64,000 nucleotides of DNA from Baekduia alba (GCF_028416635.1 NZ_CP114013.1:3782001-3846000), one strand, 5' to 3'; shown: positions 1 to 64,000, counted from the stretch's first letter. The notes: generated by a model from the letters alone, not told the origin. Translations and numbers: made by a program.

Positions 1-1299
1 GAAGTGCATGCGCTGGTTCTGCACCACGTCGAAGGGCGGGACGTGGGTGACGAAGTCCCACAGCACCGGGATGTGCACCGGCACCGTGATCCCGACGAAG
101 GCGAGCACCGCGAACGGCGCCTTGCGGCGCCACCCGCCGCGCGAGATCAGCGCGACGAGCGCGAACAGCAGCGACACGACGCCGGCGTAGAACGTGCGCT
201 CGTTGTAGTTGACGCTCCCGCCGGCGCTGTTCGGCCCGGCGCCCATCTCGATCGAGCTGGGCCGGCCCCACCAGTCCGGGAACAACGTGGTCTTGATCGC
301 GTCGAACGGCATCACCGTGCCGGGCAGCGTCCCCCTGCCGTTCGCGCGCGCCTGCGTGCCGATGGTGCCGTGGCTCGACAGCGCCTCGGGGATCAGCATC
401 ACGGCCATGAGCAGGACGCCGAGCACCAGGCCGCCGCAGGCGAGCCCGAGCCGGCGCAGGCGCTCGCCGCGCTCGAGGTCGGGCACGAGCCACACGCGCA
501 CGAGCGTGTAGAGGCCGGCCATCGCCATCAGGTGGACCTGCATCCCCGGATGGCCGCCGCCCAGCCCGATCGCGGTCGCGACGCCGAGCCAGAGCATCGT
601 GGTGATCCGCGCGCGCTCGAAGAGCCGCTCGATGAGCCACACCATCCACGGCAGCAGCACGGCGACGGCCGGCAGCGTCTCGTGCGTCAGCCACGTGATG
701 TTCAGCGCGCTGAACGCGAACGCCACGCCGGCGAGCAGCCCCGGCAGGAAGCCGAGCCGCAGCTGGCGCGCGACGAGGTAGGTCCCGAAGCCGCCGGCCC
801 AGAGCTTCAGCGCCGCCGACAGTCCGAGCGCGTAGTTGAGCGGCAGCGTCCACAGCGGCAGGTTGAACGGCGTGAACAGCCCGTTCTGCGGGTTGGAGAG
901 GAACGGGATCCCGCCGAACACGTGCGGGTTCCACAGCGGCAGCGTGCCGCTGCGGATCGACTCGCGCGCGAAGGACCGCCACGGGTAGTCCGCCGTCGCG
1001 ATGTCGCTGAGCAGCGGGTTGTAGTAGCTGTGGATGTCCGCCGGCGCGTAGGCCTGCCACGGCGTGAAGCCGTAGAGCACCGAGATCGGCGACAGGATCT
1101 TGGCGCCGATCAGCACCGGCCAGAGGTACGCGAAGATCAGCCCCGCGATCAGCAGCGCCGCGGTGAGGTCCGGATGCGCCCTGAAGAACCGCACCGGCGC
1201 CGAGTCGGCGACGGCGCGAGCCCGGGTGCCCCAGGCGGCGCTGCGCGGGATGGGCGCGGCTGCGGGCGCAGCGCGCTTGACCTTGCCGGTCGTGGCCAT
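1..1299 (-). CDS. YfhO-like multi-pass membrane protein, partial (C-terminus beyond left edge)
   Basis: Reading the minus strand from an ATG at 1299, the frame stays open to base 1, giving 433 residues with no stop. After a short basic N-terminus there is a first membrane segment (about residues 40-60), then a soluble stretch containing LWNPHVFGGIPFLSNPQNG and many alternating hydrophobic helices with conserved motifs such as WLTHETLPAVAVLLPWMVW. This pattern matches the bacterial membrane protein YfhO family (PF09586), large GT-C-like proteins thought to add sugars to envelope polymers or lipids. The missing C-terminus lies left of the window. The start is supported by a basic, non-hydrophobic beginning and the absence of an upstream in-frame alternative that I noticed. 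It is divergent from the small secreted gene at 1531. The exact substrate cannot be told from sequence. Confidence 0.8.
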   Translation of the reverse strand, partial: MATTGKVKRAAPAAAPIPRSAAWGTRARAVADSAPVRFFRAHPDLTAALLIAGLIFAYLWPVLIGAKILSPISVLYGFTPWQAYAPADIHSYYNPLLSDIATADYPWRSFARESIRSGTLPLWNPHVFGGIPFLSNPQNGLFTPFNLPLWTLPLNYALGLSAALKLWAGGFGTYLVARQLRLGFLPGLLAGVAFAFSALNITWLTHETLPAVAVLLPWMVWLIERLFERARITTMLWLGVATAIGLGGGHPGMQVHLMAMAGLYTLVRVWLVPDLERGERLRRLGLACGGLVLGVLLMAVMLIPEALSSHGTIGTQARANGRGTLPGTVMPFDAIKTTLFPDWWGRPSSIEMGAGPNSAGGSVNYNERTFYAGVVSLLFALVALISRGGWRRKAPFAVLAFVGITVPVHIPVLWDFVTHVPPFDVVQNQRMHF

Positions 1300-1530
1300 T
1301 CGCGCGATCGTGCCACAAGCACACGCCGTCGTTTCCGGTTTCCCCTGCCAGTTGGATCAGGCGGCCTGCGACGGCGACCCGGCGGTGTCCACCGTCCGCT
1401 CAGCGCGCGCCCCGACGAGCAGCGCACGGGAATCCAGCCTGCCGCCCGGGCAGGTGGACACGGTTGTTTTCCACAACGGTCACCGGTAGTCATTGGTGTG
1501 CCTCCCAACCACGAGCGGAAGGAGCGTGAC

Positions 1531-1869
1531 ATGCGGTTACGCGCACGGACCATGCTGGCCACGATCGTCGCGACGGGGTGCGTCGTGCTGGCGCTCTCGG
1601 GCGCGGCGCTGGCCGGGTTCTTCGACTACACCTTGAGCAGCGCGCCGAACGACACGTTCCAGACCCGGGGCGTCGGCCACGACTACACGTATCTGCACTC
1701 CTCGATCAACAGCAGCTCCACGACGTGCGTGGCGCGCGGCGGTGGCTCGAGCTTCTGCGCCTCGGGCACCGCGTCGCACAGCTACGTCGACACCTGCGGC
1801 TCCTGCCTGAGCTACTACAAGCAGAAGACCGGCGGGACCTTCGACATCTCCGCCCACGACGAATGGTGA
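1531..1869 (+). CDS. Small secreted protein, unknown function
   Basis: A 112-residue protein begins with a typical signal peptide (basic MRLRAR, hydrophobic core, cleavage after about ALA, residue 30). The mature part is rich in Ser, Thr and Tyr and has four Cys, two of them in DTCGSCLSYY, so disulfides are likely outside the cell. The start is supported by a purine-rich GGAAGGAG-type ribosome site about 8 nt upstream. The next gene begins within 10 nt of its end and may be translationally coupled. I do not recognise the family. It could be a small surface or matrix component; that is a guess from size and composition. Confidence 0.6.
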   Translation: MRLRARTMLATIVATGCVVLALSGAALAGFFDYTLSSAPNDTFQTRGVGHDYTYLHSSINSSSTTCVARGGGSSFCASGTASHSYVDTCGSCLSYYKQKTGGTFDISAHDEW

Positions 1870-1877
1870 GCTCCACG

Positions 1878-2270
1878 ATGCGCCGACTCCAGCTGTTCTG
1901 CACCGTCTTCGTCGCCGCCATCGCGGTCGCCGCGATCGCCTTCGCGCTGCCCGCCGTCAGCGACGACGACCCCGACACGTGCTTCACCTACGACGGCACG
2001 ACGACGTGCCAGCCCGCCGACGACGTCGCCGAGCACGGGATCTACATCGCGATCGTCTCCTGCGACCCCGACACCGCGACGGTCCACGGCATCGTCCCCG
2101 ACGACGCCACGACCATCACGGCGATCGACTCCGACGAGCCCGCGTCGGCCACCGCCGGGCCCGACGGGGCCGTCACCCTGACGATCCCGGGCGCCAACCT
2201 GCACGGCCTCGCGCTCGACAACGGGCACTCCGCGCCGCTCGACCTCTCCCCCGATTGCGACCGTCCATAG
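1878..2270 (+). CDS. Small secreted/anchored acidic protein, unknown function
   Basis: This 130-residue protein has an N-terminal hydrophobic segment (RLQLFCTVFVAAIAVAAIAF, residues about 3-23) that reads as a signal peptide or membrane anchor. The remainder is strongly acidic (SDDDPDTC, PDDATT) and predicted to be extracellular. The ATG at 1878 is chosen because GGTGAG lies 7 nt upstream, overlapping the previous gene's stop. An ATG at 1863 in the same frame would add five residues but has no ribosome site. No family was recognised. It is paired with the preceding secreted gene and lies just before an ECF sigma factor. Confidence 0.5.
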   Translation: MRRLQLFCTVFVAAIAVAAIAFALPAVSDDDPDTCFTYDGTTTCQPADDVAEHGIYIAIVSCDPDTATVHGIVPDDATTITAIDSDEPASATAGPDGAVTLTIPGANLHGLALDNGHSAPLDLSPDCDRP

Positions 2271-2338
2271 GCCCGACGCCCGTCCTCTCCCGACCGGTCG
2301 ACGTCACAAGCGCCACCGCTCGGTGCTCCTTAGGAGCA

Positions 2339-2896
2339 GTGGGCAGGCCAACGGCACTCGCGCGCTCCGTCAAGGAGCCGACGGCGTTCGACGCGTTCTA
2401 TCGCGCGCACGCCAACGCGCTGCTGCGCTACTTCGCCCGCCGGACGCTCGATCCGGAGGCCGCGGCCGACCTGACCGCGGAGACGTTCGCGCGCGCCTAC
2501 CAGCACCGCGGGCAGTTCCGCGGGACGACCGACCAGGAGGCCGGCGGGTGGCTCTACACGATCGCCCAGCGCCAGCTCCTGGCCTACCAGAAGCGCGGCG
2601 CCGTGGAGAAGAAGGCCATGAGGCGCCTGGGGATCCGCGAGCCTGAGCTGACCGACGACGAGTACGAGCGGATCGAGGAGATGGCGGAGCTGGAGTCCCT
2701 GCGCGGCAAGATCGCGTCGGCGCTCAAGCAGCTGCCGCCGAGCACGCGCCTCGCGCTGACGCTGCGCGTCGTCGAGGACCTGGACTACGCCGAGATCGCG
2801 CAGCGGCTGGACATCAAGGAGCCGGCGGCGCGGGCGCGGGTGTCGCGCGCGCTGCGCGGGCTGTACGAAGTGACGAAGGACGGGGTGACGTCATGA
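2339..2896 (+). CDS. ECF-type RNA polymerase sigma factor
   Basis: A protein of about 185 residues with the two sigma-70 domains of the extracytoplasmic function class. Region 2 contains FDAFYRAHANALLRYFARR and DLTAETFARAYQHR; region 4 contains LPPSTRLALTLRVVEDLDYA followed by an EIAQRLDIKEPAARARVSRA helix-turn-helix. It should direct RNA polymerase to a private promoter set. The start is taken as GTG 2339; GGAG lies very close upstream and no other start retains region 2, so the start is uncertain by a few codons. It overlaps the next gene by 4 nt (ATGA at 2893). That gene encodes a membrane-anchored protein that probably acts as its partner, which is the usual sigma/anti-sigma arrangement. 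Confidence 0.85.
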   Translation: MGRPTALARSVKEPTAFDAFYRAHANALLRYFARRTLDPEAAADLTAETFARAYQHRGQFRGTTDQEAGGWLYTIAQRQLLAYQKRGAVEKKAMRRLGIREPELTDDEYERIEEMAELESLRGKIASALKQLPPSTRLALTLRVVEDLDYAEIAQRLDIKEPAARARVSRALRGLYEVTKDGVTS

Positions 2897-3909
2897 CCGA
2901 CGAGTCGACCCAGCTGCCGTTCCTCATCACCCTCGGCGAGCAGCTCGCCGAGCGCGCCGAGCGCGACGAGGCCGAGCAGGAGCGCGGCGGCCGCTTCCGG
3001 CGCTGGAGCGGCGGTCGAGCGCGCCGCAGCGAGATGCGCGGCGGACGGACGCTCGCGCTCGGCGGGACCGTCGCGGCGGCGGTCGCCGTCACCGCCGTCC
3101 TGGCGCTGACGGTGGACTTCGGTGGCGGCGACGGCCGCGGCGGGCGCGTGGTCGCGCCGACGCCGGCGACCGCCCACGCGGTCCTGCTCGACGCCGCGCG
3201 CACCGCGCAGGCGCAGCCCGACGCCATGCCCGGCCCGGATCAGCTGTTCTTCGTCCACAGCCTCACGACGCGGCTGCAGAGCGGCCGGCCGCCGACGGCC
3301 GCGAACACCGACGCCATCACCTTCGACCGTCGCGTCTGGACGAGCCCGACCCAGCCCGGCCGGCTGTTCGAGACCGCGGTGACGCGCACGCCGCTGGCCG
3401 GCGGCCGGGCCGAGCAGCTCGGCAACCCCGACGTGCCCCAGGGCGTAGAGGCGACCGGCGGCTACCAGCTCGGCGCGCTGAGGCTCACCCGCGGCGAGCT
3501 GCTGCGCTTCCCGACCGATCCCGCGGCGATCGTGGCCAGGATGCGCGAGGCGCAGCCGGGCGCGACGACCGCCGACCTCTTCGCCGGCCTCGGCGACGCG
3601 CTGCGCGAGGCCCCGGCACCGCCCGCCCTGCGCGCGGGCCTGTACCAGGCGCTCGCGCAGCTGCCCGGCGTGCACCTCGTCGACGCAACCACGGACCCCC
3701 GCGGCCGTCCGGCCGCCACCGTCGGCTTCGACAACCGCGACGGCACCCGCTCCGAGCTCTTCCTCGACCCCGACACGGCCGAGATGCTCGCCGAGCGCGA
3801 GACGCTGACCGACCCGTCCCTCCAGCACCTCTCGCTGCCGGCCGGGACCACGGTCAGCTCGACCGTCTACCTCCGCCGCGCGGCGGTCGACTCGGTGTCG
3901 GACCAGTGA
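2893..3909 (+). CDS. Membrane-anchored protein, CU044_5270-like, possible anti-sigma partner
   Basis: A 338-residue protein translated from an ATGA overlap with the sigma factor. It has an acidic/basic cytoplasmic N-terminus (about 55 residues, not a classical zinc anti-sigma motif), one membrane helix (LALGGTVAAAVAVTAVLALT, roughly residues 55-75) and an extracellular domain with repeated motifs such as PDQLFFVHSLTTRLQ, LPGVHLVDATTDPRGRPA and DPDTAEMLAERE. The last resembles the CU044_5270 family seen next to ECF sigma factors in actinobacteria. The arrangement suggests regulation of the sigma factor, with the outer domain as a sensor. Function is inferred from position and topology. It converges on the ABC permease, with a stem-loop between. 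Confidence 0.6.
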   Translation: MTDESTQLPFLITLGEQLAERAERDEAEQERGGRFRRWSGGRARRSEMRGGRTLALGGTVAAAVAVTAVLALTVDFGGGDGRGGRVVAPTPATAHAVLLDAARTAQAQPDAMPGPDQLFFVHSLTTRLQSGRPPTAANTDAITFDRRVWTSPTQPGRLFETAVTRTPLAGGRAEQLGNPDVPQGVEATGGYQLGALRLTRGELLRFPTDPAAIVARMREAQPGATTADLFAGLGDALREAPAPPALRAGLYQALAQLPGVHLVDATTDPRGRPAATVGFDNRDGTRSELFLDPDTAEMLAERETLTDPSLQHLSLPAGTTVSSTVYLRRAAVDSVSDQ

Positions 3910-3936
3910 TCGGGCCCGGCGCCGCCTAGGCCGATC
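3908..3936. terminator. Stem-loop between convergent genes
   Basis: GATCGGGCC (3908-3916) can pair with GGCCGATC (3929-3936) around a GC-rich loop, overlapping the stop codon of the plus-strand gene and the end of the permease gene. There is no T-run, as is usual in very GC-rich genomes. It could terminate transcription from both sides. Confidence 0.4.
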
Positions 3937-5122
3937 GCAGCGCGTCGGTCGGCGACAGGCGGGCCGCGCGGGTCGCTGGGTAGAGGCCCGCGGCGGCGCC
4001 GATGATGAGGGCTGCTCCGAGGCCGCCGGCGAGGGCTTCGGGTGGGATCACCGTGGTCCAGTCGCGGGTGCGGGCGTAGCCGCCGGTCACCAGCGCGCCG
4101 ATGAAGACGCCGGCGATGCCGCCCGCGGCCGCCAGCAGGAGCGACTCGACGACGAACTGGGCCCGGACGTGGCCGCGGGTCGCGCCGAGCGCGCGGCGCA
4201 GCCCGATCTCCGAGCGGCGCTCCAGGACGCTGATGACCATGGTGTTGGCGATCCCGATCCCGCCGACCAGCAGCGCGACCGCGCCCAAGCCCAGGAACAG
4301 GCCGGTCAGCGCGGAGTCCGCGGCGGCGCGGGCGGCCAGCGCGTCAGACGGCCGGCTGACCTGGACCTCCTCCGGGTTGGTCGGGTTCACCGCGGACGGC
4401 ACCAGCTCGCGCGTCGGCTCGACGCGGTCGGGGTCGGACCGCAGGTACACGGTCGAGGCCGACCGGTCGGCGCCCAGCTCGCGCTCGGCCGCGCGGTAGC
4501 CGATCAACGCGGCGCGATCGATCTCCGGCGCCAGCTCCAGCGCGCGCAGGATCCCGATCACGGTCCACCAGCGCCCGGCGATGTACACCAACCGGCCCGG
4601 CCGGTCGACGCCCAGGCGCTGCGCGGCGACCGCGCCGAGCACCACCGAGCGGGTCCGGGTGGTCGCCTCGTTGAGGAACCGGCCCCGCGACAGCGTGCCG
4701 CCGAGCGTGTCCATCAACGTGGCGTCGGCTGCCTCGACGGTGATCCCACCGGTCTCCTCCGCGTCGATGCGGTCGGTGCGCCGCACGCTGGCGTCCAGCG
4801 CCCGCACCGACGCGACCTGCTCGACGCCGCCCAAGCGCGACAGCACCTTGCGCGTGCGGCGCGGCAGCGTCGCGTCGTCGCCGCCGATCGTCTGCCCGGG
4901 CGCGGCGGTCAGCAGGTTGGTGCCCAAGGAGTCCAACTGGTTCAACAACCCCGCGCGCGAGGACGCCGACAGCCCCAGCACCGCGACCATGCTCGCGATC
5001 CCGATCGCGATGCCCAGCGCGCTCAGCGCGGCGCGCAGCCGCCGGGTCCGGAGCCCGACCGCGCCGACACGCAGCAGGTCGGCGGGCAGCAGCCGCGAGG
5101 AGGACGAGTCCGCCGCGCTCAT
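3926..5122 (-). CDS. MacB/FtsX-type ABC transporter permease
   Basis: A 398-residue membrane protein with the MacB_PCD/FtsX layout: one TM helix near residues 28-50 (LRAALSALGIAIGIASMVAVLG), a long extracytoplasmic domain (about 55-270) and three C-terminal TM helices. The conserved loop after the second helix reads NTMVISVLERRSEIGLRRALGATRG, and the C-terminus ends with LYPATRAARLSPTDALRS, a signature of this family. It forms a transporter with the ATPase encoded just upstream (ATGA overlap at 5119-5122) and the adaptor and lipoprotein beyond. MacB systems use ATP to drive periplasmic or extracellular export of peptides, lipids or drugs through the adaptor rather than through the TM region. 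The substrate here is unknown. Confidence 0.9.
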   Translation of the reverse strand: MSAADSSSSRLLPADLLRVGAVGLRTRRLRAALSALGIAIGIASMVAVLGLSASSRAGLLNQLDSLGTNLLTAAPGQTIGGDDATLPRRTRKVLSRLGGVEQVASVRALDASVRRTDRIDAEETGGITVEAADATLMDTLGGTLSRGRFLNEATTRTRSVVLGAVAAQRLGVDRPGRLVYIAGRWWTVIGILRALELAPEIDRAALIGYRAAERELGADRSASTVYLRSDPDRVEPTRELVPSAVNPTNPEEVQVSRPSDALAARAAADSALTGLFLGLGAVALLVGGIGIANTMVISVLERRSEIGLRRALGATRGHVRAQFVVESLLLAAAGGIAGVFIGALVTGGYARTRDWTTVIPPEALAGGLGAALIIGAAAGLYPATRAARLSPTDALRSA

Positions 5123-5781
5123 CGGTCCTCCTCCACGCGCCCGTCGCGCAGCCGCACCCGCCGCGGCAGCCCCGCCGCCAGGTCCAGGTCGTGGGTGATC
5201 ACGACGATCGTCGTCCCCTCGCCGTGCAGCTCCCGGAGCAACGACATGATCTCGCTGCCCGACCGCGAGTCGAGGTTCCCGGTCGGCTCGTCGGCGAAGA
5301 CGACCGCCGGCCGCGCCACCACGGCCCGCGCGATCGCCACGCGCTGGCGCTCGCCGCCCGACAGCTGATCGGGGCGGTGCTCCAGCCGGTGCGCCAGCCC
5401 GACGCGCTCCAGCGCCTCGCGCGCCCACGAGAACCGCACGTCGATCGGCGTCCCGCTGTAGAGCATGCCCTGCGCCACGTTCTCCAGCGCGCTCATGCCG
5501 TCGAGCAGGAAGAACTGCTGGAAGACGAACCCGATGCGCCGCGCGCGCAGCCCGGCGAGCTCGCGATCGTCCAGGCCGGCGACGTCGGCGCCCGCCACCG
5601 CCACACGGCCGGCCGTCGGCCGCTCGAGCGTCCCCATGATGTGCAACATGGTGGACTTGCCCGAGCCGGACGGGCCGACGATGCCGACGAGCTCGCCGTC
5701 GCCGATGGCGAGCGAGACCTCGTCGAGCGCCCGCACCCCGCCCGGGTAGTCCTTGGTGACCGCCTCCATCACGAGGCTCAT
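5119..5781 (-). CDS. ABC transporter ATP-binding protein (MacB/LolD type)
   Basis: A 220-residue nucleotide-binding subunit with Walker A (GPSGSGKST), Q-loop (FVFQQFFLL), signature LSGGERQRVAIARA, Walker B with ADEPTGNLD, and the H-loop VITHD. The LolD/MacB subfamily is indicated by the DEPTGNLDS motif and the pairing with a four-TM permease. The start is set at 5781 (MSLVMEAVTKDYPGG), where GAGG sits 8 nt upstream. An ATG at 5835 overlaps the stop of the adaptor gene (ATGA) and would add 18 residues, so coupling from that codon is possible. It is the second-to-last gene of the efflux set. Confidence 0.9.
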   Translation of the reverse strand: MSLVMEAVTKDYPGGVRALDEVSLAIGDGELVGIVGPSGSGKSTMLHIMGTLERPTAGRVAVAGADVAGLDDRELAGLRARRIGFVFQQFFLLDGMSALENVAQGMLYSGTPIDVRFSWAREALERVGLAHRLEHRPDQLSGGERQRVAIARAVVARPAVVFADEPTGNLDSRSGSEIMSLLRELHGEGTTIVVITHDLDLAAGLPRRVRLRDGRVEEDR

Positions 5782-5831
5782 CGAGCGTGCCTCACGCCAT
5801 GACGAGCCGCTGGCGACGGCAGCGTTCGACC

Positions 5832-6971
5832 TCATCGCGGGACCACCACGCGCGTGCCCGGCGTCAGGCCGCCGCCGCTGACCTCGGCCCAGCCGTCGGC
5901 GGTCGCCCCGAGGGTGACCGGGACGACGCGGCCCGTGCCGGCCAGCTCGACGCCGTAGACGCCCGGCGCCGTGGCGACGAGCGCGGTCACCGGCACCGAC
6001 AGCGCGTCCTTGGTCCGGTCGGTCTCCAGCGACACGGTGACCGGCGCGCCGTCCAGCGCGCCACGCCTGCGGGTCGTCAACCGGACCTTCAGCGCGACCG
6101 TCGCGTCCGCGCCGTCCTGCCCGGCCTGCGCCACGCGCCCGACCGCGGTCACGCGCCCGTTGACCGTGCGGCCGTCGGGCAGGGTGACGACGACCTCGTC
6201 GCCGTCGTGCACGTTCCCGGCCTGCCCGGCGTCGACCCGCGCGCTCACCGCCGGGGTCGTCGCGGTCAGCGCGGTCACCGGCCCGCCCGGCCGCACCGCG
6301 TCCCCCACGCCGGCCTTGTGCTCGCCGACGCGCGCGGGCCCGTCGCTGACGACGACGTCCGCGGCCTTCAGGGTCCCGGTCTCGTCGAGGTCGCGGTCGT
6401 CCTGGAAGTCCTCGACCGCCGCGGTCGTCGCCGACGTCCAGTCGGCGTCGACCGTGCCCGGGTCGTAGCCCAAGGCCTTCAGGTTGCGCTCGAGCTGGCG
6501 GACGTCGCGGCCGTCGGCGACGCCCGGCCCGAGGTCGCGGTACATCGGCCGCCGGCCGTAGAGCACCCACGCGGTGGCCTGCGCGTCGATCGACATCAGC
6601 GACTGCCCGCGCCGGACGGTCGTGCCCTCGCCGCGCAGCCGGGTCAGCGTGCCCGACGCGGGCGCCGCGACCGCCGTCGCGTCGCCGTAGCCGAGCGTTC
6701 CGTTGACGTCCTCGCGCTCGACGAGGTCGCGCTGCTGCACGACGGCCGTGCCGAGCGGGACGTGGTCGTTGGCGACCGGCGACGTGCCGTCGTCGTGGGC
6801 CGTCAGCAGCCACGTCGCGCCCGCCGCCACCGCGGCCACGACGACCACGCCCGCGGTCGTGCGCCCGACCCGGCCGGCCGCGCGCCGGCGCCCGCCGCGA
6901 CGCCGCTCGCGCTCCCGCTCCCGCGTCGCCTCCTGGGCTTCCTGCGCCTGGGCCTCCGTGGCGGCGCTCAT
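5832..6971 (-). CDS. Periplasmic-adaptor-like (HlyD/MacA family) protein with peptidoglycan-binding domain
   Basis: A 379-residue protein with a charged cytoplasmic N-terminus ([14 protein letters not shown]), one TM anchor (about 42-60), and an extracellular part. It contains a biotinyl-lipoyl-like barrel (TLGYGDATAVAAPASGTLTRL), an inserted PG_binding_1-like repeat (RQLERNLKALGYDPGTVD and TTAAVEDFQDDRDL) and a C-terminal adaptor barrel ending GGGLTPGTRVVVPR. Actinobacterial MacA-like adaptors often carry this inserted domain. It should link the MacB-type transporter to the cell wall. Start 6971 is an ATG overlapping the lipoprotein stop by 4 nt, so the lipoprotein, adaptor, ATPase and permease are co-translated. 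Confidence 0.85.
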   Translation of the reverse strand: MSAATEAQAQEAQEATRERERERRRGGRRRAAGRVGRTTAGVVVVAAVAAGATWLLTAHDDGTSPVANDHVPLGTAVVQQRDLVEREDVNGTLGYGDATAVAAPASGTLTRLRGEGTTVRRGQSLMSIDAQATAWVLYGRRPMYRDLGPGVADGRDVRQLERNLKALGYDPGTVDADWTSATTAAVEDFQDDRDLDETGTLKAADVVVSDGPARVGEHKAGVGDAVRPGGPVTALTATTPAVSARVDAGQAGNVHDGDEVVVTLPDGRTVNGRVTAVGRVAQAGQDGADATVALKVRLTTRRRGALDGAPVTVSLETDRTKDALSVPVTALVATAPGVYGVELAGTGRVVPVTLGATADGWAEVSGGGLTPGTRVVVPR

Positions 6972-7558
6972 TGCGCCGGCCCCGTGCCGCCGACCGGTCC
7001 GTTGGCCTGCTGCGCGCCCTTGGGCTCGACCGCCGCCATCAGCGGATGGCAGGCCTTGTCGGCCGCCTTGAACTTCGGCGAGTCCGGCCGCACGCCGCGG
7101 CCCAGCATCATCTTCACGCCGTTGCCGCTGATCTGCGGATCCGGGAAGTCGATGCCCTTGCTGCGCATGCAGCGGGCGTAGCCGATGAACGCGTCGTTGC
7201 GCTTGGCCTGCTCGGCCGGGCTCGGCGCCTTGCCGCCGCCGGCCACCATGTACTTCTGGCAGCTCTGGCTGGCCACCTTGAACTTGGGGTCGTCGGGGCC
7301 GAACGTGTTGCTCTTGGGGGCGGGGCCCTTGCCCGGCCCACCGGCCTTCATGGTGATGCGGCCGTCGGAGCCGCGCTCGGGATCGGGCACGTCGACGCCG
7401 TGCTCGCGCATGCACTTGGCGAACTTCAGCGCGCCGTCGTAGGCCTTATCGTCGCCGTTCTTGCCCGAGCCGTCGCCGTTCTCGTCCGACGAGCCGCACG
7501 CCGCGAGCGCGAGGGTCGCGCACGCGGCGAGGATGAGGAGCAGCGGGGTTCTGATCAT
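6968..7558 (-). CDS. Lipoprotein with duplicated Cys-containing motif, efflux-associated
   Basis: A 196-residue protein with a lipoprotein signal peptide ending in the lipobox LAAC (about residues 18-21), so it should be lipid-anchored outside the membrane. The mature part contains two copies of a motif, KFAKCMREHGVDVPDP and GYARCMRSKGIDFPDP, each followed by a downstream conserved Cys (ASQSCQKYM and ADKACHPLM). This two-repeat architecture suggests two small helical domains, each with a Cys pair. It leads the adaptor and ABC genes by a 4-nt overlap and follows the two-component system, so it may be a sensor or accessory protein of the transporter. Alternative starts at 7567 and 7570 would add a few residues before the signal peptide. 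Confidence 0.75.
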   Translation of the reverse strand: MIRTPLLLILAACATLALAACGSSDENGDGSGKNGDDKAYDGALKFAKCMREHGVDVPDPERGSDGRITMKAGGPGKGPAPKSNTFGPDDPKFKVASQSCQKYMVAGGGKAPSPAEQAKRNDAFIGYARCMRSKGIDFPDPQISGNGVKMMLGRGVRPDSPKFKAADKACHPLMAAVEPKGAQQANGPVGGTGPAQ

Positions 7559-7622
7559 GTCCACCATCAAGCCCGGCGAACATGAGAGGGATCTGAACGG
7601 TGGCGAGGAGCGCGCTAAGAGG

Positions 7623-9041
7623 TCAGGCCGGCAGCGTCAGCCGCAGCACCGTGCCGCCACCGGGCGCGCGCTCGGCCCGGACCGTCCCGCGGTGCGCGTC
7701 GGCGACGTGCTTGACGATCGCCAGGCCGAGGCCCGAGCCCGGCAGCCCTCGGGCCGACGGCGCGCGGTAGAAGCGGTCGAAGACATGCGGGAGGTCGACC
7801 TCGGCGATCCCCGGCCCATGATCGCGCACGGTCACCTCGCCGGGCCGGACGACCACCTCGACCGCGCCGTCGGGCGGGCTCCACTTCACGGCGTTGTCCA
7901 ACAGGTTGCCCACCGCCCGCGCCAGCCGCGCGCGCGTCGCGTGCACGACCGTCGGCTCGGCGGCGACCGTGAACGTCGTGCCCGGCGGCGCGTGCCGGCG
8001 CGCGCGCTCCACCGCCGCGTTGACGAGCTCGTCGAGGCGCAGGTCCTCCGGCGGATCGGCGCCGCCCGCGTTGTCCCCCGGCCGGGCCAGGTCCACCAGG
8101 TCGCCCACCAGGACCGTCAGGTCCTCCAGCTGCGAGCGGGCGGACGCGAGCATCGCGTCGCGGTCGGCCCGCGGCAGGTCCGGCGCGTGGCCGAGCAGCT
8201 CGACGTTCGCCCGGATCGCGGTCAGCGGCGTGCGCAGCTCGTGCGACGCGTCGGCCACCAGCTGGCGCTGCGCGTCGCGCGAGCCCGCCAGCGCCGCGAG
8301 CATCCCGTTGAACGCCGTGGCCAGCCGGTTGGGCTCGTCGTCGACGTCGCGCTCCTGCGGGATGCGGTGGCGCAGGTCGCCGGTCGCGGTGACCCGCTCG
8401 GCCGTGGCGGTCAGCCGCGCGAGCGGCCGCGTCGCCGCGCGCGAGACCGCGAAGCCCAGGCCGGCCGCCAGCGCGACGCCGCCGAGCATCACGGCGGCCA
8501 GCAGCCAGCGCAGCCGGCCGAGCGTCGCGTCGGCGTCGGTCAGCGGCCGCGCGATCTGCAGCGCCTCGCCGTTCGGACCCTGCCGGGTGAGCACGCGCAG
8601 GTGGACGCCGCCGACGTCCTCGTCGCGCAGGAACGCGGCGCGCCGCCCCGCCGCGACGTCGCGCACCGCCGCGGTGACGGGCAGGACCGCGGGCGTGTCG
8701 GGCAGGATCGTCTGACCGGTGATCAGCGTCGCCTGCGCGATCCCCTTCGCGGCCCCGAAGGCCTGGTTGGGGACCTGGACGCGCGTGTTGTCGAGCGGCC
8801 CCGCGCCCGCGGGGGCCGCGTGCTTCCCGCTCTGCCCCGGGACCGGCGCGGACATGCCCTGGGCTTTGACCTTGCCCTGCGTGGTGATCATCTTGAACTG
8901 CGGGTTGGTCTCGCGCAGCGCGCCGTCGACGCTCGCCCGCAGGTCGTGGCGGACGATCGTGTAGGTGATGGTCACCGCCCCGGCGATCGCGACGGCGACC
9001 GCGGCGGCGGCGAGCAGGACGATGCGGCGGCGGAAGGTCAC
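7623..9041 (-). CDS. Sensor histidine kinase
   Basis: A 472-residue kinase. Residues 8-27 form TM1, an extracellular sensor region spans about 28-172, TM2 lies near 176-198, followed by a HAMP linker ([19 protein letters not shown]). The dimerisation/phospho-acceptor motif is [20 protein letters not shown] with His267. The ATPase domain shows an N-box ([18 protein letters not shown]), the G1 box DHGPGI and [12 protein letters not shown]. It starts with GTG at 9041, overlapping the response-regulator stop (GTGA). It lies upstream of the lipoprotein-adaptor-ABC set on the same strand with a 64-nt gap, so control of that efflux system is likely. Some resistance kinases have this organisation, but the signal is not predictable. 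Confidence 0.92.
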
Positions 9042-9718
9042 GTCCGCGGCGCCTTCAGGACGTAGCCGAAGCCGCGCACGGTGTGCAGGAGGCGCGGCTC
9101 GCCGCCGGCCTCGGTCTTGCGCCGCAGGTATCCGACGTAGACCTCCAGCGAGTTCGACGCCGGGCCGAAGTCATAGCCCCACACGCGCTCGAAGATCTGC
9201 TCGCGCGTCAGCACCTGGCGCGGGTGGTGCAGGAACAGCTCCAACAACAGGAACTCGGTCCGGGTCAGGTCGATGAGGCGGTCGCCGCGCGCGACCTCGT
9301 GGCTGATCGGGTCCAGCTCGAGATCGGCGAAGCGCAGCCGCTGGCGGTCGGCGTCCCAGCCCGAGCGGCGCAGCAGCGCGCGCAGCCGGGCGAGCAGCTC
9401 CTCCAGCGCAAACGGCTTGGGCAGGTAGTCGTCGGCGCCCGCCTCCAGACCCGCGACGCGGTCGCCGACGCCCTCGCGCGCGGTGAGCATGAGGACCGGC
9501 GTGCGGTCGCCGACGTCGCGCATCCGGCGGCAGACCTCCAGCCCGTCGAGGCCGGGCATGAGGACGTCGAGCAGGACGGCGTCGGCCGGCGTGGAGGCCT
9601 GCGCCTGCACGGCCTCGCGCCCGTCGGCGGCCACCGCGACGTCGAAGCCCTCGACCTTCAGGATCCGCTCGAGGACCTCGCGGACGGAGGGCTCGTCGTC
9701 GACGACCAGGACGCGCAT
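9038..9718 (-). CDS. OmpR/PhoB-family response regulator
   Basis: A 226-residue response regulator. The receiver has the acidic pair in VVDDEP (Asp7/Asp8), the phospho-acceptor Asp51 in LLDVLMPG, Thr in LMLTARE and Lys in YLPKPF. A winged-helix output domain follows ([31 protein letters not shown] and VRGFGYVLK). It is the cognate partner of the histidine kinase encoded downstream with a 4-nt overlap. ATG 9718 gives the standard receiver start MRVLVVDDE. It probably regulates its own operon and the efflux genes that follow. Confidence 0.95.
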
Positions 9719-9763
9719 GGGCGCGATGGTCGCCGATGAACCTGAAGAGCAGGTGAGGAGGCG

Positions 9764-10747
9764 CTACCGGGTCGTGTACACGCCGGTCGGGGCCGCGTGG
9801 TAGCCCTTGGCGCCGACCGCGACGGCCAGCGCGCTGCGCGCCTCCTCGCCGGCGGCGAGGCGGTCCAAGGCGTAGGCGAAGTCCCAGCGCGGGGTCCAGC
9901 CGAGCACCTCGCGCGCGCGGGCGTTGTCGTAGACGCGCTCGATCGTCGGGAACATCGTCCAGCCGCGCTGCGCGTAGAGCTCGGCGTAGTGCGGGAACTT
10001 GGCAGCGACCACGGCGGGCGCGTCCTGCTGGAGCGCGGGCGCGTCGGCGCGCGTGAACGGCGTGGTCGCCGAGACGATCGCGCGGTCGAAGCCGAGGGCG
10101 GGGGCCCGGTCGAGCGCGAGCAGGTGCGCGGCGACGGCGTCCTCGAGGTCGACGCGGCGGTACAGGAGCTCGTTGGCCTTCAGGTTGGCGTCGGGGTAGG
10201 CCGTGCGGATCTCGTCGCGGTCGTCGGCCTCGGGGAAGAAGCGCGACGTGCGCAGGATCACGACCGGCAGGCCGCTGTCGCGGTGGACCAGCTCGCACAG
10301 GCCCTCGGCCGACGTCTTGGTCACGCCGTAGACGTTGCGCGGGATCGGGACGACGTCCTCGGTGATCCACGCCGCGGGCTGGCGGTCGCCGGGCGTGAGC
10401 GCGCGGCCGAACGCGCTGGTCGTGCTCGTGAAGACGAAGCGGTCGACGCCGGCGGCGACCGCCTCCTCGAGCAGGTTCAGCGTGCCTGTCACGTTGGTGT
10501 CCACGAACGCCTGGCGGCCGTGCGAGCCGACGTGCGGCTTGTGCAGCGTCGCGGCGTGGACGATCGCGGTGATGTGATGGTTCCTGATCGCGTCCCGCAC
10601 CGCCGCGCGGTCGGCCAGGTCGGCCACGATCGAGGTGCAGGCGCCGGGCAGGAGGTCGAGGCCGATCGCCTCGCCGGCGCCGGTGTCCAGCACGCGCATG
10701 AGGCCCTCGCCGAGATGGCCCGAGCTGCCGGTCACGAGGATCTTCAT
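9764..10747 (-). CDS. NAD(P)-dependent epimerase/dehydratase (extended SDR)
   Basis: A 327-residue extended short-chain dehydrogenase. The cofactor-binding motif [10 protein letters not shown] lies near the N-terminus. The catalytic YxxxK is YGVTK within [16 protein letters not shown], with Ser/Thr in FTSTTSAFG. These proteins act on nucleotide sugars or similar hydroxylated substrates; the C-terminal [15 protein letters not shown] segment is typical of UDP-glucose epimerase-like SDRs. The start MKILVTG at 10747 is the canonical beginning. It is divergent from the DUF5069 gene at 10840 and not clearly linked to either neighbour. The substrate cannot be assigned. Confidence 0.85.
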
Positions 10748-10824
10748 GGTCTTGACAGATAGCAGGCGCGGCGGTTCGCTCGCGCGCGCGGCAACTGGAC
10801 CTGTCGTGCGCGCCCGCACGCGGT

Positions 10825-10830
10825 TAGGGT
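10825..10830 (+). promoter_or_regulatory. Putative -10 box (TAGGGT) of a near-leaderless transcript
   Basis: TAGGGT sits 9 nt before the ATG at 10840, where no well-spaced ribosome site exists. The same TAnnnT-close-to-start layout recurs at several other genes in the window. Confidence 0.4.
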
Positions 10831-10839
10831 CCGGCGAGG

Positions 10840-11148
10840 ATGCCCGATCTCCGCCCGATGGACGCCACCCTGCACGGCTACGCCTGGCTGCCGCGCATGA
10901 TCGACAAGAACCGGCACCTGCGCGCCGGGACGCTCGGCTCGTTCGTCCATCCGTGCCCGGTGGACAAGAACTGCCTGTCGCTGCTGGGCCTCGAGCTCGC
11001 GGCGTTCGACGCGGTCGTCGCGGACGCGGCGGACGACGACGCGGTGCTCGACGGCCTGCGCGCCTTGGGGATCCCGTCCGCGCAGGACGCGTGGTTCGAC
11101 GCGCCCGCGTTCGAGGCCGAGCTGATCGCGCGCCACCGCGCCGCGTAG
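10840..11148 (+). CDS. DUF5069 family protein
   Basis: A 102-residue soluble protein with the DUF5069 hallmarks: [18 protein letters not shown] near the N-terminus, and a later [11 protein letters not shown] helix. The function of the family is unknown. An ATG at 10858 ([14 protein letters not shown]) is an alternative start; 10840 is favoured because a -10-like TAGGGT sits 9 nt before it. It is followed 54 nt later by the fluoride-channel operon and may or may not be co-transcribed. Confidence 0.75.
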
Positions 11149-11202
11149 GCGCGCGCACCCGCGCCGCGTGGCGGCCGGCCCAGCCGCCAGACTGCGGCCT
11201 CC

Positions 11203-11322
11203 ATGCCCCAGCACGTCTCCCGCCGCCGCTGCCTGTCGCTGCTCGGCGCCGCCGCGCTCGGCGTCGTGGTCGGCTCGTCGGTCGGGCGCGCGGTGGTCGC
11301 GCCGGCGGAGGGCGCCGCGTGA
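11203..11322 (+). CDS. 39-residue Tat-signal-like leader peptide upstream of fluC
   Basis: A short frame from ATG 11203 encodes 39 residues with an [20 protein letters not shown] segment, i.e. a twin-arginine-like basic patch followed by a hydrophobic core. Its TGA overlaps the ATG of the first fluC gene by one base (TGATG), the arrangement used for translational coupling. It may be a small membrane peptide, the stump of a Tat substrate, or a leader that couples translation to the channel genes. It is too short for reliable homology and was found by reading the upstream region. Confidence 0.4.
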
Positions 11323-11708
11323 TGGCGCGCGTCGACCGGCGCGAGCTGGCGGCGGTCTTCGCGGGCGGGTTCCTGGGCGCGATCGCGCGCGCCGAGGTGG
11401 CCGAGGCGCTGCCGGTGCACCGCGGGCAGTGGCCGTGGGCGACGTTCCTGGTGAACGTCGCCGGCGCTTTGTTGTTGGGGTACTTCACGACGCGGCTGAC
11501 CGAGCGGCTCCCGCCGTCGGCCTACCGGCGGCCGTTCCTGGGGACCGGGATCTGCGGCGGGCTGACGACGTTCTCCACGTTGCAGCTCGAGCTGCTGCAC
11601 CTGCTCGACGACGGCGACGTGCTGCTCGCGGGGTCCTACGCCGTGGCGAGCGTCGTCGCCGGCTTCGCCGCCGTCGCGTTGGCCACGAACCTGGTGCGGC
11701 AGTCGTGA
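11322..11708 (+). CDS. fluC: Fluoride exporter channel FluC/CrcB, first copy
   Basis: A 128-residue four-TM protein of the CrcB/Fluc family. Visible signatures are GGFLGAIAR at the N-terminus, the [17 protein letters not shown] helix with the conserved Asn, and [17 protein letters not shown], which contains the Na-binding/TTFST break helix. Fluc channels export fluoride passively as dual-topology dimers. Here two copies occur in tandem with a GTGA overlap, which usually indicates a heterodimeric channel with opposite fixed orientations. The downstream DUF190 protein frequently accompanies such pairs. I see no fluoride riboswitch in front of the operon. Confidence 0.93.
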
Positions 11709-12064
11709 GCGTCGCGGTCGTCCTCGGGGTCGGCGTGCTCGGCGGGCTGGGCGCGGTCGCGCGGTTCCTGCTCGACGGCACGGTGTCGCGCGCGCTGCCG
11801 GGCCGCGCCTTCCCGTTCGGGACGCTGGCGGTGAACCTGAGCGGCGCGCTGGTCCTGGGCGTCTTCTCCGGGGCCGCGCTGCGGGGCGACGCCTATGAGA
11901 TCTGGGGCGTCGGCCTGGTCGGCGGCTACACCACGTTCAGCACGTGGATGCTCGAGAGCCACCGACTCTCGGAGGAGCGTCGCGACGGGCTGGCGGCGCT
12001 CAACCTGGTGGGCTCGGTCGTCCTGGGCGTCCTCGCGGTGTGGCTCGGAAGGCAGCTCGGATGA
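11705..12064 (+). CDS. fluC: Fluoride exporter channel FluC/CrcB, second copy
   Basis: A 119-residue FluC paralogue starting at GTG 11705, which overlaps the first copy's stop by 4 nt. It has the family motifs [30 protein letters not shown] and [16 protein letters not shown]. Arg/Lys distribution differs from the first copy, as expected for two subunits inserted in opposite directions, although I did not count charges rigorously. It ends in an ATGA overlap with the DUF190 gene. The three genes form one translational unit for fluoride resistance. Confidence 0.93.
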
Positions 12065-13029
12065 GCGAGGCCACCAAGCTGACCGTGTACTTCGGCGAGC
12101 GCGCGCGGGCCGACGGCGGCTACGTCGCGGACGGCCTGGTCGGGATCTTCGCGCGGCACCGGCTGGCGACCAGCCTGGTCCTGCGCGGCGTCGAGGGCTT
12201 CGGCGCCAAGCACCAGCTGCGCACCGACCGGTTGTTGTCGCTGTCGGAGGACCTGCCGATGGTGGCGGTCGCGGTCGACGCGCCCGAGCGGGTCGCGGCG
12301 GCGCTCGAGGACGTCCGCGCGCTGCCGCGCTTCAGCGGGCTGGTGACGCTGGAACGGGCGCAGCGGGTGATGGACGGCAGGCCGCCGGCAGTCGACGTCG
12401 CGGGGACCGCGAAGCTCACGGTCTACGTCGGGCGCCGCGAGTGTGCGGGCGGCCGCGCGGCGCACCTCGCGGTCGTCGACCTGCTGCACCGGCGTGGGAT
12501 CGCGGGCGCCACCGTCCTGCTCGGCGTCGACGGGACGCGCCACGGCGAGCGGGAGCGCGCGCGGTTCTTCGGCCGCAACGCGCAGGTGCCGCTGATGGTG
12601 GTCGCGGTCGGCGACGGCGCGCGGATCGCGGGCGTCCTCGACGAGCTCGGCGCGCTGCTCGCGACGCCGCTGATGACGGTCGAGCGCGTCCGGATCGGCG
12701 CGCTGGCGACCGAGCGGGCCGGCGCCGAGGACTGGCTGAAGGTGATGGTGTACTCCTCGGCGCGCGACCGCCACCGCGCGCTCGTCGCCGAGCTGCAGCG
12801 CGCCGGCGCGGCCGGGGCGACGACCGTCGGCGGGATCTGGGGCTACCAGGGAGCGCACGCGCCGCACGGCGACCGGCTGGCCCAGCTGCACCGCCGCGTC
12901 CCGCTGCTCACGACGGTCCTCGACCGGCCCGAGGCGATGGCGCGGTCGTTCGCGGTGGTCGAGCGCGTGATGCGCGACACGGCGCTCGTGACGTGCGAGA
13001 TCGTCCCGGTCCGCGACGGGCGGAGCTAG
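12061..13029 (+). CDS. Triple-DUF190 domain protein
   Basis: A 322-residue cytosolic protein made of three consecutive DUF190 domains. Each begins with a beta strand and a small loop: KLTVYFGERARADGG (about 5-20), KLTVYVGRRECAGGRAAH (about 118-135) and WLKVMVYSSARDRHRALV (about 227-245). Each continues with a GA-rich turn and a hydrophobic PLMVVAV-like strand. DUF190 proteins are normally about 110 residues with one domain, related to PII-like signalling proteins, and often lie beside fluC. The start overlaps the second fluC by 4 nt. A modulating role on the channel is likely but unproven. Confidence 0.85.
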   Translation: MSEATKLTVYFGERARADGGYVADGLVGIFARHRLATSLVLRGVEGFGAKHQLRTDRLLSLSEDLPMVAVAVDAPERVAAALEDVRALPRFSGLVTLERAQRVMDGRPPAVDVAGTAKLTVYVGRRECAGGRAAHLAVVDLLHRRGIAGATVLLGVDGTRHGERERARFFGRNAQVPLMVVAVGDGARIAGVLDELGALLATPLMTVERVRIGALATERAGAEDWLKVMVYSSARDRHRALVAELQRAGAAGATTVGGIWGYQGAHAPHGDRLAQLHRRVPLLTTVLDRPEAMARSFAVVERVMRDTALVTCEIVPVRDGRS

Positions 13030-13082
13030 TGGCGTGCCGCGGACGTTCGGCCGCAGGATCCGGGATGCTCGGCCCCGTCTGA

Positions 13083-13098
13083 CGGTCGTCGACGACCG
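13083..13098. repeat. Perfect 16-bp palindrome downstream of the fluoride operon
   Basis: CGGTCGTCGACGACCG is a perfect palindrome without loop in the short convergent interval after the DUF190 gene. It could be a terminator core or protein site; there is no T-run. Confidence 0.3.
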
Positions 13099-13146
13099 CA
13101 GGTTCCGGGTGGACCAGGCGGCGGGGAGCGCGACGGTGGCGGCGAG

Positions 13147-13752
13147 CTACTTGGGCGTCGAGCGCACCGCGTAGGCGTCGCGGCGCTTGATCAGCAGCCA
13201 CTGCGGGCCGCGGGTGCGCTGGAGGGCGAAGCCGCCTTGGAGCCTGGCGCCGTGGAGGACGAAGACGGCGTGGCCGCGGTCGATGGCCTCGGGCCAGGCG
13301 ACGCGGCCGCCCTGCTCGTAGGTGCCGTGGTCCCAGGTCGGCGTGTCGTCGCCGGCGTCGACCGGCTCGGCGCCGGTGGCGCCGCGCTTGTCGGCCGGGT
13401 CCATCGAGGGGGCCTTGCGCAGGCGCCAGGCGCGGGGTGAGCCGTCGACGTCGAGGCGGAGCTCGTAGGCGCCGTCGCCGAGCTCGAGGACCGCGAACGG
13501 CCCGGCGCTCACGCCACGGATCGCGAGCTGCTCGTGGCCCTCGACCTTCGCGATCGCAACTTCAACGTCGCCGCCGAGTCCCGACACCAGCGTGTCGACC
13601 GCCTCCGCCTCGCCCTCCACGTGCATCGCCGTCGCGCCCGGGTCGTCCTCGGCCACGCGGACCCAGCCCAGGACGCCGAGCGCTCCCGCTCGCGCGAACG
13701 TCGCCTGCACGACGTCGCCGCCCACCGTCGCCCGGATCGCCTTGCTCGCCAT
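13147..13752 (-). CDS. Acylphosphatase-like domain fused to LigD-type 3'-phosphoesterase-like domain, active sites degraded
   Basis: A 201-residue protein in two parts. Residues 1-75 follow an acylphosphatase pattern (TFARAGALGVLGWVRVAEDD, then an EGEAEAVDTLVSGL helix), but the VQGVGFR loop carrying the catalytic Arg is changed. Residues about 82-198 match the DNA polymerase LigD phosphoesterase domain: AYELRLDVDGSPRAWRLRKAP, SMDPADKR, HGTYEQGGRV, FVLHGARLQGGFALQR and WLLIKRRD. The family's catalytic His in HDAxRxHYDxR and the EDHP motif are replaced (LELGDGAYELR, AEPVD). It is likely a non-catalytic binding relative. A TACCGT box lies 8 nt upstream of the ATG. Confidence 0.65.
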   Translation of the reverse strand: MASKAIRATVGGDVVQATFARAGALGVLGWVRVAEDDPGATAMHVEGEAEAVDTLVSGLGGDVEVAIAKVEGHEQLAIRGVSAGPFAVLELGDGAYELRLDVDGSPRAWRLRKAPSMDPADKRGATGAEPVDAGDDTPTWDHGTYEQGGRVAWPEAIDRGHAVFVLHGARLQGGFALQRTRGPQWLLIKRRDAYAVRSTPK

Positions 13753-13760
13753 GCCCGACG

Positions 13761-13766
13761 ACGGTA
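13761..13766 (-). promoter_or_regulatory. Putative -10 box (TACCGT on the minus strand)
   Basis: TACCGT lies 8 nt before the ATG at 13752, with no ribosome site between, consistent with a leaderless or near-leaderless transcript. Confidence 0.35.
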
Positions 13767-13943
13767 CACCTAGGAGCCGGTCGATCTTTCGACCGTCGTG
13801 CGAGCGGACGTGGCCGTGGATCCCGGGGACGGCCGGCTGGCCCGATCAATGCTGGTGGCCTTGATGGGCCGGCCGGTCGTCATCCGGCGCCGCGGACGCG
13901 TTCGCTCGCGCGGCGCCCCCGCGTGGCGCTCGACGACTGAGCG

Positions 13944-13949
13944 TAGGCT
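13944..13949 (+). promoter_or_regulatory. Putative -10 box (TAGGCT) of a leaderless transcript
   Basis: TAGGCT ends 6 nt before the ATG at 13956. A transcript starting about 7 nt after this box would begin at the start codon itself. The same box recurs before the PucR gene. Confidence 0.45.
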
Positions 13950-13955
13950 CGACGG

Positions 13956-14702
13956 ATGGCGATCGGCGCACTCGCGACGGCGGCCCTCTGCGCGCTCGCG
14001 CTCGCGGGCTGCGGCGACGCCGGCGCGGCGCCGCGGCCGAAGGTCCCGATCCTCGTCTACCACCACGTCGGCGACCCGCCGCGCGGGGAGCGCAACCCCT
14101 CGCTGTACGTCACGCCCCAGCGCTTCCGGGCACAGATCCGCGCGCTGCGCGCCGCCGGCTTCCACGCGGTCACGCTCGCGCGCGTCTGGGCCGCGTGGCA
14201 TCACGGCGCGACGCTCCCGACCCGTCCGGTCGTCCTGTCCTTCGACGACGGCTTCGCCGAGCAGGACACGATCGCCCGCCCCACGCTGTCGGCCCTGCGC
14301 TGGCCCGGCACGCTGAACCTCCAGCTCGACCGCCTCGACGCCCGCGGCGGCCTGTCGCGCGCGGCGATCGCGCGGATGCGCCGCGACGGCTGGGAGATCG
14401 ACGACCACACCACGACGCACCCGGACCTCACGAGGGTCTCCGCCCGCCGGCTGCGCGCCGAGGTCGCCGGCTCACGTGCCGCGATCCGGCGCGCGCTGGG
14501 CGTCGACCCGCGCTTCTTCTGCTACCCGTACGGCCGCACGAACGCCGCGGTCCGCCGTGCCGTCGCGGCCGCCGGCTTCAAGGCCGCGACGACCATCCGG
14601 CCCGGCCTCGCGACCGCCCGCCAGGACCGGTTGGCCCTCCCCCGCATCGTCGTCCGGCGCACCATGCGCCCCGCCGAAGTGGCGCGTCTGGCGTCCGGCT
14701 GA
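13956..14702 (+). CDS. Polysaccharide deacetylase (NodB/CE4) lipoprotein
   Basis: A 248-residue protein with a lipoprotein signal (lipobox LAGC at about 16-19) and a CE4 fold. Motif 1 is SFDDGF (metal-binding Asp pair). Motif 2 is DDHTTTHPDL, giving the HxxxH metal site. The later YPYGR segment corresponds to motif 3. It begins with VPILVYHHVG, typical of secreted deacetylases of this class. It should remove N-acetyl groups from peptidoglycan or another amino-sugar polymer at the cell surface. It is probably transcribed from the leaderless promoter just upstream. It is not inside the exopolysaccharide operon at 18-31 kb but could act on the same polymer. Confidence 0.85.
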   Translation: MAIGALATAALCALALAGCGDAGAAPRPKVPILVYHHVGDPPRGERNPSLYVTPQRFRAQIRALRAAGFHAVTLARVWAAWHHGATLPTRPVVLSFDDGFAEQDTIARPTLSALRWPGTLNLQLDRLDARGGLSRAAIARMRRDGWEIDDHTTTHPDLTRVSARRLRAEVAGSRAAIRRALGVDPRFFCYPYGRTNAAVRRAVAAAGFKAATTIRPGLATARQDRLALPRIVVRRTMRPAEVARLASG

Positions 14703-14785
14703 CGTTCGCAGCGGCCATCGCCGCTCGACCGCGGCGCCGAAGTCGCGTAGCGTCCGCACCCTCCCCAACCCCAGGAGCCTCCCCG

Positions 14786-15394
14786 ATGCACCCATCGCTC
14801 CCGCTGAGCCTGTCCGTCGGTCCCCGCGACGGCGAGACGATCACCGACCGCCCCAACCGCGCGGTGCGGATCCTCGTCTCCGCCGACGCGCACCTCACGA
14901 TCACCTGGTCGCGCTACGGCGAGGGCGAGCGCGGCCCGGACCTCCACGTCCACCGCGAGCACTCCGACGCGTTCTACGTGCTCGACGGGACGCTGACCTT
15001 CGCCCTCGGGTCCGAGGGCGAGCGGACCGTGCGCGCGCCCGCCGGGACCGTGGTCGTCGTCCCGCCCGACGTCGCGCACGCGTTCCGCAACGACGACACG
15101 CCCGACGCGGTCTTCCTCAACGTCCACACGCCCGACCGGGGCTTCGCGACCTACATGCGCGCGCTGCGCGACGGCCGGCCCGCGTCGTTCGACTCCTATG
15201 ACCTGCCCGTCGACGGCACCCTCCCGGGCGACGCCGCCATCGTGGTCCCGGCCGGCGACGGCGAGCCCGGCCCGGGGCCGGACACGACCGTCCGCTACGT
15301 CGGCGAGGACCTGGTCCTGACCGAGGAGCCCGGCCGCATCACGGTCGCGATCCCGGCCTCGGCCGGCCCGGACGTCGTGTTCGTCGCCGGCTAG
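14786..15394 (+). CDS. Cupin-domain protein
   Basis: A 202-residue soluble protein. The N-terminal half is a single cupin: motif 1 is GPDLHVHREHSDAFYVLDG, providing two His and a Glu/Asp of a metal site, and motif 2 is PPDVAHAFRN with a further His. The C-terminal 70 residues (VRYVGEDLVLTEEPGRITV) are a small extra beta region. It could be a dioxygenase, isomerase or ligand-binding cupin; substrate unknown. The ATG at 14786 has AGGAG 9 nt upstream. It converges on the monooxygenase gene, with a 7-nt gap. Confidence 0.75.
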   Translation: MHPSLPLSLSVGPRDGETITDRPNRAVRILVSADAHLTITWSRYGEGERGPDLHVHREHSDAFYVLDGTLTFALGSEGERTVRAPAGTVVVVPPDVAHAFRNDDTPDAVFLNVHTPDRGFATYMRALRDGRPASFDSYDLPVDGTLPGDAAIVVPAGDGEPGPGPDTTVRYVGEDLVLTEEPGRITVAIPASAGPDVVFVAG

Positions 15395-15401
15395 CCTGGC
15401 G

Positions 15402-16898
15402 TTACGCCGCGATCGCCGGCTCAGGCTCCGGCGCCGCCACGCCGGCGCGGCGGGCGAACAGCAGCTCGGGGTCGTTGACCGGTCCGTCGCGCAGCGTCTT
15501 GACGTCGGCCGCGTAGCTCATCGGCATCTTCCACGGCGCGCGGTCGCCCTGGCGCGGGAAGTCCTGGACGGCGCGCTGCACGTAGCCGGCGGCGAAGTCC
15601 AGCAGCGGGCGCGTCTCCATCCCCGGCTGCGCGGGGTGCGGCATGCACGTGTCGGCGCCGGTCCGGTCCATGAACGCCAGCACGCGGCCGAACGCCTCGC
15701 AGACGAGGTCGACCTTCAGCGTCCACGACGCGTTCGTGTAGCCGATCGCGAACGCGAAGTTGGGGACGTCGCTCAACATCATGCCCTTGAAGACGAGCGT
15801 CTCGGCGAGGTCCACCGCGCGGCCGTCGACGCGCAGCCCGATGCCGCCGAAGGCCAGCAGGTTGAGGCCGGTGGCCGAGATGACGATGTCGGCCTCGAGC
15901 GTCGCGCCGGACTCCAGCGCGATCCCGCCGGGCGTGAAGCGCGCGATGCGGTCGGTGACGATCGACGCGCTGCCGTCGCTGAGCACGCCGAACAGGTCGC
16001 CGTCCGGGACCGCGCACATCCGCTGATCCCAAGGGCCGTACTTTGGGTTGAAGTGCGTGTCGACGTCGTAGCCCTCCGGCAGCGCCTTCTTGACCCCGGA
16101 GCGCAGCAGCCGGCGGACGAGCTTCGGCCGCTTCTGGCTGAGCCCGTAGATCGTCTTCTGCAGCCAGATGTTCTTGCGGCGCGTGAGCGCGTAGGCGCGG
16201 TCGGCCGGCAGCCGCCGGTTGAGCCAGTTGGCGATCGGGTCCTTCTCGGGCACCGAGATCACATAGGTGGGCGACCGCTGCAACATGGTCACGTGCCCGG
16301 CCTCGCGCGCCATCGCCGGGACGATCGTCATCGCGGTCGCGCCGCTGCCGATGACCACGACGCGCTTGCCCGCGTAGTCGAGGTCCTCGGGCCACTGCTG
16401 CGGGTGGATGACCTCGCCGGCGAAGTCCTCCAGGCCCGGGAAGTCGGGCAGGAAGCCGCCGTCGTAGCGGTAGTAGCCGCCGGCGGAGAACAGCCACGCG
16501 CACGTCACGGTCAGCGCCGTCCCGTCGGCGCGCTCCACGGCGACCGTCCAGCGCGCGTCGGCCGACGACCACTCCGCGCCCGCGACGCGATGCCCCGTGC
16601 GGATGTGCCGGTCGATCCCGTTCTCGGTCGCGGTCTCGCGGATGTAGTCCAGGATCGCCGGCCCGTCGGCGATCGCCTTCTCGTCGCGCCACGGCTTGAA
16701 GGCGTAGCCGAACGTGTGCAGGTCGGAGTCCGAGCGGATCCCGGGGTACTTGAAGAGGTCCCACGTCCCGCCCGTCGCCTCGCGGGCCTCGAGGATCATG
16801 TAGGACTTGGTCGGCTGCTCGGCCTGGAGGTGGTAGGCGCAGCCGATGCCGGACACGCCGGCTCCGACGATGAGGACGTCGACGTGCTCTGGGCTCAT
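15402..16898 (-). CDS. Baeyer-Villiger-type flavin monooxygenase
   Basis: A 498-residue flavoprotein. GAGVSG (12-17) binds FAD, GSGATA (184-189) binds NADPH, and between them lies the Baeyer-Villiger fingerprint FAGEVIHPQQWP (159-170; FxGxxxHxxxWP). The sequence also contains KYPGIRSDSDLHTFGYAFKP, seen in the cyclohexanone/ethionamide-monooxygenase (EthA-like) group. It inserts an oxygen next to a ketone or oxidises S/N atoms using NADPH and O2. ATG 16898 is used; a TTG 18 nt upstream would add six residues. It is divergent from a PucR-family activator at 16974, which probably controls it. Confidence 0.88.
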   Translation of the reverse strand: MSPEHVDVLIVGAGVSGIGCAYHLQAEQPTKSYMILEAREATGGTWDLFKYPGIRSDSDLHTFGYAFKPWRDEKAIADGPAILDYIRETATENGIDRHIRTGHRVAGAEWSSADARWTVAVERADGTALTVTCAWLFSAGGYYRYDGGFLPDFPGLEDFAGEVIHPQQWPEDLDYAGKRVVVIGSGATAMTIVPAMAREAGHVTMLQRSPTYVISVPEKDPIANWLNRRLPADRAYALTRRKNIWLQKTIYGLSQKRPKLVRRLLRSGVKKALPEGYDVDTHFNPKYGPWDQRMCAVPDGDLFGVLSDGSASIVTDRIARFTPGGIALESGATLEADIVISATGLNLLAFGGIGLRVDGRAVDLAETLVFKGMMLSDVPNFAFAIGYTNASWTLKVDLVCEAFGRVLAFMDRTGADTCMPHPAQPGMETRPLLDFAAGYVQRAVQDFPRQGDRAPWKMPMSYAADVKTLRDGPVNDPELLFARRAGVAAPEPEPAIAA

Positions 16899-16960
16899 GG
16901 TGTGAAGGGTCGCCAACTGACCGCCCGTTCACCAGGGCACACCGCACAGTCTTGGCGGCG

Positions 16961-16966
16961 TAGGCT
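16961..16966 (+). promoter_or_regulatory. Putative -10 box (TAGGCT) of the pucR-like gene
   Basis: TAGGCT ends 7 nt before the ATG at 16974 in the 75-nt divergent interval. No ribosome site is present, consistent with leaderless expression. Confidence 0.45.
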
Positions 16967-16973
16967 GTGCGAC

Positions 16974-18191
16974 ATGCCCAGGTGGGAACCGCCGTCCGAC
17001 CGCGTCGCGGAGCTGATCCGCGCCGGCGCCGCCGCGCTGCTGGACGAGACCTCCGCGCTCTTCGAGCAGGTCGACGCGGCCGTGCTGGAGGCGACGCCGC
17101 CGCGCCTGTCCGCCGACCCCGCGATCACCGCCGCGACCGTCGCGACCAACCACGCCAACATCCTGCACTGGGCCGGCGCCAACACGCGCCGGCCGGGCGC
17201 GCACGTCCCGGCCAACCTCAGCCCCGCGGTGCTCGACCTCGCGCGCGACATCGTCCGGCGCGGCCTGGACGACAGCACCACGCTCAACACCTACCGCGTC
17301 GGCCAGAACATCGCCTGGCGCGCGTGGATGACGCTCGCGTTCACGCTCACCGACGACCCCGACGAGCTGCGTGAGCTGCTCGACGTCACCGCCCGCTCGA
17401 TCTTCGCGTTCGTGGGAGAGACCGTCGACGGCATCCAGGAGCTGATCGACCGCGAGCGCGAGGAGCTCGCGGGCGGCACCCACGCCGAGCGGCTGGAGAC
17501 CGTCAACCTGATCCTGGAGGGCGCGCCGATCACCAGCGCGCGGGCCAGCGAGCGCCTGCGCTACGAGCTGGCCGGGCGCCACACCGCGGCCGTCGCCTGG
17601 ACCGACGAGGACGGCGCCGGGCCGGGCGCGCTGGAGCAGGCGGCCGACGCGCTGGCCCGCGCGGCCGGCGCACGGCGCGCGTTCACGGTCGTCGCGAGCA
17701 CGCGCGCGCTGTGGGCGTGGTTCGCGGCCGCCGACGCCGGGGCGCCGGTCGACTTCGCCGCGCCGCCCGGCGTCCGGATCGCGCTCGGCACGACGGCCGC
17801 CGGCATGGAGGGCTTCCGGCGCAGCCACCTCGACGCGCTCGCCACGCAGCGCCTGATGCACCGCATGCCCGGCGACCTGCGGATCGCCTCCTACCAGGAC
17901 GTGCAGCTCGTGGCGCTCAGCGCGCAGGACGAGGAGGGCACCGCGGAGTTCGTCGCGCGCACGCTCGGCCGGCTGGCCACCGCGGACCCGGAGCTGCGCG
18001 AGACGCTGCGCGTCTACATCCGCGAGGAGTTCAGCGCCTCGCGCGCGGCACGGGCCCTGTTCGCCCACCGCAACACGGTGCTCAACCGCCTCGCGCGCGC
18101 CCGCGAGCTGCTGCCCGCGCCGCTGGAAGGGCGCGGCCTGCAGGTCGGCCTGGCGCTGGAGATCGTGCACTGGCTCGGCGCGCGCGCGTGA
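16974..18191 (+). CDS. PucR-family transcriptional regulator
   Basis: A 405-residue regulator. The N-terminal half is helical (a sensory RsbRD-like/unknown domain with RVGQNIAWRAWMTLAFTLTDD). The middle region is a GGDEF-like CdaR segment, and the C-terminus has the PucR helix-turn-helix: REEFSASRAARALFAHRNTVLNRLARA followed by LALEIVHWLG. PucR regulators usually activate adjacent catabolic genes in response to their substrate. Its divergent position, 75 nt from the monooxygenase gene, strongly suggests that gene as a target. The start ATG follows a TAGGCT box. Confidence 0.85.
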   Translation: MPRWEPPSDRVAELIRAGAAALLDETSALFEQVDAAVLEATPPRLSADPAITAATVATNHANILHWAGANTRRPGAHVPANLSPAVLDLARDIVRRGLDDSTTLNTYRVGQNIAWRAWMTLAFTLTDDPDELRELLDVTARSIFAFVGETVDGIQELIDREREELAGGTHAERLETVNLILEGAPITSARASERLRYELAGRHTAAVAWTDEDGAGPGALEQAADALARAAGARRAFTVVASTRALWAWFAAADAGAPVDFAAPPGVRIALGTTAAGMEGFRRSHLDALATQRLMHRMPGDLRIASYQDVQLVALSAQDEEGTAEFVARTLGRLATADPELRETLRVYIREEFSASRAARALFAHRNTVLNRLARARELLPAPLEGRGLQVGLALEIVHWLGARA

Positions 18192-18261
18192 ACGCGGGCC
18201 CTCGCCGCGCGTTCCCCAGGTACACGGACAGGATGTTCGCCCCGAAGACCAAGGACGCTCG

Positions 18262-19833
18262 ATGTTCAGGACCTGGTGCGTCGCCATCATCAGCTGCGTC
18301 GCCGCGAGCGCGACCCTCGCCGGCCCGGCGGGGGCCACGCCCGCCACGCCGACGATCGCGACCGAGCAGCAGGCGCCCCTGAAGCTGCGGCTGACCAGCA
18401 GCACCGGCACGCACTGGGCGTGGACGGTCGTCGACGGCGCCGGCGCGACCGTGGCGACCGCCACCGGCAACCCCGCGACCGTCGACTTCGCGACACCGGG
18501 TGACTACACCGCGCGGCTGGACGCGACCGACGACGACCCGCTGGCCACCGGCCCCGCCCACGCGGAGGCGGCGTTCCACGTCTACGCCAAGCCGGCCGCG
18601 GCCTTCACCTCGGTCCAGCTCGCCGACGGCACCGTCCAGTTCACCGACACCTCGACGAGCGAGCCGACCACCTGGGTCTGGACGTTCCCCGGCGCCGTCA
18701 AGACGTTCAAGGGGCGCGTCCCGCCGCCGCAGGCGCTCCCGGTCGGCGTCTCCACCGTGACGCTCAAGGTGACCAACCCGGCCGGCAACAACACCACCTC
18801 GGCGCCGGTGCTCGTCAACGGGCCGCCCCAGGCGGTGCTCTCGGTCCTGTCGAGCCCGGCGGCGATGGGCGCGCCGGTGCTGCTGGACGCCAGCCGCTCG
18901 ACCGATCCCAACCAGGACGCGCTGAGCTTCGCGTGGGACCTCGACGGCGACGGCGCGTTCGGCGACGCCACCGGCGCGCTGCAGACCGTGAGCTACACGG
19001 CCCCGGGCCGCTACCGCGTCGCGGTCCAGGTCAGCGACGGCCACGGCGCGACCAGCACCGCGGAGGCCGCGATCACCGTGCTCGTCGACCTGGCGCCGGT
19101 CGTCGCCTTCAGCAACGACCCCGCCCAGCCGCTCGTCGGCGCCAACGTCGGCTTCGCCGCGACGGCCTCGGACCCCGACGGCAGCGTGACGCGGATCGAG
19201 TGGGACCTCGACGACGACGGCCAGTTCGACGACGCGGCCGGCCCGACCGCGACGTGGAGCTTCGGCACCGCCGGCGCGCACCGCGTCGCCGTCCGCGCGG
19301 TCGACGACCGGGGCGTCGCGACCGTGGCCTTCCGCACGATCGACGTGGTGAGCCCGAGCCTCCCCCGTCCGACGGACCAGCTGCAGGCGGCATCCACAGG
19401 TCCGCTGCCGCAGAGCTCGGCGCCGGGTCCGACCATCCCCAGAGGCCCGGCGCCGACGACTGCCCGCGCGAAGCTGCTCACGCCGTTCCCGGTGGTGCGG
19501 ATCCGCGGGCTGACCTACCACGGCCAGGTGCGCATCAGCCTGCTGAAGGTCCAGGCGCCGGCCGGCGCGACGATCCGCGTCCGCTGTCGTGAGGGCAGCT
19601 GCGCGGCCAAGCGCGCCGACGTCCGCGTCAAGGCGGCGCGCACGGCGGTCCGGGTGAAGTCCCTCGAGCAGCGCCTGCTCCGCGTGGGCACCATCGTCGA
19701 GGTGTTCGTGACCGCTCCCCACCGGATCGGCAAGTACACGCGGTTCACGATCCGGCGCGACGCGACGCCGGCGCGGACCGACCTGTGCCTGTCGCCGGGC
19801 CGCACGAGGCCGACCGCGTGCCCCACGACGTGA
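18262..19833 (+). CDS. Secreted PKD-domain protein
   Basis: A 523-residue secreted protein with a signal peptide (cleavage after about AGA, residue 25). It has an N-terminal Ig-like region and several PKD repeats with the family signatures FTDTSTSEPTTWVWTFPGA, LSFAWDLDGDGAFGDAT and ITRIEWDLDDDGQFDDA-type motifs (here VTRIEWDLDDDGQFDD). A Pro/Ser-rich linker (residues about 375-405) leads to a basic C-terminal beta domain (VRIRGLTYHGQVRISLLKVQ) with two Cys. PKD domains bind polymers or proteins at the surface. It ends by overlapping the next gene (GTGA). Its place beside the GH114 gene suggests a role with the exopolysaccharide. Confidence 0.75.
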   Translation: MFRTWCVAIISCVAASATLAGPAGATPATPTIATEQQAPLKLRLTSSTGTHWAWTVVDGAGATVATATGNPATVDFATPGDYTARLDATDDDPLATGPAHAEAAFHVYAKPAAAFTSVQLADGTVQFTDTSTSEPTTWVWTFPGAVKTFKGRVPPPQALPVGVSTVTLKVTNPAGNNTTSAPVLVNGPPQAVLSVLSSPAAMGAPVLLDASRSTDPNQDALSFAWDLDGDGAFGDATGALQTVSYTAPGRYRVAVQVSDGHGATSTAEAAITVLVDLAPVVAFSNDPAQPLVGANVGFAATASDPDGSVTRIEWDLDDDGQFDDAAGPTATWSFGTAGAHRVAVRAVDDRGVATVAFRTIDVVSPSLPRPTDQLQAASTGPLPQSSAPGPTIPRGPAPTTARAKLLTPFPVVRIRGLTYHGQVRISLLKVQAPAGATIRVRCREGSCAAKRADVRVKAARTAVRVKSLEQRLLRVGTIVEVFVTAPHRIGKYTRFTIRRDATPARTDLCLSPGRTRPTACPTT

Positions 19834-20381
19834 CCGGAGCCCGAGCGGCCGTCCGGCTGCTGTGCGTGCTGGCCGCCGCGGGCGCGCTGGCCGGCGGGCT
19901 GGTCGGCGGGCTGGCCGCCGGCCGGATGTCGTCGGGCGAGGCGGCGATCGCCCGCGACGCGCCGGCGCCCGCCAAGGCGGCGGTGAGGCCGCGGGCCGCC
20001 AAGGCCGCGAGGCCGGCGCCCGCCGCGAGCGCGCGCACCGCGCACCACGCCCACCGCCGCGCGCACCGGCGCCGGCACGTCAAGCGCAGCGCGCCCGCGA
20101 CGCCTGCGCCCCGGGTAACGCCCGCGCCGAGCCCGGCGCCCGTGCCGGCGGCGGCGACGACGGCGACCGACACCGCCACGGCCGGGCCGCCCGCGCCGGT
20201 GAACGACACGCCGGCGGCGGTCGCGCCGCCGCCCTCCGCCCCCAGGCCGAGCCCGAGCCCGGCGCCCACGCCGGCCCCGGCGCCCGCCGCTCGCAAGCCC
20301 GAGCCGGCGCCGGCCGGGCCCAAGCCGGAGCCCGCCGCCGCCCAGCGGCAGCCGACCGGCACGTTCGACGACTCGGGATGA
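19830..20381 (+). CDS. Pro/Ala-rich membrane-anchored protein
   Basis: A 183-residue protein starting at GTG 19830, which overlaps the PKD gene stop by 4 nt. One hydrophobic helix (LLCVLAAAGALAGGLVGGLAAG) is followed by a long extracellular Pro/Ala/Lys-rich tail with a His/Arg-rich patch (HHAHRRAHRRRHVKR). Such low-complexity tails span the cell wall or bind anionic polymers. There is no enzyme domain. An upstream GTG at 19818 in the same frame is also possible. It ends in an ATGA overlap with the GH114 gene, so the three plus-strand genes are one unit. Confidence 0.6.
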   Translation: MTGARAAVRLLCVLAAAGALAGGLVGGLAAGRMSSGEAAIARDAPAPAKAAVRPRAAKAARPAPAASARTAHHAHRRAHRRRHVKRSAPATPAPRVTPAPSPAPVPAAATTATDTATAGPPAPVNDTPAAVAPPPSAPRPSPSPAPTPAPAPAARKPEPAPAGPKPEPAAAQRQPTGTFDDSG

Positions 20382-21580
20382 CCGCGCGACGCGGCCCGCA
20401 GGTCGCGGCGCTCGTCCTCGTGGTCGCGATCCTCGCGGCCGGGGCGCTCGTCGTCGCGCGGGCCGACAGCGAGCGCGACACCGTCCTGCAGGCCGAGCGC
20501 CTGCGCGTCGCCGCCGGCAGCGGCCATGTCGTGCGCGACGCGTCGGCCGGCGGGCGGCGCGCGCTCCTGCTCACCGGCGGCGCCACCGCTCGCGGGCGCG
20601 TGCGGCTGCCCGGCGCCGCGCGGTTGACCGTGGTCGCCCGCGGCACACCGTGCGCCGGCGCCCCGCGGATCCTGGTCGCGGTCGACGGCGCGCGCGTCCT
20701 CGCGACCGCCGTGCGCGGCAGCCGGCGCTGGTCGACCCTGGCCGCCGCGCCGACGCTGCGCGCCGGCACGCACACGGTCACCCTGCGCCTGCGCAACCCG
20801 CGCCGCACCAACCGGTGCCGGCGCAGCCTGCGCGTCGATCGCCTCGTGCTCGCCGCGGCGCCGCCCGCCGCAGTCGGCCCGGCCTGGAGCCCCGCGCCCG
20901 GCATCAGCTGGCAGTGGCAGCTCACCGGGACGATCGACCTCTCCGTCGACGCCGCGCTCTACGACGTCGACCTCGTCGACACCCCGGCCGCGACGGTCGC
21001 CGCGCTGCACGACCGCGGACGCCACGTCGTCTGCTACCTCGACGCCGGGACCTACGAGCCGGGCCGGCCGGACGCCGCCGCATTCCCCGACGCGGTCCTC
21101 GGGGCAGACGTGGAGGGCTGGCCCGGCGAGCGCTGGCTCGACATCCGCCGCCTGGACGTGCTCGGACCGATCCTCGAACGGCGGCTGGACCTCTGCCGCG
21201 CCAAGGGCTTCGACGGCGTCGAGCCCGACAACGTCGACGCCTATGCCAACGCGAGCGGCTTCCCGCTCACCGGCGCCGACCAGCTGGCGTTCAACCGCTT
21301 CGTCGCCGCCGCCGCCCACGCGCGCGGCCTGTCGGTCGGCCTCAAGAACGACCTCGACCAGGCCGCCGCGCTGGAGCCCGCCTTCGACTGGGCCCTGGAC
21401 GAGCAGTGCTTCCAGTACCACGAGTGCGACGCGCTGCAGCCGTTCGCACGGGCGGGCAAGGCGGTGCTGATCGCCGAGTACGAGGGCGATCCGTCGGCGT
21501 TCTGCCCGCCGGCCCGCGCGGCCGGCTTCTCAGCGATCCGCAAGCGCCTGCCGCTCGACGCGTGGCGGCAGGCCTGCTGA
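20378..21580 (+). CDS. GH114 endo-alpha-1,4-polygalactosaminidase (Ega3-like)
   Basis: A 400-residue secreted or anchored protein. A hydrophobic signal/anchor (about 10-28) is followed by a beta-sandwich region (about 40-165, RGRVRLPGAARLTVVARGT) that resembles a carbohydrate-binding module. The C-terminal catalytic domain of GH114 starts at ISWQWQLTGTIDLSVDAALY. Family motifs are VVCYLDAGTYEPGRPD, GWPGERWLDIR, GFDGVEPDNVDAYAN (acidic catalytic loop), LSVGLKNDLDQ and DEQCFQYHEC. Family members hydrolyse alpha-1,4-linked galactosamine in Pel and in fungal galactosaminogalactan. It faces the PelF-like operon tail to tail, so its substrate is probably the polymer made there. Confidence 0.88.
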   Translation: MTARRGPQVAALVLVVAILAAGALVVARADSERDTVLQAERLRVAAGSGHVVRDASAGGRRALLLTGGATARGRVRLPGAARLTVVARGTPCAGAPRILVAVDGARVLATAVRGSRRWSTLAAAPTLRAGTHTVTLRLRNPRRTNRCRRSLRVDRLVLAAAPPAAVGPAWSPAPGISWQWQLTGTIDLSVDAALYDVDLVDTPAATVAALHDRGRHVVCYLDAGTYEPGRPDAAAFPDAVLGADVEGWPGERWLDIRRLDVLGPILERRLDLCRAKGFDGVEPDNVDAYANASGFPLTGADQLAFNRFVAAAAHARGLSVGLKNDLDQAAALEPAFDWALDEQCFQYHECDALQPFARAGKAVLIAEYEGDPSAFCPPARAAGFSAIRKRLPLDAWRQAC

Positions 21581-21587
21581 CGGCGCG

Positions 21588-22550
21588 TCAGTAGGCGCAG
21601 TACAGCGTCCCTCCCCCGGACGCCGCCGCGCCCGCCGTCCCGGCGTTGACGTACTGCCACTGGTGGTCGGGCCGGCCGCCGACCCAGTAGACGATCTCGT
21701 AGACGCCGACCGCGACGATCCCCTGACCGGTCGGGATCGCGATCGGACCCTGGGTCCAGGGCACGGGCGTCGGCGTCCCGTCGGGGTGGAACTGGGCGAT
21801 GCCCGCGACGGTCGCGGTCCACGTCGCCCAGCGTCCGGCGCCCTCCCCGCCGGTCCCGTACCAGTGCCAGCCACCCGCCGGCGTGTACCAGGCGATCCAG
21901 CCGCGGGTCGAGACCGGCGTCGGCGTCGCGGTCGTGAAGTCCGGCTCGACGAGGTAGGCCTGCGGCGCGCCCGCGCTGTCAGTGCACTGCAGGTGGCCGT
22001 CGGTCCAGAAGCCCTTGGCCGCCGGCGCGGCGCCCTGGCCCGCGCGCAGCTGGAAGTACAGCTTGGACGAGCGGCCGGCCTGGGTGACCGAGAGGGTGGC
22101 GGCGACCGCCTTGTGGCGCACGAGCCGCTTGGCGACCTTGGACGACACGGTCAGCCGCGCGGTCGCGCGGTTGGCCGCGCAGCGGTACCCGCTGCGTGCG
22201 AATGGCGCCTTGGACACCACCTTGGCGCTCACCCGCACCGAGCCGTTCTGCTGGCACGCCAGCGGGACCGAGAAGGTGCGCCGCGCGCGGTTGAGGCTCA
22301 CCGGCGCGTTGCCCAGCAGGCCAGGGCCGGTCGTCCCGCCGGGGATCGCGCCCGGCGCGCCGGGCGGGACGACCGCCGGCGCGGTGCCCGGAGGCGCCGG
22401 CAGGTCGCCGCCGTTGCCCGGCGGCGGGCCGGGCGGCGCCTGGGGCGCCTGGGCCGCGGCGCCGGCCGGGAGGCCGGTAGCAAGCGCGAGCGCCGCCAGC
22501 AGCGCGGGCGCCAGTCGGTGAGGACCGCAGAGCGGGAACGACATCATCAT
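21588..22550 (-). CDS. Secreted protein of unknown function, last gene of the exopolysaccharide operon
   Basis: A 320-residue secreted protein: signal peptide (LAPALLAALALATGLPAGAAA), a Pro/Gly-rich linker (about 35-85), a small two-Cys beta domain (FSVPLACQQNGSVRVSAKVV through LTVSSKVAKRLVRHKAV) and a Trp/Tyr/Gly-rich C-terminal domain with WTDGHLQCTDSAGAP and GWIAWYTPAGGWHWYGTGG. Aromatic-rich beta domains of this kind often bind carbohydrate, but I recognise no family. The start region has three consecutive ATGs (22550, 22547, 22544) behind an AAAGGAG site; 22547 has the best spacing (7 nt). It lies 31 nt after the small membrane gene. Confidence 0.55.
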   Translation of the reverse strand: MMMSFPLCGPHRLAPALLAALALATGLPAGAAAQAPQAPPGPPPGNGGDLPAPPGTAPAVVPPGAPGAIPGGTTGPGLLGNAPVSLNRARRTFSVPLACQQNGSVRVSAKVVSKAPFARSGYRCAANRATARLTVSSKVAKRLVRHKAVAATLSVTQAGRSSKLYFQLRAGQGAAPAAKGFWTDGHLQCTDSAGAPQAYLVEPDFTTATPTPVSTRGWIAWYTPAGGWHWYGTGGEGAGRWATWTATVAGIAQFHPDGTPTPVPWTQGPIAIPTGQGIVAVGVYEIVYWVGGRPDHQWQYVNAGTAGAAASGGGTLYCAY

Positions 22551-22581
22551 GGTGCTCCTTTCAACGGACATGCACGTGCGG

Positions 22582-23091
22582 TCATTCGCCCGGCGGCTCG
22601 GGCCGGTCGCGCAGCTGGCCGCCGATCGCGGCGCGCAGCGTCTCGACCCGCTCGAGCTGCGCGGCGTAGGCGGCGTCGTAGACGGACTGGTGGCGGGCGT
22701 GCGCGAGGATCCCGAGCGGCTTGGGCGGCGGGGCGGCGGGTCGCTCCTCCGCCACCGCGAGCGCGACCGGGGCGGGCACGGGCGCGCGCTCGACCGCACG
22801 CTCCGGGCGCGACAGCCGCGCGGGCTCGACGAGCACGCCCGCGGCGCGCCGCCGGCCGAGCTGCGGTGGCGGCACGTAGCCGAGCAGCATCCCCACCAGC
22901 AGCGCCGGGACGAGCCCGACGATCACGCCGACGACCGCGCCGAGGCCGACCAGCAGCACGGTGATGGGCGCGGAGCGGTCCGGCGCCTGGACGACGGTCG
23001 TCGTGTCGGCCGCGGCGGCCTCGACGCCGCCGCCGACGATCGCGGCGATCAGCAGCACGAGCAGCACCGCACGCCAGCCGCTCATCCGCAT
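22582..23091 (-). CDS. Small membrane protein of the exopolysaccharide operon
   Basis: A 169-residue protein with two hydrophobic helices: one at about 8-27 (WRAVLLVLLIAAIVGGG, possibly a signal peptide) and a long one at about 45-72 (ITVLLVGLGAVVGVIVGLVPALLVGMLLGY). A soluble tail follows, ending in a short helix (YDAAYAAQLERVETLRAAIGG). ATG 23091 has GAGG upstream, while ATG 23085 overlaps the previous gene's stop (ATGA); either is possible. The family is not recognised. Position within the operon suggests an accessory membrane factor of the secretion machinery, comparable in place though not in sequence to PelE. Confidence 0.5.
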   Translation of the reverse strand: MRMSGWRAVLLVLLIAAIVGGGVEAAAADTTTVVQAPDRSAPITVLLVGLGAVVGVIVGLVPALLVGMLLGYVPPPQLGRRRAAGVLVEPARLSRPERAVERAPVPAPVALAVAEERPAAPPPKPLGILAHARHQSVYDAAYAAQLERVETLRAAIGGQLRDRPEPPGE

Positions 23092-23858
23092 GTCGCCAGC
23101 GCCTCGACTTCCTCGTCCAGGTAGTCCGGGAGCGTGCGCCACGGGTTGGGCAGCGCCCCGGACGTCGCGTAGACGTAGCCGGCCGCCGAGCCCGACAGGG
23201 CGTCGAGCGCGTCGGCGCGGCTCGCGCCGTAGACCAGGTGCGCGACGCGGTCGCGGTCCTCGCGGCGCAGCCATCCGGGCGTCGCGCGCAGCGCGTCGGC
23301 GTACGCCGCGGCGGTCCCCTCGAAGGTCACCACGACGTCGGCCAGGTCGAAGTAGCCGGGGGCGGGCGGCACGCCCGGGTTGAGCACCACCAGCCGTCCG
23401 GGGTCGCCCCGCGCCGCGCGCGCCAGGGCACGGTAGTGGGCGAGCTGGGCCTCGTCGGACGCGGCCTCGTCGAAGAAGATCCCGTCGACGCCGTACCAGG
23501 AGACGAAGCGGTCGACGTCGGCCAGCCCCGCGTGCAGCGGCCGCCACCCGTAGCCGGTCGGGACGTAGCCGAGCACCCTGACGCCCGCGGCCTGAAGGGC
23601 GTGGACCGCCGCCGCGTAGGCCGGGCTGCGGCGCGCGCCGGGACCGCTGTCGGGGTTGACGATCACCATGCGCGGCCGCCGCGCGGCGCCGACCAGCGCG
23701 GTCAGCTCGTGCGGCGGCAGGTAGGCCGGGATGAGCGCCTCGCGGCACGTCGCGCCGCGCTCGGCGCCGCGGTGCAGCAGCGCGATCACCACCGCGACCG
23801 CCACGCCGGCGACCGCGACGACCACCGCGACGCCCGGTTGCGACACGAAGGCCCTCAT
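23082..23858 (-). CDS. Spherulin-4 family (GH135/Sph3-like) glycoside hydrolase
   Basis: A 258-residue protein with one N-terminal TM anchor (about 9-28) and an extracellular TIM-barrel of the spherulation-specific family 4. Hallmarks: LIPAYLPPHELTALVGAA at the first strand, MVIVNPDSGPG, VRVLGYVPTGYGWRP, WYGVDGIFFDEAASD (acidic catalytic strand) and VVLNPGVPPAPGYFDLAD followed by VVTFEG. In fungi the GH135 member Sph3 cuts galactosaminogalactan and is needed for its production. The acidic residues in the FFDE strand are intact. It is joined to the multi-TM gene and the next membrane gene by ATGA overlaps. Involvement with an alpha-1,4-galactosamine polymer fits the PelF, CE18 and GH114 neighbours. 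Confidence 0.85.
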   Translation of the reverse strand: MRAFVSQPGVAVVVAVAGVAVAVVIALLHRGAERGATCREALIPAYLPPHELTALVGAARRPRMVIVNPDSGPGARRSPAYAAAVHALQAAGVRVLGYVPTGYGWRPLHAGLADVDRFVSWYGVDGIFFDEAASDEAQLAHYRALARAARGDPGRLVVLNPGVPPAPGYFDLADVVVTFEGTAAAYADALRATPGWLRREDRDRVAHLVYGASRADALDALSGSAAGYVYATSGALPNPWRTLPDYLDEEVEALATCG

Positions 23859-25174
23859 GGGATCCACAGCGACGTCGCGAGGGTGGTCGCGGGACGGCGC
23901 AGCCGCGCCACGACGACGGGCAGCACGAGCAGCGCCACGACGAGGCCGCCGACGACCAGGCCGGCGCCCGGGAAGGGATCGACGTCGCCGAGCCACACCG
24001 CCGCCTCGGCGGCGGCGCCGCACACGACGGCGACCAGCGCCCAGCGCCCGCGGCCCAGCGACTCGAGCAGGCCGACGAGCATGCTCGCCAGCGCCACGAG
24101 CGCGAAGCCCGTCAGGACGCCGGCGCCGCGTGCGCTCCCGCCCAGCCACGGAGACAGCCACAGCAGCGGCGCCGACAGCGCGGCGCTGAGCGCCAGCAGG
24201 CGCCCGAGCGCGCCGAGCAGGACCCGCGTCGGACAGCGCCCGAGGCGGCGCGTGCCGGTCCCGTCGACGGCGACGCCGGACAGCGCCTTGGGGATCGCGA
24301 GCTCGAGGTGGCGCAGGTGGTGGCCCGCCAGCAGGGCGGCGAGCGTGGACGGGATCAGCGCCAGCGCCGGCACCGCGCCGTCGGTCCAGCTCACCGTCCG
24401 GTCCAGCACGAGCATCACGCCCAGCCCGACGCCGATCGCGCCGGCCACCGCCACGGGCTCGCCGGCCCCGAGCGAGCGGCGCGCGACCGCGGGCGACGGG
24501 CGCAGCGCCACGGCGGCGGCCAGCAGCGTGGCGGCCGCCGCCGCGGCGACGACCTCCAGCGCCGGCGCGCCCGACAGCATCGCGGCCGTCGCCAGCAGGA
24601 TGATCAGCACGTAGACCGCCGGCCAGCGCCGCCGGATCAGCACGGTCCCGCCGGTCCAGGTGACGGTCAGCAGGCCGGCCAGCAGCCCGCCCGTCCCCAG
24701 CGCGAGCGCCGGCAGCGCCACGACCGCGACCGCCCCGGCCAGCAGGAGGAGGCGGTGTCGCGCCAGCTGCGCGATGCCCTGGGGCCGGTCCAGGAACCGG
24801 CTGCCGAGCGCGCGCTGCAGCGCGAGCGTGAGCGGCAGGGCGAGCACGAGCGCGCGTTCGACGGCCTGCAGCCCGACGCTGGTCGTCAGCGGCGCGGCCC
24901 AGCACGCGATCGCGACGACGGTGAGCAGGAACGCCGCGCCGTCGGCGAGGACGCCGTCGCGCTCGCCACCGCGCGGGAGCCGGCCGACGCTGGGCTGCGC
25001 GGCGGCCAGCGCCGCGGGCATCGTGGCGCTGGCCGCGGCGAGCGCCGCCTGCGCCGGCATGCCGGCCCAGGCCTCGAGGACGACCGCGGCCTCGAGCAAG
25101 TCCTGGGGCTCGCGCCCCAGGCGCGCCTCGACGAGCAGCCGCGCGTCGCCCAGCTCCGTCGACGTCGCGGTCAC
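23855..25174 (-). CDS. Multi-TM protein, possible PelG-like polysaccharide transporter
   Basis: A 439-residue protein starting at GTG 25174 with a GTGA overlap with the PelF-like gene. About 80 soluble residues come first (GREPQDLLEAAVVLEAWAG), followed by roughly 11-12 hydrophobic helices separated by short basic loops (RRRWP, RLRRP). It has the size and helix number of PelG, the MOP/MATE-type protein that partners PelF in Pel systems. However, I do not see PelG's usual N-terminal FELRKL and SGPW motifs, so the assignment is by position and topology only. It could be a distant PelG replacement that moves the polymer out as PelF makes it. Confidence 0.55.
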   Translation of the reverse strand: MTATSTELGDARLLVEARLGREPQDLLEAAVVLEAWAGMPAQAALAAASATMPAALAAAQPSVGRLPRGGERDGVLADGAAFLLTVVAIACWAAPLTTSVGLQAVERALVLALPLTLALQRALGSRFLDRPQGIAQLARHRLLLLAGAVAVVALPALALGTGGLLAGLLTVTWTGGTVLIRRRWPAVYVLIILLATAAMLSGAPALEVVAAAAAATLLAAAVALRPSPAVARRSLGAGEPVAVAGAIGVGLGVMLVLDRTVSWTDGAVPALALIPSTLAALLAGHHLRHLELAIPKALSGVAVDGTGTRRLGRCPTRVLLGALGRLLALSAALSAPLLWLSPWLGGSARGAGVLTGFALVALASMLVGLLESLGRGRWALVAVVCGAAAEAAVWLGDVDPFPGAGLVVGGLVVALLVLPVVVARLRRPATTLATSLWIP

Positions 25175-26745
25175 GCGCGCGCTCCCACCGCGGCGACGAG
25201 CAGGTCGACGTCGTCGTCGTCGCCCGAGAGCGCGCCCAGCAGCTCGCGGTAGCCGTCGACGCAGGCGCGCTCGTTGAACAGGCGGCCGAGACGGCTGTGC
25301 CCGCGCTGCCCGAGGCGCCAGGCCAGATCGGGGTTGCGCAACAACATGACCACCGCCGTCGTCAGCGCGTGATCGTCGCCGGGCGCGCACACCAGGCCGC
25401 AGCCGCGCACGACCTCGGGCACGCCGCCGACGCCGGTCGAGACCACCGGCCGGGCCTGGCCCATGGCCTCGAGGATCGCCATCGGCAGCCCCTCGGAGAT
25501 GCTCGTCATCAGGACCACGTCGCTGGCGCGCACCACGCCGGTCGGGTCGGCCGTCGCGCCCATGAACCGGAAGCGCTCGCCCAAGCCCAGCCGCGCGTGC
25601 AGCGCCAGGCACGACTGCCCGTAGATCTCCTCGCCGCGGGGCACCGGGCCGTAGTGCAGAAAGCGGGCGTCGGGCAGGTGCGTCGTCGCCTGGGCCGCCA
25701 CCCGCAGCATCGTGTGGGCGTCCTTGAGCGGGTCGAGGCGGCCGACCGAGACCACGGTGCGCGTGCAGGGCGGCGGCGTCGGCGCCGACGGCGGCTCCAG
25801 CCCGTTGTAGAGGACCAAGATCTTGTTGGGGTCGATGCCCAGGCCCATCTCCCAGTAGGCATTGGCGTCGGTGACGGGCGAGACGACGTCGGCCGCGGCG
25901 TACGCGGTGCGGGCCAGGCCGCGCGCGAGCCGGGTCGCGGCGAAGCGGCTGCCGGGCGAGTCGCCGTTGCGCGCCGCGGCGAGGTAGGCCTCGCGCACGT
26001 AGACGCCGTGCTCAGTGAGCACCATCGGCGTCTCGTGCAGCGCCTTGTGCACGACGGCGGGGATCGCCGCCCAGCCGGCCGCGGTGACGTGCAGCGCGTC
26101 GGTCGGCGGCGTCGGCACCGCCGCGGTGCGCGCGACCCAGTAGAGCGTCTGGTACAGCGTGGCCGCCTCGACGAGGTCGAGCGCCGGCGGCGTGCCGGCC
26201 TCCGGGATGCGCTCGGCCAGGACCGCGCGCAGGCCCTCCAGGAACGCCGCCCACCCCTGCGCGGACCGGAAGGCCCGCCGCACGCCGCCGGGATGGCGGC
26301 GGCACCAGACCCACGCGGCGACCACCGCGTCGGTGCTGCCCTCCCAGCCCAGCAGGTTGCGGACGAGCATCGAGGGCAGCTCCACGCCCGACCGGCGGTC
26401 GCCGCGACCGCCGCGCGCGAGCTTCGGCAGCTCCTCCGACCACACCTCGACGGGCCCGATCTCGGTCGCGTGGCGCGGGAGGGCGAACGTCGGCGGCCGG
26501 CCGTGCGGGGCGACGATCGGCATGACCTGCCAGTCGAACTCCGTGAGGCTGTTGACCATCAGGTCGCACCACGAGCTGACGCCGCCCATGATGTAGGGGT
26601 AGGTGCCCTCCGTCGTCAGCAGGATCCTGCGACGCGCGGGCTGAGGCGCGATCCTCCCGCTGCCCCACGCCCGCGCGCTCGCAACGCGCAGCCCCGAGAC
26701 AGGTGCGGGGTCGCGCAGCTCAGACGACACGGGAGCCGTAGCCAT
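25171..26745 (-). CDS. PelF-like GT4 glycosyltransferase
   Basis: A 524-residue cytosolic glycosyltransferase. The first domain shows the PelF fingerprint ILLTTEGTYPYIMGGVSSWC, then a Rossmann half with LHVTAAGWAAIPAVVHKALHETPMVLTEHGVYVREAYL. The second domain has the GT-B nucleotide-sugar motifs NKILVLYNGLEPP, VVSVGRLDPLKD, RFMG and the catalytic E-x7-E region SDVVLMTSISEGLPMAILEAMG, followed by GGVPEVV. PelF uses UDP-GalNAc (or GlcNAc) to build the Pel polymer, and its DUF3492-type N-terminus is diagnostic. It overlaps the coiled-coil gene by 26 nt. No UDP-sugar 4-epimerase lies in the immediate operon. Confidence 0.88.
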   Translation of the reverse strand: MATAPVSSELRDPAPVSGLRVASARAWGSGRIAPQPARRRILLTTEGTYPYIMGGVSSWCDLMVNSLTEFDWQVMPIVAPHGRPPTFALPRHATEIGPVEVWSEELPKLARGGRGDRRSGVELPSMLVRNLLGWEGSTDAVVAAWVWCRRHPGGVRRAFRSAQGWAAFLEGLRAVLAERIPEAGTPPALDLVEAATLYQTLYWVARTAAVPTPPTDALHVTAAGWAAIPAVVHKALHETPMVLTEHGVYVREAYLAAARNGDSPGSRFAATRLARGLARTAYAAADVVSPVTDANAYWEMGLGIDPNKILVLYNGLEPPSAPTPPPCTRTVVSVGRLDPLKDAHTMLRVAAQATTHLPDARFLHYGPVPRGEEIYGQSCLALHARLGLGERFRFMGATADPTGVVRASDVVLMTSISEGLPMAILEAMGQARPVVSTGVGGVPEVVRGCGLVCAPGDDHALTTAVVMLLRNPDLAWRLGQRGHSRLGRLFNERACVDGYRELLGALSGDDDDVDLLVAAVGARA

Positions 26746-27184
26746 CGCCCTGCTCGATGTCCGTGTCGGCGTGCGTCGCCGGCGGGCGCGAGCGCGCCGC
26801 GCCGAGCGCCGCCAAGGCGTTCAACTTGCCTTCGAAGGCCACCATCGCCCGCTCGACCTCCTGGCAGATCTCCAGGAGCGACTCGCGGATGAGCAGGCCC
26901 TCGACCAGCAGCTGCTCGACGTCGTCGCTGACGCTGTCGCGGTCCAGCTCCGCCGCCGCGAGCGACCGCGCGCGGCCGATGAGCCGGCTGACGTCCGCGC
27001 GCTGGTGCTGGGACGCCTTCAGCCGGGCGTTCTCCTCGCGCAGCAGCAGCAGCTCGGCGTGGACGGCGGCGATGCTCTCCGGATCGCCGATCGTCTCCGC
27101 CATCCGGTCGGTCCGGCGACGGAAGCGCCGCCGGGGCTCGTCCGGGGCATCGTCGGGCGGGCGCCCCACGACCTCGCCGCTCAT
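26720..27184 (-). CDS. Cytosolic coiled-coil protein of the exopolysaccharide operon
   Basis: A 154-residue protein without membrane segments. A basic N-terminus (PRRRFRRRTDRMAETIG) is followed by heptad-rich stretches: IAAVHAELLLLREENARLKA and later VEQLLVEGLLIRESLLEICQ, EVERAMVAFEGKLNAL. A coiled-coil dimer or scaffold is likely. It starts by an ATGA overlap with the deacetylase gene and ends inside the PelF-like gene. The family is unknown. It may be a cytosolic organiser of the synthesis complex, comparable in location to cytosolic parts of other Pel machines; this is inference. Confidence 0.55.
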   Translation of the reverse strand: MSGEVVGRPPDDAPDEPRRRFRRRTDRMAETIGDPESIAAVHAELLLLREENARLKASQHQRADVSRLIGRARSLAAAELDRDSVSDDVEQLLVEGLLIRESLLEICQEVERAMVAFEGKLNALAALGAARSRPPATHADTDIEQGDGYGSRVV

Positions 27185-30100
27185 CGGCCACGCACCACGT
27201 GGAAGGTGACGTGCCGGGGCCCGGCCTTCTGCCGTCCGGCCGTCGCGGTGACGGTCAGCCGGTAGGTGCGCGGCGCCAGCGGCCTGGCCTTGAACCGCCC
27301 GGTGAAGCGCAGCACGTTCGTGCCCTTGGGTGCCGAGCGCCGCAGCGTGCCGACGGTGACCCACCGGCGATGGTGCTTGGACCCGACGCGCCGCTGGACG
27401 ACGAGGCGCACCTCCGCGGCCTTGCTCAGGCGCCAGGTGATCCGCGAGCCGTCCAGGCGCGTGCCGCGCTGGCGCAGGCGGTGGGCGACGGCGAAGCGCT
27501 TGGGACTCATCTTGACGTTGGTCAGCGCCAGCTTGGCGGAGGCCTTGTCGTCCTTCTTCCTGCCCTGCCCGGAGACGCCGACCGAGCCGGGTCGCCCGCT
27601 CGTGCCCGCGGCCTTGGGCGGGTCCGGTGCCTTGGCCACCGTGTCGGTCGCGGCCGAGGTCGCCTGGCTGACCGACGCGATCCAGTTGCCGGCCGAGACC
27701 ACGACGCGCAGCGTCGCGCCGACGTCGTCGGCCCCGGCGACGTAGTCGCCCGCCCTCGCGCCGGCGATGCTCTTGCAGCCCTGCCCCTTCGTGTCGCAGC
27801 GCTGCCACTGGTAGCCGTAGTCGATCGTCGGCGTCCCGGTCCAGGTGCCGGTGCGGGCGCTGAGCCTGTCCCCCGCGCGCGGCGTGCCCGCGATGGTCGG
27901 GACCGCCGTGTTGGTCGGCTCGTCGGGCGCGAGGACCTGCTCTGCGCCGGGCGCGATCGTCTTCCACCCCGAGCGCTGGCCGCCGTAGAGGTCGCCGACG
28001 GTGGTGCCGGTGATCGGGACGTCGACGGGCGCGGTGCTCGCGTTCTTGACGTGCAGGCGCCCGTCCTGCAGCCACGCGCTGACGTCGCCCGCGGCGAGGT
28101 GCGCCGCCCAGGCGCTCTGCTGCGCGAGCGCCGCACCGATCTGCGCGCTGGTCAGCTGCACCAGCGGCGCCTTGGCCCGGTCGATCGCGGCGTCGTAGCG
28201 CGCGAGCAGCCCGTCGACGACCGGGTACAGGATCCCGCCCTGGCCCGGGTCGGTCTCCGGCAACGCCGGGTTGTAGTCGGCCAGGTTGCTCTGGTGCATG
28301 AAGTGCGGCCGCGGGTCGTTGCCCATCAGATGGCGGAACATGATGGTGTTCTCGCTGGTGAGGTACTCGGCCCACGTCGCCGGCGTCGTGCGGCACGTCG
28401 TCACGCCGGCGATCGGCACGCAGCCGCCGCCGTTGGCGGGCGCCACGTAGATCCAGTTGTACTCGTCGAGCTGCTGGCCCTGGCGCGAGACGTTGTAGTA
28501 CACGTTGCTCGGATAGCGCGGGATGGCCTGGAAGCTCGCCGGCGGCGTGCCCTCGCTGAACGTGGCGCCCAGGCCCCACTGCGGCCCGGCCACGTCAGCC
28601 GGCGTCTGCGGGTAGGTCTTGGACGCGTCGGTCGCGACGACGCGGATGCCCGCGGTCAGCAGGCCGGCGAGGGAGTTGGGGTTCTGCCCGTACGGAGCGA
28701 TCGTCGCGGCGTTGGCGGCCGGCGGCGCGCCGGCGGTGCCCGCGGCCTTGTCGTCGAGCACCGTCAGCGTCACCGGGGCGGTGCCGTCGTCGGTGGGCGC
28801 GGTGGCCGACCGCGCGACCGTGCCGACGAGCTCCCAGGCACCGGCGCCCCCGGCGCTCCGGTACAGCTGGTAGCTCACCGCGTGGCACACGGCGTTGAAC
28901 GACACGTCGACGCTGTTGCCGGTGGTCCCGGCCGCGCCCACCACGACGCCGGACACGATCGATGCCGTCGACTCTCCGGCGGCTGAGCGGGCCGACACGG
29001 CGTAGTCGTAGGTGCCCGACGGCACGCCAGTGGTGCTCGCGGGGGTCGTCGTGGTCGGCGGCGTCGTGGTGCTGGGCGGCGCCGTGCCCGTGTGGGGGAC
29101 GATGTCGTCGATCGAGGGCGGGTCGATCGTGCCCGGGTTGCCCGGGCGGGAGTTGGCCAGGCCGGAGTGCTCGCCGGTCACGACCTCGCGCGGGTCGATC
29201 GCGATGCCGCGCGCGGCGGCCCAGGCGACGTTGTCGTTGACCTCCTTGCTGATGAACGAGGCCGACGAGCAGTCCAGGTTCGGGTGGTCGAACGTGTGGT
29301 TGACGAAGCCGAACGACGCCTTGTTGGCCTGGATCGCCGCGACGAGCGGATCGGTGGCCGTGTCGTTCGCCGCGTTCTCGTCGTTGTTGACCTGGTCCAG
29401 CCACAGCGCGCTGCCGCCGCCGTTGTAGGCGAAGTCGATCCGGAGGTTGCGCGCCTTGGACCACTGCACCGCCTGGGCGACGTCGCCCGCGCTCATGCGG
29501 CTCGCGGCGGCCGGGTCGTAGTTGGTGGTGTGCGTGGCCGGGTCCCAGGCGTCGTCGCCGAGGAAGAGGTCGTCGACCTGAAGCTCGAGGTAGTTGCGCT
29601 GGATGCCGAGGAAGACGCCGCGCGTGACCCAGTTGAGCATCCCGTGGCGCAGCAGCTGGACGTGGCTCTGGTTCTCGTTGCCGGCCACCGTCATGACCAT
29701 CTCCTCGCGCCCGTCGTCGGGGTGCGTGTAGATGCCCAGGTACGCGCCCCCGCCCGGCGCGCTGACGAGCGTCTGCCAGTTGGCGGCGTCAACCGGCGTC
29801 CCGGCGTAGCCGAAGGCCTCGCTGGACGCCGGGTTGGGGTCGTCGTCGGGGATCGGGAGCGGCCCCTTGAGGTAGGGGAAGGCGTCCTTGCCGGTCGCGG
29901 TCAACGTGCCGACCTTGCCGTCCTGGCGGACGCCGCCCACCGTCACGAGCCCGTGGGCGGGGCTCGGCGCGGTGTAGTCGCTGAGCTGGCGGACGCCGAA
30001 CGTCCGCTCGAACTTCGCCAACGCCGACCATTCGGCGTCGGTGAGCGCGGAGAGGTAGGACGTCGTCGCGTCGGCGTTGGTCACCTGGTGGCCGAGGTCG

Positions 30101-30408
30101 CCCGAGGCGAGGATGACCGCGTCGTACTTCGCGTGCTGGTCGCCGTAGTCGGCGAGCTGCGCGTCGGTCAGCGTGCTCGTCTTGGCGGCTCCGGTGTAGG
30201 CGACGACCGCGTCGAACGGGACGCCCTCGCGGGCGAGCTCGTACTTCCAGGCGGCGAAGCCCGGCTCGGTGCCGTCGGCGGAGAGCAGGAGGACCTTCGC
30301 GTCCAGCCGCTGACCGGGCCCGATGCGGTTGGGCCCGGCGGCGAGCACGACCGGGACGGCGACGGCGACCAGCGCGAGCGCCACGAGCAGGACCACGCGC
30401 CATCTCAT
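27181..30408 (-). CDS. CE18/Agd3-like polysaccharide deacetylase with inserted FN3 domain
   Basis: A 1075-residue exported protein. A TM/signal (about 5-24) precedes a beta/alpha region (about 37-250: AKVLLLSADGTEPGFAAWKY). The NodB-like core starts with YLELQVDDLFLGDD (metal-binding Asp pair near 279-280) and VNHTFDHPNLD (HxxxH near 370-374). A Thr/Pro linker and an FN3-like insert (about 440-560, GTYDYAVSARSAAGES) interrupt it, and the core resumes with YGQNPNSLAGLL and the late NTIMFRHLMGNDPRPHFMHQ. After it come an Ig-like module (YGYQWQRCDTKGQGCKSI) and a basic C-terminal domain. This order matches fungal Agd3 (CE18), which N-deacetylates galactosaminogalactan. GGAGGTG lies about 7 nt before ATG 30408. 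It overlaps the sigma gene (ATGA). Confidence 0.8.
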   Translation of the reverse strand: MRWRVVLLVALALVAVAVPVVLAAGPNRIGPGQRLDAKVLLLSADGTEPGFAAWKYELAREGVPFDAVVAYTGAAKTSTLTDAQLADYGDQHAKYDAVILASGDLGHQVTNADATTSYLSALTDAEWSALAKFERTFGVRQLSDYTAPSPAHGLVTVGGVRQDGKVGTLTATGKDAFPYLKGPLPIPDDDPNPASSEAFGYAGTPVDAANWQTLVSAPGGGAYLGIYTHPDDGREEMVMTVAGNENQSHVQLLRHGMLNWVTRGVFLGIQRNYLELQVDDLFLGDDAWDPATHTTNYDPAAASRMSAGDVAQAVQWSKARNLRIDFAYNGGGSALWLDQVNNDENAANDTATDPLVAAIQANKASFGFVNHTFDHPNLDCSSASFISKEVNDNVAWAAARGIAIDPREVVTGEHSGLANSRPGNPGTIDPPSIDDIVPHTGTAPPSTTTPPTTTTPASTTGVPSGTYDYAVSARSAAGESTASIVSGVVVGAAGTTGNSVDVSFNAVCHAVSYQLYRSAGGAGAWELVGTVARSATAPTDDGTAPVTLTVLDDKAAGTAGAPPAANAATIAPYGQNPNSLAGLLTAGIRVVATDASKTYPQTPADVAGPQWGLGATFSEGTPPASFQAIPRYPSNVYYNVSRQGQQLDEYNWIYVAPANGGGCVPIAGVTTCRTTPATWAEYLTSENTIMFRHLMGNDPRPHFMHQSNLADYNPALPETDPGQGGILYPVVDGLLARYDAAIDRAKAPLVQLTSAQIGAALAQQSAWAAHLAAGDVSAWLQDGRLHVKNASTAPVDVPITGTTVGDLYGGQRSGWKTIAPGAEQVLAPDEPTNTAVPTIAGTPRAGDRLSARTGTWTGTPTIDYGYQWQRCDTKGQGCKSIAGARAGDYVAGADDVGATLRVVVSAGNWIASVSQATSAATDTVAKAPDPPKAAGTSGRPGSVGVSGQGRKKDDKASAKLALTNVKMSPKRFAVAHRLRQRGTRLDGSRITWRLSKAAEVRLVVQRRVGSKHHRRWVTVGTLRRSAPKGTNVLRFTGRFKARPLAPRTYRLTVTATAGRQKAGPRHVTFHVVRGR

Positions 30409-31076
30409 GCCGACACCTCCAACAACTCGCGGTCGGGTCGTGCCGTCCGCGGCAGGCGCGCGACGGCCGGGGCCGAGCCCAGGTCGGTCAGCGTCGCCCG
30501 CACGGCGGCGCGCCCGCGGTAGTGCAGCCCGTGGACGGCGCGCACGCTGCACCCGAGCACCGCGGCGATCTCGTGCGGCGACAGGCCGACGAGGTGCGTG
30601 AGCAGCAGCACGTCGCGCTGACCCTGCGGCAGCAGGGCCAGCGCCGCCCGCAGCGCTGATCGCACCTCGCCGGCGCCCTGGTCGTCGCGCGCGCGGGTCT
30701 GGTCGACGTCGTCGACCGGCACGGCGCGCGCACGGCGGACGTGGTCGATCGCGGTGTTGCGCGCTACGCGCAGCACCCAGACGATGAACGGCGCCTCGCC
30801 GGGGCGGTAGCGGTCCAGGCCCGTCAGCAGCTTCGCGAAGACCTGCTGCGTGACGTCGTCGGCGTCGTCGAGGTCCTTGAGGACGCGCAGCACGTGCGCG
30901 TGGACGGCAGGGGCATGCAACACGTACAGCTCGGCCATCGCGTCACGATCGCCGGCGCGCGCGGCGCCCACGACGCGGCGCGTGCGCAGCTCGTCGACGG
31001 GGCTCACCGTCGGAGCCGCATCCGCGCGGCGTTCAGCGGCAGCACGCGATGGCCGCGTGCGGCAAGACGTCCACAT
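30405..31076 (-). CDS. ECF-type sigma factor leading the exopolysaccharide operon
   Basis: A sigma-70 family protein of about 223 residues. Region 2: DAMAELYVLHAPAVHAHVLR, DLDDADDVTQQVFAKLL and FIVWVLRVARNTAIDHVRR. Region 4: LLPQGQRDVLLLTHLVGLS followed by PHEIAAVLGCSVRAVHGLHY. A basic N-terminus and a C-terminal tail without a membrane helix are present, so no covalent anti-sigma is fused. ATG 31076 is chosen because GGGGGAT lies just upstream; GTG 31007 is an alternative. Being first in the operon with an ATGA overlap to the deacetylase, it probably drives its own operon and perhaps the facing PKD-GH114 genes. Confidence 0.85.
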   Translation of the reverse strand: MWTSCRTRPSRAAAERRADAAPTVSPVDELRTRRVVGAARAGDRDAMAELYVLHAPAVHAHVLRVLKDLDDADDVTQQVFAKLLTGLDRYRPGEAPFIVWVLRVARNTAIDHVRRARAVPVDDVDQTRARDDQGAGEVRSALRAALALLPQGQRDVLLLTHLVGLSPHEIAAVLGCSVRAVHGLHYRGRAAVRATLTDLGSAPAVARLPRTARPDRELLEVSA

Positions 31077-31326
31077 GCCATCCCCCGAGTCCGTTCGGTC
31101 CACTAGGACCTCTGTGCTGCCGGGCTTGCGGCCGGCACCAACTGACTTCGACGCGACCTTAGGGACCGCGTGCCCGATCAAGCCCTGGATCCCGGTTAAG
31201 AAGTTGTTGGCACACCCCCCGAAAGAGGAGGGTTTGTCGAACGTCGCCGTTCACGTGGAAGATCGGTAAGTGACGACGTCTCTGCACGGGTACCACGCAG
31301 CAAGCGGTACAAGGACGGGAGGTGGA
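31077..31326. promoter_or_regulatory. Divergent regulatory interval
   Basis: About 250 nt separate the divergent sigma-factor and SARP genes. The stretch is less GC-rich than its flanks near 31190-31265 and holds a small inverted repeat, GAACG-tcgc-CGTTC, at about 31238-31251. I see no riboswitch. Both promoters probably lie here. Confidence 0.35.
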
Positions 31327-32505
31327 GTGTCTAGGCAGGGACAAGACGCGTCCGACGGTCAGGCGTTCACCGACGCCGAGCTCGCGCTCCAGGTCGTCGA
31401 TCGCTCGCCCGCGGCCGTGATCGTCCAGGACGCCCGCGGACGCGTCGTCGCGGTCAACCGCGCGGCGGTGCAGATGCTCGGCGGGGCCGTGAGGCTCGAG
31501 CCCGGCGCGCGCGTCGGCTGCGGCGTCCTCGGGTGCCGCTCGCCGGGCACGCGGCTCGACGGCGTCTGCGTGCACGAGCTGGCCCTCGCCCGCGGCGAGC
31601 CCCTGCCGCCGCTGCGCGTCGAGCTGCCCGCCGGGGCGGAGTTCGACGTCGCGTCCGCGACGATCGTGGCGCTGCCGCTCGGCGACGGCCTGGTCGTCAC
31701 CGAGCTGCGCCGCGACTTCGGGCACGCGGCGCGGGAGCGCGGGGGCTCGCCGACGTGGTCGGCCGAGCCGCAGCTGCGGGTCTTCGTGCTCGGGCGCACG
31801 TGCGTCATGAACGGCGACGAGGTCCTCGACGGCCGCTGGATCAACAACCGCGCCGGCCACATCCTCAAGCTCCTGGTCGCCGAGCGCCATCGCAGCGTCT
31901 ACTCCGACGAGATCATCAGCGTGCTCTGGCCGCCCGACTCGTCGCCCGACACGCGCGGCGTGCGCTACTTCGTCCACGAGCTGCGCGACCAGCTCGAGCC
32001 CGGCGGCGCGGCGGACCCGCCGTCGTCGTTCGTCGTCGCGACCCGGGGCGGCTACGCGCTGGACCGCCAGCGAGTGTGGGTCGACGCCGACGCCTTCGAG
32101 CGCCTCGTGACCGAGGGCTGCGCGGTGGCCGGCGCCGACGACGAGCGCGCCCGGGCGCTGATCCGCGACGGCGTCGCGATGTACCGCGGCGACTTCCTGG
32201 CCGACGAGCCCTACGCCGAGTGGGCGCTGCCCGAGCGCGACCGGCTGCGCGACCTCGCCGCCGGGGCCCTGCGGATCCTGGCCGAGATCGAGACGCGCGG
32301 CGGCGACCTCGCCGGCGCGACCGCGACGCTCACCCGGCTGACCGAGCTCGAGCCGTTCGACATCGACGTGCACCGCGAGCTGTTCGCGCTGCTGCTGCGG
32401 CGCGGGCGGCGCAGCGAGACCCTGCGCCGCTACGAGACGCTGCGCCGGCGGATGCTCAGCACGTTCGACGAGCGGCTGGACTTCTCGCTGTCGCAGCTGA
32501 GCTAG
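31327..32505 (+). CDS. PAS-domain SARP/BTAD transcriptional regulator
   Basis: A 392-residue regulator. Residues about 12-110 form a PAS-like sensor (ALQVVDRSPAAVIVQDARGR, then VAVNRAAVQMLGG). A winged-helix DNA-binding domain of the OmpR/SARP type follows (LRVFVLGRTCVMNGDEVLDG and RYFVHELRDQLEP, then VVATRGGYALD). The rest is a bacterial transcriptional activation domain with TPR-like helices (ERLVTEGCAVAGADDERARA to FALLLRRGRRSETLRRYE). GTG 31327 follows GGGAGGT; an upstream GTG at 31270 is also in frame. It is divergent from the exopolysaccharide sigma factor and may sense a small ligand, redox or oxygen. Confidence 0.85.
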   Translation: MSRQGQDASDGQAFTDAELALQVVDRSPAAVIVQDARGRVVAVNRAAVQMLGGAVRLEPGARVGCGVLGCRSPGTRLDGVCVHELALARGEPLPPLRVELPAGAEFDVASATIVALPLGDGLVVTELRRDFGHAARERGGSPTWSAEPQLRVFVLGRTCVMNGDEVLDGRWINNRAGHILKLLVAERHRSVYSDEIISVLWPPDSSPDTRGVRYFVHELRDQLEPGGAADPPSSFVVATRGGYALDRQRVWVDADAFERLVTEGCAVAGADDERARALIRDGVAMYRGDFLADEPYAEWALPERDRLRDLAAGALRILAEIETRGGDLAGATATLTRLTELEPFDIDVHRELFALLLRRGRRSETLRRYETLRRRMLSTFDERLDFSLSQLS

Positions 32506-32506
32506 G

Positions 32507-32534
32507 CCGGCCGGCCGGCCCGGCCGGCCCGGCG
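32507..32534. terminator. GGCC-rich palindromic run between convergent genes
   Basis: The gap between the SARP gene and the next minus-strand gene is almost entirely made of repeated GGCCGG units, which can fold on both strands. It may act as a bidirectional terminator. Confidence 0.35.
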
Positions 32535-32873
32535 TCACTCGCAGCGGCGCGCGCCGCCGCCCTGCGTGGCGGTGAAGACGACCTTGGCCACCGTGTTGCT
32601 GCGGTAGCGGACGACCTCCGCCTTGCGGGCGCTGATCATGGTCCCGTAGGTACCGGTGAGCTGTCCTCCGCGACGGCAGTCCATGACGACGCGGCCGTCC
32701 CGGCGGGCGACGCGGCAGCCCAGGGACGCGCCCTCGACGGTGACGCGGTCGCCGACCTTCAGGACGACCGGCTGCTGCGGGTCGGCCGCGCTCGCGCCGT
32801 CACGCGGCGCGAGGGCCAGCATGGCCGCCGCGCCGGCGAGGACCGCGGCGCCGGTCGCGAGCGCGCGGCTCAT
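32535..32873 (-). CDS. Small secreted protein, unknown function
   Basis: A 112-residue protein with a signal peptide (LATGAAVLAGAAAMLALAP) and a beta-rich mature domain (PVVLKVGDRVTVEGASLGCR, VVMDCRRGG, AEVVRYRSNTVAKVVFTATQ) with three Cys, including one at the C-terminus (GGARRCE). It begins with an ATGA overlap with the repeat-protein gene and is its operon partner. I do not recognise the family. An extracellular role beside the wall-spanning repeat protein is plausible. Confidence 0.6.
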   Translation of the reverse strand: MSRALATGAAVLAGAAAMLALAPRDGASAADPQQPVVLKVGDRVTVEGASLGCRVARRDGRVVMDCRRGGQLTGTYGTMISARKAEVVRYRSNTVAKVVFTATQGGGARRCE

Positions 32874-35155
32874 GCCTCGGAGTCCCGGCGCACGGCGACC
32901 GCATAGAGCCACAGCGTGAGGATCGCGGCGTAGAGCAGCCCGATCACGACGCCGACGCCGACGAACATCAGGTCGGTGGAGTTCGACGACGAGCCGCGCG
33001 GCAGGCCGCCGGTGGCGCTTCCGAAGCCGTCGCGGAACGGCGCGACGACGCGATCGGCCAGCCCTTGGCGTGCGTTGTCCGCGACCTTCGACGCACGCTC
33101 GTCGAGGACCTCGATGACGCCGCGTCCGGCCGCCGGCACCGAGCCGACGGTCGAGCGCACGCCGGTGCCGAGGGCGGCGATGGCGGAGCCGCCGGAGCTG
33201 ACGCCGCTGCGGACCAGGCAGGGGATGAGCCGGACGTTGTTGAGGATGACGCCCGGGTCGCCGCCGGCGACGCAGCCCGCGCTGCGCGCCGCGACGTACG
33301 CGGTGCCGGCGAGGGCGGTGATGCCGGTGGCGGCGAGCAGGCGCGGATCGGTGGCGATCTGGGCGAGCGAGTCGGCGACCGCGCCGTGCCCGGCGTCGAC
33401 CGGCGCCGTCGTCGCCGCGGCCGCCGGCGCGCTGTGCGTCAGGGCGGCGGTGGCCGGGTCCGTCGCCGGCGCGATGGCCGCGAGGCCGGAGGGTGCGGGC
33501 GGAGGCGCGAGCCCGGACCCGAGGGCGTCGGCCACGCCGCTGCCGGCGTTGCCGCCGAGCGCGTGCTGGGTCGCGGTCGAACCCGCAAGCGTTGGGCTGG
33601 CCGCGTCGGCGACCGCGCGGAGCGGACCGCCGCCCGCGGTCGAGGTGACGACCGGCGCCACCGCGTGCGTCGCCGCGTCGACCGCGCCGGAGGGGGAAGT
33701 GGTGACCGGTGCCGCAACCTGCCCGGCGGCGTTGACCGCACCGCCGGCGGTGGTGACGACCGGCGCCGCGGCCTGCGTCGCCGCGTCGACCGCACCCGCC
33801 TTCGGACCGACCACCGCCTGCGTAGCGGCGTCCACCGTGCGCGCCGTGGGGCCGACGACCGGCGCCACGGCCTGCGTCGCCGAGTCGACGGCACCCGCCG
33901 TGGGACCGACGACCGGCGCCACGGCCTGCGTGGCGGAATCGACCGCACCCGCGGTGGGGCCGACGACGGGGGCCACGGCCTGCGTCGCGGAATCGACCGC
34001 ACCCGCGGTAGGGCCGACGACGGGGGCCACGGCCTGCGTCGCCGAGTCGACGGCACCCGCCGTGGGACCGACGACCGGCGCCACCGCCTGCGTCGCCGCG
34101 TCCACCGTGCGCGCCGTCGGACCGACGACCGGCGCCACCGCCTGCGTCGCCGAATCCACCGCACCCGCCGTGGGACCGACGACCGGCGCCACCGCCTGCG
34201 TTGCCGCGTCCAGGGTGCGCGCCGTCGGACCGACGACCGGCGAGGCGAGCGGCGCCACCGTGCTGTTGACGATCGGCTCGGCCAACGGCGCCACCGTGTT
34301 GTTCACCACCGGCTCCACCAACGGCGCCACCGTGTTGTCCACCACCGGCGCGGCGAGCGGCGCGACCGTGGTGTTCACGACGGGCTCCACCAGCGGCGCC
34401 ACGGCGTTGTTCACGACCGGCGCGGCAAGCGGCGCCACGGCGTTGTCGACCACCGGCGCGGCGAGCGGCGCGACGGTGCTGTGCACCACCGGCTCCACCA
34501 CGGGCGCCGCGACGTTCGCGACGGGGTCGACCACGGGTGAGAGGCTGCCGCCCGTTGCCTTGGTCAGGGGCTCCGCTGCGCCACCGAGGAGCGCGTCGGT
34601 GGACTGCGCCGCGCCGCCGGTGGGCGGTGGGGTCGCCGCCGGCTCCGCGGGCAGGGCGACGGTCGCCGTCACCTGATCGGCGACCGGCTTGACGACTGGC
34701 GCCGCCGCGACCTGATCCACCACGGCCTTCGGGGCCGCCGCCGGCGGAACCGGGACGGCCTTGTCCACCGTGTCGACGACCTGGTCGATCTTCGGGGCAG
34801 GCGCCGCGGCCACCGCATCGGCAACGGGCTTCGGCGCAGCGGCAGGCGCAGCCGCCGCCTCAGCCACCGGCTTCGGCGCCGCCGCCACCGCGTCGGCGAC
34901 GGGCTTGGGCGCGGCCGCCGGAGCTGCCTCGGCCACCGGCTTCGGCGCCGGCGCAGGCTCGGGAGCGGGTGCCGGTGGTGCCTCGGCCACCGGCTTGGGC
35001 GCCGGCGCAGGCGTCGGAGGCGCAGGCGCCGGCGTCGCCGCCGGCAGTGCGCTTTGCGTCGTGTCGACCACCGCTGCCGGTGCGCTCCCCGCGGCAGCGG
35101 CGGCAGCGTCCACGGTGGGCGCTGCCTGCTGAACGGTGGTGGGGATGTCGGGCAT
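32870..35155 (-). CDS. 761-residue Ala/Pro/Val repeat protein with C-terminal membrane anchor
   Basis: A low-complexity protein. Residues about 20-190 are Pro/Ala/Lys-rich (PKPVAEAA, PKPVADAVAAA). Then come about seven 12-residue repeats of the form VAPLxxPVVxNx, followed by about ten 18-residue repeats VAPVVGPTAGAVDSATQA with alternating ARTVDA variants. A less repetitive region with two Cys (SAGCVAGGDP, IPCLVRSG) leads to one TM helix near the end (LMFVGVGVVIGLLYAAILTLWLYAVAV). No clear signal peptide is seen at MPDIPTTVQQ, so export is uncertain. ATG 35155 has a GCGAGG site; TTG 35212 could extend it. It resembles stalk or wall-spanning proteins; function unknown. Confidence 0.6.
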   Translation of the reverse strand: MPDIPTTVQQAAPTVDAAAAAAGSAPAAVVDTTQSALPAATPAPAPPTPAPAPKPVAEAPPAPAPEPAPAPKPVAEAAPAAAPKPVADAVAAAPKPVAEAAAAPAAAPKPVADAVAAAPAPKIDQVVDTVDKAVPVPPAAAPKAVVDQVAAAPVVKPVADQVTATVALPAEPAATPPPTGGAAQSTDALLGGAAEPLTKATGGSLSPVVDPVANVAAPVVEPVVHSTVAPLAAPVVDNAVAPLAAPVVNNAVAPLVEPVVNTTVAPLAAPVVDNTVAPLVEPVVNNTVAPLAEPIVNSTVAPLASPVVGPTARTLDAATQAVAPVVGPTAGAVDSATQAVAPVVGPTARTVDAATQAVAPVVGPTAGAVDSATQAVAPVVGPTAGAVDSATQAVAPVVGPTAGAVDSATQAVAPVVGPTAGAVDSATQAVAPVVGPTARTVDAATQAVVGPKAGAVDAATQAAAPVVTTAGGAVNAAGQVAAPVTTSPSGAVDAATHAVAPVVTSTAGGGPLRAVADAASPTLAGSTATQHALGGNAGSGVADALGSGLAPPPAPSGLAAIAPATDPATAALTHSAPAAAATTAPVDAGHGAVADSLAQIATDPRLLAATGITALAGTAYVAARSAGCVAGGDPGVILNNVRLIPCLVRSGVSSGGSAIAALGTGVRSTVGSVPAAGRGVIEVLDERASKVADNARQGLADRVVAPFRDGFGSATGGLPRGSSSNSTDLMFVGVGVVIGLLYAAILTLWLYAVAVRRDSEA
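33771..34233. repeat. 54-bp tandem repeats coding 18-residue units
   Basis: Consecutive near-identical 54-nt units encode VAPVVGPTAGAVDSATQA and its ARTVDAATQA variant inside the 761-aa gene. The high nucleotide identity between units suggests recent expansion or active homogenisation. Confidence 0.85.
34234..34510. repeat. 36-bp tandem repeats coding 12-residue units
   Basis: About seven diverged 36-nt units encode VAPLxxPVVxNx in the same gene, immediately N-terminal (in protein terms) to the 18-residue repeats. They are less uniform than the 54-nt set and so look older. Confidence 0.75.
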
Positions 35156-35307
35156 TGCGGGCCTCGCCTCAGCTCGTTGGTGGTCGTTCTCCGTCTCAGT
35201 CAGCGTCTCCAATGGAGATTTCGCACAACCTCGGCGGCACGACCGACCTTTTCTGGGTACACCTAGGTCGTCACTGAGGACGAGGAGGGATCGAGATCGC
35301 TGACGCG

Positions 35308-35931
35308 GTGCTCATCGCAGACCCGGACGTCGAGGCACGAACGTGCCTAGCAGGCGTGCTGCGCGACGCCGGTTTCCACGTCGTCGAGGCGTCCGACGGC
35401 TCCGAAGCCGTCGCCAAGGCCCGCGAGTGCTGGCCCGTCGCCGCGATCCTCGAGATCCCCCTCGGCACCATCTGCGGCTACGAGGTCTGCCGCACGCTGC
35501 GCGCCGAGCTCGGTCCTGAGTTGGCCATCATCTTCCTCTCCGGCGCCCGCACCGAGTCCTTCGATCGCGTCGCCGGCCTGCTCATCGGCGCCGACGACTA
35601 CGTCACCAAGGCCTCCGCCCCCGGCGAGGTGCTCGCGCGCCTGCGGGCCGTGACGCACCGGACGCGGCCCACCGCCGTCGCCAGCACCGGCCGCCTGACC
35701 CGTCGCGAGCACGAGGTGCTGACGCTGCTGAGCGAGGGCCTGCGCTGGGGCGAGATCGCCGAGCGGCTCGTCATCAGCCCCAAGACGGTCGCCACCCACA
35801 CCGAGCACATCCGCCGCAAGCTCGGCGTCACCAGCCGCGCCGAGGCGCTCGCCGTCGCCTACCGCGAGCAGCTGCTGCCACCGCGGCCGCCGGACCCCCA
35901 CGCCCCCGAGCTCGCCCACCGCCGCGGCTAG
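35308..35931 (+). CDS. LuxR/NarL-type response regulator with Glu at the phospho-acceptor site
   Basis: A 207-residue regulator: receiver-like domain (1-120) and LuxR helix-turn-helix (about 130-195: LTRREHEVLTLLSEGLRWGE and ISPKTVATHTEHIRRKLGV). In the receiver, the position normally holding the phosphorylated Asp is Glu49 (AAILEIPLGTICGYEV), and the acidic pair is ADPD rather than DDD; the switch Ser and Lys101 (YVTKA) remain. Glu often mimics phospho-Asp, so this may be a constitutively active or phosphorylation-independent regulator. GTG 35308 gives a standard first strand, but its best purine-rich site (AGGAGGG) is about 18 nt away. It is divergent from the 761-aa repeat-protein gene. 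Confidence 0.8.
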   Translation: MLIADPDVEARTCLAGVLRDAGFHVVEASDGSEAVAKARECWPVAAILEIPLGTICGYEVCRTLRAELGPELAIIFLSGARTESFDRVAGLLIGADDYVTKASAPGEVLARLRAVTHRTRPTAVASTGRLTRREHEVLTLLSEGLRWGEIAERLVISPKTVATHTEHIRRKLGVTSRAEALAVAYREQLLPPRPPDPHAPELAHRRG

Positions 35932-38900
35932 CGGACCCACACCGCGTCGAGCAGTGGACCGGTCAGCGGCTGGAACTGGACGTTGCCGACCCGCGTCGCG
36001 GTCAGGATCGGATAGCGCCCGTTGAAGAGCGGGACGACCGGCGCCCGCGCGGCGATGCGCCGCTCGATCCGCAGCCAGGCGTCCCCCGCCCCCGGCCCGG
36101 CCGCCTGCGCGCGCTCGATCGCGCCGTCGACGCCGCGGTCGCAGTAGTGCCCGACGTTGAGCCCGCGCGGATCGCGGCCGGTGTCGGCCGCGCACGCGAC
36201 CAAGGACTTCAGGAACCCGGCGGGCTCCGGGTAGTCGGCGATCCAGCCGCCGAACCCGATCTGCGGGTGCCGGCGCGGATCGTGGCCGGCCACCGTGATC
36301 TCGTTGAGCCCGGCGAAGAGCCGCAGCCGCGCGCGGAACCCGAGCGCGTGCAGCGTCCGGACCAGCTCGCGGCCCATGCCGGCCCACAGGTCCGGGGCCC
36401 AGACGACGACCCGCGTCCCCCGCCGGCCCGACGCGGCGACCAGGGCCTGGGCCTTGGTGAGATCCGGCGCGACCCACGCGGCGGCGGGCGACGGCGCGGC
36501 GGTGAACGGGCAGGTCGGCCGGTAGCCGGCGAAGCCGGCCGGCAGCAGCTGGCAGGTCGGCGAGCCGGTGACGGGACCGCCGACCGTGTCGACGATCGCC
36601 CGGCGATCCACGGCGAGGTTCAGCGCCCGCCGGACGCGCACGTCGTCGAACGGCGGCGCGCGCAGGTTCATCCACGCGTACACGGTCTTGGCGAACGCGC
36701 CCGAGCGCAGCCGCGTCCCGTAGTGCGCGCGCAGGCCGGCGAGCGGCTTGGCCTCCAGGTCGAAGACGCCGGTCATGTCGAGTTCGCCGCGGGCGAACGC
36801 GCGCAGCTGGACGGCCTCGTCCTTGTTCATCTCCACGTCGACGCGTTCGACGAAGCCGGCCGCGCGCCCGCCCGCGGTCGCGGGCCGGAACCATCGGTTG
36901 CGCGCGAGCAGGATCGCGTGCCCGGGTCGGGAGCGCACGACGCGATACGGGCCGGTGCCCGGCACGGACCGGCGCGAGGTCCGGCGCGGCGTGCGCGCCG
37001 GGACCAGCGCCGCCAGCGGCAGCGTCAGCTTCTGGAGCAGGTCCGGGTCGGGCCGGAGCAGGTTGATGGTGATGGTGCCGCCGCGCGCGTCGGCGACGAC
37101 GCCGCGCGACAGGTCGCACCGTCCCTTGCGCCGCCCGCAGCCGGCCGCGCCGACGATCGCGTCGTAGAGCGGCGGCAGCTCGGGGCCCTGGATCCGCAGC
37201 ATGCGCTCCAGCGCCGTCCGCAGGTCGCCGGCCCGGACCGGGGTGCCGTCGGCATAACGGCCGCCGCGGCGCAGTCGGAACACGTAGCGCCGGCCGCCGG
37301 CGGTCGGCTCCGGCACGCCGACCGCCAGCGCGGGGACCAGCTGCGCGCTCGCCGCGCCGGGCGCGCGCCGGTAGCGGACGAGGCCGTCGTAGGCCAACTC
37401 GAGCACCGGGATGCCGTTCGGGTCGTAGCCGCCGCGCGCCGGGTCGGGGTCGAAGACCTGGCGCCCGATCCGCAGCGTCCCTCCGCGGTGCGCCGCGCCC
37501 GGGGCGGCGCCCGTCGTCCAGACGTCGCCGTCGATCGTCGCCAGGCCCGCGGGCGCGGCGCCGGTCGTCACCCAGCCGGCGATCGTGTCGCGGCCGGGGT
37601 CCAGGCGTCCGACGGCGCCGCCGTCGGCGTCGGCGACCCAGACCGAGCCGCCGGCGACCGCCAGCGCCGACGGCGCGCGACCCGCCGGGATCTTCAAGCG
37701 CTCGCGGCCGGTCGCCGGGTCGATCCGCGAGACCGTGCCGTCCCGGCGGTTGGCGACCCACACCGCGCCCTCGCCCACCGCCACCGCGCTCGGCCCGTTG
37801 CCGACGGTGACGCCCTCGGTGATCGCGCCCGTGCGCGGGTCGAGCCGCACGAGGCGCCCGGAGTCCTCGGCGACGGCCCACACCGCGTCGCGCCCGACGG
37901 CCACGGCGACCGGCAGGCCGCCGGCGGCGACGTGACGCATGGCACCCGAGCGCAGGTCGATCCGGACGACCTCGCCGTCGAGCGCCGCCGCGACCCACAG
38001 CGCGCCGTGGCCGACCGCCAGCGCGCGCACGCCGTTGCCGACGCGCAGCGTCTGGACCGGGTGGTTCGTCGCCGGATCGACCTGGATCACGGTGCCGGCG
38101 TCCTCGTCGGCGACCCACAGCGCTCCGCCGCCGAAGGCCAAGGCGCTGGGCGAGCCGCCGACGGCGATCGTGGTGACGCGCCGGCGGTCGGCCGAGATGC
38201 GGGAGACCGTCCCGGCGCCGGGGTCGGCGACCCAGACCGAGCGGTCGCCGCCGGCGACCGCCTGCGGCGCTGCCGTGACCGGGTACTGCGCGGTGATCGC
38301 ACGCGCGTCCGGGTCGATCACCCCGACCCAGCCCTCGTCGATGCCGGCCAGGGTGTCGGGGCCTCCGAGCGACTGGACCGCGACGACCGCGACGACCGCC
38401 AGGACGACGACCACGGCGACGCCGAGCAGGACGCGCCGCCGCGGCCGGCCAGGACCGCGATCAGCCTCCTTGAGCGCTGGCGCCCCCGGAGCGTCCGGGT
38501 GCGGCCGCGGCTGAGCCGCGGCTGCGAGCAGCAGGTTCGGGTCCTGCCGCAGGATGCGCTCCTGGAGGTCGCGCAGCTCCGCCCGCGGCTCGACGCCCGC
38601 CGCGTCCACGAGCCGCTCCCGCGCGGCGACGTAGGCCTCCAGCGCCTCGGCCTGGCGCCCGGCGCGGTACAGCGCGAGCATCCGCCGCGCGTGCAGCCGC
38701 TCGCGCAGCGGGTGGTCGACGATCAGCCGGTCGAGCTCGGCCAGCGCGGCGTCGTCGCGCCCGGCCGCGAGGTCGGCGTCGACCGCGCGCTCGGCCGCCC
38801 GCACGCGCAGCTCCTCCAGCCGCCGGATCTCGGGCGGCGCGAACGGCTCCTGGGCGACGTCGGCCAGCGGCGGCCCGCGCCACAGGCCGAGCGCCGCGCG

Positions 38901-39230
38901 CGGCTCGCCGTCGTCGACCAGCGCGATGAAGCGCCCGACGTCGATCGCGTCGGCCGGCATGCGCAGCTCGTAGCCGCGACCGTGCGTCACGATGCACGCG
39001 TCGTCGCCGGCGAGCAGCCGGCGCAGTTGCGAGACGTACAGCTGCACCATCTTCCGCGCGGTCGCGGGCGGGTCGTCGCCCCACAGCCCGTCGACCAGGC
39101 GCTCGACCGGGACGGCCGCGTTGGGCTCCAGCGCGAGCATCGCCAGCAGCGCTCGCTGCTTGGTCGCTCCGAGCGCGACGGGTCGGCCCGCGAGCGTCGC
39201 CTCGATCGGACCGAGGAGCTGTAGGTGGAT
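35928..39230 (-). CDS. SARP DNA-binding domain fused to TM helix, beta-propeller and peptide-binding (SBP_bac_5) domain
   Basis: A protein of about 1100 residues. The N-terminus is a SARP winged helix (LQLLGPIEATLAGRPVALGA, VERLVDGLWGDDPPATARKM, VTHGRGYELRM) and BTAD. A membrane helix (VLLGVAVVVVLAVVAVVAV) follows, then about seven YVTN-like propeller repeats (GSVWVADADGGAVGRLDPG). The last 500 residues form an extracellular SBP_bac_5 domain (YDPNGIPVLELAYDGLVRY, GTGPYRVVRSRPGHAILLAR, RALNLAVDRRAIVD). It could sense an extracellular peptide and act on DNA directly from the membrane. No ATG, GTG or TTG precedes the conserved start of the winged helix; ATG 39140 would delete about 30 residues of it. 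I place the start near the ATC at 39230. The frame is open to 39287. Confidence 0.75.
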   Translation of the reverse strand: MHLQLLGPIEATLAGRPVALGATKQRALLAMLALEPNAAVPVERLVDGLWGDDPPATARKMVQLYVSQLRRLLAGDDACIVTHGRGYELRMPADAIDVGRFIALVDDGEPRAALGLWRGPPLADVAQEPFAPPEIRRLEELRVRAAERAVDADLAAGRDDAALAELDRLIVDHPLRERLHARRMLALYRAGRQAEALEAYVAARERLVDAAGVEPRAELRDLQERILRQDPNLLLAAAAQPRPHPDAPGAPALKEADRGPGRPRRRVLLGVAVVVVLAVVAVVAVQSLGGPDTLAGIDEGWVGVIDPDARAITAQYPVTAAPQAVAGGDRSVWVADPGAGTVSRISADRRRVTTIAVGGSPSALAFGGGALWVADEDAGTVIQVDPATNHPVQTLRVGNGVRALAVGHGALWVAAALDGEVVRIDLRSGAMRHVAAGGLPVAVAVGRDAVWAVAEDSGRLVRLDPRTGAITEGVTVGNGPSAVAVGEGAVWVANRRDGTVSRIDPATGRERLKIPAGRAPSALAVAGGSVWVADADGGAVGRLDPGRDTIAGWVTTGAAPAGLATIDGDVWTTGAAPGAAHRGGTLRIGRQVFDPDPARGGYDPNGIPVLELAYDGLVRYRRAPGAASAQLVPALAVGVPEPTAGGRRYVFRLRRGGRYADGTPVRAGDLRTALERMLRIQGPELPPLYDAIVGAAGCGRRKGRCDLSRGVVADARGGTITINLLRPDPDLLQKLTLPLAALVPARTPRRTSRRSVPGTGPYRVVRSRPGHAILLARNRWFRPATAGGRAAGFVERVDVEMNKDEAVQLRAFARGELDMTGVFDLEAKPLAGLRAHYGTRLRSGAFAKTVYAWMNLRAPPFDDVRVRRALNLAVDRRAIVDTVGGPVTGSPTCQLLPAGFAGYRPTCPFTAAPSPAAAWVAPDLTKAQALVAASGRRGTRVVVWAPDLWAGMGRELVRTLHALGFRARLRLFAGLNEITVAGHDPRRHPQIGFGGWIADYPEPAGFLKSLVACAADTGRDPRGLNVGHYCDRGVDGAIERAQAAGPGAGDAWLRIERRIAARAPVVPLFNGRYPILTATRVGNVQFQPLTGPLLDAVWVR

Positions 39231-39353
39231 GCCGATGGCGACACCGACCGTACTCCGGTCGGCGACGGGCGAACAACCCGTGCTCTACCGGCGCTCTACC
39301 GCCGCCGGGCACGGTCGGCGGCGTTCATCCACCCCCTCCCGAAGGACCGTCTC

Positions 39354-39668
39354 ATGCGCCTTGCCCACACCGCCGCCGGCGCCCTCGCCATCGCGGCCAT
39401 CCTCGCCCCCAACGCCGCGGCCCGCCTCCCCAGCGACGAGCCGGCCTCGACGACCGCCTACCCGGCCATCGCCGCCCCCGCGTCGCCGCCGGTGACCGCC
39501 GACGCCACCCCGGCGGCCGCCCCGAGCGTCACGCGCTCGATCGACGACGAGGACTTCGACTGGGGCTCCGCCGCGATCGGCGCGGGCGGCGCGGGCGCCG
39601 CCCTGCTGCTCGCCGCGGCCGGGGTGTCGGCGGCCGGCCACCGCCGCCACCAGCGCGTCGTGCACTAG
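39354..39668 (+). CDS. Small membrane protein with signal peptide and C-terminal TM helix
   Basis: A 104-residue protein with an N-terminal signal peptide (LAHTAAGALAIAAILAPNAAA), a short extracellular acidic region (SIDDEDFDWGSA) and a C-terminal hydrophobic helix (IGAGGAGAALLLAAAGVSAA) followed by a basic tail (HRRHQR). This is the layout of small type I membrane proteins common in actinobacteria. Its TAG shares the CTAG at 39665-39668 with the TAG of the converging queuosine-salvage gene. Function unknown; it is divergent from the SARP-SBP fusion. Confidence 0.55.
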   Translation: MRLAHTAAGALAIAAILAPNAAARLPSDEPASTTAYPAIAAPASPPVTADATPAAAPSVTRSIDDEDFDWGSAAIGAGGAGAALLLAAAGVSAAGHRRHQRVVH

Positions 39669-40534
39669 TAGAAGACCGTCCGGCACAGGTGCGCCGGACG
39701 GGCCGCGTAGTCGCCCTCGAGCGCGCGGTTCCACAGCCAGTTGTCGAGCGTGCGCGGCGGGATGCCGGCGCGGGCGGCAAGCAGCTCGCAGGCGTGGATC
39801 GTGCAGGCGCGCAGCTCGCGCTCGGGGGCGCTGCCGGGCGCCAGGAGCGCGCCGCGGTCGATGCGACGCGCGAGGTCGTCGTCGTAGACGAGCACGCCGT
39901 CGAGGCGCAGGACGTGCGGCAGGAAGTTGTCCGCGAACACGGTGAGCGCGTCGACGTCGGCGAACGTCGTCGCGCCGGCCAGGACGAGGTCGTTGGCGGC
40001 GATCTGCGCGCGCTTGTAGAAGCCGGCGTCGGCGAAGAACCCCAGGTTGGTCGCCAGCAGCCGCGCGAAGCGCGCGGCCGAGCCCTCGGCGAGGGCGATC
40101 AGCGCGAGCGCGTCGCGGTCGTCCGCCCACGCCCCGAGCTGGCGCAGGCCCTGCGCGTAGAGCCCCATCAGCGCGTGATCGGGGTCCTCGTCGAGCACGG
40201 CCGCGACGTCGCCCGCGGTCAGCGTCCGCAGCTCGGCGCCCCACCACGGCCCGGCGGCACGGCCGCGCGCGAAGGCCGCGAGGCGGTCGGTCATCGCCTC
40301 GGTGGCGCCGTGGCGCAGCGTCGGGAACCAGCCCGAGCCGAAGTTGATGGTGTCGATGACCAGGACGTAGCGCGCCACCCACTCCGGCGTGCCTTCGAGG
40401 TAGTGGCGCGTGGGGTCGAAGCCGACGACGCCGCTGGTCGCGGTCGCCGCGTCCGTGTCGATCGTCACCCACCGCGCGGTCGCGGCGATCTCGGCGCAGG
40501 CGCCGCGGACCGTCTCGGGCAAGGACATGGCCAT
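39665..40534 (-). CDS. Queuosine salvage protein (DUF2419/Qng1-like)
   Basis: A 289-residue soluble protein with the signature segments of the queuosine-salvage family: YVLVIDTINFGSGWFPTL, FFADAGFYKRAQIAANDL, FADNFLPHVLRLDGVLVYDD, GSAPERELRACTIHACELLA and a terminal LDNWLWNR. The eukaryotic homologue hydrolyses queuosine 5'-monophosphate, releasing queuine for tRNA modification; a few bacteria carry it. The DNA-glycosylase-like fold appears intact. ATG 40534 is preceded by a TACGGT box 6 nt away and no ribosome site. It is divergent from an NMT1/ThiY-like binding protein with only 39 nt between starts. Confidence 0.85.
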   Translation of the reverse strand: MAMSLPETVRGACAEIAATARWVTIDTDAATATSGVVGFDPTRHYLEGTPEWVARYVLVIDTINFGSGWFPTLRHGATEAMTDRLAAFARGRAAGPWWGAELRTLTAGDVAAVLDEDPDHALMGLYAQGLRQLGAWADDRDALALIALAEGSAARFARLLATNLGFFADAGFYKRAQIAANDLVLAGATTFADVDALTVFADNFLPHVLRLDGVLVYDDDLARRIDRGALLAPGSAPERELRACTIHACELLAARAGIPPRTLDNWLWNRALEGDYAARPAHLCRTVFY

Positions 40535-40540
40535 GGCGAC

Positions 40541-40546
40541 ACCGTA
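40541..40546 (-). promoter_or_regulatory. Putative -10 box (TACGGT on the minus strand)
   Basis: The box ends 6 nt before the ATG at 40534, in the 39-nt divergent gap. It is consistent with leaderless expression of the queuosine-salvage gene. Confidence 0.4.
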
Positions 40547-40573
40547 CGCGGCGATGCGCCAGACTGGGGTGCG

Positions 40574-41545
40574 ATGCCCCGCCGCCGTCGCGCGCTGCTG
40601 GCCGCCAGCCTCGCGCTCGTCGTCGTCGCCGCCGGGTGCGGCGCCGACGACGACACCACCAACAACCGCCGCCAGACCGTCCAGCTGGCGCTCGACTTCA
40701 CGCCCAACGCCGTTCACGCGCCGCTCTACGCCGCGGTGCGCACGGGCGCCGACGCCCGCCACGGCGTCAAGCTCGTGATCCGCCAGCCGGGGTCCGGACC
40801 CGACGCGCTCAAGCTCGTCGCCGCGGGCAAGCTGGACCTCGGCGTCCTCGACATCCACGACCTCGCGATCGCCCAGCAGCAGGGGATCGACGTCGTCGGC
40901 GTCGGCGAGCTGGTCCGCAAGCCGCTCGCCGCGCTGGTGACGCGACCGGACATCGCGCGCCCGCGCGACCTCGAGGGCCACGCCGTCGGCGTGTCGGGGC
41001 TGCCGAGCGACCCCGCGTTCCTGAACGCGATGATCGCCCACGACGGCGGCGACCTCGGGCGCGTCCACCAGATCACGATCGGCTTCAACGCGGTCACCGC
41101 GATCCTCGCCAAGAAGGTCGAGGGCGCGCCCGTCTTCTGGAACGCCGAGGGCGTCGCGCTGAAGGAGCGCGGCGTGGACGTCCACGAGTTCCGCGTCGAG
41201 GACTACGGCGCGCCCGCCTATCCCGAGGTCGTCCTGGTCACCGCGCGCAGGACGCTCCAGAAGGACCCCGACAAGATCAGGGACGCGCTGCTCGCGATCC
41301 GCGACGGCGTGGCCGCCGTCGAGCGCGATCCCGCCGCGGCGACCGCGCAGATCGCCAAGGCCGCGCAGACCGACGACACGCGGTTGATCGGCGCGCAGCT
41401 CGCGGCGGTGGCGCCGATCTTCTCCCGGACGCTGAGGCTCGACCGTCCGACGCTCGACGCGTGGGCCGCCTTCGACGCGCGGCTGGGCATCGTCAAGCGG
41501 CGGCCCGACGTGCGCCGGACGTTCGCGTTCGACGTCCTGGGCTAG
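40574..41545 (+). CDS. NMT1/ThiY-like ABC substrate-binding lipoprotein
   Basis: A 323-residue lipoprotein (lipobox VAAGC near residues 18-22) with the NMT1/THI5-like fold. LALDFTPNAVHAPLYAAVRTG is close to the start of ThiY-type proteins, which bind pyrimidine precursors of thiamine. PDALKLVAAGKLDLGVLDIH, LPSDPAFLNAMIAHDGGDL and GFNAVTAILAKKVEGAPVFW follow the family pattern. No permease or ATPase gene is nearby, so it must use components encoded elsewhere. The ligand could be a pyrimidine, taurine-like or heterocyclic compound; the divergent queuosine-salvage gene raises the possibility of a deazapurine. Confidence 0.8.
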   Translation: MPRRRRALLAASLALVVVAAGCGADDDTTNNRRQTVQLALDFTPNAVHAPLYAAVRTGADARHGVKLVIRQPGSGPDALKLVAAGKLDLGVLDIHDLAIAQQQGIDVVGVGELVRKPLAALVTRPDIARPRDLEGHAVGVSGLPSDPAFLNAMIAHDGGDLGRVHQITIGFNAVTAILAKKVEGAPVFWNAEGVALKERGVDVHEFRVEDYGAPAYPEVVLVTARRTLQKDPDKIRDALLAIRDGVAAVERDPAAATAQIAKAAQTDDTRLIGAQLAAVAPIFSRTLRLDRPTLDAWAAFDARLGIVKRRPDVRRTFAFDVLG

Positions 41546-41548
41546 CAG

Positions 41549-41867
41549 CGTGCGCTGGCCGCGCAGCGCGTCGACCCCGACGCGTGGCGGCGTCGAAGTC
41601 GTCGGGCGCGACCGCCCAGCCGACCAAGGTCATGTTCCTTGCCGGCCGCCGCGGCGACCAGCCCGCCGAACGCGGTGCCGCGCGCCGCGCCGGGATCGGC
41701 GACCGCCACCAGCTCCAGGTAGGCCCCGCCCAGCGGCACGATCATGTTCGCGGTCCCCCACGCCGGATGCGCCCCTGCGGGCGCACGGCGAGCCCCGTCC
41801 GCTCGGTCAGCTCCGCGGCGGCCGCGGCCAGGTCGCCGACGGCGAGGATCGCGTGGTCGATGCGCAC
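41549..41867 (-). pseudogene. Glyoxalase-like (VOC, Glyoxalase_3-type) pseudogene
   Basis: From GTG 41867 the minus strand reads VRIDHAILAVGDLAAAAAEL and TERTGLAVRPQGR, a typical VOC start, then a frameshift near 41770 leads into WGTANMIVPLGGAYLELVAVA in another frame. A one-base deletion restores continuity (GGGCGC-ATCCGGCG). A second shift near 41625 follows AAAAGKEHDL, with VGWAVAPDDFDAAT in the third frame. The end is cut short at the convergent binding-protein gene. The order of the pieces matches the Glyoxalase_3-like family, so this is a decayed gene with at least two frameshifts. Confidence 0.75.
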
Positions 41868-41894
41868 GCGCCGGACGGCACCGGCGGCGCCCGG

Positions 41895-41900
41895 TAGGCT
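41895..41900 (+). promoter_or_regulatory. Putative -10 box (TAGGCT)
   Basis: The box ends 15 nt before the ATG at 41916, implying a very short leader. It has the same sequence as the boxes at 13944 and 16961. Confidence 0.35.
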
Positions 41901-41915
41901 CGGCCGCGCCACGCC

Positions 41916-42656
41916 ATGCCAGCGGCGACCGCGATCTTCGACGTCGACCCCTTCGGCGCGCGTGCCGCGCCCGGCACCGGCACGGCGTTCCTCGTCGTGG
42001 CCGCGTTCGTCGTCTCGTTCCTGGCGATCCGCACCAGCGCGCGCCTGACGCGCAGCGTGTCGTGGTGGCCGGGCGGCGTGGAGACCGAGGGCGGCGTCCA
42101 CCTCCACCACCTCGTGTGGGGCATCTGCATGATGATGCTCGCCGGCTTCCTGGGCTTCGCCGCGCCGCTGGAGGCGCCGTGGTGGCACGTCACCGCCGTG
42201 GTCTTCGGCGTGGGCGCCGGCTTCACGCTCGACGAGTTCGCGCTGTGGGTGAACCTGCGCGACGTCTACTGGGCCGAGCAGGGCCGCCAGTCGTTCGACG
42301 CGGTCGTCGTCGCGCTCGCGTTCGCCGCGCTCGTCGTCCTGGGCACCACGCCGTTCGGCCTCGACGACCCGGCGTCGATCGCGGGCACCGCGATCGCGGT
42401 CGTCGTCGTGCTGGGCCTGTCGATCGTCTGCGTGCTGAAGGGCCGGATCCTGCTCGGCGTCGTCGGGCTGTTCGTCCCGGTGTTCGGCGTGTTCGGCGCG
42501 GTCCGGCTCGGGCATCCGGGCTCGCTCTGGGCGCGGCGGCGCTACGCGGCCGACCAGCTCGCGCGGGCCGGCCCGCGCTACGCCGACGACGCGCCGGCGA
42601 TCCGCTGGCAGCGGCGGATCGCGGATCTGGTCGCCGGCGCGCCGAGCCAGGACTAG
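41916..42656 (+). CDS. Conserved integral membrane protein, unknown function
   Basis: A 246-residue protein with about six TM helices: near 23-40, 68-83, 90-105, 130-147, 155-175 and 180-197. Conserved-looking polar motifs lie between helices: GGVHLHHLVWGICMMMLAG with three His, and FTLDEFALWVNLRDVYWAEQ with acidic and aromatic residues. These could form a metal or haem site in the membrane, which is speculation. It has a TAGGCT box upstream and is flanked by two pseudogenes, so the region looks like one being pared down. Its stop lies in a CTAGCTAGCTAG run. Confidence 0.65.
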   Translation: MPAATAIFDVDPFGARAAPGTGTAFLVVAAFVVSFLAIRTSARLTRSVSWWPGGVETEGGVHLHHLVWGICMMMLAGFLGFAAPLEAPWWHVTAVVFGVGAGFTLDEFALWVNLRDVYWAEQGRQSFDAVVVALAFAALVVLGTTPFGLDDPASIAGTAIAVVVVLGLSIVCVLKGRILLGVVGLFVPVFGVFGAVRLGHPGSLWARRRYAADQLARAGPRYADDAPAIRWQRRIADLVAGAPSQD

Positions 42657-42950
42657 CTAGCTAGCGCTCCAGGCGCGACGCGGCCTCGACCAGCCAGGAC
42701 GGCGGCCGCCAGCGCGACCGCGCCGCGGACGCTGTTGCGCCACCACACCGAGCGCATCGAGGCGTGGGCCGCGAGCTCCTGGCGCGTCCCGGTCAGACGA
42801 GGAACGCGACCGTCCCGAAGGCCACGACGATCGACGCCTGGCGGTCGTCCCACCACAGGCTCGCGATGGCGAACACGGCCGGCAGGACGAGCGCCGTCCG
42901 CAACCCGCCGCGCAGTGCGACATGCGCCGGGGTCGTGGACGCGCAAGGCC
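42657..42950 (-). pseudogene. FUSC-family membrane protein remnant
   Basis: Three frames of the minus strand together contain a FUSC-like beginning: ALRGGLRTALVLPAVFAIAS, LWWDDRQASIVVAFGTVAFL ending in a TGA, then ARQELAAHASMRSVWWRNSV and RGAVALAAAVLA, then LVEAASRLER in a third frame and a TAG. Each switch needs a frameshift or deletion, and the internal core of the usual protein of several hundred residues is missing. The arrangement suggests a decayed transporter of the aromatic-acid exporter type. Confidence 0.55.
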
Positions 42951-42977
42951 ATCAGGTCGATGTTCGCAGGACGGCGC

Positions 42978-44564
42978 CTACATGCGGAAGACGCCGTAGC
43001 CGACCGGCTCCAGCGGCGCGTTGGCGCACGCGGCCAGCGCGCGCGACAGGACCGTGCGCGTGTCGCGCGGGTCGATCACCCCGTCGTCCCACAGGCGGGC
43101 GGTCGAGTACCACGGCAGCCCCTGCTGGTCGTACTGCTCCTTGAGCTGGGCGCCGACCTCCGCCTGGCCGACCTCGGTCATGACCGTCGCCGCCTGCTCG
43201 CCGCCCATGACGCTGATCCGCGCGTTGGGCCACATGAACAGGAACCGCGGCGAGTAGGCGCGGCCGCACATCCCGTAGTTGCCGGCGCCGAACGAGCCGC
43301 CGACGATGACGGTGATCTTGGGCACGCGCGCGGTCGCGACGGCGGTGACGAGCTTCGCGCCGTCCTTGGCGATGCCGCCCGCCTCGTAGTCCTTGCCCAC
43401 CATGAACCCGGAGATGTTCTGGAAGAACAGGATCGGGATCTCGCGGCGGTCGCAGAGCTCGATGAAGTGCGCGGCCTTCAGCGACGACTCGCTGAACAGG
43501 ATCCCGTTGTTGGCGATGATCCCGACCGGGTGGCCGTCGAGGTGCGCGAAGGCGGTGACGACCGTCGTGCCGTACAGCTCCTTGAACTCGTGCAGCTCGC
43601 CGCCGTCGACGACGCGGCGCAGGAGGTCGCGGGCGTCGTAGGGCGTGCGCGCGTCGGTCGGGACGACGTCGAGGAGCGTGTCGGCGTCCTCGAGCGGCGG
43701 GCGCGGCGCGGCGCGCTGCCACGGCGGCGTCGCGTCGGGCGGGAGCGTCGCGACGATCGAGCGCACGATCTCCAGCGCGTGGTCGTCGTCCTCGGCGAGG
43801 TGGTCGACGACGCCGGAGGTGCGCGCGTGGACGTCGCCGCCGCCCAGCTCCTCGGCGGTGACGACCTCGCCGGTCGCGGCCTTCACCAGCGGCGGGCCGC
43901 CGAGGAAGATCGTGCCCTGGTTGCGGACGATGACGGTCTCGTCGCTCATCGCCGGCACGTACGCGCCACCCGCCGTGCACGACCCCATGACGCACGCGAT
44001 CTGCGGGATGCCCAGCTTGGACAGGTTGGCCTGGTTGTAGAAGATGCGGCCGAAGTGCTCGCGGTCGGGGAAGACCTCGTCCTGCATCGGCAGGAACGCG
44101 CCGCCGGAGTCCACGAGGTAGACGCAGGGCAGGCGGTTGTGCAGCGCGATCTCCTGCGCGCGCAGGTGCTTCTTGACCGTCATGGGGTAGTAGGTACCGC
44201 CCTTGACGGTGGCGTCGTTGGCAATCACGATGACTTGCCGGCCCTCGACCACGCCGATGCCGGCGACCACGCCCGCGCCGGGCGCGTCGCCGTCGTACAG
44301 CTCCTCGGCGGCGAGCGCGCTGAGCTCCAGGAACGGCGCGCCCGGATCGCAGAGGCGCTCGACGCGCTCGCGCGGCAGCAGCTTGCCGCGGTCGACGTGG
44401 CGCTGCCGCGCGCGCTCGCCGCCCCCGGCGCGGACGCGCGCGAGGCGCTCGTCCAGGTCCTCGATGAGCGCGAGATGCGCGTCGCGGCTCATGCCGCCTA
44501 CCGCTTGCGGGCGCTCTGCGCGAGTCATGCGGCCTACCGTTTGCGAGCGCTCTGCGCGAGTCAT
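42978..44564 (-). CDS. Acyl-CoA carboxylase carboxyltransferase (beta) subunit
   Basis: A 528-residue carboxyltransferase of the methylcrotonyl/acyl-CoA carboxylase class. Two crotonase-like halves are visible: [57 protein letters not shown], and in the second half [47 protein letters not shown]. It transfers CO2 from biotin on the alpha subunit to the acyl-CoA. The gene overlaps alpha by 4 nt (ATGA). The 5' end is a tandem duplication: ATGs at 44564, 44528 and 44492 are spaced 36 nt apart; the protein from 44492 ([17 protein letters not shown]) would be 504 residues and looks closest to the family. Confidence 0.9.
44493..44564. repeat. 36-bp tandem duplication at the start of the carboxyltransferase gene
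   Basis: Two adjacent 36-nt copies differ by only a few bases, each carrying an ATG in the same frame (44564 and 44528), so the gene has a duplicated translation-start region. The native start ATG at 44492 lies 36 nt further. Confidence 0.8.
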
Positions 44565-46438
44565 GCGGCCTCCTCGGTGTCGGCGACGACCGCGACGAGC
44601 GGCTGCTTGAGAGCGACGCGGTCGCCCGCGCTCAGCTCCAGCCCGGCGACGACGCCGTCGCACGGCGCCGCGATCGACAGCTCCATCTTCATCGACTCCA
44701 ACACGATCAGCACGTCGCCCTCCGCGACCCGGTCGCCGTTGGCGACGTTCACCGCCCAGACCGTCCCGGGCATCGGCGCCGCGAGCGAGCCGGCGAGCGC
44801 CGCCGCGCCGCTGCGCGCCTGGCGCTCGGTCCGGACCTCGAGGTGGTGGCCGTCGCGGAAGACGCTGACCGCCGCGTCGCCGGCGGCGATCGCGTAGCGG
44901 CGCGTGACCCCGTCGAGCGTGACGAGCCAGTGGCCGTCCGCGCCGGCGGGGCGCAGCGCGGCGCCCTCCCACCGGCGATCGCCGATCGTCACCGTGCCGT
45001 CGCCCACGCGGGCCTCGCCGAGGTCGTCCAGCGGGCGGCGCCACGGCCCGGCGGGCCTTGGCGTTCCGGCGGCGACGAGCATCGCGGCGGCGGCGAGGTC
45101 GTCCGGCGGCGCGACGGCGAGCTCCTCCAGCACCCGCTCCAGCAGGCCCGTGTCCTGCTCGCCGGCGCGGACGTCGGCGCGCGCGAGCAGCGCGCGGCTG
45201 AAGGCGGCGTTGGTCGTCACGCCCGCGATCGCGTAGGTCGCCAGCGCACGGTCCAGGCGATCCAGGGCGGTCGCGCGGTCCGGGCCGTGGGCGATGACCT
45301 TGGCCAGCATCGGGTCGTAGGACGTGCCGACCTCGCTGCCCTCCCGGATGCCGGAGTCGACCCGTACGCCTTCGCCCCGCGGCTCCGCGTAGACCCGGAC
45401 GGTCCCCGTCGCGGGGAGGAACCCCGCCGCTGGGTCCTCGGCGTACAGCCGCGCCTCGACCGCGTGGCCGCGCGGGACGAGCGCGTCCTGGTCGAGCGCC
45501 AGCGGCTCGCCGGCCGCGACGCGCAGCTGCTGCTCGACCAGGTCCAACCCGTACACCAACTCGGTCACCGGATGCTCGACCTGCAACCGCGTGTTCATCT
45601 CCAAGAAGTAGTACTTGGACGCGTCGCCGGTGGCGATGAACTCGACGGTGCCGACGCCCTCGTACTCGCAGGCGCGCGCGAGCGCGACCGCGGCCTCGCC
45701 CATGCGCGCCCGCAGCTCAGGGCCGACGGCCGGCGAGGGCGCCTCCTCGACGACCTTCTGGTGGCGCCGCTGCAGCGAGCACTCGCGCTCGCCGAGGTGC
45801 ACGACCGTGCCGTGGGCGTCGGCCAGCACCTGGATCTCGAGGTGGCGCGGGCGCTCCAGGTAGCGCTCGACGATCACGCGGTCGTCGCCGAAGGCGGCCA
45901 GCGCCTCGCGCTGGGCGGCGGCCGTCGCCGCCTCCAGCTCCCCGGCGGCGCGTACCACGCGCATGCCCTTGCCGCCCCCGCCCGCCACGGCCTTGACGAT
46001 GAGAGGGAACCCGCCCGCCCAGCCGCCGCCGTCGCCGTCGCCGGCCGGCACGACCGGGACGCCGGCGGCCGCCGCCGCGTCCTTGGCCGCGCCCTTGTCG
46101 CCCATCAGCTCGATCGCGGCCGGCGGCGGCCCGATCCACACCAGCCCCGCGTCGGCGACCGCGCGCGCGAACGCCGCGTTCTCGCTCAGGAACCCGTAGC
46201 CGGGATGGACCGACCGCGCGCCCGCCGCCCGCGCCGCGCGCAGCAGCTCGTCGGCGTCGAGGTAGGACTCGATCGCCACCACCACGTCGGTCGCGTCGGC
46301 GTGCGCCGCGACGGCGTCGGCGTCCGTCACGACCCCCACGGTTGCCAGCCCCAGGTCGCGCGCCGTCCGCGCGACGCGGATCGCGATCTCGCCGCGGTTG
46401 GCGATCAGGACCGGGCTCAGCGCGCGCAGGCCGCTCAC
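44561..46438 (-). CDS. Acyl-CoA carboxylase biotin carboxylase/biotin carrier (alpha) subunit
   Basis: A 625-residue protein: biotin carboxylase ([66 protein letters not shown]), a middle linker, and a C-terminal biotin carrier domain with LESMKMEL (biotin Lys). It uses ATP and bicarbonate to charge biotin, then the beta subunit carboxylates an acyl-CoA. Start GTG 46438 overlaps the HMG-CoA lyase stop (GTGA). With HMG-CoA lyase and an acyl-CoA dehydrogenase in the same operon, methylcrotonyl-CoA from leucine is the most likely substrate. Confidence 0.92.
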
Positions 46439-47358
46439 CGCGCGTCCCGCCAGTCCACGGGCCCCGCGACCAGCGTGTGGCTGCCCAGCGGCCGGCCGAG
46501 GACGTCGCGGGCCGCGCGCGCGGCGACGAGCAGCGCCTCCAGGTCGATCCCGGTCGCGATCCCCATCTCGTGCAGCATCGACACCAGGTCCTCGGTCGCG
46601 ATGTTCCCGGTCGCGCCCGCCGGGACCGGGCAGCCGCCGAGCTCGCCGAACGAGGACTCGAACGACGCGCACCCCGCCTCCAGCGCCGCGTAGACGTTCG
46701 CCAGCCCCTGCCCGCGCGTGTTGTGGAAGTGCGCGGTCAGCTCGACGTCGTCACCGAGCGCGCTGCGCGCCTGCCCAAAGAACTCGCGCACCTGCACGGG
46801 GTTGGCCATGCCGGTGGTGTCGCCGAAGCCGATCTCGCTCGCGCCCGCCGCGACCAGGCGCTGCGCGATCGCGAACACGCGCTCCGGCGGCACGTGGCCC
46901 TCGTATGGGCAGCCGAACGCCACGCTGACCACCGCCTCGGCGCGCAGGCCCTCGCCGACCGCGCGGCCGATCACGCGCTCCAGCCCGACGAGCGACTCCT
47001 CGATCGTGCGGTTGACGTTGGCCTTGTTGTGGGACTCGCTGGCTGACAGGAAGCAGTTGATCTCCCCGAACCGCTCCCGGTGGGCCAGCGCGTTGTCGAA
47101 CCCGCGCTCGTTGGGGATCAGCACGGTGACGTCGACGGCGTCGGGGACCCGCATCCGCTCCAGCACCGCGGCGCCGTCGGCCAGCTGCGGGATGACGTCG
47201 GCGCGGACGAACGACGTCACCTCCAGGCGCTGGACGCCGGTGGCGCCGAGCAGGTCCACCAACCGGACCTTGTCGTCGGTGGCGATGACCTCGGGCTCGT
47301 TCTGGAACCCGTCCCGGGGGCCGACCTCGCGGATCCGTGCGGACGACGGCAGCGACAT
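46435..47358 (-). CDS. Hydroxymethylglutaryl-CoA lyase
   Basis: A 307-residue TIM-barrel enzyme that splits HMG-CoA to acetoacetate and acetyl-CoA, the last step of leucine breakdown. Motifs: IREVGPRDGFQNE (metal-binding Asp), SASESHNKANVNRT, IGFGDTTGMANP, LTAHFHNTRGQGLANVYAAL (metal-binding His), and the active-site loop LGGCPVPAGATGNIATEDLV with the catalytic Cys. ATG 47358 is the only reasonable start. It lies 6 nt downstream of the acyl-CoA dehydrogenase and overlaps the carboxylase alpha gene. Confidence 0.93.
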   Translation of the reverse strand: MSLPSSARIREVGPRDGFQNEPEVIATDDKVRLVDLLGATGVQRLEVTSFVRADVIPQLADGAAVLERMRVPDAVDVTVLIPNERGFDNALAHRERFGEINCFLSASESHNKANVNRTIEESLVGLERVIGRAVGEGLRAEAVVSVAFGCPYEGHVPPERVFAIAQRLVAAGASEIGFGDTTGMANPVQVREFFGQARSALGDDVELTAHFHNTRGQGLANVYAALEAGCASFESSFGELGGCPVPAGATGNIATEDLVSMLHEMGIATGIDLEALLVAARAARDVLGRPLGSHTLVAGPVDWRDAR

Positions 47359-47364
47359 GGTGTC

Positions 47365-48498
47365 CTACGCCCCCAGCGCGCGGGCGATGACCATCTGCTG
47401 GACCTCGTCGGTGCCCTCGCCGATCGTGAGGATCTTGGCGTCGCGGTAGAAGCGGCAGACCGGGTACTCCTCGATGAAGCCGTAGCCGCCGTGGATCTGC
47501 ACGGCCTCCTCGGTGCAGCGCACCGCCAGCCGGCCCGTCTTCAGCTTCGCCTGCGCGGCGGTCAGCGTGAAGTTGCGGCCCTGGTCCTTCAGCCACGCGG
47601 CCTTGTAGGTCAGCAGGCGCGCGGCCTCGATCTCGGTCGCCATGTCCGACAGCTTGGCTTGGATGGACTGGAACTTGGAGATCGACTGGCCGAACGCCTT
47701 GCGCTCCTTGGCGTACTTCAGCGCCTCGTCCAGCGCGCCCTGCGCCAGGCCGACGCCCATCGCGGCGACGCCGATCCGGCCGATGTCCAGGATGTGGAGG
47801 AACTGCTTGAAGCCGCTCCCGCGCGGCCCGAGCAGGTTGTCCTCCGGGACGCGGCAGCCGTCGAAGGTCAGCGGCCGCGTGTCCGACGCGTTCCACCCCA
47901 TCTTGCGATACGGCGTGCCCTGCTCGTAGCCGGGCGTCCCGTTCTCGACGATGATGTTGGAGATCTGGTTCTCGCCGGTCCGGGCGGTGATCGCGACGTG
48001 GCCGGAGATCGTCGTGCCCGCGTTGGTGATGAACTGCTTCGCGCCGTCGACGACCCAGGTGTCGCCGTCCAGCGCGGCGCGCGTCTTGACGTTGCCCGCG
48101 TCGGACCCCGCCTCGGGCTCGGTCAGGCCGAAGGCCCCGAGCTTGCGCCCGGCGCAGAGGTCCGGGAGCAGGCGCTCCTTCTGGTCGTCGCTGCCGAAGA
48201 GGTAGATCGGCTGCGTGCCGAGCGACGTGTGCGCGCACATCGTGATCGCGACCGACGAGTCGATCCGCGTCAGCTCCTCGACGGCGATCGCGTACTGCAG
48301 CGAGCTCCCGCCGGCGCCGCCGACCTCCTCGGGGAACGGGATGCCCATCCACCCCAGCTCGCCCATCTTGGCGACCAGCTCGTACGGGAACGCCTTCGTG
48401 CGGTCCAGCTCCTCGGCCACCGGGGCGACCTCGCCGGTCGCGAAGTCGCGCACGGTGCGCTGCAGCAGCTGGGTGTCGTCGTCGAGGTCGAAGAGCAT
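47365..48498 (-). CDS. Acyl-CoA dehydrogenase (SCAD-like active site)
   Basis: A 377-residue flavoprotein. Motifs: FGLTEPEAGSDAGNVKTRAA (FAD/substrate), VVDGAKQFITNAGT, RIGVAAMGVGLAQGALDEAL, IHGGYGFIEEYPVCRFYRDA and the C-terminal KILTIGEGTDEVQQMVIAR. The catalytic base is Glu in IGEGT, as in SCAD/MCAD, whereas classical isovaleryl-CoA dehydrogenase has Ala or Gly there. So although the operon resembles leucine degradation, the substrate may be another short or branched acyl-CoA. It is the first gene after a TetR-type operator and is preceded by a TAGCAT box 7 nt before the ATG. Confidence 0.9.
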   Translation of the reverse strand: MLFDLDDDTQLLQRTVRDFATGEVAPVAEELDRTKAFPYELVAKMGELGWMGIPFPEEVGGAGGSSLQYAIAVEELTRIDSSVAITMCAHTSLGTQPIYLFGSDDQKERLLPDLCAGRKLGAFGLTEPEAGSDAGNVKTRAALDGDTWVVDGAKQFITNAGTTISGHVAITARTGENQISNIIVENGTPGYEQGTPYRKMGWNASDTRPLTFDGCRVPEDNLLGPRGSGFKQFLHILDIGRIGVAAMGVGLAQGALDEALKYAKERKAFGQSISKFQSIQAKLSDMATEIEAARLLTYKAAWLKDQGRNFTLTAAQAKLKTGRLAVRCTEEAVQIHGGYGFIEEYPVCRFYRDAKILTIGEGTDEVQQMVIARALGA

Positions 48499-48505
48499 GG
48501 GCGCG

Positions 48506-48511
48506 ATGCTA
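48506..48511 (-). promoter_or_regulatory. Putative -10 box (TAGCAT on the minus strand)
   Basis: The box ends 7 nt before the ATG at 48498 and sits beside the operator at 48513-48546. It suggests a leaderless transcript for the acyl-CoA dehydrogenase operon. Confidence 0.45.
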
Positions 48512-48512
48512 C

Positions 48513-48546
48513 TGAATGATCGTTCGAAGTTCGAATGACCATTCGA
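48513..48546. promoter_or_regulatory. Double TetR-type operator in the divergent promoter
   Basis: Two adjacent inverted repeats fill the space between the divergent -10 boxes: TGAATGATCGTTCGA (48513-48527, imperfect) and TCGAATG-AC-CATTCGA (48531-48546, perfect 7-bp arms). Such GAATG...CATTC sites are typical for TetR-family repressors of acyl-CoA catabolism. Binding would block both promoters, so the regulator should repress itself and the operon. Confidence 0.7.
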
Positions 48547-48552
48547 TAGAGT
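48547..48552 (+). promoter_or_regulatory. Putative -10 box (TAGAGT) of the tetR-like gene
   Basis: The box ends 8 nt before the ATG at 48561, with the operator directly upstream. No ribosome site lies between. Confidence 0.45.
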
Positions 48553-48560
48553 CCGCGGCG

Positions 48561-49163
48561 ATGCCGACGCGGCCCGACCGCCCCGCGCTCCGCGCGCGCT
48601 ACGACCGCCGCCGGGCCGAGGTCGTCGTGGGCGCCGCGCGCGTCTTCGCCGAGCGCGGCTACGACCAGACCAGCGTCCCGCAGCTCGCCGAGGAGCTCGG
48701 GATCGCCGCGGGCAGCCTGTACCACTACTTCGGCGGCAAGGAGCAGCTGCTGATCGCGATCTGCGACCAGCTGATGGACCCGCTGCTCGGCGAGGCGCGC
48801 GCGGTGCTGGCCGACGAGGACGCCGACGCCGGCGACCAGCTGCGCGCGCTCGTCCGGCTGTGGGTCGGCCACGTGATCGCCCACCGCGACCACATGCTGG
48901 TGTTCCTGCAGGAGCGCCACGTCATCGACCACGGCGACCAGTGGGCCGAGGTCCGGCGCGGCCGCAAGCAGTTCGAGCAGCTCGTCGAAGGGCTGCTGGC
49001 GCGGATCGACGCCGAGGGCCGCGCCCGCCTGGGCGACGCGCGGCTGACGCTCTCGGCGCTGCTCGGCATGGTCAACCACACCGCGCAGTGGTACCGGCCG
49101 CGCGGCCGCCTGGACGCCGACGCGATCGCCGACGGCTACGTCGACCTCGTGCTCGCGGGGTAG
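48561..49163 (+). CDS. TetR-family transcriptional regulator
   Basis: A 200-residue repressor with the TetR helix-turn-helix AARVFAERGYDQTSVPQLAE followed by LGIAAGSLYHYFGGKEQLL. The C-terminal ligand-binding domain is helical (VRLWVGHVIAHRDHMLVFLQ, ending WYRPRGRLDADAIADGYVD). It is divergent from the acyl-CoA dehydrogenase operon and shares the double operator with it, so acyl-CoA esters are plausible ligands. An upstream ATG at 48516 lies inside the operator and is not used. Confidence 0.93.
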   Translation: MPTRPDRPALRARYDRRRAEVVVGAARVFAERGYDQTSVPQLAEELGIAAGSLYHYFGGKEQLLIAICDQLMDPLLGEARAVLADEDADAGDQLRALVRLWVGHVIAHRDHMLVFLQERHVIDHGDQWAEVRRGRKQFEQLVEGLLARIDAEGRARLGDARLTLSALLGMVNHTAQWYRPRGRLDADAIADGYVDLVLAG

Positions 49164-49227
49164 TCAGCGCAGAGCGGGCTCGCGCTCAGCGGGGCGCGCT
49201 CGTGGCGGGCGGTTCGGCCCGAATCGC

Positions 49228-49276
49228 GATGTGTGTCGAGTGGTGGTCCTCTATGGACCACCAGTCGACACGCATC
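49228..49276. repeat. Large near-perfect palindrome (22-bp arms)
   Basis: Arms at 49228-49249 and 49255-49276 are complementary except for two mismatches, with a 5-nt loop (TCTAT). The stop codon of the DyP remnant lies in the loop. It could be a strong bidirectional terminator, a REP/MITE-type element, or the scar of an insertion that truncated the gene. Confidence 0.7.
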
Positions 49277-49676
49277 CCCGAACACCGGCCGCGGCGGCGC
49301 CGTCGAGCTCGATGTTGTCGGCCTTGGTCCGGCCGATGATGGCCTCCTGGGTCGCGGCGTCCAGCGCGCCCCACGCCGCCAGGTCGTGGACGTACTTCTG
49401 CACGACGACGTAGCTGCCGCCGGCGAAGTCCGGATCGTCGCCCTCGGCGATGAACGACGCCCCGGGCAGCTCGGCGCCCGTCGGGTTCGCGGTGCCGTGG
49501 ACGAACCCGAGCAGGTCGCGCGAGTCGAAGTAGCGAAACCCGCTGACCTCGTCGACGACCGCCACGGCCTTCGAGACCGGTGACATCGTCGTGTACGAGG
49601 AGGGGCCGTGCTCGACCTGGCCGGGCGGGTCCCCCGTCTCGTCGATGAGCGGGTCGATGCCGGCGGCGGCCGCCAC
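49251..49676 (-). pseudogene. DyP-type peroxidase remnant, truncated
   Basis: From GTG 49676 the frame encodes 141 residues. Residues about 20-125 match the mid/C-terminal part of DyP peroxidases: SGFRYFDSRDLLGFVHGTAN, PTGAELPGASFIAEGDDPDF, AGGSYVVVQKYVHDLAAWGAL and EAIIGRTKADNIELD. The catalytic GxxDG motif is GFVHG, so the distal Asp is lost, and ENP has become ANP. The N-terminal half and the haem-ligand His region are missing, and the C-terminus ends at the palindrome. Upstream in frame is a signal-peptide-like stretch (IAATAALCLVAPAVAAAAG), but no ATG/GTG/TTG precedes it. Confidence 0.7.
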
Positions 49677-49789
49677 CGCGGGTGCGACGAGGCACAGCGC
49701 GGCGGTGGCGGCGATGGCCGCGGTCCGGTGTCCGACGATGCTCAGGCACTGTCAGACCGCCGGGACCGCGGCCGGTGACGCAGTTGCTG

Positions 49790-49809
49790 CGCTCAGCAGT
49801 AGCTGAGCG
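49790..49809. terminator. Stem-loop overlapping a stop codon
   Basis: CGCTCAGC-agta-GCTGAGCG forms a perfect 8-bp stem spanning the stop of the secreted-protein gene at 49793. It may terminate its transcript; there is no T-run. Confidence 0.35.
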
Positions 49810-50566
49810 TCTTGTCCACCGTCTGGCTCTGGCCGTCCTCGGTCGTGAACGTGACCGAGAAGTCGCGCTTGCCGTCCTTGCAGCCGGTCGACTCCAGGAA
49901 GCCGACGGACTTGCCCTTCCGCTTCTTGACGATCTTGCCGATGTCGGCCGAGGCGTCGATGACCGGGAGGTCGAGGCCGACCTGGTGGCGCAGCAGGTCC
50001 GGGACCGTGAACGTCAGGCCCGCGGTCGTGCCGCTCTTGGTCCAGGTGGCCGGGACCGCCTGGGCGACCGGGACGGCGCACGCCGGCGGCTTGGCCTCGA
50101 TCCACAGCGCGGCCTTGCCGCCGCCCGAGTTGTACAGCCCGAACGGCAGCGAGCAAGACAGCGCGTCCGCCTTCGCCGTGCCGCTCTTGCCGATCAGCGC
50201 GGTCAGCTTGCCGCTGCCGACCTTCGAGCCCTTCGGGCACTTGTCGTCGGTGCCCGCGTTGTCCATCGCCGACGCCTTGCAGCCGGGGATCAGCGAGGTG
50301 TTGACCTTGCCCCCCTCGACCTTGATGGCATAGGTCTTGACGACCTGCGGGACGTTGCCGGCGGGGTCGGACAGCGTGAACTTGAAGTTCAGGTCCGCCG
50401 CCTTGGGCTTGGCGACCGTGCCGCCGCGCGTCTTGGTCCCGCCGCTGACGCTGTACTGATTGCCCGCGGTCTGGGCGTAGGCCGCCGACGCCAAGGCGAC
50501 CGTGGCCAGGCCGGCCGCGGCCAGCACCTTCTTGCTCTGCACTCCTGCCTTCTTTCCTGGGTTCAT
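49793..50566 (-). CDS. Secreted protein, unknown function
   Basis: A 257-residue secreted protein with a signal peptide (KKVLAAAGLATVALASAAYA, cleavage about residue 31). The mature region is beta-rich, Lys/Gly/Ser-rich and holds six or so Cys (IPGCKASAMDNAG, DDKCPKGSKVGSGKLTALIG, CSLPFGLYN, ESTGCKDGK, terminal SYC), so it is probably disulfide-bonded. The CPKGSKVGSG motif occurs in uncharacterised actinobacterial secreted proteins. No enzymatic motif is visible. It stands alone between a DyP remnant and BioY. Confidence 0.6.
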   Translation of the reverse strand: MNPGKKAGVQSKKVLAAAGLATVALASAAYAQTAGNQYSVSGGTKTRGGTVAKPKAADLNFKFTLSDPAGNVPQVVKTYAIKVEGGKVNTSLIPGCKASAMDNAGTDDKCPKGSKVGSGKLTALIGKSGTAKADALSCSLPFGLYNSGGGKAALWIEAKPPACAVPVAQAVPATWTKSGTTAGLTFTVPDLLRHQVGLDLPVIDASADIGKIVKKRKGKSVGFLESTGCKDGKRDFSVTFTTEDGQSQTVDKTLSYC

Positions 50567-50624
50567 GGGGCACCCAAAACCCTCGCCAGGCCCCCGCCCG
50601 GCGATCTGGGAACACGGGAGTACA

Positions 50625-51224
50625 TCATGCCTGGCGGCGGGACGGCGCGAGCCGCCAGGCCGACGGCAGCACGGCCGCGCCGACCGCGGCCTTGATGAGG
50701 CCGCCGACGATGAAGATGCTGAAGCCGTTGTGGATCGTCCAGCCCCAGTCCTGGCCGACGGCGAGCTTGAGCCCGACGAGGCCGAAGGCGAAGACGATGA
50801 CCTGGGCGACGACGAACGCGGCGAACGCGGTCAGGACGCGGCGGTCGGTGCCGCGCTCGGCCATCCGGCCGATGACGAACGCGGCGACGACGAAGCCGAC
50901 GAGATAGCCGCCGCTCGGCCCCCAGACGACGTCCCAGCCGGAGTTGCCGTCGGCGTAGACCGGCAGGGCGAGCCCGGCCAGGAAGTACAGCATCAACGCC
51001 GCCGCGCCACGGCGCGCGCCGAGCGTGGCGCCGACGATGCCGACGGCCAGCGTCTGCCCGGTGACCGGCACCGGCGACGGCGGCACGTGCACGGCGACCT
51101 GCGCGAGCAGCGCGGTGAGGGCGGCGCCGGCGACGACGAGCGCGACGTCGCGGACCTTCGCGCCCGGGAGGACGTCCCCGATGACGAGCCGGCCCGGGCT
51201 CGGCCGGGCCACTGCGTAGTTCAT
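50625..51224 (-). CDS. bioY: BioY, S component of a biotin ECF transporter
   Basis: A 199-residue six-TM protein. Family motifs: ALLAQVAVHVPPSPVPVTGQ, LGARRGAAALMLYFLAGLAL, VVWGPSGGYLVGFVVAAFVI and LGLKLAVGQDWG-like GLVGLKLAVGQDWGWTIHNG. BioY captures biotin; energising EcfA/EcfT subunits are not in the window, so it uses a shared module. ATG 51224 has an AGGGAGCAGGAA site. It lies 86 nt after hypF on the same strand, with a small hairpin between, so it may be separate. The biotin-dependent carboxylase in the window would be a user of its cargo. Confidence 0.9.
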   Translation of the reverse strand: MNYAVARPSPGRLVIGDVLPGAKVRDVALVVAGAALTALLAQVAVHVPPSPVPVTGQTLAVGIVGATLGARRGAAALMLYFLAGLALPVYADGNSGWDVVWGPSGGYLVGFVVAAFVIGRMAERGTDRRVLTAFAAFVVAQVIVFAFGLVGLKLAVGQDWGWTIHNGFSIFIVGGLIKAAVGAAVLPSAWRLAPSRRQA

Positions 51225-51249
51225 GTTCCTGCTCCCTGTCTGGTTCCAA

Positions 51250-51267
51250 CCGGCGCCCGCGCGCCGG
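51250..51267 (-). terminator. Hairpin between hypF and bioY
   Basis: CCGGCGC-ccgc-GCGCCGG forms a perfect 7-bp stem in the 86-nt gap. It could end the hydrogenase transcript before bioY. Confidence 0.35.
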
Positions 51268-51310
51268 ATCGTGCGGAGGCGGAACGCTATCCGTCGCGCG
51301 GGCCCGACGC

Positions 51311-53602
51311 TCAGCCCGCGCGGCCCACGGCGGCGACCGCCGCCTGGCCGAAGGCGATGCCGCCGTCGTTGCACGGCAGGCGCTCGGGATGCAGGACGCG
51401 CAGGCCGCGCCGGGTGAGGTCGGCGTGGCAGCCCTCCAGCAGCAGGCGGTTCTGGAACACGCCGCCGGACAAGACCACCATGTCGGTCCCCGCGCGGCCG
51501 GCGGCGCGCGCGCACGCCTCCGCCGTGGCCACGGCCAGCGCGTTGTGCGTCCGCGCGGAGACGACCGGCACCGCCGCGCCGGCGGCGAGGTCGTCGCGCA
51601 CTGCGCGGATCGTCGGGCGCGCGTCGAGGACGAGGTCGTCGCCGACCTCCAGCGGATAGGCGCGCCGCTGGGCGCGATCGGCGACCGCCTCCAGCTCGAT
51701 CGCGGCCTGGCCCTCGTAGCTCACCGTCGCCCGCACGCCGCAGAGCGCGGCGACCGCGTCGAGCAGGCGCCCGGCGCTGGTCGTCGGCGGCGCCGCGAGC
51801 CCGCTGCGCGCCAGCCGCGCGACGTCGGCCCAGCGGCGCGGCGTCACGTGGCGCGCCAGCGCGGCCGGGAGCGCCGGGACCTCCACGTCGTCCTCGACCG
51901 CCGCCAGCCAGGCGCACGCCATCCGCCACGGCTCGGCCACGGCGCGGTCGCCGCCCGGCAGCGGCACCGCGAGCAGATGTCCCGCGCGCGTGAAGTCGCG
52001 CGCGTCGCCGACGAGCAGCTCGCCGCCCCACACCGTCGCGTCGGCGCCGTAGCCGCTGCCGTCGTAGATCGCGCCGACGGCCGGCCCGTCGAGCCCGTGC
52101 TCGGCCAGACACGCGGCCAGGTGGGCGTGATGGTGTTGGACGCCGAGCGTCGCGACGCCCTCGCGCTCCAGCGCGTAGGCCGTGGACGCGTAGCCGGGAT
52201 GGAGGTCGTGGACGACCAGCTCCGGCGCCACGGCGAACAGGCGCTCGAAGTGCGCGACGCCGTCGACGAACGACGCCCGCGTCGCCGCGTCCTGGAGGTC
52301 GCCGAGGTGGTGGCTGACCCACGCGCGGCCGTCGCGGGCGACGCAGAACGTGCTCTTCAGCTCGGCGCCGCAGGCCAGCAGCGGCGGCGCCTCGTCCCCG
52401 CCCGGCAGCGGCAGGTGCGAAGGGACGTGGCCACGCGAGCGGCGCAGCACGCGCGGCCGGCCCACCGCCACCCGCACGACGCCGTCGTCGGTGCGCATGT
52501 GGATCGGGCGGTCGTGGGCCAGGAACGCGTCGGCGATCGGGGCGAGCCGCTCGCGCGCGTCGGCGTCGCGGTAGGCGATCGGCTCGTCGGAGACGTTGCC
52601 GCTGGTCAGCACGAGCGGGCCGCCGGCGTCGGCGAGCAGCAGGTGGTGCAGCGGCGCGTAGGGCAGCATCACGCCGAGCTCGCGGCGATGCGGCGCGACG
52701 GCCGGGGCCGCCGGCGCGCCGGCGCGACGCGCGGCCAGGACGATCGGCCGCGCGGGCCCGCGCAGCAGGCGCTCCTCGTCCTCGTCCAGCACGACCAGCG
52801 CCCGGGCGCCGGCGACGTCGGCGGCCATCAGCGCGAACGGCTTGTCCTCGCGGTGCTTGCGGGCCCGCAGCGCGGCGACCGCGCGCTCGTCGTCGGCGCG
52901 GCACGCGAGGTGGTAGCCGCCGATGCCCTTGACCGCGACGATCGCGCCGGCCCGCAGCAGCGCCGCCGCGGCCGCCGCCGCGTCGACCGCGTCGCCGACG
53001 TCGGCCCCGAGCAGCGCCAGCCGCGGCCCGCAGTCCGGGCACGCGATCGGCTGCGCGTGGAAGCGCCGGTCGGCCGGATCCTCGTACTCGGCCCGGCACG
53101 CCGCGCACATCGGGAAGCCGGCCATCGTCGTCAGCGGCCGGTCGTAGGGCACGCCGCGCACGATCGTGAAGCGCGGGCCGCAGTGCGTGCAGGAGATGAA
53201 CGCGTGGCGGTGGCGGCGGTCGGCCGGGTCGCGCAGCTCGGCCAGGCATGCGTCGCAGGTCGCGGCGTCGGGGACGACGAGCGCGTCGGGCGCGCCGCCC
53301 CGCGCGCTCTCCACGATCGCGAAGGAATCCTGATCGATAGGCGCCACGTCGTGGACGCGAACGCCGTCGACGTGGGCCAGCGGCGGCGCCTCGACCGGCA
53401 GCCGGCGCAGGAACGCGGCGACCGCGCGGCCCTCGCCCTCGACCTCCAGCACGACGCCGTGCGCGTCGTTGCCGACGGTCCCGGTCAGCCCGAGCTCGCG
53501 CGCCAGCCGGTGCACGTAGGGCCGGAAGCCGACGCCCTGGACGGTGCCCTCGACGTGGCCGCGCACGCGCCGGCGCCCGGTGCTCGCGGGCGCCGCGCTC
53601 AT
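51311..53602 (-). CDS. hypF: HypF, carbamoyltransferase for hydrogenase cofactor synthesis
   Basis: A 763-residue protein with all four HypF parts. Acylphosphatase (RGHVEGTVQGVGFRPYVHRL, catalytic Arg present); two zinc fingers with paired CxxC (CDACLAEL, FISCTHCG, FPMCAAC, IACPDCGP); a YrdC-like ATP/carbamoyl domain (AIVAVKGIGGYHLACRA and KHREDKPFALMA, SGNVSDEPIAY); and a Kae1-like domain (ACGAELKSTFCV, VQHHHAHLAACLAE, IYDGSGYGADATVWGGELL, VLSGGVFQNRLLLEGC). HypF moves carbamoyl phosphate to HypE's C-terminal Cys to make CN ligands for the Ni-Fe site. It is the last gene of the hydrogenase operon, joined to the membrane gene by ATGA. Confidence 0.97.
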   Translation of the reverse strand: MSAAPASTGRRRVRGHVEGTVQGVGFRPYVHRLARELGLTGTVGNDAHGVVLEVEGEGRAVAAFLRRLPVEAPPLAHVDGVRVHDVAPIDQDSFAIVESARGGAPDALVVPDAATCDACLAELRDPADRRHRHAFISCTHCGPRFTIVRGVPYDRPLTTMAGFPMCAACRAEYEDPADRRFHAQPIACPDCGPRLALLGADVGDAVDAAAAAAALLRAGAIVAVKGIGGYHLACRADDERAVAALRARKHREDKPFALMAADVAGARALVVLDEDEERLLRGPARPIVLAARRAGAPAAPAVAPHRRELGVMLPYAPLHHLLLADAGGPLVLTSGNVSDEPIAYRDADARERLAPIADAFLAHDRPIHMRTDDGVVRVAVGRPRVLRRSRGHVPSHLPLPGGDEAPPLLACGAELKSTFCVARDGRAWVSHHLGDLQDAATRASFVDGVAHFERLFAVAPELVVHDLHPGYASTAYALEREGVATLGVQHHHAHLAACLAEHGLDGPAVGAIYDGSGYGADATVWGGELLVGDARDFTRAGHLLAVPLPGGDRAVAEPWRMACAWLAAVEDDVEVPALPAALARHVTPRRWADVARLARSGLAAPPTTSAGRLLDAVAALCGVRATVSYEGQAAIELEAVADRAQRRAYPLEVGDDLVLDARPTIRAVRDDLAAGAAVPVVSARTHNALAVATAEACARAAGRAGTDMVVLSGGVFQNRLLLEGCHADLTRRGLRVLHPERLPCNDGGIAFGQAAVAAVGRAG

Positions 53603-54042
53603 CGCCGCGGACGCTCCCGCAGCTCGGACAGGACGAGGCCGTAGAGCAGGTGGTCGGCGACCAGCACCAGGCGCGCGGGCACGCCGTTGACCCGATGGTG
53701 CGGCAGGCCGAGCGCCGGCGCGACGACGGCCTCGAAGCTCAGCAGGATCGCCATCCCGTGGGCCGGCCCCGACCACGGCGCGCGGCGCAGCGTCTCGGGC
53801 AGCAACGCGAACCCCACGCCGCCCATGGCGCCGACGGTCCAGTGCACGAGGTCCTCGAGCGCCGGCCGGCGCTCCTCCGCAACCTTGCCCAGCAGCTTGG
53901 GCGCCGCCGCGTAGGTCAGCTGCTCCGGTGGCGCGGGACCGATCAGCCCGAGCTCCGCGGCGAAGCGCCGCACCCCGGTCATCGCCAGCGCGCCGACGAC
54001 GCCGCGAAACGCGCTGTGCGTCAGCTCGTCGGCGTCGATCAC
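53599..54042 (-). CDS. Small membrane protein within the hydrogenase operon
   Basis: A 147-residue protein starting at GTG 54042, overlapping the SIS gene by 4 nt. It has about three hydrophobic helices (SAFRGVVGALAMTGVRRFAA, TVGAMGGVGFALLPE, GMAILLSFEAVVAPALGLPH, LVLVADHLLYGLVLSEL). The family is not recognised; similar YagU/DUF1440-like proteins have this size. Its place between the SIS gene and hypF suggests a membrane link of this hydrogenase, but that is inference. Confidence 0.55.
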   Translation of the reverse strand: MIDADELTHSAFRGVVGALAMTGVRRFAAELGLIGPAPPEQLTYAAAPKLLGKVAEERRPALEDLVHWTVGAMGGVGFALLPETLRRAPWSGPAHGMAILLSFEAVVAPALGLPHHRVNGVPARLVLVADHLLYGLVLSELRERPRR

Positions 54043-55232
54043 GGGCGCGCCTCCTCGATCAGCTCCCGCAGGACGTGCCACGCCGTGGCCTGGGCCTCCT
54101 GGATGCGCGGGATGTGCTCGGAGCGCGTGACGACGACGTGGTCGGCCAGCCCGTCGGCGGCGATCCGCCCGCCGTCGTAGCCCACGAACGCGATCGTCGC
54201 CAGCCCGCGCCGGCGGGCTTCGGCCAGCGCGGCGATCACGTTGGCGGAGCCGCCGCTGGTCGAGAGCGCCAGGAGCGCGTCGCCCGGGCCGCCGTAGGCG
54301 ATGACCTGGCGGGCGAAGATCGCCTCGGTCCCGACGTCGTTGGCGATCGCGGTGAGGATCGCGCTGTCGGCGGTGAGGTCGAGCGCGCGCCGCGCAGGCC
54401 AGCGGCGGGCGGGCGGCGGCGCGCGCAGGTCGGCCACGGCGTCCATCGCGTCGGTCGCCGAGCCGCCGTTGCCCAGCGCGAGGACCGCGCCGCCGGCGTC
54501 CAGGCGCATGCGCAGCGCGGCGGCGGCCGCGGTCAGCGCCGCGCGGCCGTCGCCCACGGTCTGCGCGCGCAGCGCCGCGGTCTCGTCGGCCTTGGCGGCG
54601 ATCGAGGCGCGCACGTCGGCGAGCACCGCGTCGAGGTCGGTCTCCTGCTCGGCGAGGAAGGGGTACAGGAAGCTCGAGGCGCCGGCGTCGTGGGTGCCGC
54701 GCGCGTCGCGGCCGGCGAGCAGGCCGCGGTGCTCGAAGAACACGTGGACGAGCTCCCACAGCACGTGGTAGCTGGTCTCGACCAGCTCCTGGGCGACGAA
54801 CGCGTCGTCGGTCGGCGGCCGCAGCTCCCAGTCGGCGCCGACCGGCGCGAAGGCCAGCGTCAAGCAGCCGCGCGCCCGCGCCGCGGCCACCGCGCCCTCG
54901 ACCGCCGCGCCCGCGCCGAAGGCGATCGCGATGTCGTCGGGCGCCACCAGGAGCGCGACCTCGCCGGGCTCGATGCCCAGCGCGGGCAGCGCGCGCTTGC
55001 CGACGATCACCGGATGGACGAACTCGACCGCGACGTGGCGGACGTCGGAGCGGTCGGCAGCGTCGGCGCCGAACGCGACCAGCCGCCCGCCGCGCGCGAA
55101 GCGCTCGGCCATCCGGTGGCAGAGCCGCGCCAGCCGGTCGGCCTCCGCGCCGAAGAAGCGCCCGCCGGCGTCCGTGCGCGCCGCCACCAGCGTGCCGAGG
55201 CGATCGGCCGGCGCGGCGGCGCGTGCGCTCAC
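54039..55232 (-). CDS. Two-domain SIS (phosphoheptose isomerase-like) protein of the hydrogenase operon
   Basis: A 397-residue protein. The C-terminal half is a complete SIS fold of the GmhA type: AVLALGNGGSATDAMDAVAD, LTADSAILTAIANDVGTEAI, ALLALSTSGGSANVIAALAE and TIAFVGYDGGRIA. The N-terminal half is a divergent SIS domain (LVAFGADAADRSDVRHVAVE, VALLVAPDDIAIAFGAGAAV) lacking the GNGGS loop, followed by a helical segment (FVAQELVETSYHVLWELVHV). Such proteins recur in group 1h hydrogenase clusters; a role in a sugar-phosphate or regulatory binding step is unknown. GTG 55232 overlaps hypB (GTGA). Confidence 0.8.
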   Translation of the reverse strand: MSARAAAPADRLGTLVAARTDAGGRFFGAEADRLARLCHRMAERFARGGRLVAFGADAADRSDVRHVAVEFVHPVIVGKRALPALGIEPGEVALLVAPDDIAIAFGAGAAVEGAVAAARARGCLTLAFAPVGADWELRPPTDDAFVAQELVETSYHVLWELVHVFFEHRGLLAGRDARGTHDAGASSFLYPFLAEQETDLDAVLADVRASIAAKADETAALRAQTVGDGRAALTAAAAALRMRLDAGGAVLALGNGGSATDAMDAVADLRAPPPARRWPARRALDLTADSAILTAIANDVGTEAIFARQVIAYGGPGDALLALSTSGGSANVIAALAEARRRGLATIAFVGYDGGRIAADGLADHVVVTRSEHIPRIQEAQATAWHVLRELIEEARP

Positions 55233-55921
55233 GCCGGCGCGCCCACGCGGTCGGGGAGCCGCGCGAGCCAGGCGCGCAGCGCGTCGATGCCCTGGCCCGT
55301 GCGGGCGCTGACCTCCAGGTGCGGGACGCCTGGATGCACGGCCTGGAGGTGGTAGAAGAACCGGTCGAGGTCGAAGTCGACGTGCTCGAGCAGGTCCACC
55401 TTGTTGACGACGACCAGCTCGCAGGTCCGGAACATCAAGGGGTACTTGAGCGGCTTGTCGTCGCCCTCGGCGACCGAGGACACCATGATGCGCGCGTCCT
55501 CGCCGATCCGGAACTCGGCCGGGCAGACGAGGTTGCCGACGTTCTCGACGATCAGCAGGTCGAGGTCGTCGAGCGGCAGCAGCGGCAGGGCCGACCGCAC
55601 CATGTTGGCGTCCAGGTGGCACTCGCCGCCGAAGCCGCTGCCGGTGTCGAGCTGGACGACCGGCACGTGGAGGTGCGCGAGGCGGTCGGCGTCCAGGCTG
55701 CCCTGCACGTCGCCTTCGAGGACCCCGACGCGCACGCCGTCGCCGATCGTCGGGCCGTCGCCCAGGATCCGCTCCAACACGGTGGTCTTGCCCGCGCCGG
55801 GCGCGCTCATGAGGTTGACGACGGCCACGCCGGCGCGGTCGAAGTCCGCCCGGTTGGCGGCGGCGATCGTCGCGTTGGCGTCCAGCGCGTCCTCGGCGAC
55901 GCGGACCTTCACGCGGTGCAT
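55229..55921 (-). CDS. hypB: HypB, Ni-insertion GTPase
   Basis: A 230-residue GTPase with P-loop SAPGAGKTT (39-47), switch residues VLEGDVQGSLDADRL and VQLDTGSGFGGECHLDANMV, the DLLIVENVGNLVCPAEFRIG Walker B/metal region with conserved Cys, and NKVDLLEH guanine motif. The His-rich N-terminal stretch seen in some HypBs is absent, so it has no nickel store. It cooperates with HypA to deliver Ni to the large subunit. Its ATG overlaps the end of hypA by 13 nt. Confidence 0.96.
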   Translation of the reverse strand: MHRVKVRVAEDALDANATIAAANRADFDRAGVAVVNLMSAPGAGKTTVLERILGDGPTIGDGVRVGVLEGDVQGSLDADRLAHLHVPVVQLDTGSGFGGECHLDANMVRSALPLLPLDDLDLLIVENVGNLVCPAEFRIGEDARIMVSSVAEGDDKPLKYPLMFRTCELVVVNKVDLLEHVDFDLDRFFYHLQAVHPGVPHLEVSARTGQGIDALRAWLARLPDRVGAPA

Positions 55922-56262
55922 GCCGCTTCCTCCTCCACCTCGATGGACTCGACCTCCAGCTCCTCGCCGGCGACGACCGCGACGCCGCCGTCGCCGCAGC
56001 GCGGGCAGCGCAGCGGCAGGCGCTCCAGCGTCGACGTCCGGTCGCACGGCGCGCAGCGCACGCGCACCGGCACGCTCTCCCACGTCAGGCGGGCGCCGTC
56101 GCAGACCGTCTCGCGCGACACGATCGCGAACGCGAAGGCCAGCGCGTCGGGCACGACCTGGCGCAGCGCGCCGAGCCGCAGGGAGACGACGGTCACGCGC
56201 CGGCCGCCGGCGTGCTTGGCGGCGGTCGCCACCACCGCCGAGGCGATGGAGAACTCGTGCAT
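55909..56262 (-). CDS. hypA: HypA, nickel chaperone
   Basis: A 117-residue protein with the Ni-binding N-terminus MHEFSIASAVV (His2), a conserved VVSLRLGALRQVVPDALAFA helix region and a zinc finger formed by CAPC (70-73) and CPRC (86-89). It passes Ni to HypB and the large subunit precursor. It starts with a TGATG overlap with the maturation protease gene and ends inside hypB, so the three genes are coupled. Confidence 0.95.
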   Translation of the reverse strand: MHEFSIASAVVATAAKHAGGRRVTVVSLRLGALRQVVPDALAFAFAIVSRETVCDGARLTWESVPVRVRCAPCDRTSTLERLPLRCPRCGDGGVAVVAGEELEVESIEVEEEAACTA

Positions 56263-56777
56263 CAGCCCGCCGCCGGATAGGCCGCGTCGCGGCGCAGCTC
56301 GTCGAGGGTCTCGGACACCAGCGCGAGCGCGCGGTCCACGGCGCCCTCCACCGCGGGCGTCAGGCCGAGGCCGACGTCGTCGACCTCGCCGGGCTCGCAG
56401 CCGATGACGACGACGCGGCCGGAGAACCCGCCGATGGCGCCGACGAAGCGCAGCATCGTCTGCGGGTCCATGCCGTGCGGGTTGATGACGTCGCCGTCCT
56501 CGATCGGCTTGCCCAGCTCCTCCATGTCGGGCTCCAACACGTACAACGTGCCAGGCGCGCCGCCCTGGCGGCTGGCGTCGAGGAGCACGAGCGCGTCGTA
56601 GCCGCGCATGATCTCGTAGGCGAGGTCCAACCCGCCGGTGCCGAAGTCCATGACGGTCACGCCGTCCGGGACGCCGCGCGCCTCGAACCGCCGGGCGCAC
56701 TCGCCGCCGAACGCGTCGTCCTGCAGCCAGGCGTTGCCGACGCCCGCGACGAGGATCTGCTTCTCGGGCACGCGCAT
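56262..56777 (-). CDS. Hydrogenase maturation protease (HycI/HyaD family)
   Basis: A 171-residue endopeptidase with the family start ILVAGVGNAWLQDDAFGGEC (Ni-sensing acid residue among the Asp pair), VMDFGTGGLDLAYEIMRGYD, LVLLDASRQGGAPG and VINPHGMDPQTMLRFV with a conserved His. It removes the C-terminal tail of the large subunit after Ni insertion. The target here ends DPCLPCGVH plus 20 residues. Start ATG 56777. It is coupled to hypA through a 1-nt overlap (TGATG). Confidence 0.9.
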   Translation of the reverse strand: MRVPEKQILVAGVGNAWLQDDAFGGECARRFEARGVPDGVTVMDFGTGGLDLAYEIMRGYDALVLLDASRQGGAPGTLYVLEPDMEELGKPIEDGDVINPHGMDPQTMLRFVGAIGGFSGRVVVIGCEPGEVDDVGLGLTPAVEGAVDRALALVSETLDELRRDAAYPAAG

Positions 56778-56778
56778 C

Positions 56779-57852
56779 TCAGGGGGCCTCCACCTCGTCG
56801 GGCTTGAAGTACAGGTACCGGCCGATGTCGCGCATGAGCTGCTGGCCGGGGTCGTCGTCGACGGTCACGCAGAGGTGGACGTCGCCGTCGTAGTCGATGT
56901 AGATCCGCTCGATGGTCGCGCTGCGGCCGGCGAGCAGGTGGTCGGTGGCGCCGACCCGCCCCACCCCGGGGCGCAGGACGACGTGTCCGCCGCGGGCGAA
57001 GCGCCGGTCGCCGACGACGACCGCCTCCTCCCCACGAACCTCCTGCTCCACCGGCGCCGGATCGCTCAGCGTCACGCGCCCGTGCAAGGCCATGATGTCG
57101 CTCGGCGTCGCCGCGGCGGCCCGCGCGAGCATCGCGCGCACCGCGGGATCGGCGTCCTCCAGCTCGGCCCGCTCGCCGTCGCTCAGCGCGAGGACGTGCA
57201 GGAGCAGCGCCTCCTCGATCTCGGTCCCGTCGAACAGCGAGCCGCGGCTCTCGGGCGCGATCTGCGGGTGGTCGGGCAGGAAGATCGCGGCGCCGAGGAT
57301 CGCGTCGTCGGCCTCGGTCGCGAGCACCGGATGGGTGTTGACCGACACGCACGCCATCACCGCGGCGGCGGCCTCGGGCGGCGGCGCAACCGGGGAGAAG
57401 AAGCGCCCGGGCGCAGCGCAGCGCACGACGAGGTGCGTGGAGAGCAGCGCGCCCTCCAGCGCGTCGGCGCGGCTCGCGCCGTCGGCCAAGTCGGTGGTGT
57501 TGGCCACCTCGACGGTCACGCGCCGCAGCGGCCCGAAGGCCTCGACGTCCATCGCGACGGTCCCGCCGACGGAGCCGAGTGCGAACGCGACGCCGGCGCC
57601 CGGCGTCACGTCGACCGTGTGGGCGGCGCCGGCCACGAGGCAGTGCACGGTCGCGGAGAACGCCGCCGCGTCGGTGGCGATCGCCTGCACCTTGAGGCGC
57701 GCGAAGCGGTGCGGGTCGCCCGCCGCGTAGGACGGCGGGTAGACGATGCCGAACGGCGTCGGCGTCAGGTTCTTGGTCGCGCTCGGCGTGTAGGGGTAGA
57801 GCTGGTGGCCCTCCCACAGCAGCGTCTCGACGAGCGTGTCGAGCGCGGTCAT
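56779..57852 (-). CDS. Conserved hydrogenase-operon protein, unknown function
   Basis: A 357-residue soluble protein. Motifs that look conserved include LVETLLWEGHQLYPYTPSAT near the start, PFGIVYPPSYA, ALEGALLSTHLVVRCAA, SVNTHPVLATEADDAILGAA and the terminal IYIDYDGDVHLCVTVDDDPG. I know this type only from group 1h hydrogenase clusters; its function is not established. It overlaps the DUF6084 gene by 4 nt and lies immediately before the protease, so a role in maturation or in forming the hydrogenase complex is likely. Confidence 0.7.
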   Translation of the reverse strand: MTALDTLVETLLWEGHQLYPYTPSATKNLTPTPFGIVYPPSYAAGDPHRFARLKVQAIATDAAAFSATVHCLVAGAAHTVDVTPGAGVAFALGSVGGTVAMDVEAFGPLRRVTVEVANTTDLADGASRADALEGALLSTHLVVRCAAPGRFFSPVAPPPEAAAAVMACVSVNTHPVLATEADDAILGAAIFLPDHPQIAPESRGSLFDGTEIEEALLLHVLALSDGERAELEDADPAVRAMLARAAAATPSDIMALHGRVTLSDPAPVEQEVRGEEAVVVGDRRFARGGHVVLRPGVGRVGATDHLLAGRSATIERIYIDYDGDVHLCVTVDDDPGQQLMRDIGRYLYFKPDEVEAP

Positions 57853-58511
57853 CCCAGCAGCCCCCGGACGGTGTCGTCGAAGCTGTGGTCGCCGCGCAGC
57901 GCCTTGCGCGCCGCGAGCGCGTCGAGCGTGTCGGTCGTCAGCCGCACCCAGCCGCCGCCGGGATGGTGGGCGGCGAGCGCGTCGCGGAAGGCGGCCAGCG
58001 GCATCCGCCAGCGTGCCATCGCGCTCCACGGGACCTGGGCGACCTGGAGGCGATCGTGCTCGCCCGCGTAGAGCACCAGGCCGGTGAACAGGAACGTGAG
58101 CGGCACGACGCCGTCGGGCAGCGAGTACAGGTACTTGGTCGCCGCGACCTCCAGGTCGTAGCCGTAGGGCACCTCGACCGCGAACGAGGTGGCGCCGGTG
58201 AAGCCCTTGACGAGCACGTCGACCGACGCCCAGTGCAGCGCCTGCGTCGTCGCCGCCCAGCGCTCGGGCGCGCCGAACAGCTCGACGAGCCGCGCCCGCG
58301 TCGCGTCGTCGTAGGCGCGCCGCGCCGGGTCGATCCGGATCGCGGTCGTCAGCGCCAGCACGTGGATCGGCCGGCCCAGCGGGTCGCTGACGTGCAGGTC
58401 GAAGCGCAGCGCGGGCGTGAGCGTGTTGGCCACCGGCGCGACGCCGAGGACCGAGAACACCGGGTCGGTCGCCGCCGTGTCGGGCACCGGCTGCGCGGCG
58501 CCGACGGTCAC
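57849..58511 (-). CDS. DUF6084 family hydrogenase-cluster protein
   Basis: A 220-residue soluble protein with a beta-rich start (LRFDLHVSDPLGRPIHVLAL), WASVDVLVKGFTGATSFAVE, VPYGYDLEVAATKYLYSLPD, VPLTFLFTGLVLY and VAQVPWSAMARWRMP. This matches the DUF6084 family, found beside DUF5947 in actinobacterial group 1h hydrogenase operons. It starts at GTG 58511 overlapping the DUF5947 gene. Its function is unknown; a structural partner of the hydrogenase is plausible. Confidence 0.8.
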   Translation of the reverse strand: MTVGAAQPVPDTAATDPVFSVLGVAPVANTLTPALRFDLHVSDPLGRPIHVLALTTAIRIDPARRAYDDATRARLVELFGAPERWAATTQALHWASVDVLVKGFTGATSFAVEVPYGYDLEVAATKYLYSLPDGVVPLTFLFTGLVLYAGEHDRLQVAQVPWSAMARWRMPLAAFRDALAAHHPGGGWVRLTTDTLDALAARKALRGDHSFDDTVRGLLG

Positions 58512-59146
58512 GCCACCACCGCCTGCGCGCGCAGGTCGGCGAAGAACGCGTCGACCGCCGCGGTGACGCCCGGGCCGCCGGAGATCCCCGACCACCCCGC
58601 CTTGACGCGGCCGACCAGCTCGTAGCAGCGGTCGACGCCGACGATCGCGTAGCGCGGCGCCGCGCCCGTGCGGTCGACGATCAGCGCCTCGGCGTCGGGC
58701 TCGAGCCGGTCGAGCACCGGGTTGCGCGCGCACAGCGCGTCCCAGGCCACCAGCTCCAGCTCGCTCTCGGTCGCGCCCGCGGGGCTCGGGTACAGCGCGA
58801 CGACGCCGCCGCTGACGCTGCTGCGCAGCAGGAACGCGAGCCCGATCGGGATCTGGAACGCCGCCCAGATCTCGTCGGGCAGGGCGAAGTCCTCGAGCCA
58901 CAGCGTGCGCGTGCCCGGCGGGCGGAACTCCGGGTCGCCGGAGCGCAGCGACCAGCACGTCTCGCAGACGCAGACGATCCGGCGCTCGGTCAGGTGCAGG
59001 AGGTGGCGGTGGCGCTCGCCGATCCCGATCGGGCACAGCTCGCAGTGGGCGGTGCTGGGCGCCGGCCGATCCGTCGCGAGCGCGGGCGGCGGCGCCGCCG
59101 CCCACGCGGCCATGCGCCGCAGCCCCTGGGCGCCGCCGGCGCTCAT
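58508..59146 (-). CDS. DUF5947 family hydrogenase-cluster protein, zinc-finger-like
   Basis: A 212-residue protein. The N-terminal region has four Cys in two pairs: HCELCPIGIGERHRHLLHL and IVCVCETCWSLR, suggesting a zinc or iron-sulfur site with nearby His. The rest reads PEFRPPGTRTLWLEDFALPD, FQIPIGLAFLLRSSVSGGVV and YELVGRVKAGWSGISGG. This corresponds to DUF5947, a companion of group 1h hydrogenases. It overlaps both neighbours by 4 nt. A role in electron transfer or cofactor assembly is possible. Confidence 0.8.
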   Translation of the reverse strand: MSAGGAQGLRRMAAWAAAPPPALATDRPAPSTAHCELCPIGIGERHRHLLHLTERRIVCVCETCWSLRSGDPEFRPPGTRTLWLEDFALPDEIWAAFQIPIGLAFLLRSSVSGGVVALYPSPAGATESELELVAWDALCARNPVLDRLEPDAEALIVDRTGAAPRYAIVGVDRCYELVGRVKAGWSGISGGPGVTAAVDAFFADLRAQAVVA

Positions 59147-59958
59147 CGCACCAGCGCCACCCGGACAGGGCCGCCGTTGCGCAGCAGGGGCACCGGCCGC
59201 AGCTGGAGCTCGCCGTCCGCGACACAGCGCCCCGCGCGCGGCAGGTCGAACGTCGCGCCGCAGGTCGCGCAGGTCAGGCGCCCGCCGAGCAGGACGCCGT
59301 CGGTCAGCGGCGCGGCGCAGGCCGCGCACGCGTCGTGGTAGGCCAGCAGCGTGCCGGCGACGTTGGCCACCAACAACCCGGCGGCGGCCGCGATCGCGCC
59401 GCGGGCCAGGTCCGCCGCGCCGTCGAGCGCGACCCACTCGACGTCGCCGCCGAGGTCCTCCTCGCGCCGGGGCGGCGCGGGCGCGACGCCCTCGACGTCG
59501 AGGCCGCGCAGGTCCGGCGCCGCCTCCTCCAGCGCGCGCTCGATCGCCAGCTCCAGCGTGGTCCGCGACGCGCCGCAGCCCTTGCACGAGCCCTGCAGGC
59601 GCAGCGACGCGATCCCGTCGACCAGGCCCAGCAGCTCGACGTCGCCGTCGTGAGACGCCAGGTACGGGCGCACGCCGTCCAGCGCCGCCTGCACCCGCGT
59701 CTCCAGCGGCACCGGATGCAGGCCGTGGATCAGCAGGAGGTTGGCGACGAGCTCGTCGCCGGCCAGCGCGGCGACGCCGCCGGCGTCCAGCGCCGCGACG
59801 ATCCGCTCCAGGCCCTCGCCGTAGAGCTGGACGATCGCGGCGGCCAGCTCGTCGGCGAGCTGGCGCGCGTGCGGGTCGGGCAGCGCCTCGGCCTGCTCGG
59901 TCAGCTCCGTGACGCGCGCGACGAGCGCCGCCTCGGTGGGTTCGGCGACCGTCGCCAC
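59143..59958 (-). CDS. NifU-like Fe-S scaffold fused to a four-Cys Rieske-like domain
   Basis: A 271-residue protein. Residues about 75-155 form a NifU C-terminal scaffold: LETRVQAALDGVRPYLASHD, GDVELLGLVDGIASLRLQGS, then CKGCGASRTTLELAIERAL with the CxxC pair. The C-terminal domain (about 205-271) resembles a Rieske fold (HDACAACAAPLTDGVLLGGR, LTCATCGATFDLPRAGRCV), but the usual CxH/CxxH ligands are CAAC and CATC, so it is all-Cys. It likely carries electrons or Fe-S clusters for the hydrogenase, whose genes it directly follows. Start GTG 59958; one nucleotide separates it from the large-subunit stop. Confidence 0.8.
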   Translation of the reverse strand: MATVAEPTEAALVARVTELTEQAEALPDPHARQLADELAAAIVQLYGEGLERIVAALDAGGVAALAGDELVANLLLIHGLHPVPLETRVQAALDGVRPYLASHDGDVELLGLVDGIASLRLQGSCKGCGASRTTLELAIERALEEAAPDLRGLDVEGVAPAPPRREEDLGGDVEWVALDGAADLARGAIAAAAGLLVANVAGTLLAYHDACAACAAPLTDGVLLGGRLTCATCGATFDLPRAGRCVADGELQLRPVPLLRNGGPVRVALVR

Positions 59959-59959
59959 C

Positions 59960-61741
59960 TCAGCACATCCCGGTCGGCGTGTGGACCACCTTGCGGACCG
60001 TGCCGTTGCCCTTCCCGTACATGTGGACCCCGCAGGGCAGGCACGGGTCGAAGCTGTGGACCGCCCGCATGATGTCGACGCCCTTGAAGTTGTCGGGCCC
60101 GTTCTCCTCGAAGATCGGCGTGTTCTGCACCGCGTCCTCGTAGGGGCCCGGCGTCCCGTAGGTGTCGCGCGGGTTGCCGTTCCACGGCGTCGGCGGATAG
60201 GGCTGGTAGTTGGCGATCTTGCCCTCGCGGATGACCATGTGATGGGACAGCACGCCGCGCGCGGCCTCGTGGAAGCCCACGCTGATCGTCTCGTCGGGCA
60301 CGGTGAAGTCCGACCAGCTCTTGGTCCGCCCCGCCCGGATCTCGGCCTGCGCCTTCTCCAGGCAGTGCAGGCCCACGAGCGCCGAGTAGGCCTGGTGGTA
60401 GCTGCGCGCCCGCTGGCGCTCGATCGCGTTGGACCACGGCGGGATCTTCCACTCGAGCTCCATCTCGGGCATGAACCCCGTCTTGGGCAGGACCATCTTG
60501 ATGGACTCGCCCGTGGCCTTCAGGAAGCCGAGGTCGACGAGGCCCGCCTTGGCGGTGACCCACTGGCGGGCGAACGGCCCGCCGCCGGTGTCGCTGGCGA
60601 CGTAGGTCTCGTTGCGCGCGTCGTACATGCGCGGCGACGCCACCCACGAGTACTTGTCGGCCCAGTCGCGCGCCTGCGGCTTGGGCAGCGTGACCTTGTT
60701 CCACGGGTGGCGCTTGTCCACCGGGTTGCCGAGGGGATCCTTCGTCACGAACGTCTCCTCCGCGCCCCAGTCGTCGAAGTACGACGAGCCGAGCAGGATC
60801 CGGATCGCGAGGTTGATCTCCACCAGGTCGGTCGTGATCAGCTCGCCCTTGAAGACCAGGCCGGGCGTGACGAACCGCCGCCGGCCCCACTCGGTCATCG
60901 TCTTGTAGTCGTAGTCGACGTAGTCGGGGTCGTCGAAGCAGCCCCAGCAGATGATGTCCGTGTCGCGGTAGCCGACGCGCTCGTAGCCCGGCAGCGCCTC
61001 GTAGAAGAAGTCGTACAGGTCGTCGTGCATCGGGATGCTGCGCTTGCAGTAGTCCATGTAGCGCATCAACCGCACGTAGTACTCCGTGCACGTCTGCTGG
61101 GTGATGTTCGCGCTGCAGCCGCCAGGCAGGATCGTCGACGGGTGCGTGTGCCGGCCGCCGAACAGGCAGTACATCTCACGCGTGTAGCGGGCGACCTGGA
61201 GCGTCTCCAGGTAGAAGTCCCCCGTGAACGCGTTGAGCGCGCGCATGATGTCGGCGATCGTCTTGTAGCCGTGGACGTCGGCGTGCGGCGCCGCCGTCGT
61301 CTCCGCCTTGGCCAGGACCGCCGGGTTGGTCTCCTTGACCATCTGCTCGGAGTAGTCCACGTTGGCCATGCAGTCGTTGTAGATCGCGTGGTCGAACATG
61401 AAGTCCGCCGACTCCGCCAGGTTGAAGGCGTAGTCGCCGAGCTTCGGCGGCTTGACCGAGTAGGCCATGTTCTGGTTCAGGCACGAGCAGGTGCAGTGGT
61501 TGTCACCGCAGATGCCGCAGATCCGGCTCGTGATGAAGTGCGCGTCGCGCGGGTCGATGCCCTTCATGAAGATGTCGAAGCCGCGGAACAGCATCGACGT
61601 CGAGTAGCACTTCAGCACCTGCTGGTTGGTGAAGTCGATCTCGGTGTGGATGCCGAGCGACCCGACGATGCGGGTCACCGGATCCCAGGCCATCTCCTTG
61701 ACGGTGACCTTCTGATCGGTGGGTGATTCGACGGTGGCCAT
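59960..61741 (-). CDS. hhyL: [NiFe] hydrogenase large subunit, group 1h-type
   Basis: A 593-residue catalytic subunit. L1 motif: SRICGICGDNHCTCS (Cys75, Cys78). L2 motif: SFDPCLPCGVH (Cys567, Cys570, His573), followed by a 20-residue tail to be cleaved after His573. The overall pattern, including AWDPVTRIVGSLGIHTEIDF and ARGVLSHHMVIREGKIANYQ, matches actinobacterial group 1h enzymes that oxidise H2 at atmospheric level. Two extra Cys (83, 85) sit next to L1, where I expect Ala in relatives. It is located 9 nt after the small subunit and feeds electrons to the respiratory chain. Confidence 0.95.
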   Translation of the reverse strand: MATVESPTDQKVTVKEMAWDPVTRIVGSLGIHTEIDFTNQQVLKCYSTSMLFRGFDIFMKGIDPRDAHFITSRICGICGDNHCTCSCLNQNMAYSVKPPKLGDYAFNLAESADFMFDHAIYNDCMANVDYSEQMVKETNPAVLAKAETTAAPHADVHGYKTIADIMRALNAFTGDFYLETLQVARYTREMYCLFGGRHTHPSTILPGGCSANITQQTCTEYYVRLMRYMDYCKRSIPMHDDLYDFFYEALPGYERVGYRDTDIICWGCFDDPDYVDYDYKTMTEWGRRRFVTPGLVFKGELITTDLVEINLAIRILLGSSYFDDWGAEETFVTKDPLGNPVDKRHPWNKVTLPKPQARDWADKYSWVASPRMYDARNETYVASDTGGGPFARQWVTAKAGLVDLGFLKATGESIKMVLPKTGFMPEMELEWKIPPWSNAIERQRARSYHQAYSALVGLHCLEKAQAEIRAGRTKSWSDFTVPDETISVGFHEAARGVLSHHMVIREGKIANYQPYPPTPWNGNPRDTYGTPGPYEDAVQNTPIFEENGPDNFKGVDIMRAVHSFDPCLPCGVHMYGKGNGTVRKVVHTPTGMC

Positions 61742-61750
61742 GTTCGGTCC

Positions 61751-62812
61751 TCACCAGCGCTTCGCGTAGCCGGAGGTGAGCTCGGGGCGGCTGTGACGCC
61801 ACTCCGGCTCCTTGTCGTACTTGCGCTTGACGTTGAAGTGCCGGCCCCAGCGCAGGAGCGGGCCCCACGTGAACTTCGCGATGTCCGACGACACGCGGCC
61901 CATCGGGTCCTCGTCCATGAAGGGCATGTACTTGTCCGGGAACCCCGGCATCGTGCACGCCATGCAGATCCCACCCACGTTGGGGCAACCGCCCATGTGG
62001 TTGACCCAGCCGCGCAGCGGCACGTTGCACTTGACCACCGGGCCCTTGCACCCCAACTTGACCAGGCAGCGGTGGTCGTCGCCGTACTCGGTGGCGAAGT
62101 CGCCCTCCTCGTAGAACGCGGCGCGGTTGCAGCTCTCGTGCGTCGTCCGGCCGAAGAGCGACACCGGCCGGCCGGCGTCGTCGAGCTCGGGCACCGGCCC
62201 CATCCCCGCCAGCGCGAAGACGAGGTGGACCAGCATCTCGGTCATGTTGTCGGGCTGGGCCGGGCACCCGGGGATGTTGACGATCGGGATGCCGGCCTTG
62301 GACTTCCAGTTCCACCCCAGGTAGTCGCGGACGCCCATCGCGCCGGTCGGGTTGTTGGCCATCGCCGGGATGCCGCCGTAGGTGGCGCACGTCCCGACGG
62401 CGACGATCGCGGCGGCCTTGGGCGCCAGGCGGTCCAGCCACTCGTTGACCGTGATCGGCTGGCCGTTGGCGGGGTTGACGCCGAAGCCGGTCCAGTGCCC
62501 CTCGCCGTTGATCTTCTCGTTGCCGAGCGAGCCCTCGACGACCAGCACGAACGGGTCGAGCTTGCCGTCCTGGGCGTCGAACCACGCCTGGACGTACTCC
62601 TGGCCGACCTCGTAGGCGAGCACCTGGTTGTGCACCACCACCTTGGGCATCCCGGGGATCGCCCCCGTGATGATGTCCTCCAGGCTGGGGTTGGTCGCCG
62701 CGGTCATGGCGACCGAGTCGCCCTCGCACGACAGCCCGACGGTGATCCACAGGACGTGGGCGGTCACCGCCTCCGTCTGGGCCTGGTTTGCAACGAACTC
62801 GACCGATGCCAT
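61751..62812 (-). CDS. hhyS: [NiFe] hydrogenase small subunit, group 1h-type
   Basis: A 353-residue electron-transfer subunit holding three Fe-S clusters. The proximal cluster site is VGLSCEGDSVAM with Cys29 and Asp32: the second Cys of the usual CxxC is replaced by Asp, a hallmark of the oxygen-tolerant group 1h enzymes. Further cluster motifs are VAVGTCATYGGIPA, NIPGCPAQPDN, HESCNRAAFYEEGDFA, CLVKLGCKGPVVKCNVPL and HMGGCPNVGGICMACTMPGF. There is no Tat signal and no C-terminal TM helix, so the enzyme is cytosolic or peripherally bound. AGAGGGGTAGGAG directly precedes ATG 62812. Confidence 0.95.
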   Translation of the reverse strand: MASVEFVANQAQTEAVTAHVLWITVGLSCEGDSVAMTAATNPSLEDIITGAIPGMPKVVVHNQVLAYEVGQEYVQAWFDAQDGKLDPFVLVVEGSLGNEKINGEGHWTGFGVNPANGQPITVNEWLDRLAPKAAAIVAVGTCATYGGIPAMANNPTGAMGVRDYLGWNWKSKAGIPIVNIPGCPAQPDNMTEMLVHLVFALAGMGPVPELDDAGRPVSLFGRTTHESCNRAAFYEEGDFATEYGDDHRCLVKLGCKGPVVKCNVPLRGWVNHMGGCPNVGGICMACTMPGFPDKYMPFMDEDPMGRVSSDIAKFTWGPLLRWGRHFNVKRKYDKEPEWRHSRPELTSGYAKRW

Positions 62813-62829
62813 CTCCTACCCCTCTCGTC

Positions 62830-63921
62830 TCAGCAGATCCGTGGCAGCGGGTCGCCGACGAGCTGATCCAGCACCCGTCGCCCGCCGAAGCCCGTCTCGA
62901 CCAGCACCATTCCGGTGGGGCTCGTGCGCACCTCGCCGATGTCGGCGGCGCGCGCGAAGGACCCTTCCTGTACGTCTTGCAGCGCCGCCAGCGCGGCGCC
63001 GGCCCACTCGGGCGCGACGGCGGCGACCAGAACGCCTTCGTTGGCCACGTGCAGCGGGTCGATCCCCAGCAGCTCGGCGGCCCCGGCGACCGCCGGGTCG
63101 ACCGGCACGGCCGCCTCCTGGACGAGCATCGCGACGCCCGAGGAGCGCGCGAGCTCGTTGAGGACCGACGCGACGCCACCCCGCGTGGCATCGCGCAAGC
63201 AGCGCAGGCCCGGCCCTGCGTGCTCGAGCAGCGCGTCGGCCGCGGGCCACAGCGAGCGCGTGTCCGAGACGATCGTGGCGTCCAGCTCGAACTCGCCGCG
63301 CGCCAGCATGATCGCCGTGCCGTGGGCGCCGACGGGGCCGGAGACCAGGAGGCGGTCGCCGGGCGCCAGCGCGCCGGGCGACAGCGCGGCCCGCGGGTCG
63401 ACGTGGCCGAGGCCCGTCGTGCAGATGTACATCATGTCGGCGTGGCCGCGCTCGACGACCTTGGTGTCGCCGGCGACGATCGCGACGCCGGCGGTGTCCG
63501 CGGCGTGCGCGATCGCCTCCACCTCGGCGCGCAGCGCCGGCGCCTCGAGCCCCTCCTCCAGGATCAGCGAGAGCGTCAGCGCCACGGGCCTTGCACCGGA
63601 CATCGCAAGGTCGTTGACCGTGCCGTTGACCGCCAGGTCGCCGATCGAGCCGCCCGGGAAGCGGATCGGCGTGACGACGAAGCTGTCGGTCGTCAGCGCC
63701 AGCGTCGCGCCCCCGACGTCGAGCACGCCGGCGTCCCCGAGCACGTCGAGCGCCGGCGAGCCGAAGGCCGGGAGCAGCAGGCCCTCGATCAGCGCGCCCG
63801 TCGCCTTGCCGCCAGCGCCGTGGGCCATCGTGATGCGCTCGTCGCGGAACTTGGGGCGCTTGCCCCGCTGCGTCTCGATGATCCCCAGGACCCGCGCCTC
63901 GCGGGCGGCCGTGCCGCTCAT
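62830..63921 (-). CDS. hypE: HypE, cyanide-ligand synthesis protein
   Basis: A 363-residue PurM-like ATPase ending in the diagnostic C-terminus PRIC, whose Cys receives carbamoyl from HypF and is dehydrated to thiocyanate. Family motifs: ITMAHGAGGKATGALIEGLL, ALTTDSFVVTPIRFPGGSIG, AVNGTVNDLAMSGARPVALT, VAGDTKVVERGHADMMYICT, LLVSGPVGAHGTAIMLARGE and RDATRGGVASVLNELA. It overlaps hypD by 4 nt (ATGA). It is separated by only 17 nt from the small-subunit gene, so the maturation and structural genes are one operon. Confidence 0.97.
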   Translation of the reverse strand: MSGTAAREARVLGIIETQRGKRPKFRDERITMAHGAGGKATGALIEGLLLPAFGSPALDVLGDAGVLDVGGATLALTTDSFVVTPIRFPGGSIGDLAVNGTVNDLAMSGARPVALTLSLILEEGLEAPALRAEVEAIAHAADTAGVAIVAGDTKVVERGHADMMYICTTGLGHVDPRAALSPGALAPGDRLLVSGPVGAHGTAIMLARGEFELDATIVSDTRSLWPAADALLEHAGPGLRCLRDATRGGVASVLNELARSSGVAMLVQEAAVPVDPAVAGAAELLGIDPLHVANEGVLVAAVAPEWAGAALAALQDVQEGSFARAADIGEVRTSPTGMVLVETGFGGRRVLDQLVGDPLPRIC

Positions 63922-64000
63922 ACGACGACCCGCTCACGGGCGAAGCGCCCGTAGTTGTAGTACGCGGCGCACGCGCCCTCGCTGGAGACCATGCACGTCC
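63918..64000 (-). CDS. hypD: HypD, C-terminal end only (continues right of window)
   Basis: The last 27 codons on the minus strand read TCMVSSEGACAAYYNYGRFA then RERVVV and a TGA at 63918-63920. CMVSSEGACAAYYNYGR is the conserved end of HypD, the iron-sulfur protein that assembles the Fe(CN)2CO unit with HypC. The TGA overlaps hypE's ATG. Most of the gene, and probably hypC, lies beyond base 64000. Confidence 0.85.
   Translation of the reverse strand, partial: TCMVSSEGACAAYYNYGRFARERVVV

What the first reader, a model, noticed from the sequence alone, without database searches (positions are those of the whole stretch)
18262..31076. Hybrid 'galactosaminogalactan/Pel' exopolysaccharide locus under its own sigma factor
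Sequence shows, within 13 kb, a PelF-like GT4 (TEGTYPYIMGGVSSW), a CE18/Agd3-like deacetylase (VDDLFL, HTFDH), a spherulin-4/GH135 protein (GIFFDE) and a GH114 enzyme (DGVEPDNVDAY). Established: in the fungus Aspergillus fumigatus the GAG cluster consists of Agd3, Sph3, Ega3 and a GT4, while bacterial Pel uses PelF with PelA. Inference: this bacterium has separate fungal-type modifying enzymes around a bacterial-type polymerase, plus a dedicated ECF sigma factor, a coiled-coil protein, a multi-TM PelG-like candidate and new secreted proteins. No PelA, PelB, PelC or PelD is visible, so the export route would be new.
Basis: partly seen in the sequence, partly recalled or inferred. Interest (0 to 1): 0.9.

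Follow-up and report, generated by a model that had tools for sequence, protein, structure and literature searches.

The report
Bacterial galactosamine-polysaccharide (GAG/Pel-like) operon
This soil-type actinobacterium carries a real, conserved gene cluster for making and trimming a sticky positively charged sugar polymer like those of Aspergillus and Pseudomonas biofilms; such bacterial clusters were already published in 2020, so it is a new example with its own membrane translocase family rather than a new kind of system.

Summary
An eight-gene minus-strand operon (31076 to 21588, most junctions 4-bp overlaps) encodes an ECF sigma factor, a CE18/CBM87 deacetylase, a short coiled-coil-like protein, PelF, a 12-helix membrane protein, a spherulin-4/GH135 protein, a small membrane protein and a secreted protein. 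It converges on a PKD, Pro-rich, GH114 operon (18262-21580). Catalytic residues of all four enzymes are intact. The membrane protein folds as a MOP-superfamily transporter (MATE/MurJ/WzxE) but is not PelG by sequence. Twenty other loci (Solirubrobacter, Conexibacter, Kineococcus, uncultured Actinomycetota) pair it with PelF without exception. CE18 and the coiled-coil-like protein are present in 17 each, the rest being truncated contigs; GH114 is in 13. One Solirubrobacter locus adds an epimerase and so holds counterparts of all five Aspergillus GAG genes. The concept is not new: Bamford et al. 2020 (PMC7229062) reported bacterial agd3 operons with a glycosyltransferase, a multi-spanning membrane protein, GH114 and, in Actinobacteria, spherulin-4. 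The 'own sigma factor' is supported only within the genus, and absence of PelB/PelC is normal for Gram-positives. What remains of interest is a PelF clade with a non-PelG translocase and no PelD.

The parts
30405..31076 (-). ECF-type sigma factor, 223 aa (ATG start; a TTG start at 31181 is possible), first gene of the operon
   Evidence: Pfam Sigma70_r2 4.5e-17 and r4_2 2.6e-12; 4-bp overlap with the next gene; ortholog at the same place only in same-genus L069, 68-69%
27181..30408 (-). CE18 polysaccharide deacetylase with CBM87 (Agd3 homolog), 1075 aa, secreted
   Evidence: Pfam Agd3_CE 4.6e-14, CBM87_Agd3 1.5e-8; Agd3 structure 6nwz 7.8e-13; D279, D280, H371, H375, R631, H705 invariant in 28 homologs
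26720..27184 (-). short soluble coiled-coil-like protein, 154 aa, family unknown
   Evidence: no Pfam or NCBIfam match; profile relative in 17 of 20 loci, the other three being contig-truncated; heptad-like helix read from sequence, not computed
25171..26745 (-). PelF-type GT4 glycosyltransferase (predicted polymerase), 524 aa
   Evidence: DUF3492 6.6e-33; NCBIfam PelF equivalog above cut-off; EX7E, K341, R336 invariant in 35 homologs
23855..25174 (-). 12-helix membrane protein, 439 aa, MOP-superfamily fold with a ~60-residue N-terminal cytosolic helical extension (ARLGRxPQDxLEAAVVLEAWxG); predicted translocase partner of PelF
   Evidence: AF2 model pLDDT 82, pTM 0.78; Foldseek and VIA hits led by MATE/MurJ/WzxE, Z up to 20.6; next to PelF in 20 of 20 loci
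23082..23858 (-). Spherulin-4 / GH135 (Sph3-like) hydrolase, 258 aa, N-terminal membrane anchor
   Evidence: Pfam Spherulin4 2.9e-39; Sph3 structure 5c5g 7.6e-12; acidic residues D130 and E180 invariant in 11 rows
22582..23091 (-). small membrane protein, 169 aa, two hydrophobic segments and conserved C-terminal helix
   Evidence: no family; short C-terminal similarity in Solirubrobacter loci L073, L075
21588..22571 (-). secreted protein, 327 aa, family unknown, conserved with the locus
   Evidence: 38-67% identity in Solirubrobacter and Conexibacter loci; AF2 model too poor to use
20378..21580 (+). GH114 endo-alpha-1,4-galactosaminidase (Ega3-like), 400 aa, convergent
   Evidence: Pfam GH114 1.1e-82; Ega3 structure 6oj1 3.8e-57; D279, D284 invariant and E342 present in all 19 rows that cover it, of 20
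19830..20381 (+). Pro/Ala-rich basic protein with N-terminal hydrophobic segment, between PKD and GH114 genes with 4-bp overlaps on both sides
   Evidence: no family; not found in the other loci
18262..19833 (+). secreted PKD-domain protein, 523 aa, first gene of the convergent GH114 operon
   Evidence: Pfam PKD_4 2e-28; not found in the other loci
31187..31207 (-). conserved block ACAACTTCTTAACCGGGATCC upstream of the sigma gene (possible promoter)
   Evidence: conserved with L069; single occurrence in the window, none in 100 shuffles

Best explanation
The locus makes, exports and remodels a GalNAc-based, partly de-N-acetylated exopolysaccharide of the GAG/Pel type. Proposed order: UDP-GalNAc is supplied by an epimerase encoded elsewhere (inferred); PelF polymerises it in the cytosol (family-level evidence); the MOP-fold membrane protein, docked to PelF through its N-terminal helices, carries the chain across the single membrane (inferred from fold and strict pairing with PelF); the secreted CE18/CBM87 enzyme removes acetyl groups outside, giving a cationic adhesive polymer (all CE18 catalytic motifs present); the anchored GH135 enzyme and the secreted GH114 enzyme cut acetylated and deacetylated stretches respectively, for trimming or release (by homology to Sph3 and Ega3). 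The ECF sigma probably helps transcribe the minus-strand operon, but this is untested.
For: Four independent enzyme families known from GAG/Pel chemistry lie in two adjacent operons, each with intact catalytic residues and matches to the solved enzymes Agd3, Ega3 and Sph3. Translational coupling. Conserved in 20 other loci across at least three genera: PelF and membrane protein 20/20, CE18 17/20, coiled-coil-like 17/20, GH114 13/20. One Solirubrobacter locus also contains a sugar-nucleotide epimerase-family gene, whose 58% homolog is elsewhere in this genome; other loci carry GlmS and CofD/YvcK-family genes. Related clusters on Deinococcus, Streptomyces and Kocuria plasmids hold CE18, pelF, a membrane protein, GH114 and, in the last two, spherulin-4. 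MOP fold of the membrane protein. Prior art in PMC7229062.
Against: No chemistry: I found no report of the polymer being isolated from this group. GT4 sugar specificity cannot be read from sequence. PelD/PelE-like partners, needed for Pel in B. cereus, are not seen. No epimerase is in the window. The membrane protein shows no detectable sequence link to PelG. The role of the sigma factor and of the three unknown proteins is inference.
Confidence: 0.78

Rival explanations
1. The cluster makes a different amino-sugar or cell-wall glycan (for example a GlcNAc- or mixed hexosamine polymer, or a wall-attached teichuronic-type chain), and the GAG-type enzymes act on that.
For: GT4 donor specificity is not predictable; CE18 sits in a CE4-like fold; GlmS and CofD/YvcK-type neighbours in some relatives fit hexosamine supply in general, not GalNAc specifically.
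Against: GH114 (3.8e-57 to Ega3), spherulin-4 and CE18 are all known from alpha-1,4-GalN/GalNAc polymers (PMC7229062); PelF equivalog match.
Confidence: 0.15
2. The hydrolases and deacetylase are there to attack or feed on polymers of fungal or bacterial neighbours, and the PelF/membrane protein pair serves an unrelated surface glycan.
For: GH114 and spherulin-4 genes occur outside such clusters; soil habitat of the group; the GH114 gene here is in a separate convergent operon with a PKD protein.
Against: CE18, PelF, membrane protein and spherulin-4 are translationally coupled in one operon, and CE18-PelF-membrane protein linkage is kept across genera; spherulin-4 is membrane-anchored rather than freely secreted (N-terminus read from sequence).
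Confidence: 0.06

Closest known systems
Bacterial agd3 operons of Bamford et al. 2020 (PMC7229062)
   Same: CE18/CBM87 deacetylase with a cytoplasmic glycosyltransferase, a multi-spanning membrane protein, GH114, and spherulin-4 in some Actinobacteria
   Different: The window adds an ECF sigma, a coiled-coil-like protein, a small membrane protein and a 327-aa secreted protein; the paper's main text does not mention Conexibacter or Solirubrobacter, and its supplements could not be read
Aspergillus fumigatus GAG cluster (uge3, sph3, gtb3, ega3, agd3)
   Same: Counterparts of agd3, sph3, ega3 and a GT4 synthase; one Solirubrobacter relative also has a sugar-nucleotide epimerase-family gene (L073)
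Gram-positive Pel operon pelDEA(DA)FG (Bacillus cereus, PMC7112168)
   Same: PelF next to a MOP-fold membrane protein, plus an extracytoplasmic deacetylase and a hydrolase
   Different: No PelD found in the genome, membrane protein is not PelG by profile, deacetylase is CE18/CBM87 rather than PelADA (CE26/CBM114, PMC13254593)
MOP superfamily exporters (MATE, MurJ, WzxE; PelG by family knowledge)
   Same: Predicted fold over residues 65-437
   Different: Own N-terminal extension and no Pfam family; paired with PelF rather than with lipid-linked glycans

Membership tests
Bacterial agd3-type exopolysaccharide operon (PMC7229062) | CE18 deacetylase with CBM87 and motifs CM1-CM4 | tested here: met
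   Pfam PF25115 and PF25116; CM1 DD, CM2 HxxxH, CM3 R, CM4 H invariant in 28 homologs
Bacterial agd3-type exopolysaccharide operon (PMC7229062) | cytoplasmic glycosyltransferase plus multi-spanning membrane protein in the operon | tested here: met
Bacterial agd3-type exopolysaccharide operon (PMC7229062) | GH114 gene in or next to the operon | tested here: met
   20378-21580, convergent, 7 bp from the operon end
Bacterial agd3-type exopolysaccharide operon (PMC7229062) | makes a GalNAc/GalN polymer | not testable with these tools
   needs chemistry
Pel operon | PelF | tested here: met
   NCBIfam NF038011 126.5 bits over cut-off 100
Pel operon | PelG (PF16933) | tested here: not met
   no match in operon or genome; profile comparison with 10 PelG proteins E 0.35. 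Superfamily fold is shared
Pel operon | PelD (PF16963) | tested here: not met
   no match in the genome
Pel operon | PelE, PelADA or PelA | tested here: inconclusive
   none among the operon's Pfam or NCBIfam matches, genome not searched with their models
Aspergillus-type GAG cluster | all five functions Uge3, Gtb3, Sph3, Ega3, Agd3 linked | tested here: not met
   no linked epimerase found in the window's operons; best homolog of the L073 epimerase is at 5.35 Mb of the genome, 58%. An epimerase-family gene is linked in L073
MOP superfamily (for the membrane protein) | two six-helix bundles of the MATE/MurJ type | tested here: met
   model with pLDDT 82; the 50 rows shown are MATE/MurJ/WzxE, Z 10-20 over 300-349 residues; fold only, no sequence match

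The most novel reading that the evidence does not exclude
A distinct PelF clade of Actinomycetota works with a MOP-superfamily translocase that is not PelG, coupled through its N-terminal helices and a dedicated coiled-coil-like protein. That would be a minimal GAG/Pel synthase without PelD/PelE and so without the usual c-di-GMP gate, in one genus placed instead under an ECF sigma factor of a subfamily that also occurs beside other polysaccharide clusters.
Probability: 0.4. Interest if true: 0.5.

Novelty: new member of a known kind. Interest (0 to 1): 0.36.

Why it matters
It extends the GAG/Pel-type cationic polymer machinery to Solirubrobacterales with a complete, well-conserved gene set. 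A Solirubrobacter locus holds counterparts of all five fungal GAG genes, which bears on the published idea that fungi acquired the cluster from bacteria. The strict pairing of a PelF clade with a non-PelG MOP protein gives a simple system in which to test whether PelF plus one MOP protein is enough for synthesis and export.

Tried and rejected
Sequence link of the membrane protein to PelG: profile comparisons with 4 and 10 PelG proteins gave nothing. An intermediate set of PelF partners (A6) does align with PelG over 392 columns (E 1.6e-6) and shares an N-terminal motif with the Streptomyces/Deinococcus/Kocuria partners (3e-15), but its match to the window family is only a short PQDxLEAAVVLEAW ~ PVDxLxxAAxLESxG stretch (P 0.018). 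A D-x4-W motif at the end of helix 7 occurs in both families; I treat it as suggestive only. Function of the 327-aa secreted protein: AF2 model pLDDT 56, not searched further. Sigma as a conserved part: rejected beyond the genus. Shared promoter for the convergent operon: block found once only; the general sigma70 scan is uninformative at this GC content. RNA elements and tRNAs: none. Plasmid relatives of the membrane protein: none. Two searches of the class with the A6 family failed on the server. Several large ORFs on the opposite strands were rejected as GC-rich shadow frames by codon-position GC.

Full report
Observation. The region holds an eight-gene minus-strand operon, 31076 to 21588, and a three-gene plus-strand operon, 18262 to 21580, ending 7 bases apart. 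Most junctions are 4-bp stop/start overlaps: sigma/CE18, CE18/coiled-coil-like, PelF/membrane protein, membrane protein/spherulin, PKD/Pro-rich and Pro-rich/GH114. The genome is one contig of 5.86 Mb, 74.8% GC in the window, so spurious open frames are common; the genes named here were kept on codon-position GC, family matches or conservation in relatives.

Families. Pfam gives DUF3492 and GT4 for the 524-aa protein, Agd3_CE plus CBM87 for the 1075-aa protein, Spherulin4 for the 258-aa protein, GH114 for the 400-aa protein and sigma-70 regions 2 and 4 for the 223-aa protein. NCBIfam's PelF equivalog model is passed. PDB comparison finds Agd3 6nwz (7.8e-13), Ega3 6oj1 (3.8e-57) and Sph3 5c5g (7.6e-12). 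Against the motifs described for Agd3 (D377, D378, H510, H514, R613, H668; PMC7229062), the window protein has D279, D280, H371, H375, R631 and H705, all invariant in 28 homologs; the catalytic motifs of PelF, GH114 and, mostly, spherulin-4 are likewise intact. The assignment of R631 and H705 to CM3 and CM4 rests on sequence context and the weak third domain of the 6nwz alignment. The spherulin second acidic residue E131 is replaced by R in 3 of 11 rows.

Membrane protein. It has no Pfam, NCBIfam or PDB sequence match. An AlphaFold2 model from 18 homologs (pLDDT 82, pTM 0.78) matches MATE, MurJ and WzxE structures over residues 65-437 (Foldseek best 1.9e-4; VIA Z 10 to 20.6 in the rows shown). 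It is not PelG by family: PF16933 is absent from the genome and is rare in the phylum (7 of 396 genomes over the cut-off), and the profile comparison with PelG is null. Its first ~60 residues form a near-invariant helical extension, ARLGRxPQDxLEAAVVLEAWxG. PelF partners in other Actinomycetota and Deinococcus carry a comparable N-terminal helical motif, and one set of them aligns with PelG end to end. This suggests, without proving, a continuum from PelG to the window family.

Conservation. One scan of 84,980 species genomes with the membrane-protein family found 20 loci, two of them near-identical records of one strain. All have PelF directly upstream; CE18 is in 17, the coiled-coil-like protein in 17, GH114 in 13, spherulin-4 in 6, the 327-aa secreted protein in 6. 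The loci without CE18 or the coiled-coil-like protein are contig-truncated. PelFs of these loci plus the window form one group separated from all other PelFs with full support, so the PelF clade and the membrane family go together. In the family of the window the locus is patchy: 13 of 146 genomes have a PelF at E below 1e-150. Candidatus Solirubrobacter pratensis (L073) has CE18, coiled-coil-like, PelF, membrane protein, spherulin-4, small membrane protein, secreted protein and a sugar-nucleotide epimerase-family gene in a row, with GH114 convergent. In the window's genome the best homolog of that epimerase lies at 5.35 Mb (58%). NCBIfam does not assign the L073 epimerase to a specific function, so UDP-GlcNAc 4-epimerase is inference.

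Sigma factor. It is the first gene of the operon and overlaps CE18. The same arrangement exists in the one congener with the locus (69%), where a 21-bp block upstream is conserved. In Solirubrobacter genomes the best homologs (46-48%) lie elsewhere. Two members of this sigma subfamily, one of them in the congener, sit beside other polysaccharide genes, read by eye from sequence (L122, L125). One Solirubrobacter locus has a different ECF sigma (31%) upstream of CE18. A role in regulating polysaccharide genes is plausible; 'dedicated to both gene sets' is not shown.

Prior art. Bamford et al. [quoted passage not shown] Plasmid loci found here in Deinococcus ficus, Streptomyces californicus and Kocuria rosea have this composition, spherulin-4 in the last two only (in Streptomyces the Agd3 match is weak); the Kocuria cluster is flanked by transposase genes. 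Gram-positive Pel clusters lack PelB and PelC, so their absence is not a sign of a new export route in a monoderm bacterium. I therefore classify the locus as a new member of a known kind, with a translocase family and accessory genes worth naming.

Mechanism and limits. Shown: gene order, coupling, families, catalytic residues, predicted fold of the membrane protein, conservation. Inferred: substrate, order of action, export by the MOP protein, docking through its N-terminus, regulation by the sigma factor. No tool here can show the chemistry.

Noticed in passing
window 35928-39140 (-): A 1070-aa protein combining a SARP-type winged helix and BTAD domain, a Vgb/PQQ-like beta-propeller and a family-5 solute-binding-protein domain: an unusual regulator fused to extracellular-type sensor domains.
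   Followed up: no
window 32870-35212 (-): 780-aa protein made largely of repeats such as APVVGPTAGAVDSATQAV with a C-terminal membrane segment; its 64% homolog is also near the locus in the congener L069.
   Followed up: no
window 31270-32505 (+): PAS plus SARP/BTAD regulator divergent from the sigma gene, conserved at the same place in L069 (66%).
   Followed up: partly
L122 and L125 (G381:C17 and G302:C232): Members of the same ECF sigma subfamily (46-50% identity) lie beside other polysaccharide genes (Wzz-like, aminotransferase, acyltransferase; read by eye from sequence).
   Followed up: partly
L115 (Kocuria rosea plasmid), 4517-13585: A compact CE18, pelF, membrane protein, spherulin-4, GH114 cluster bracketed by two transposase genes with the same protein accession on a plasmid: looks like a transposable exopolysaccharide cassette.
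   Followed up: no
L063, L064, L065: Loci in Solirubrobacteraceae with two PelF-like genes in tandem, next to a membrane protein that is distantly PelG-like in L063 and L065, without CE18.
   Followed up: partly
window 59960-62812 (-): Large and small subunits of a NiFe hydrogenase.
   Followed up: no
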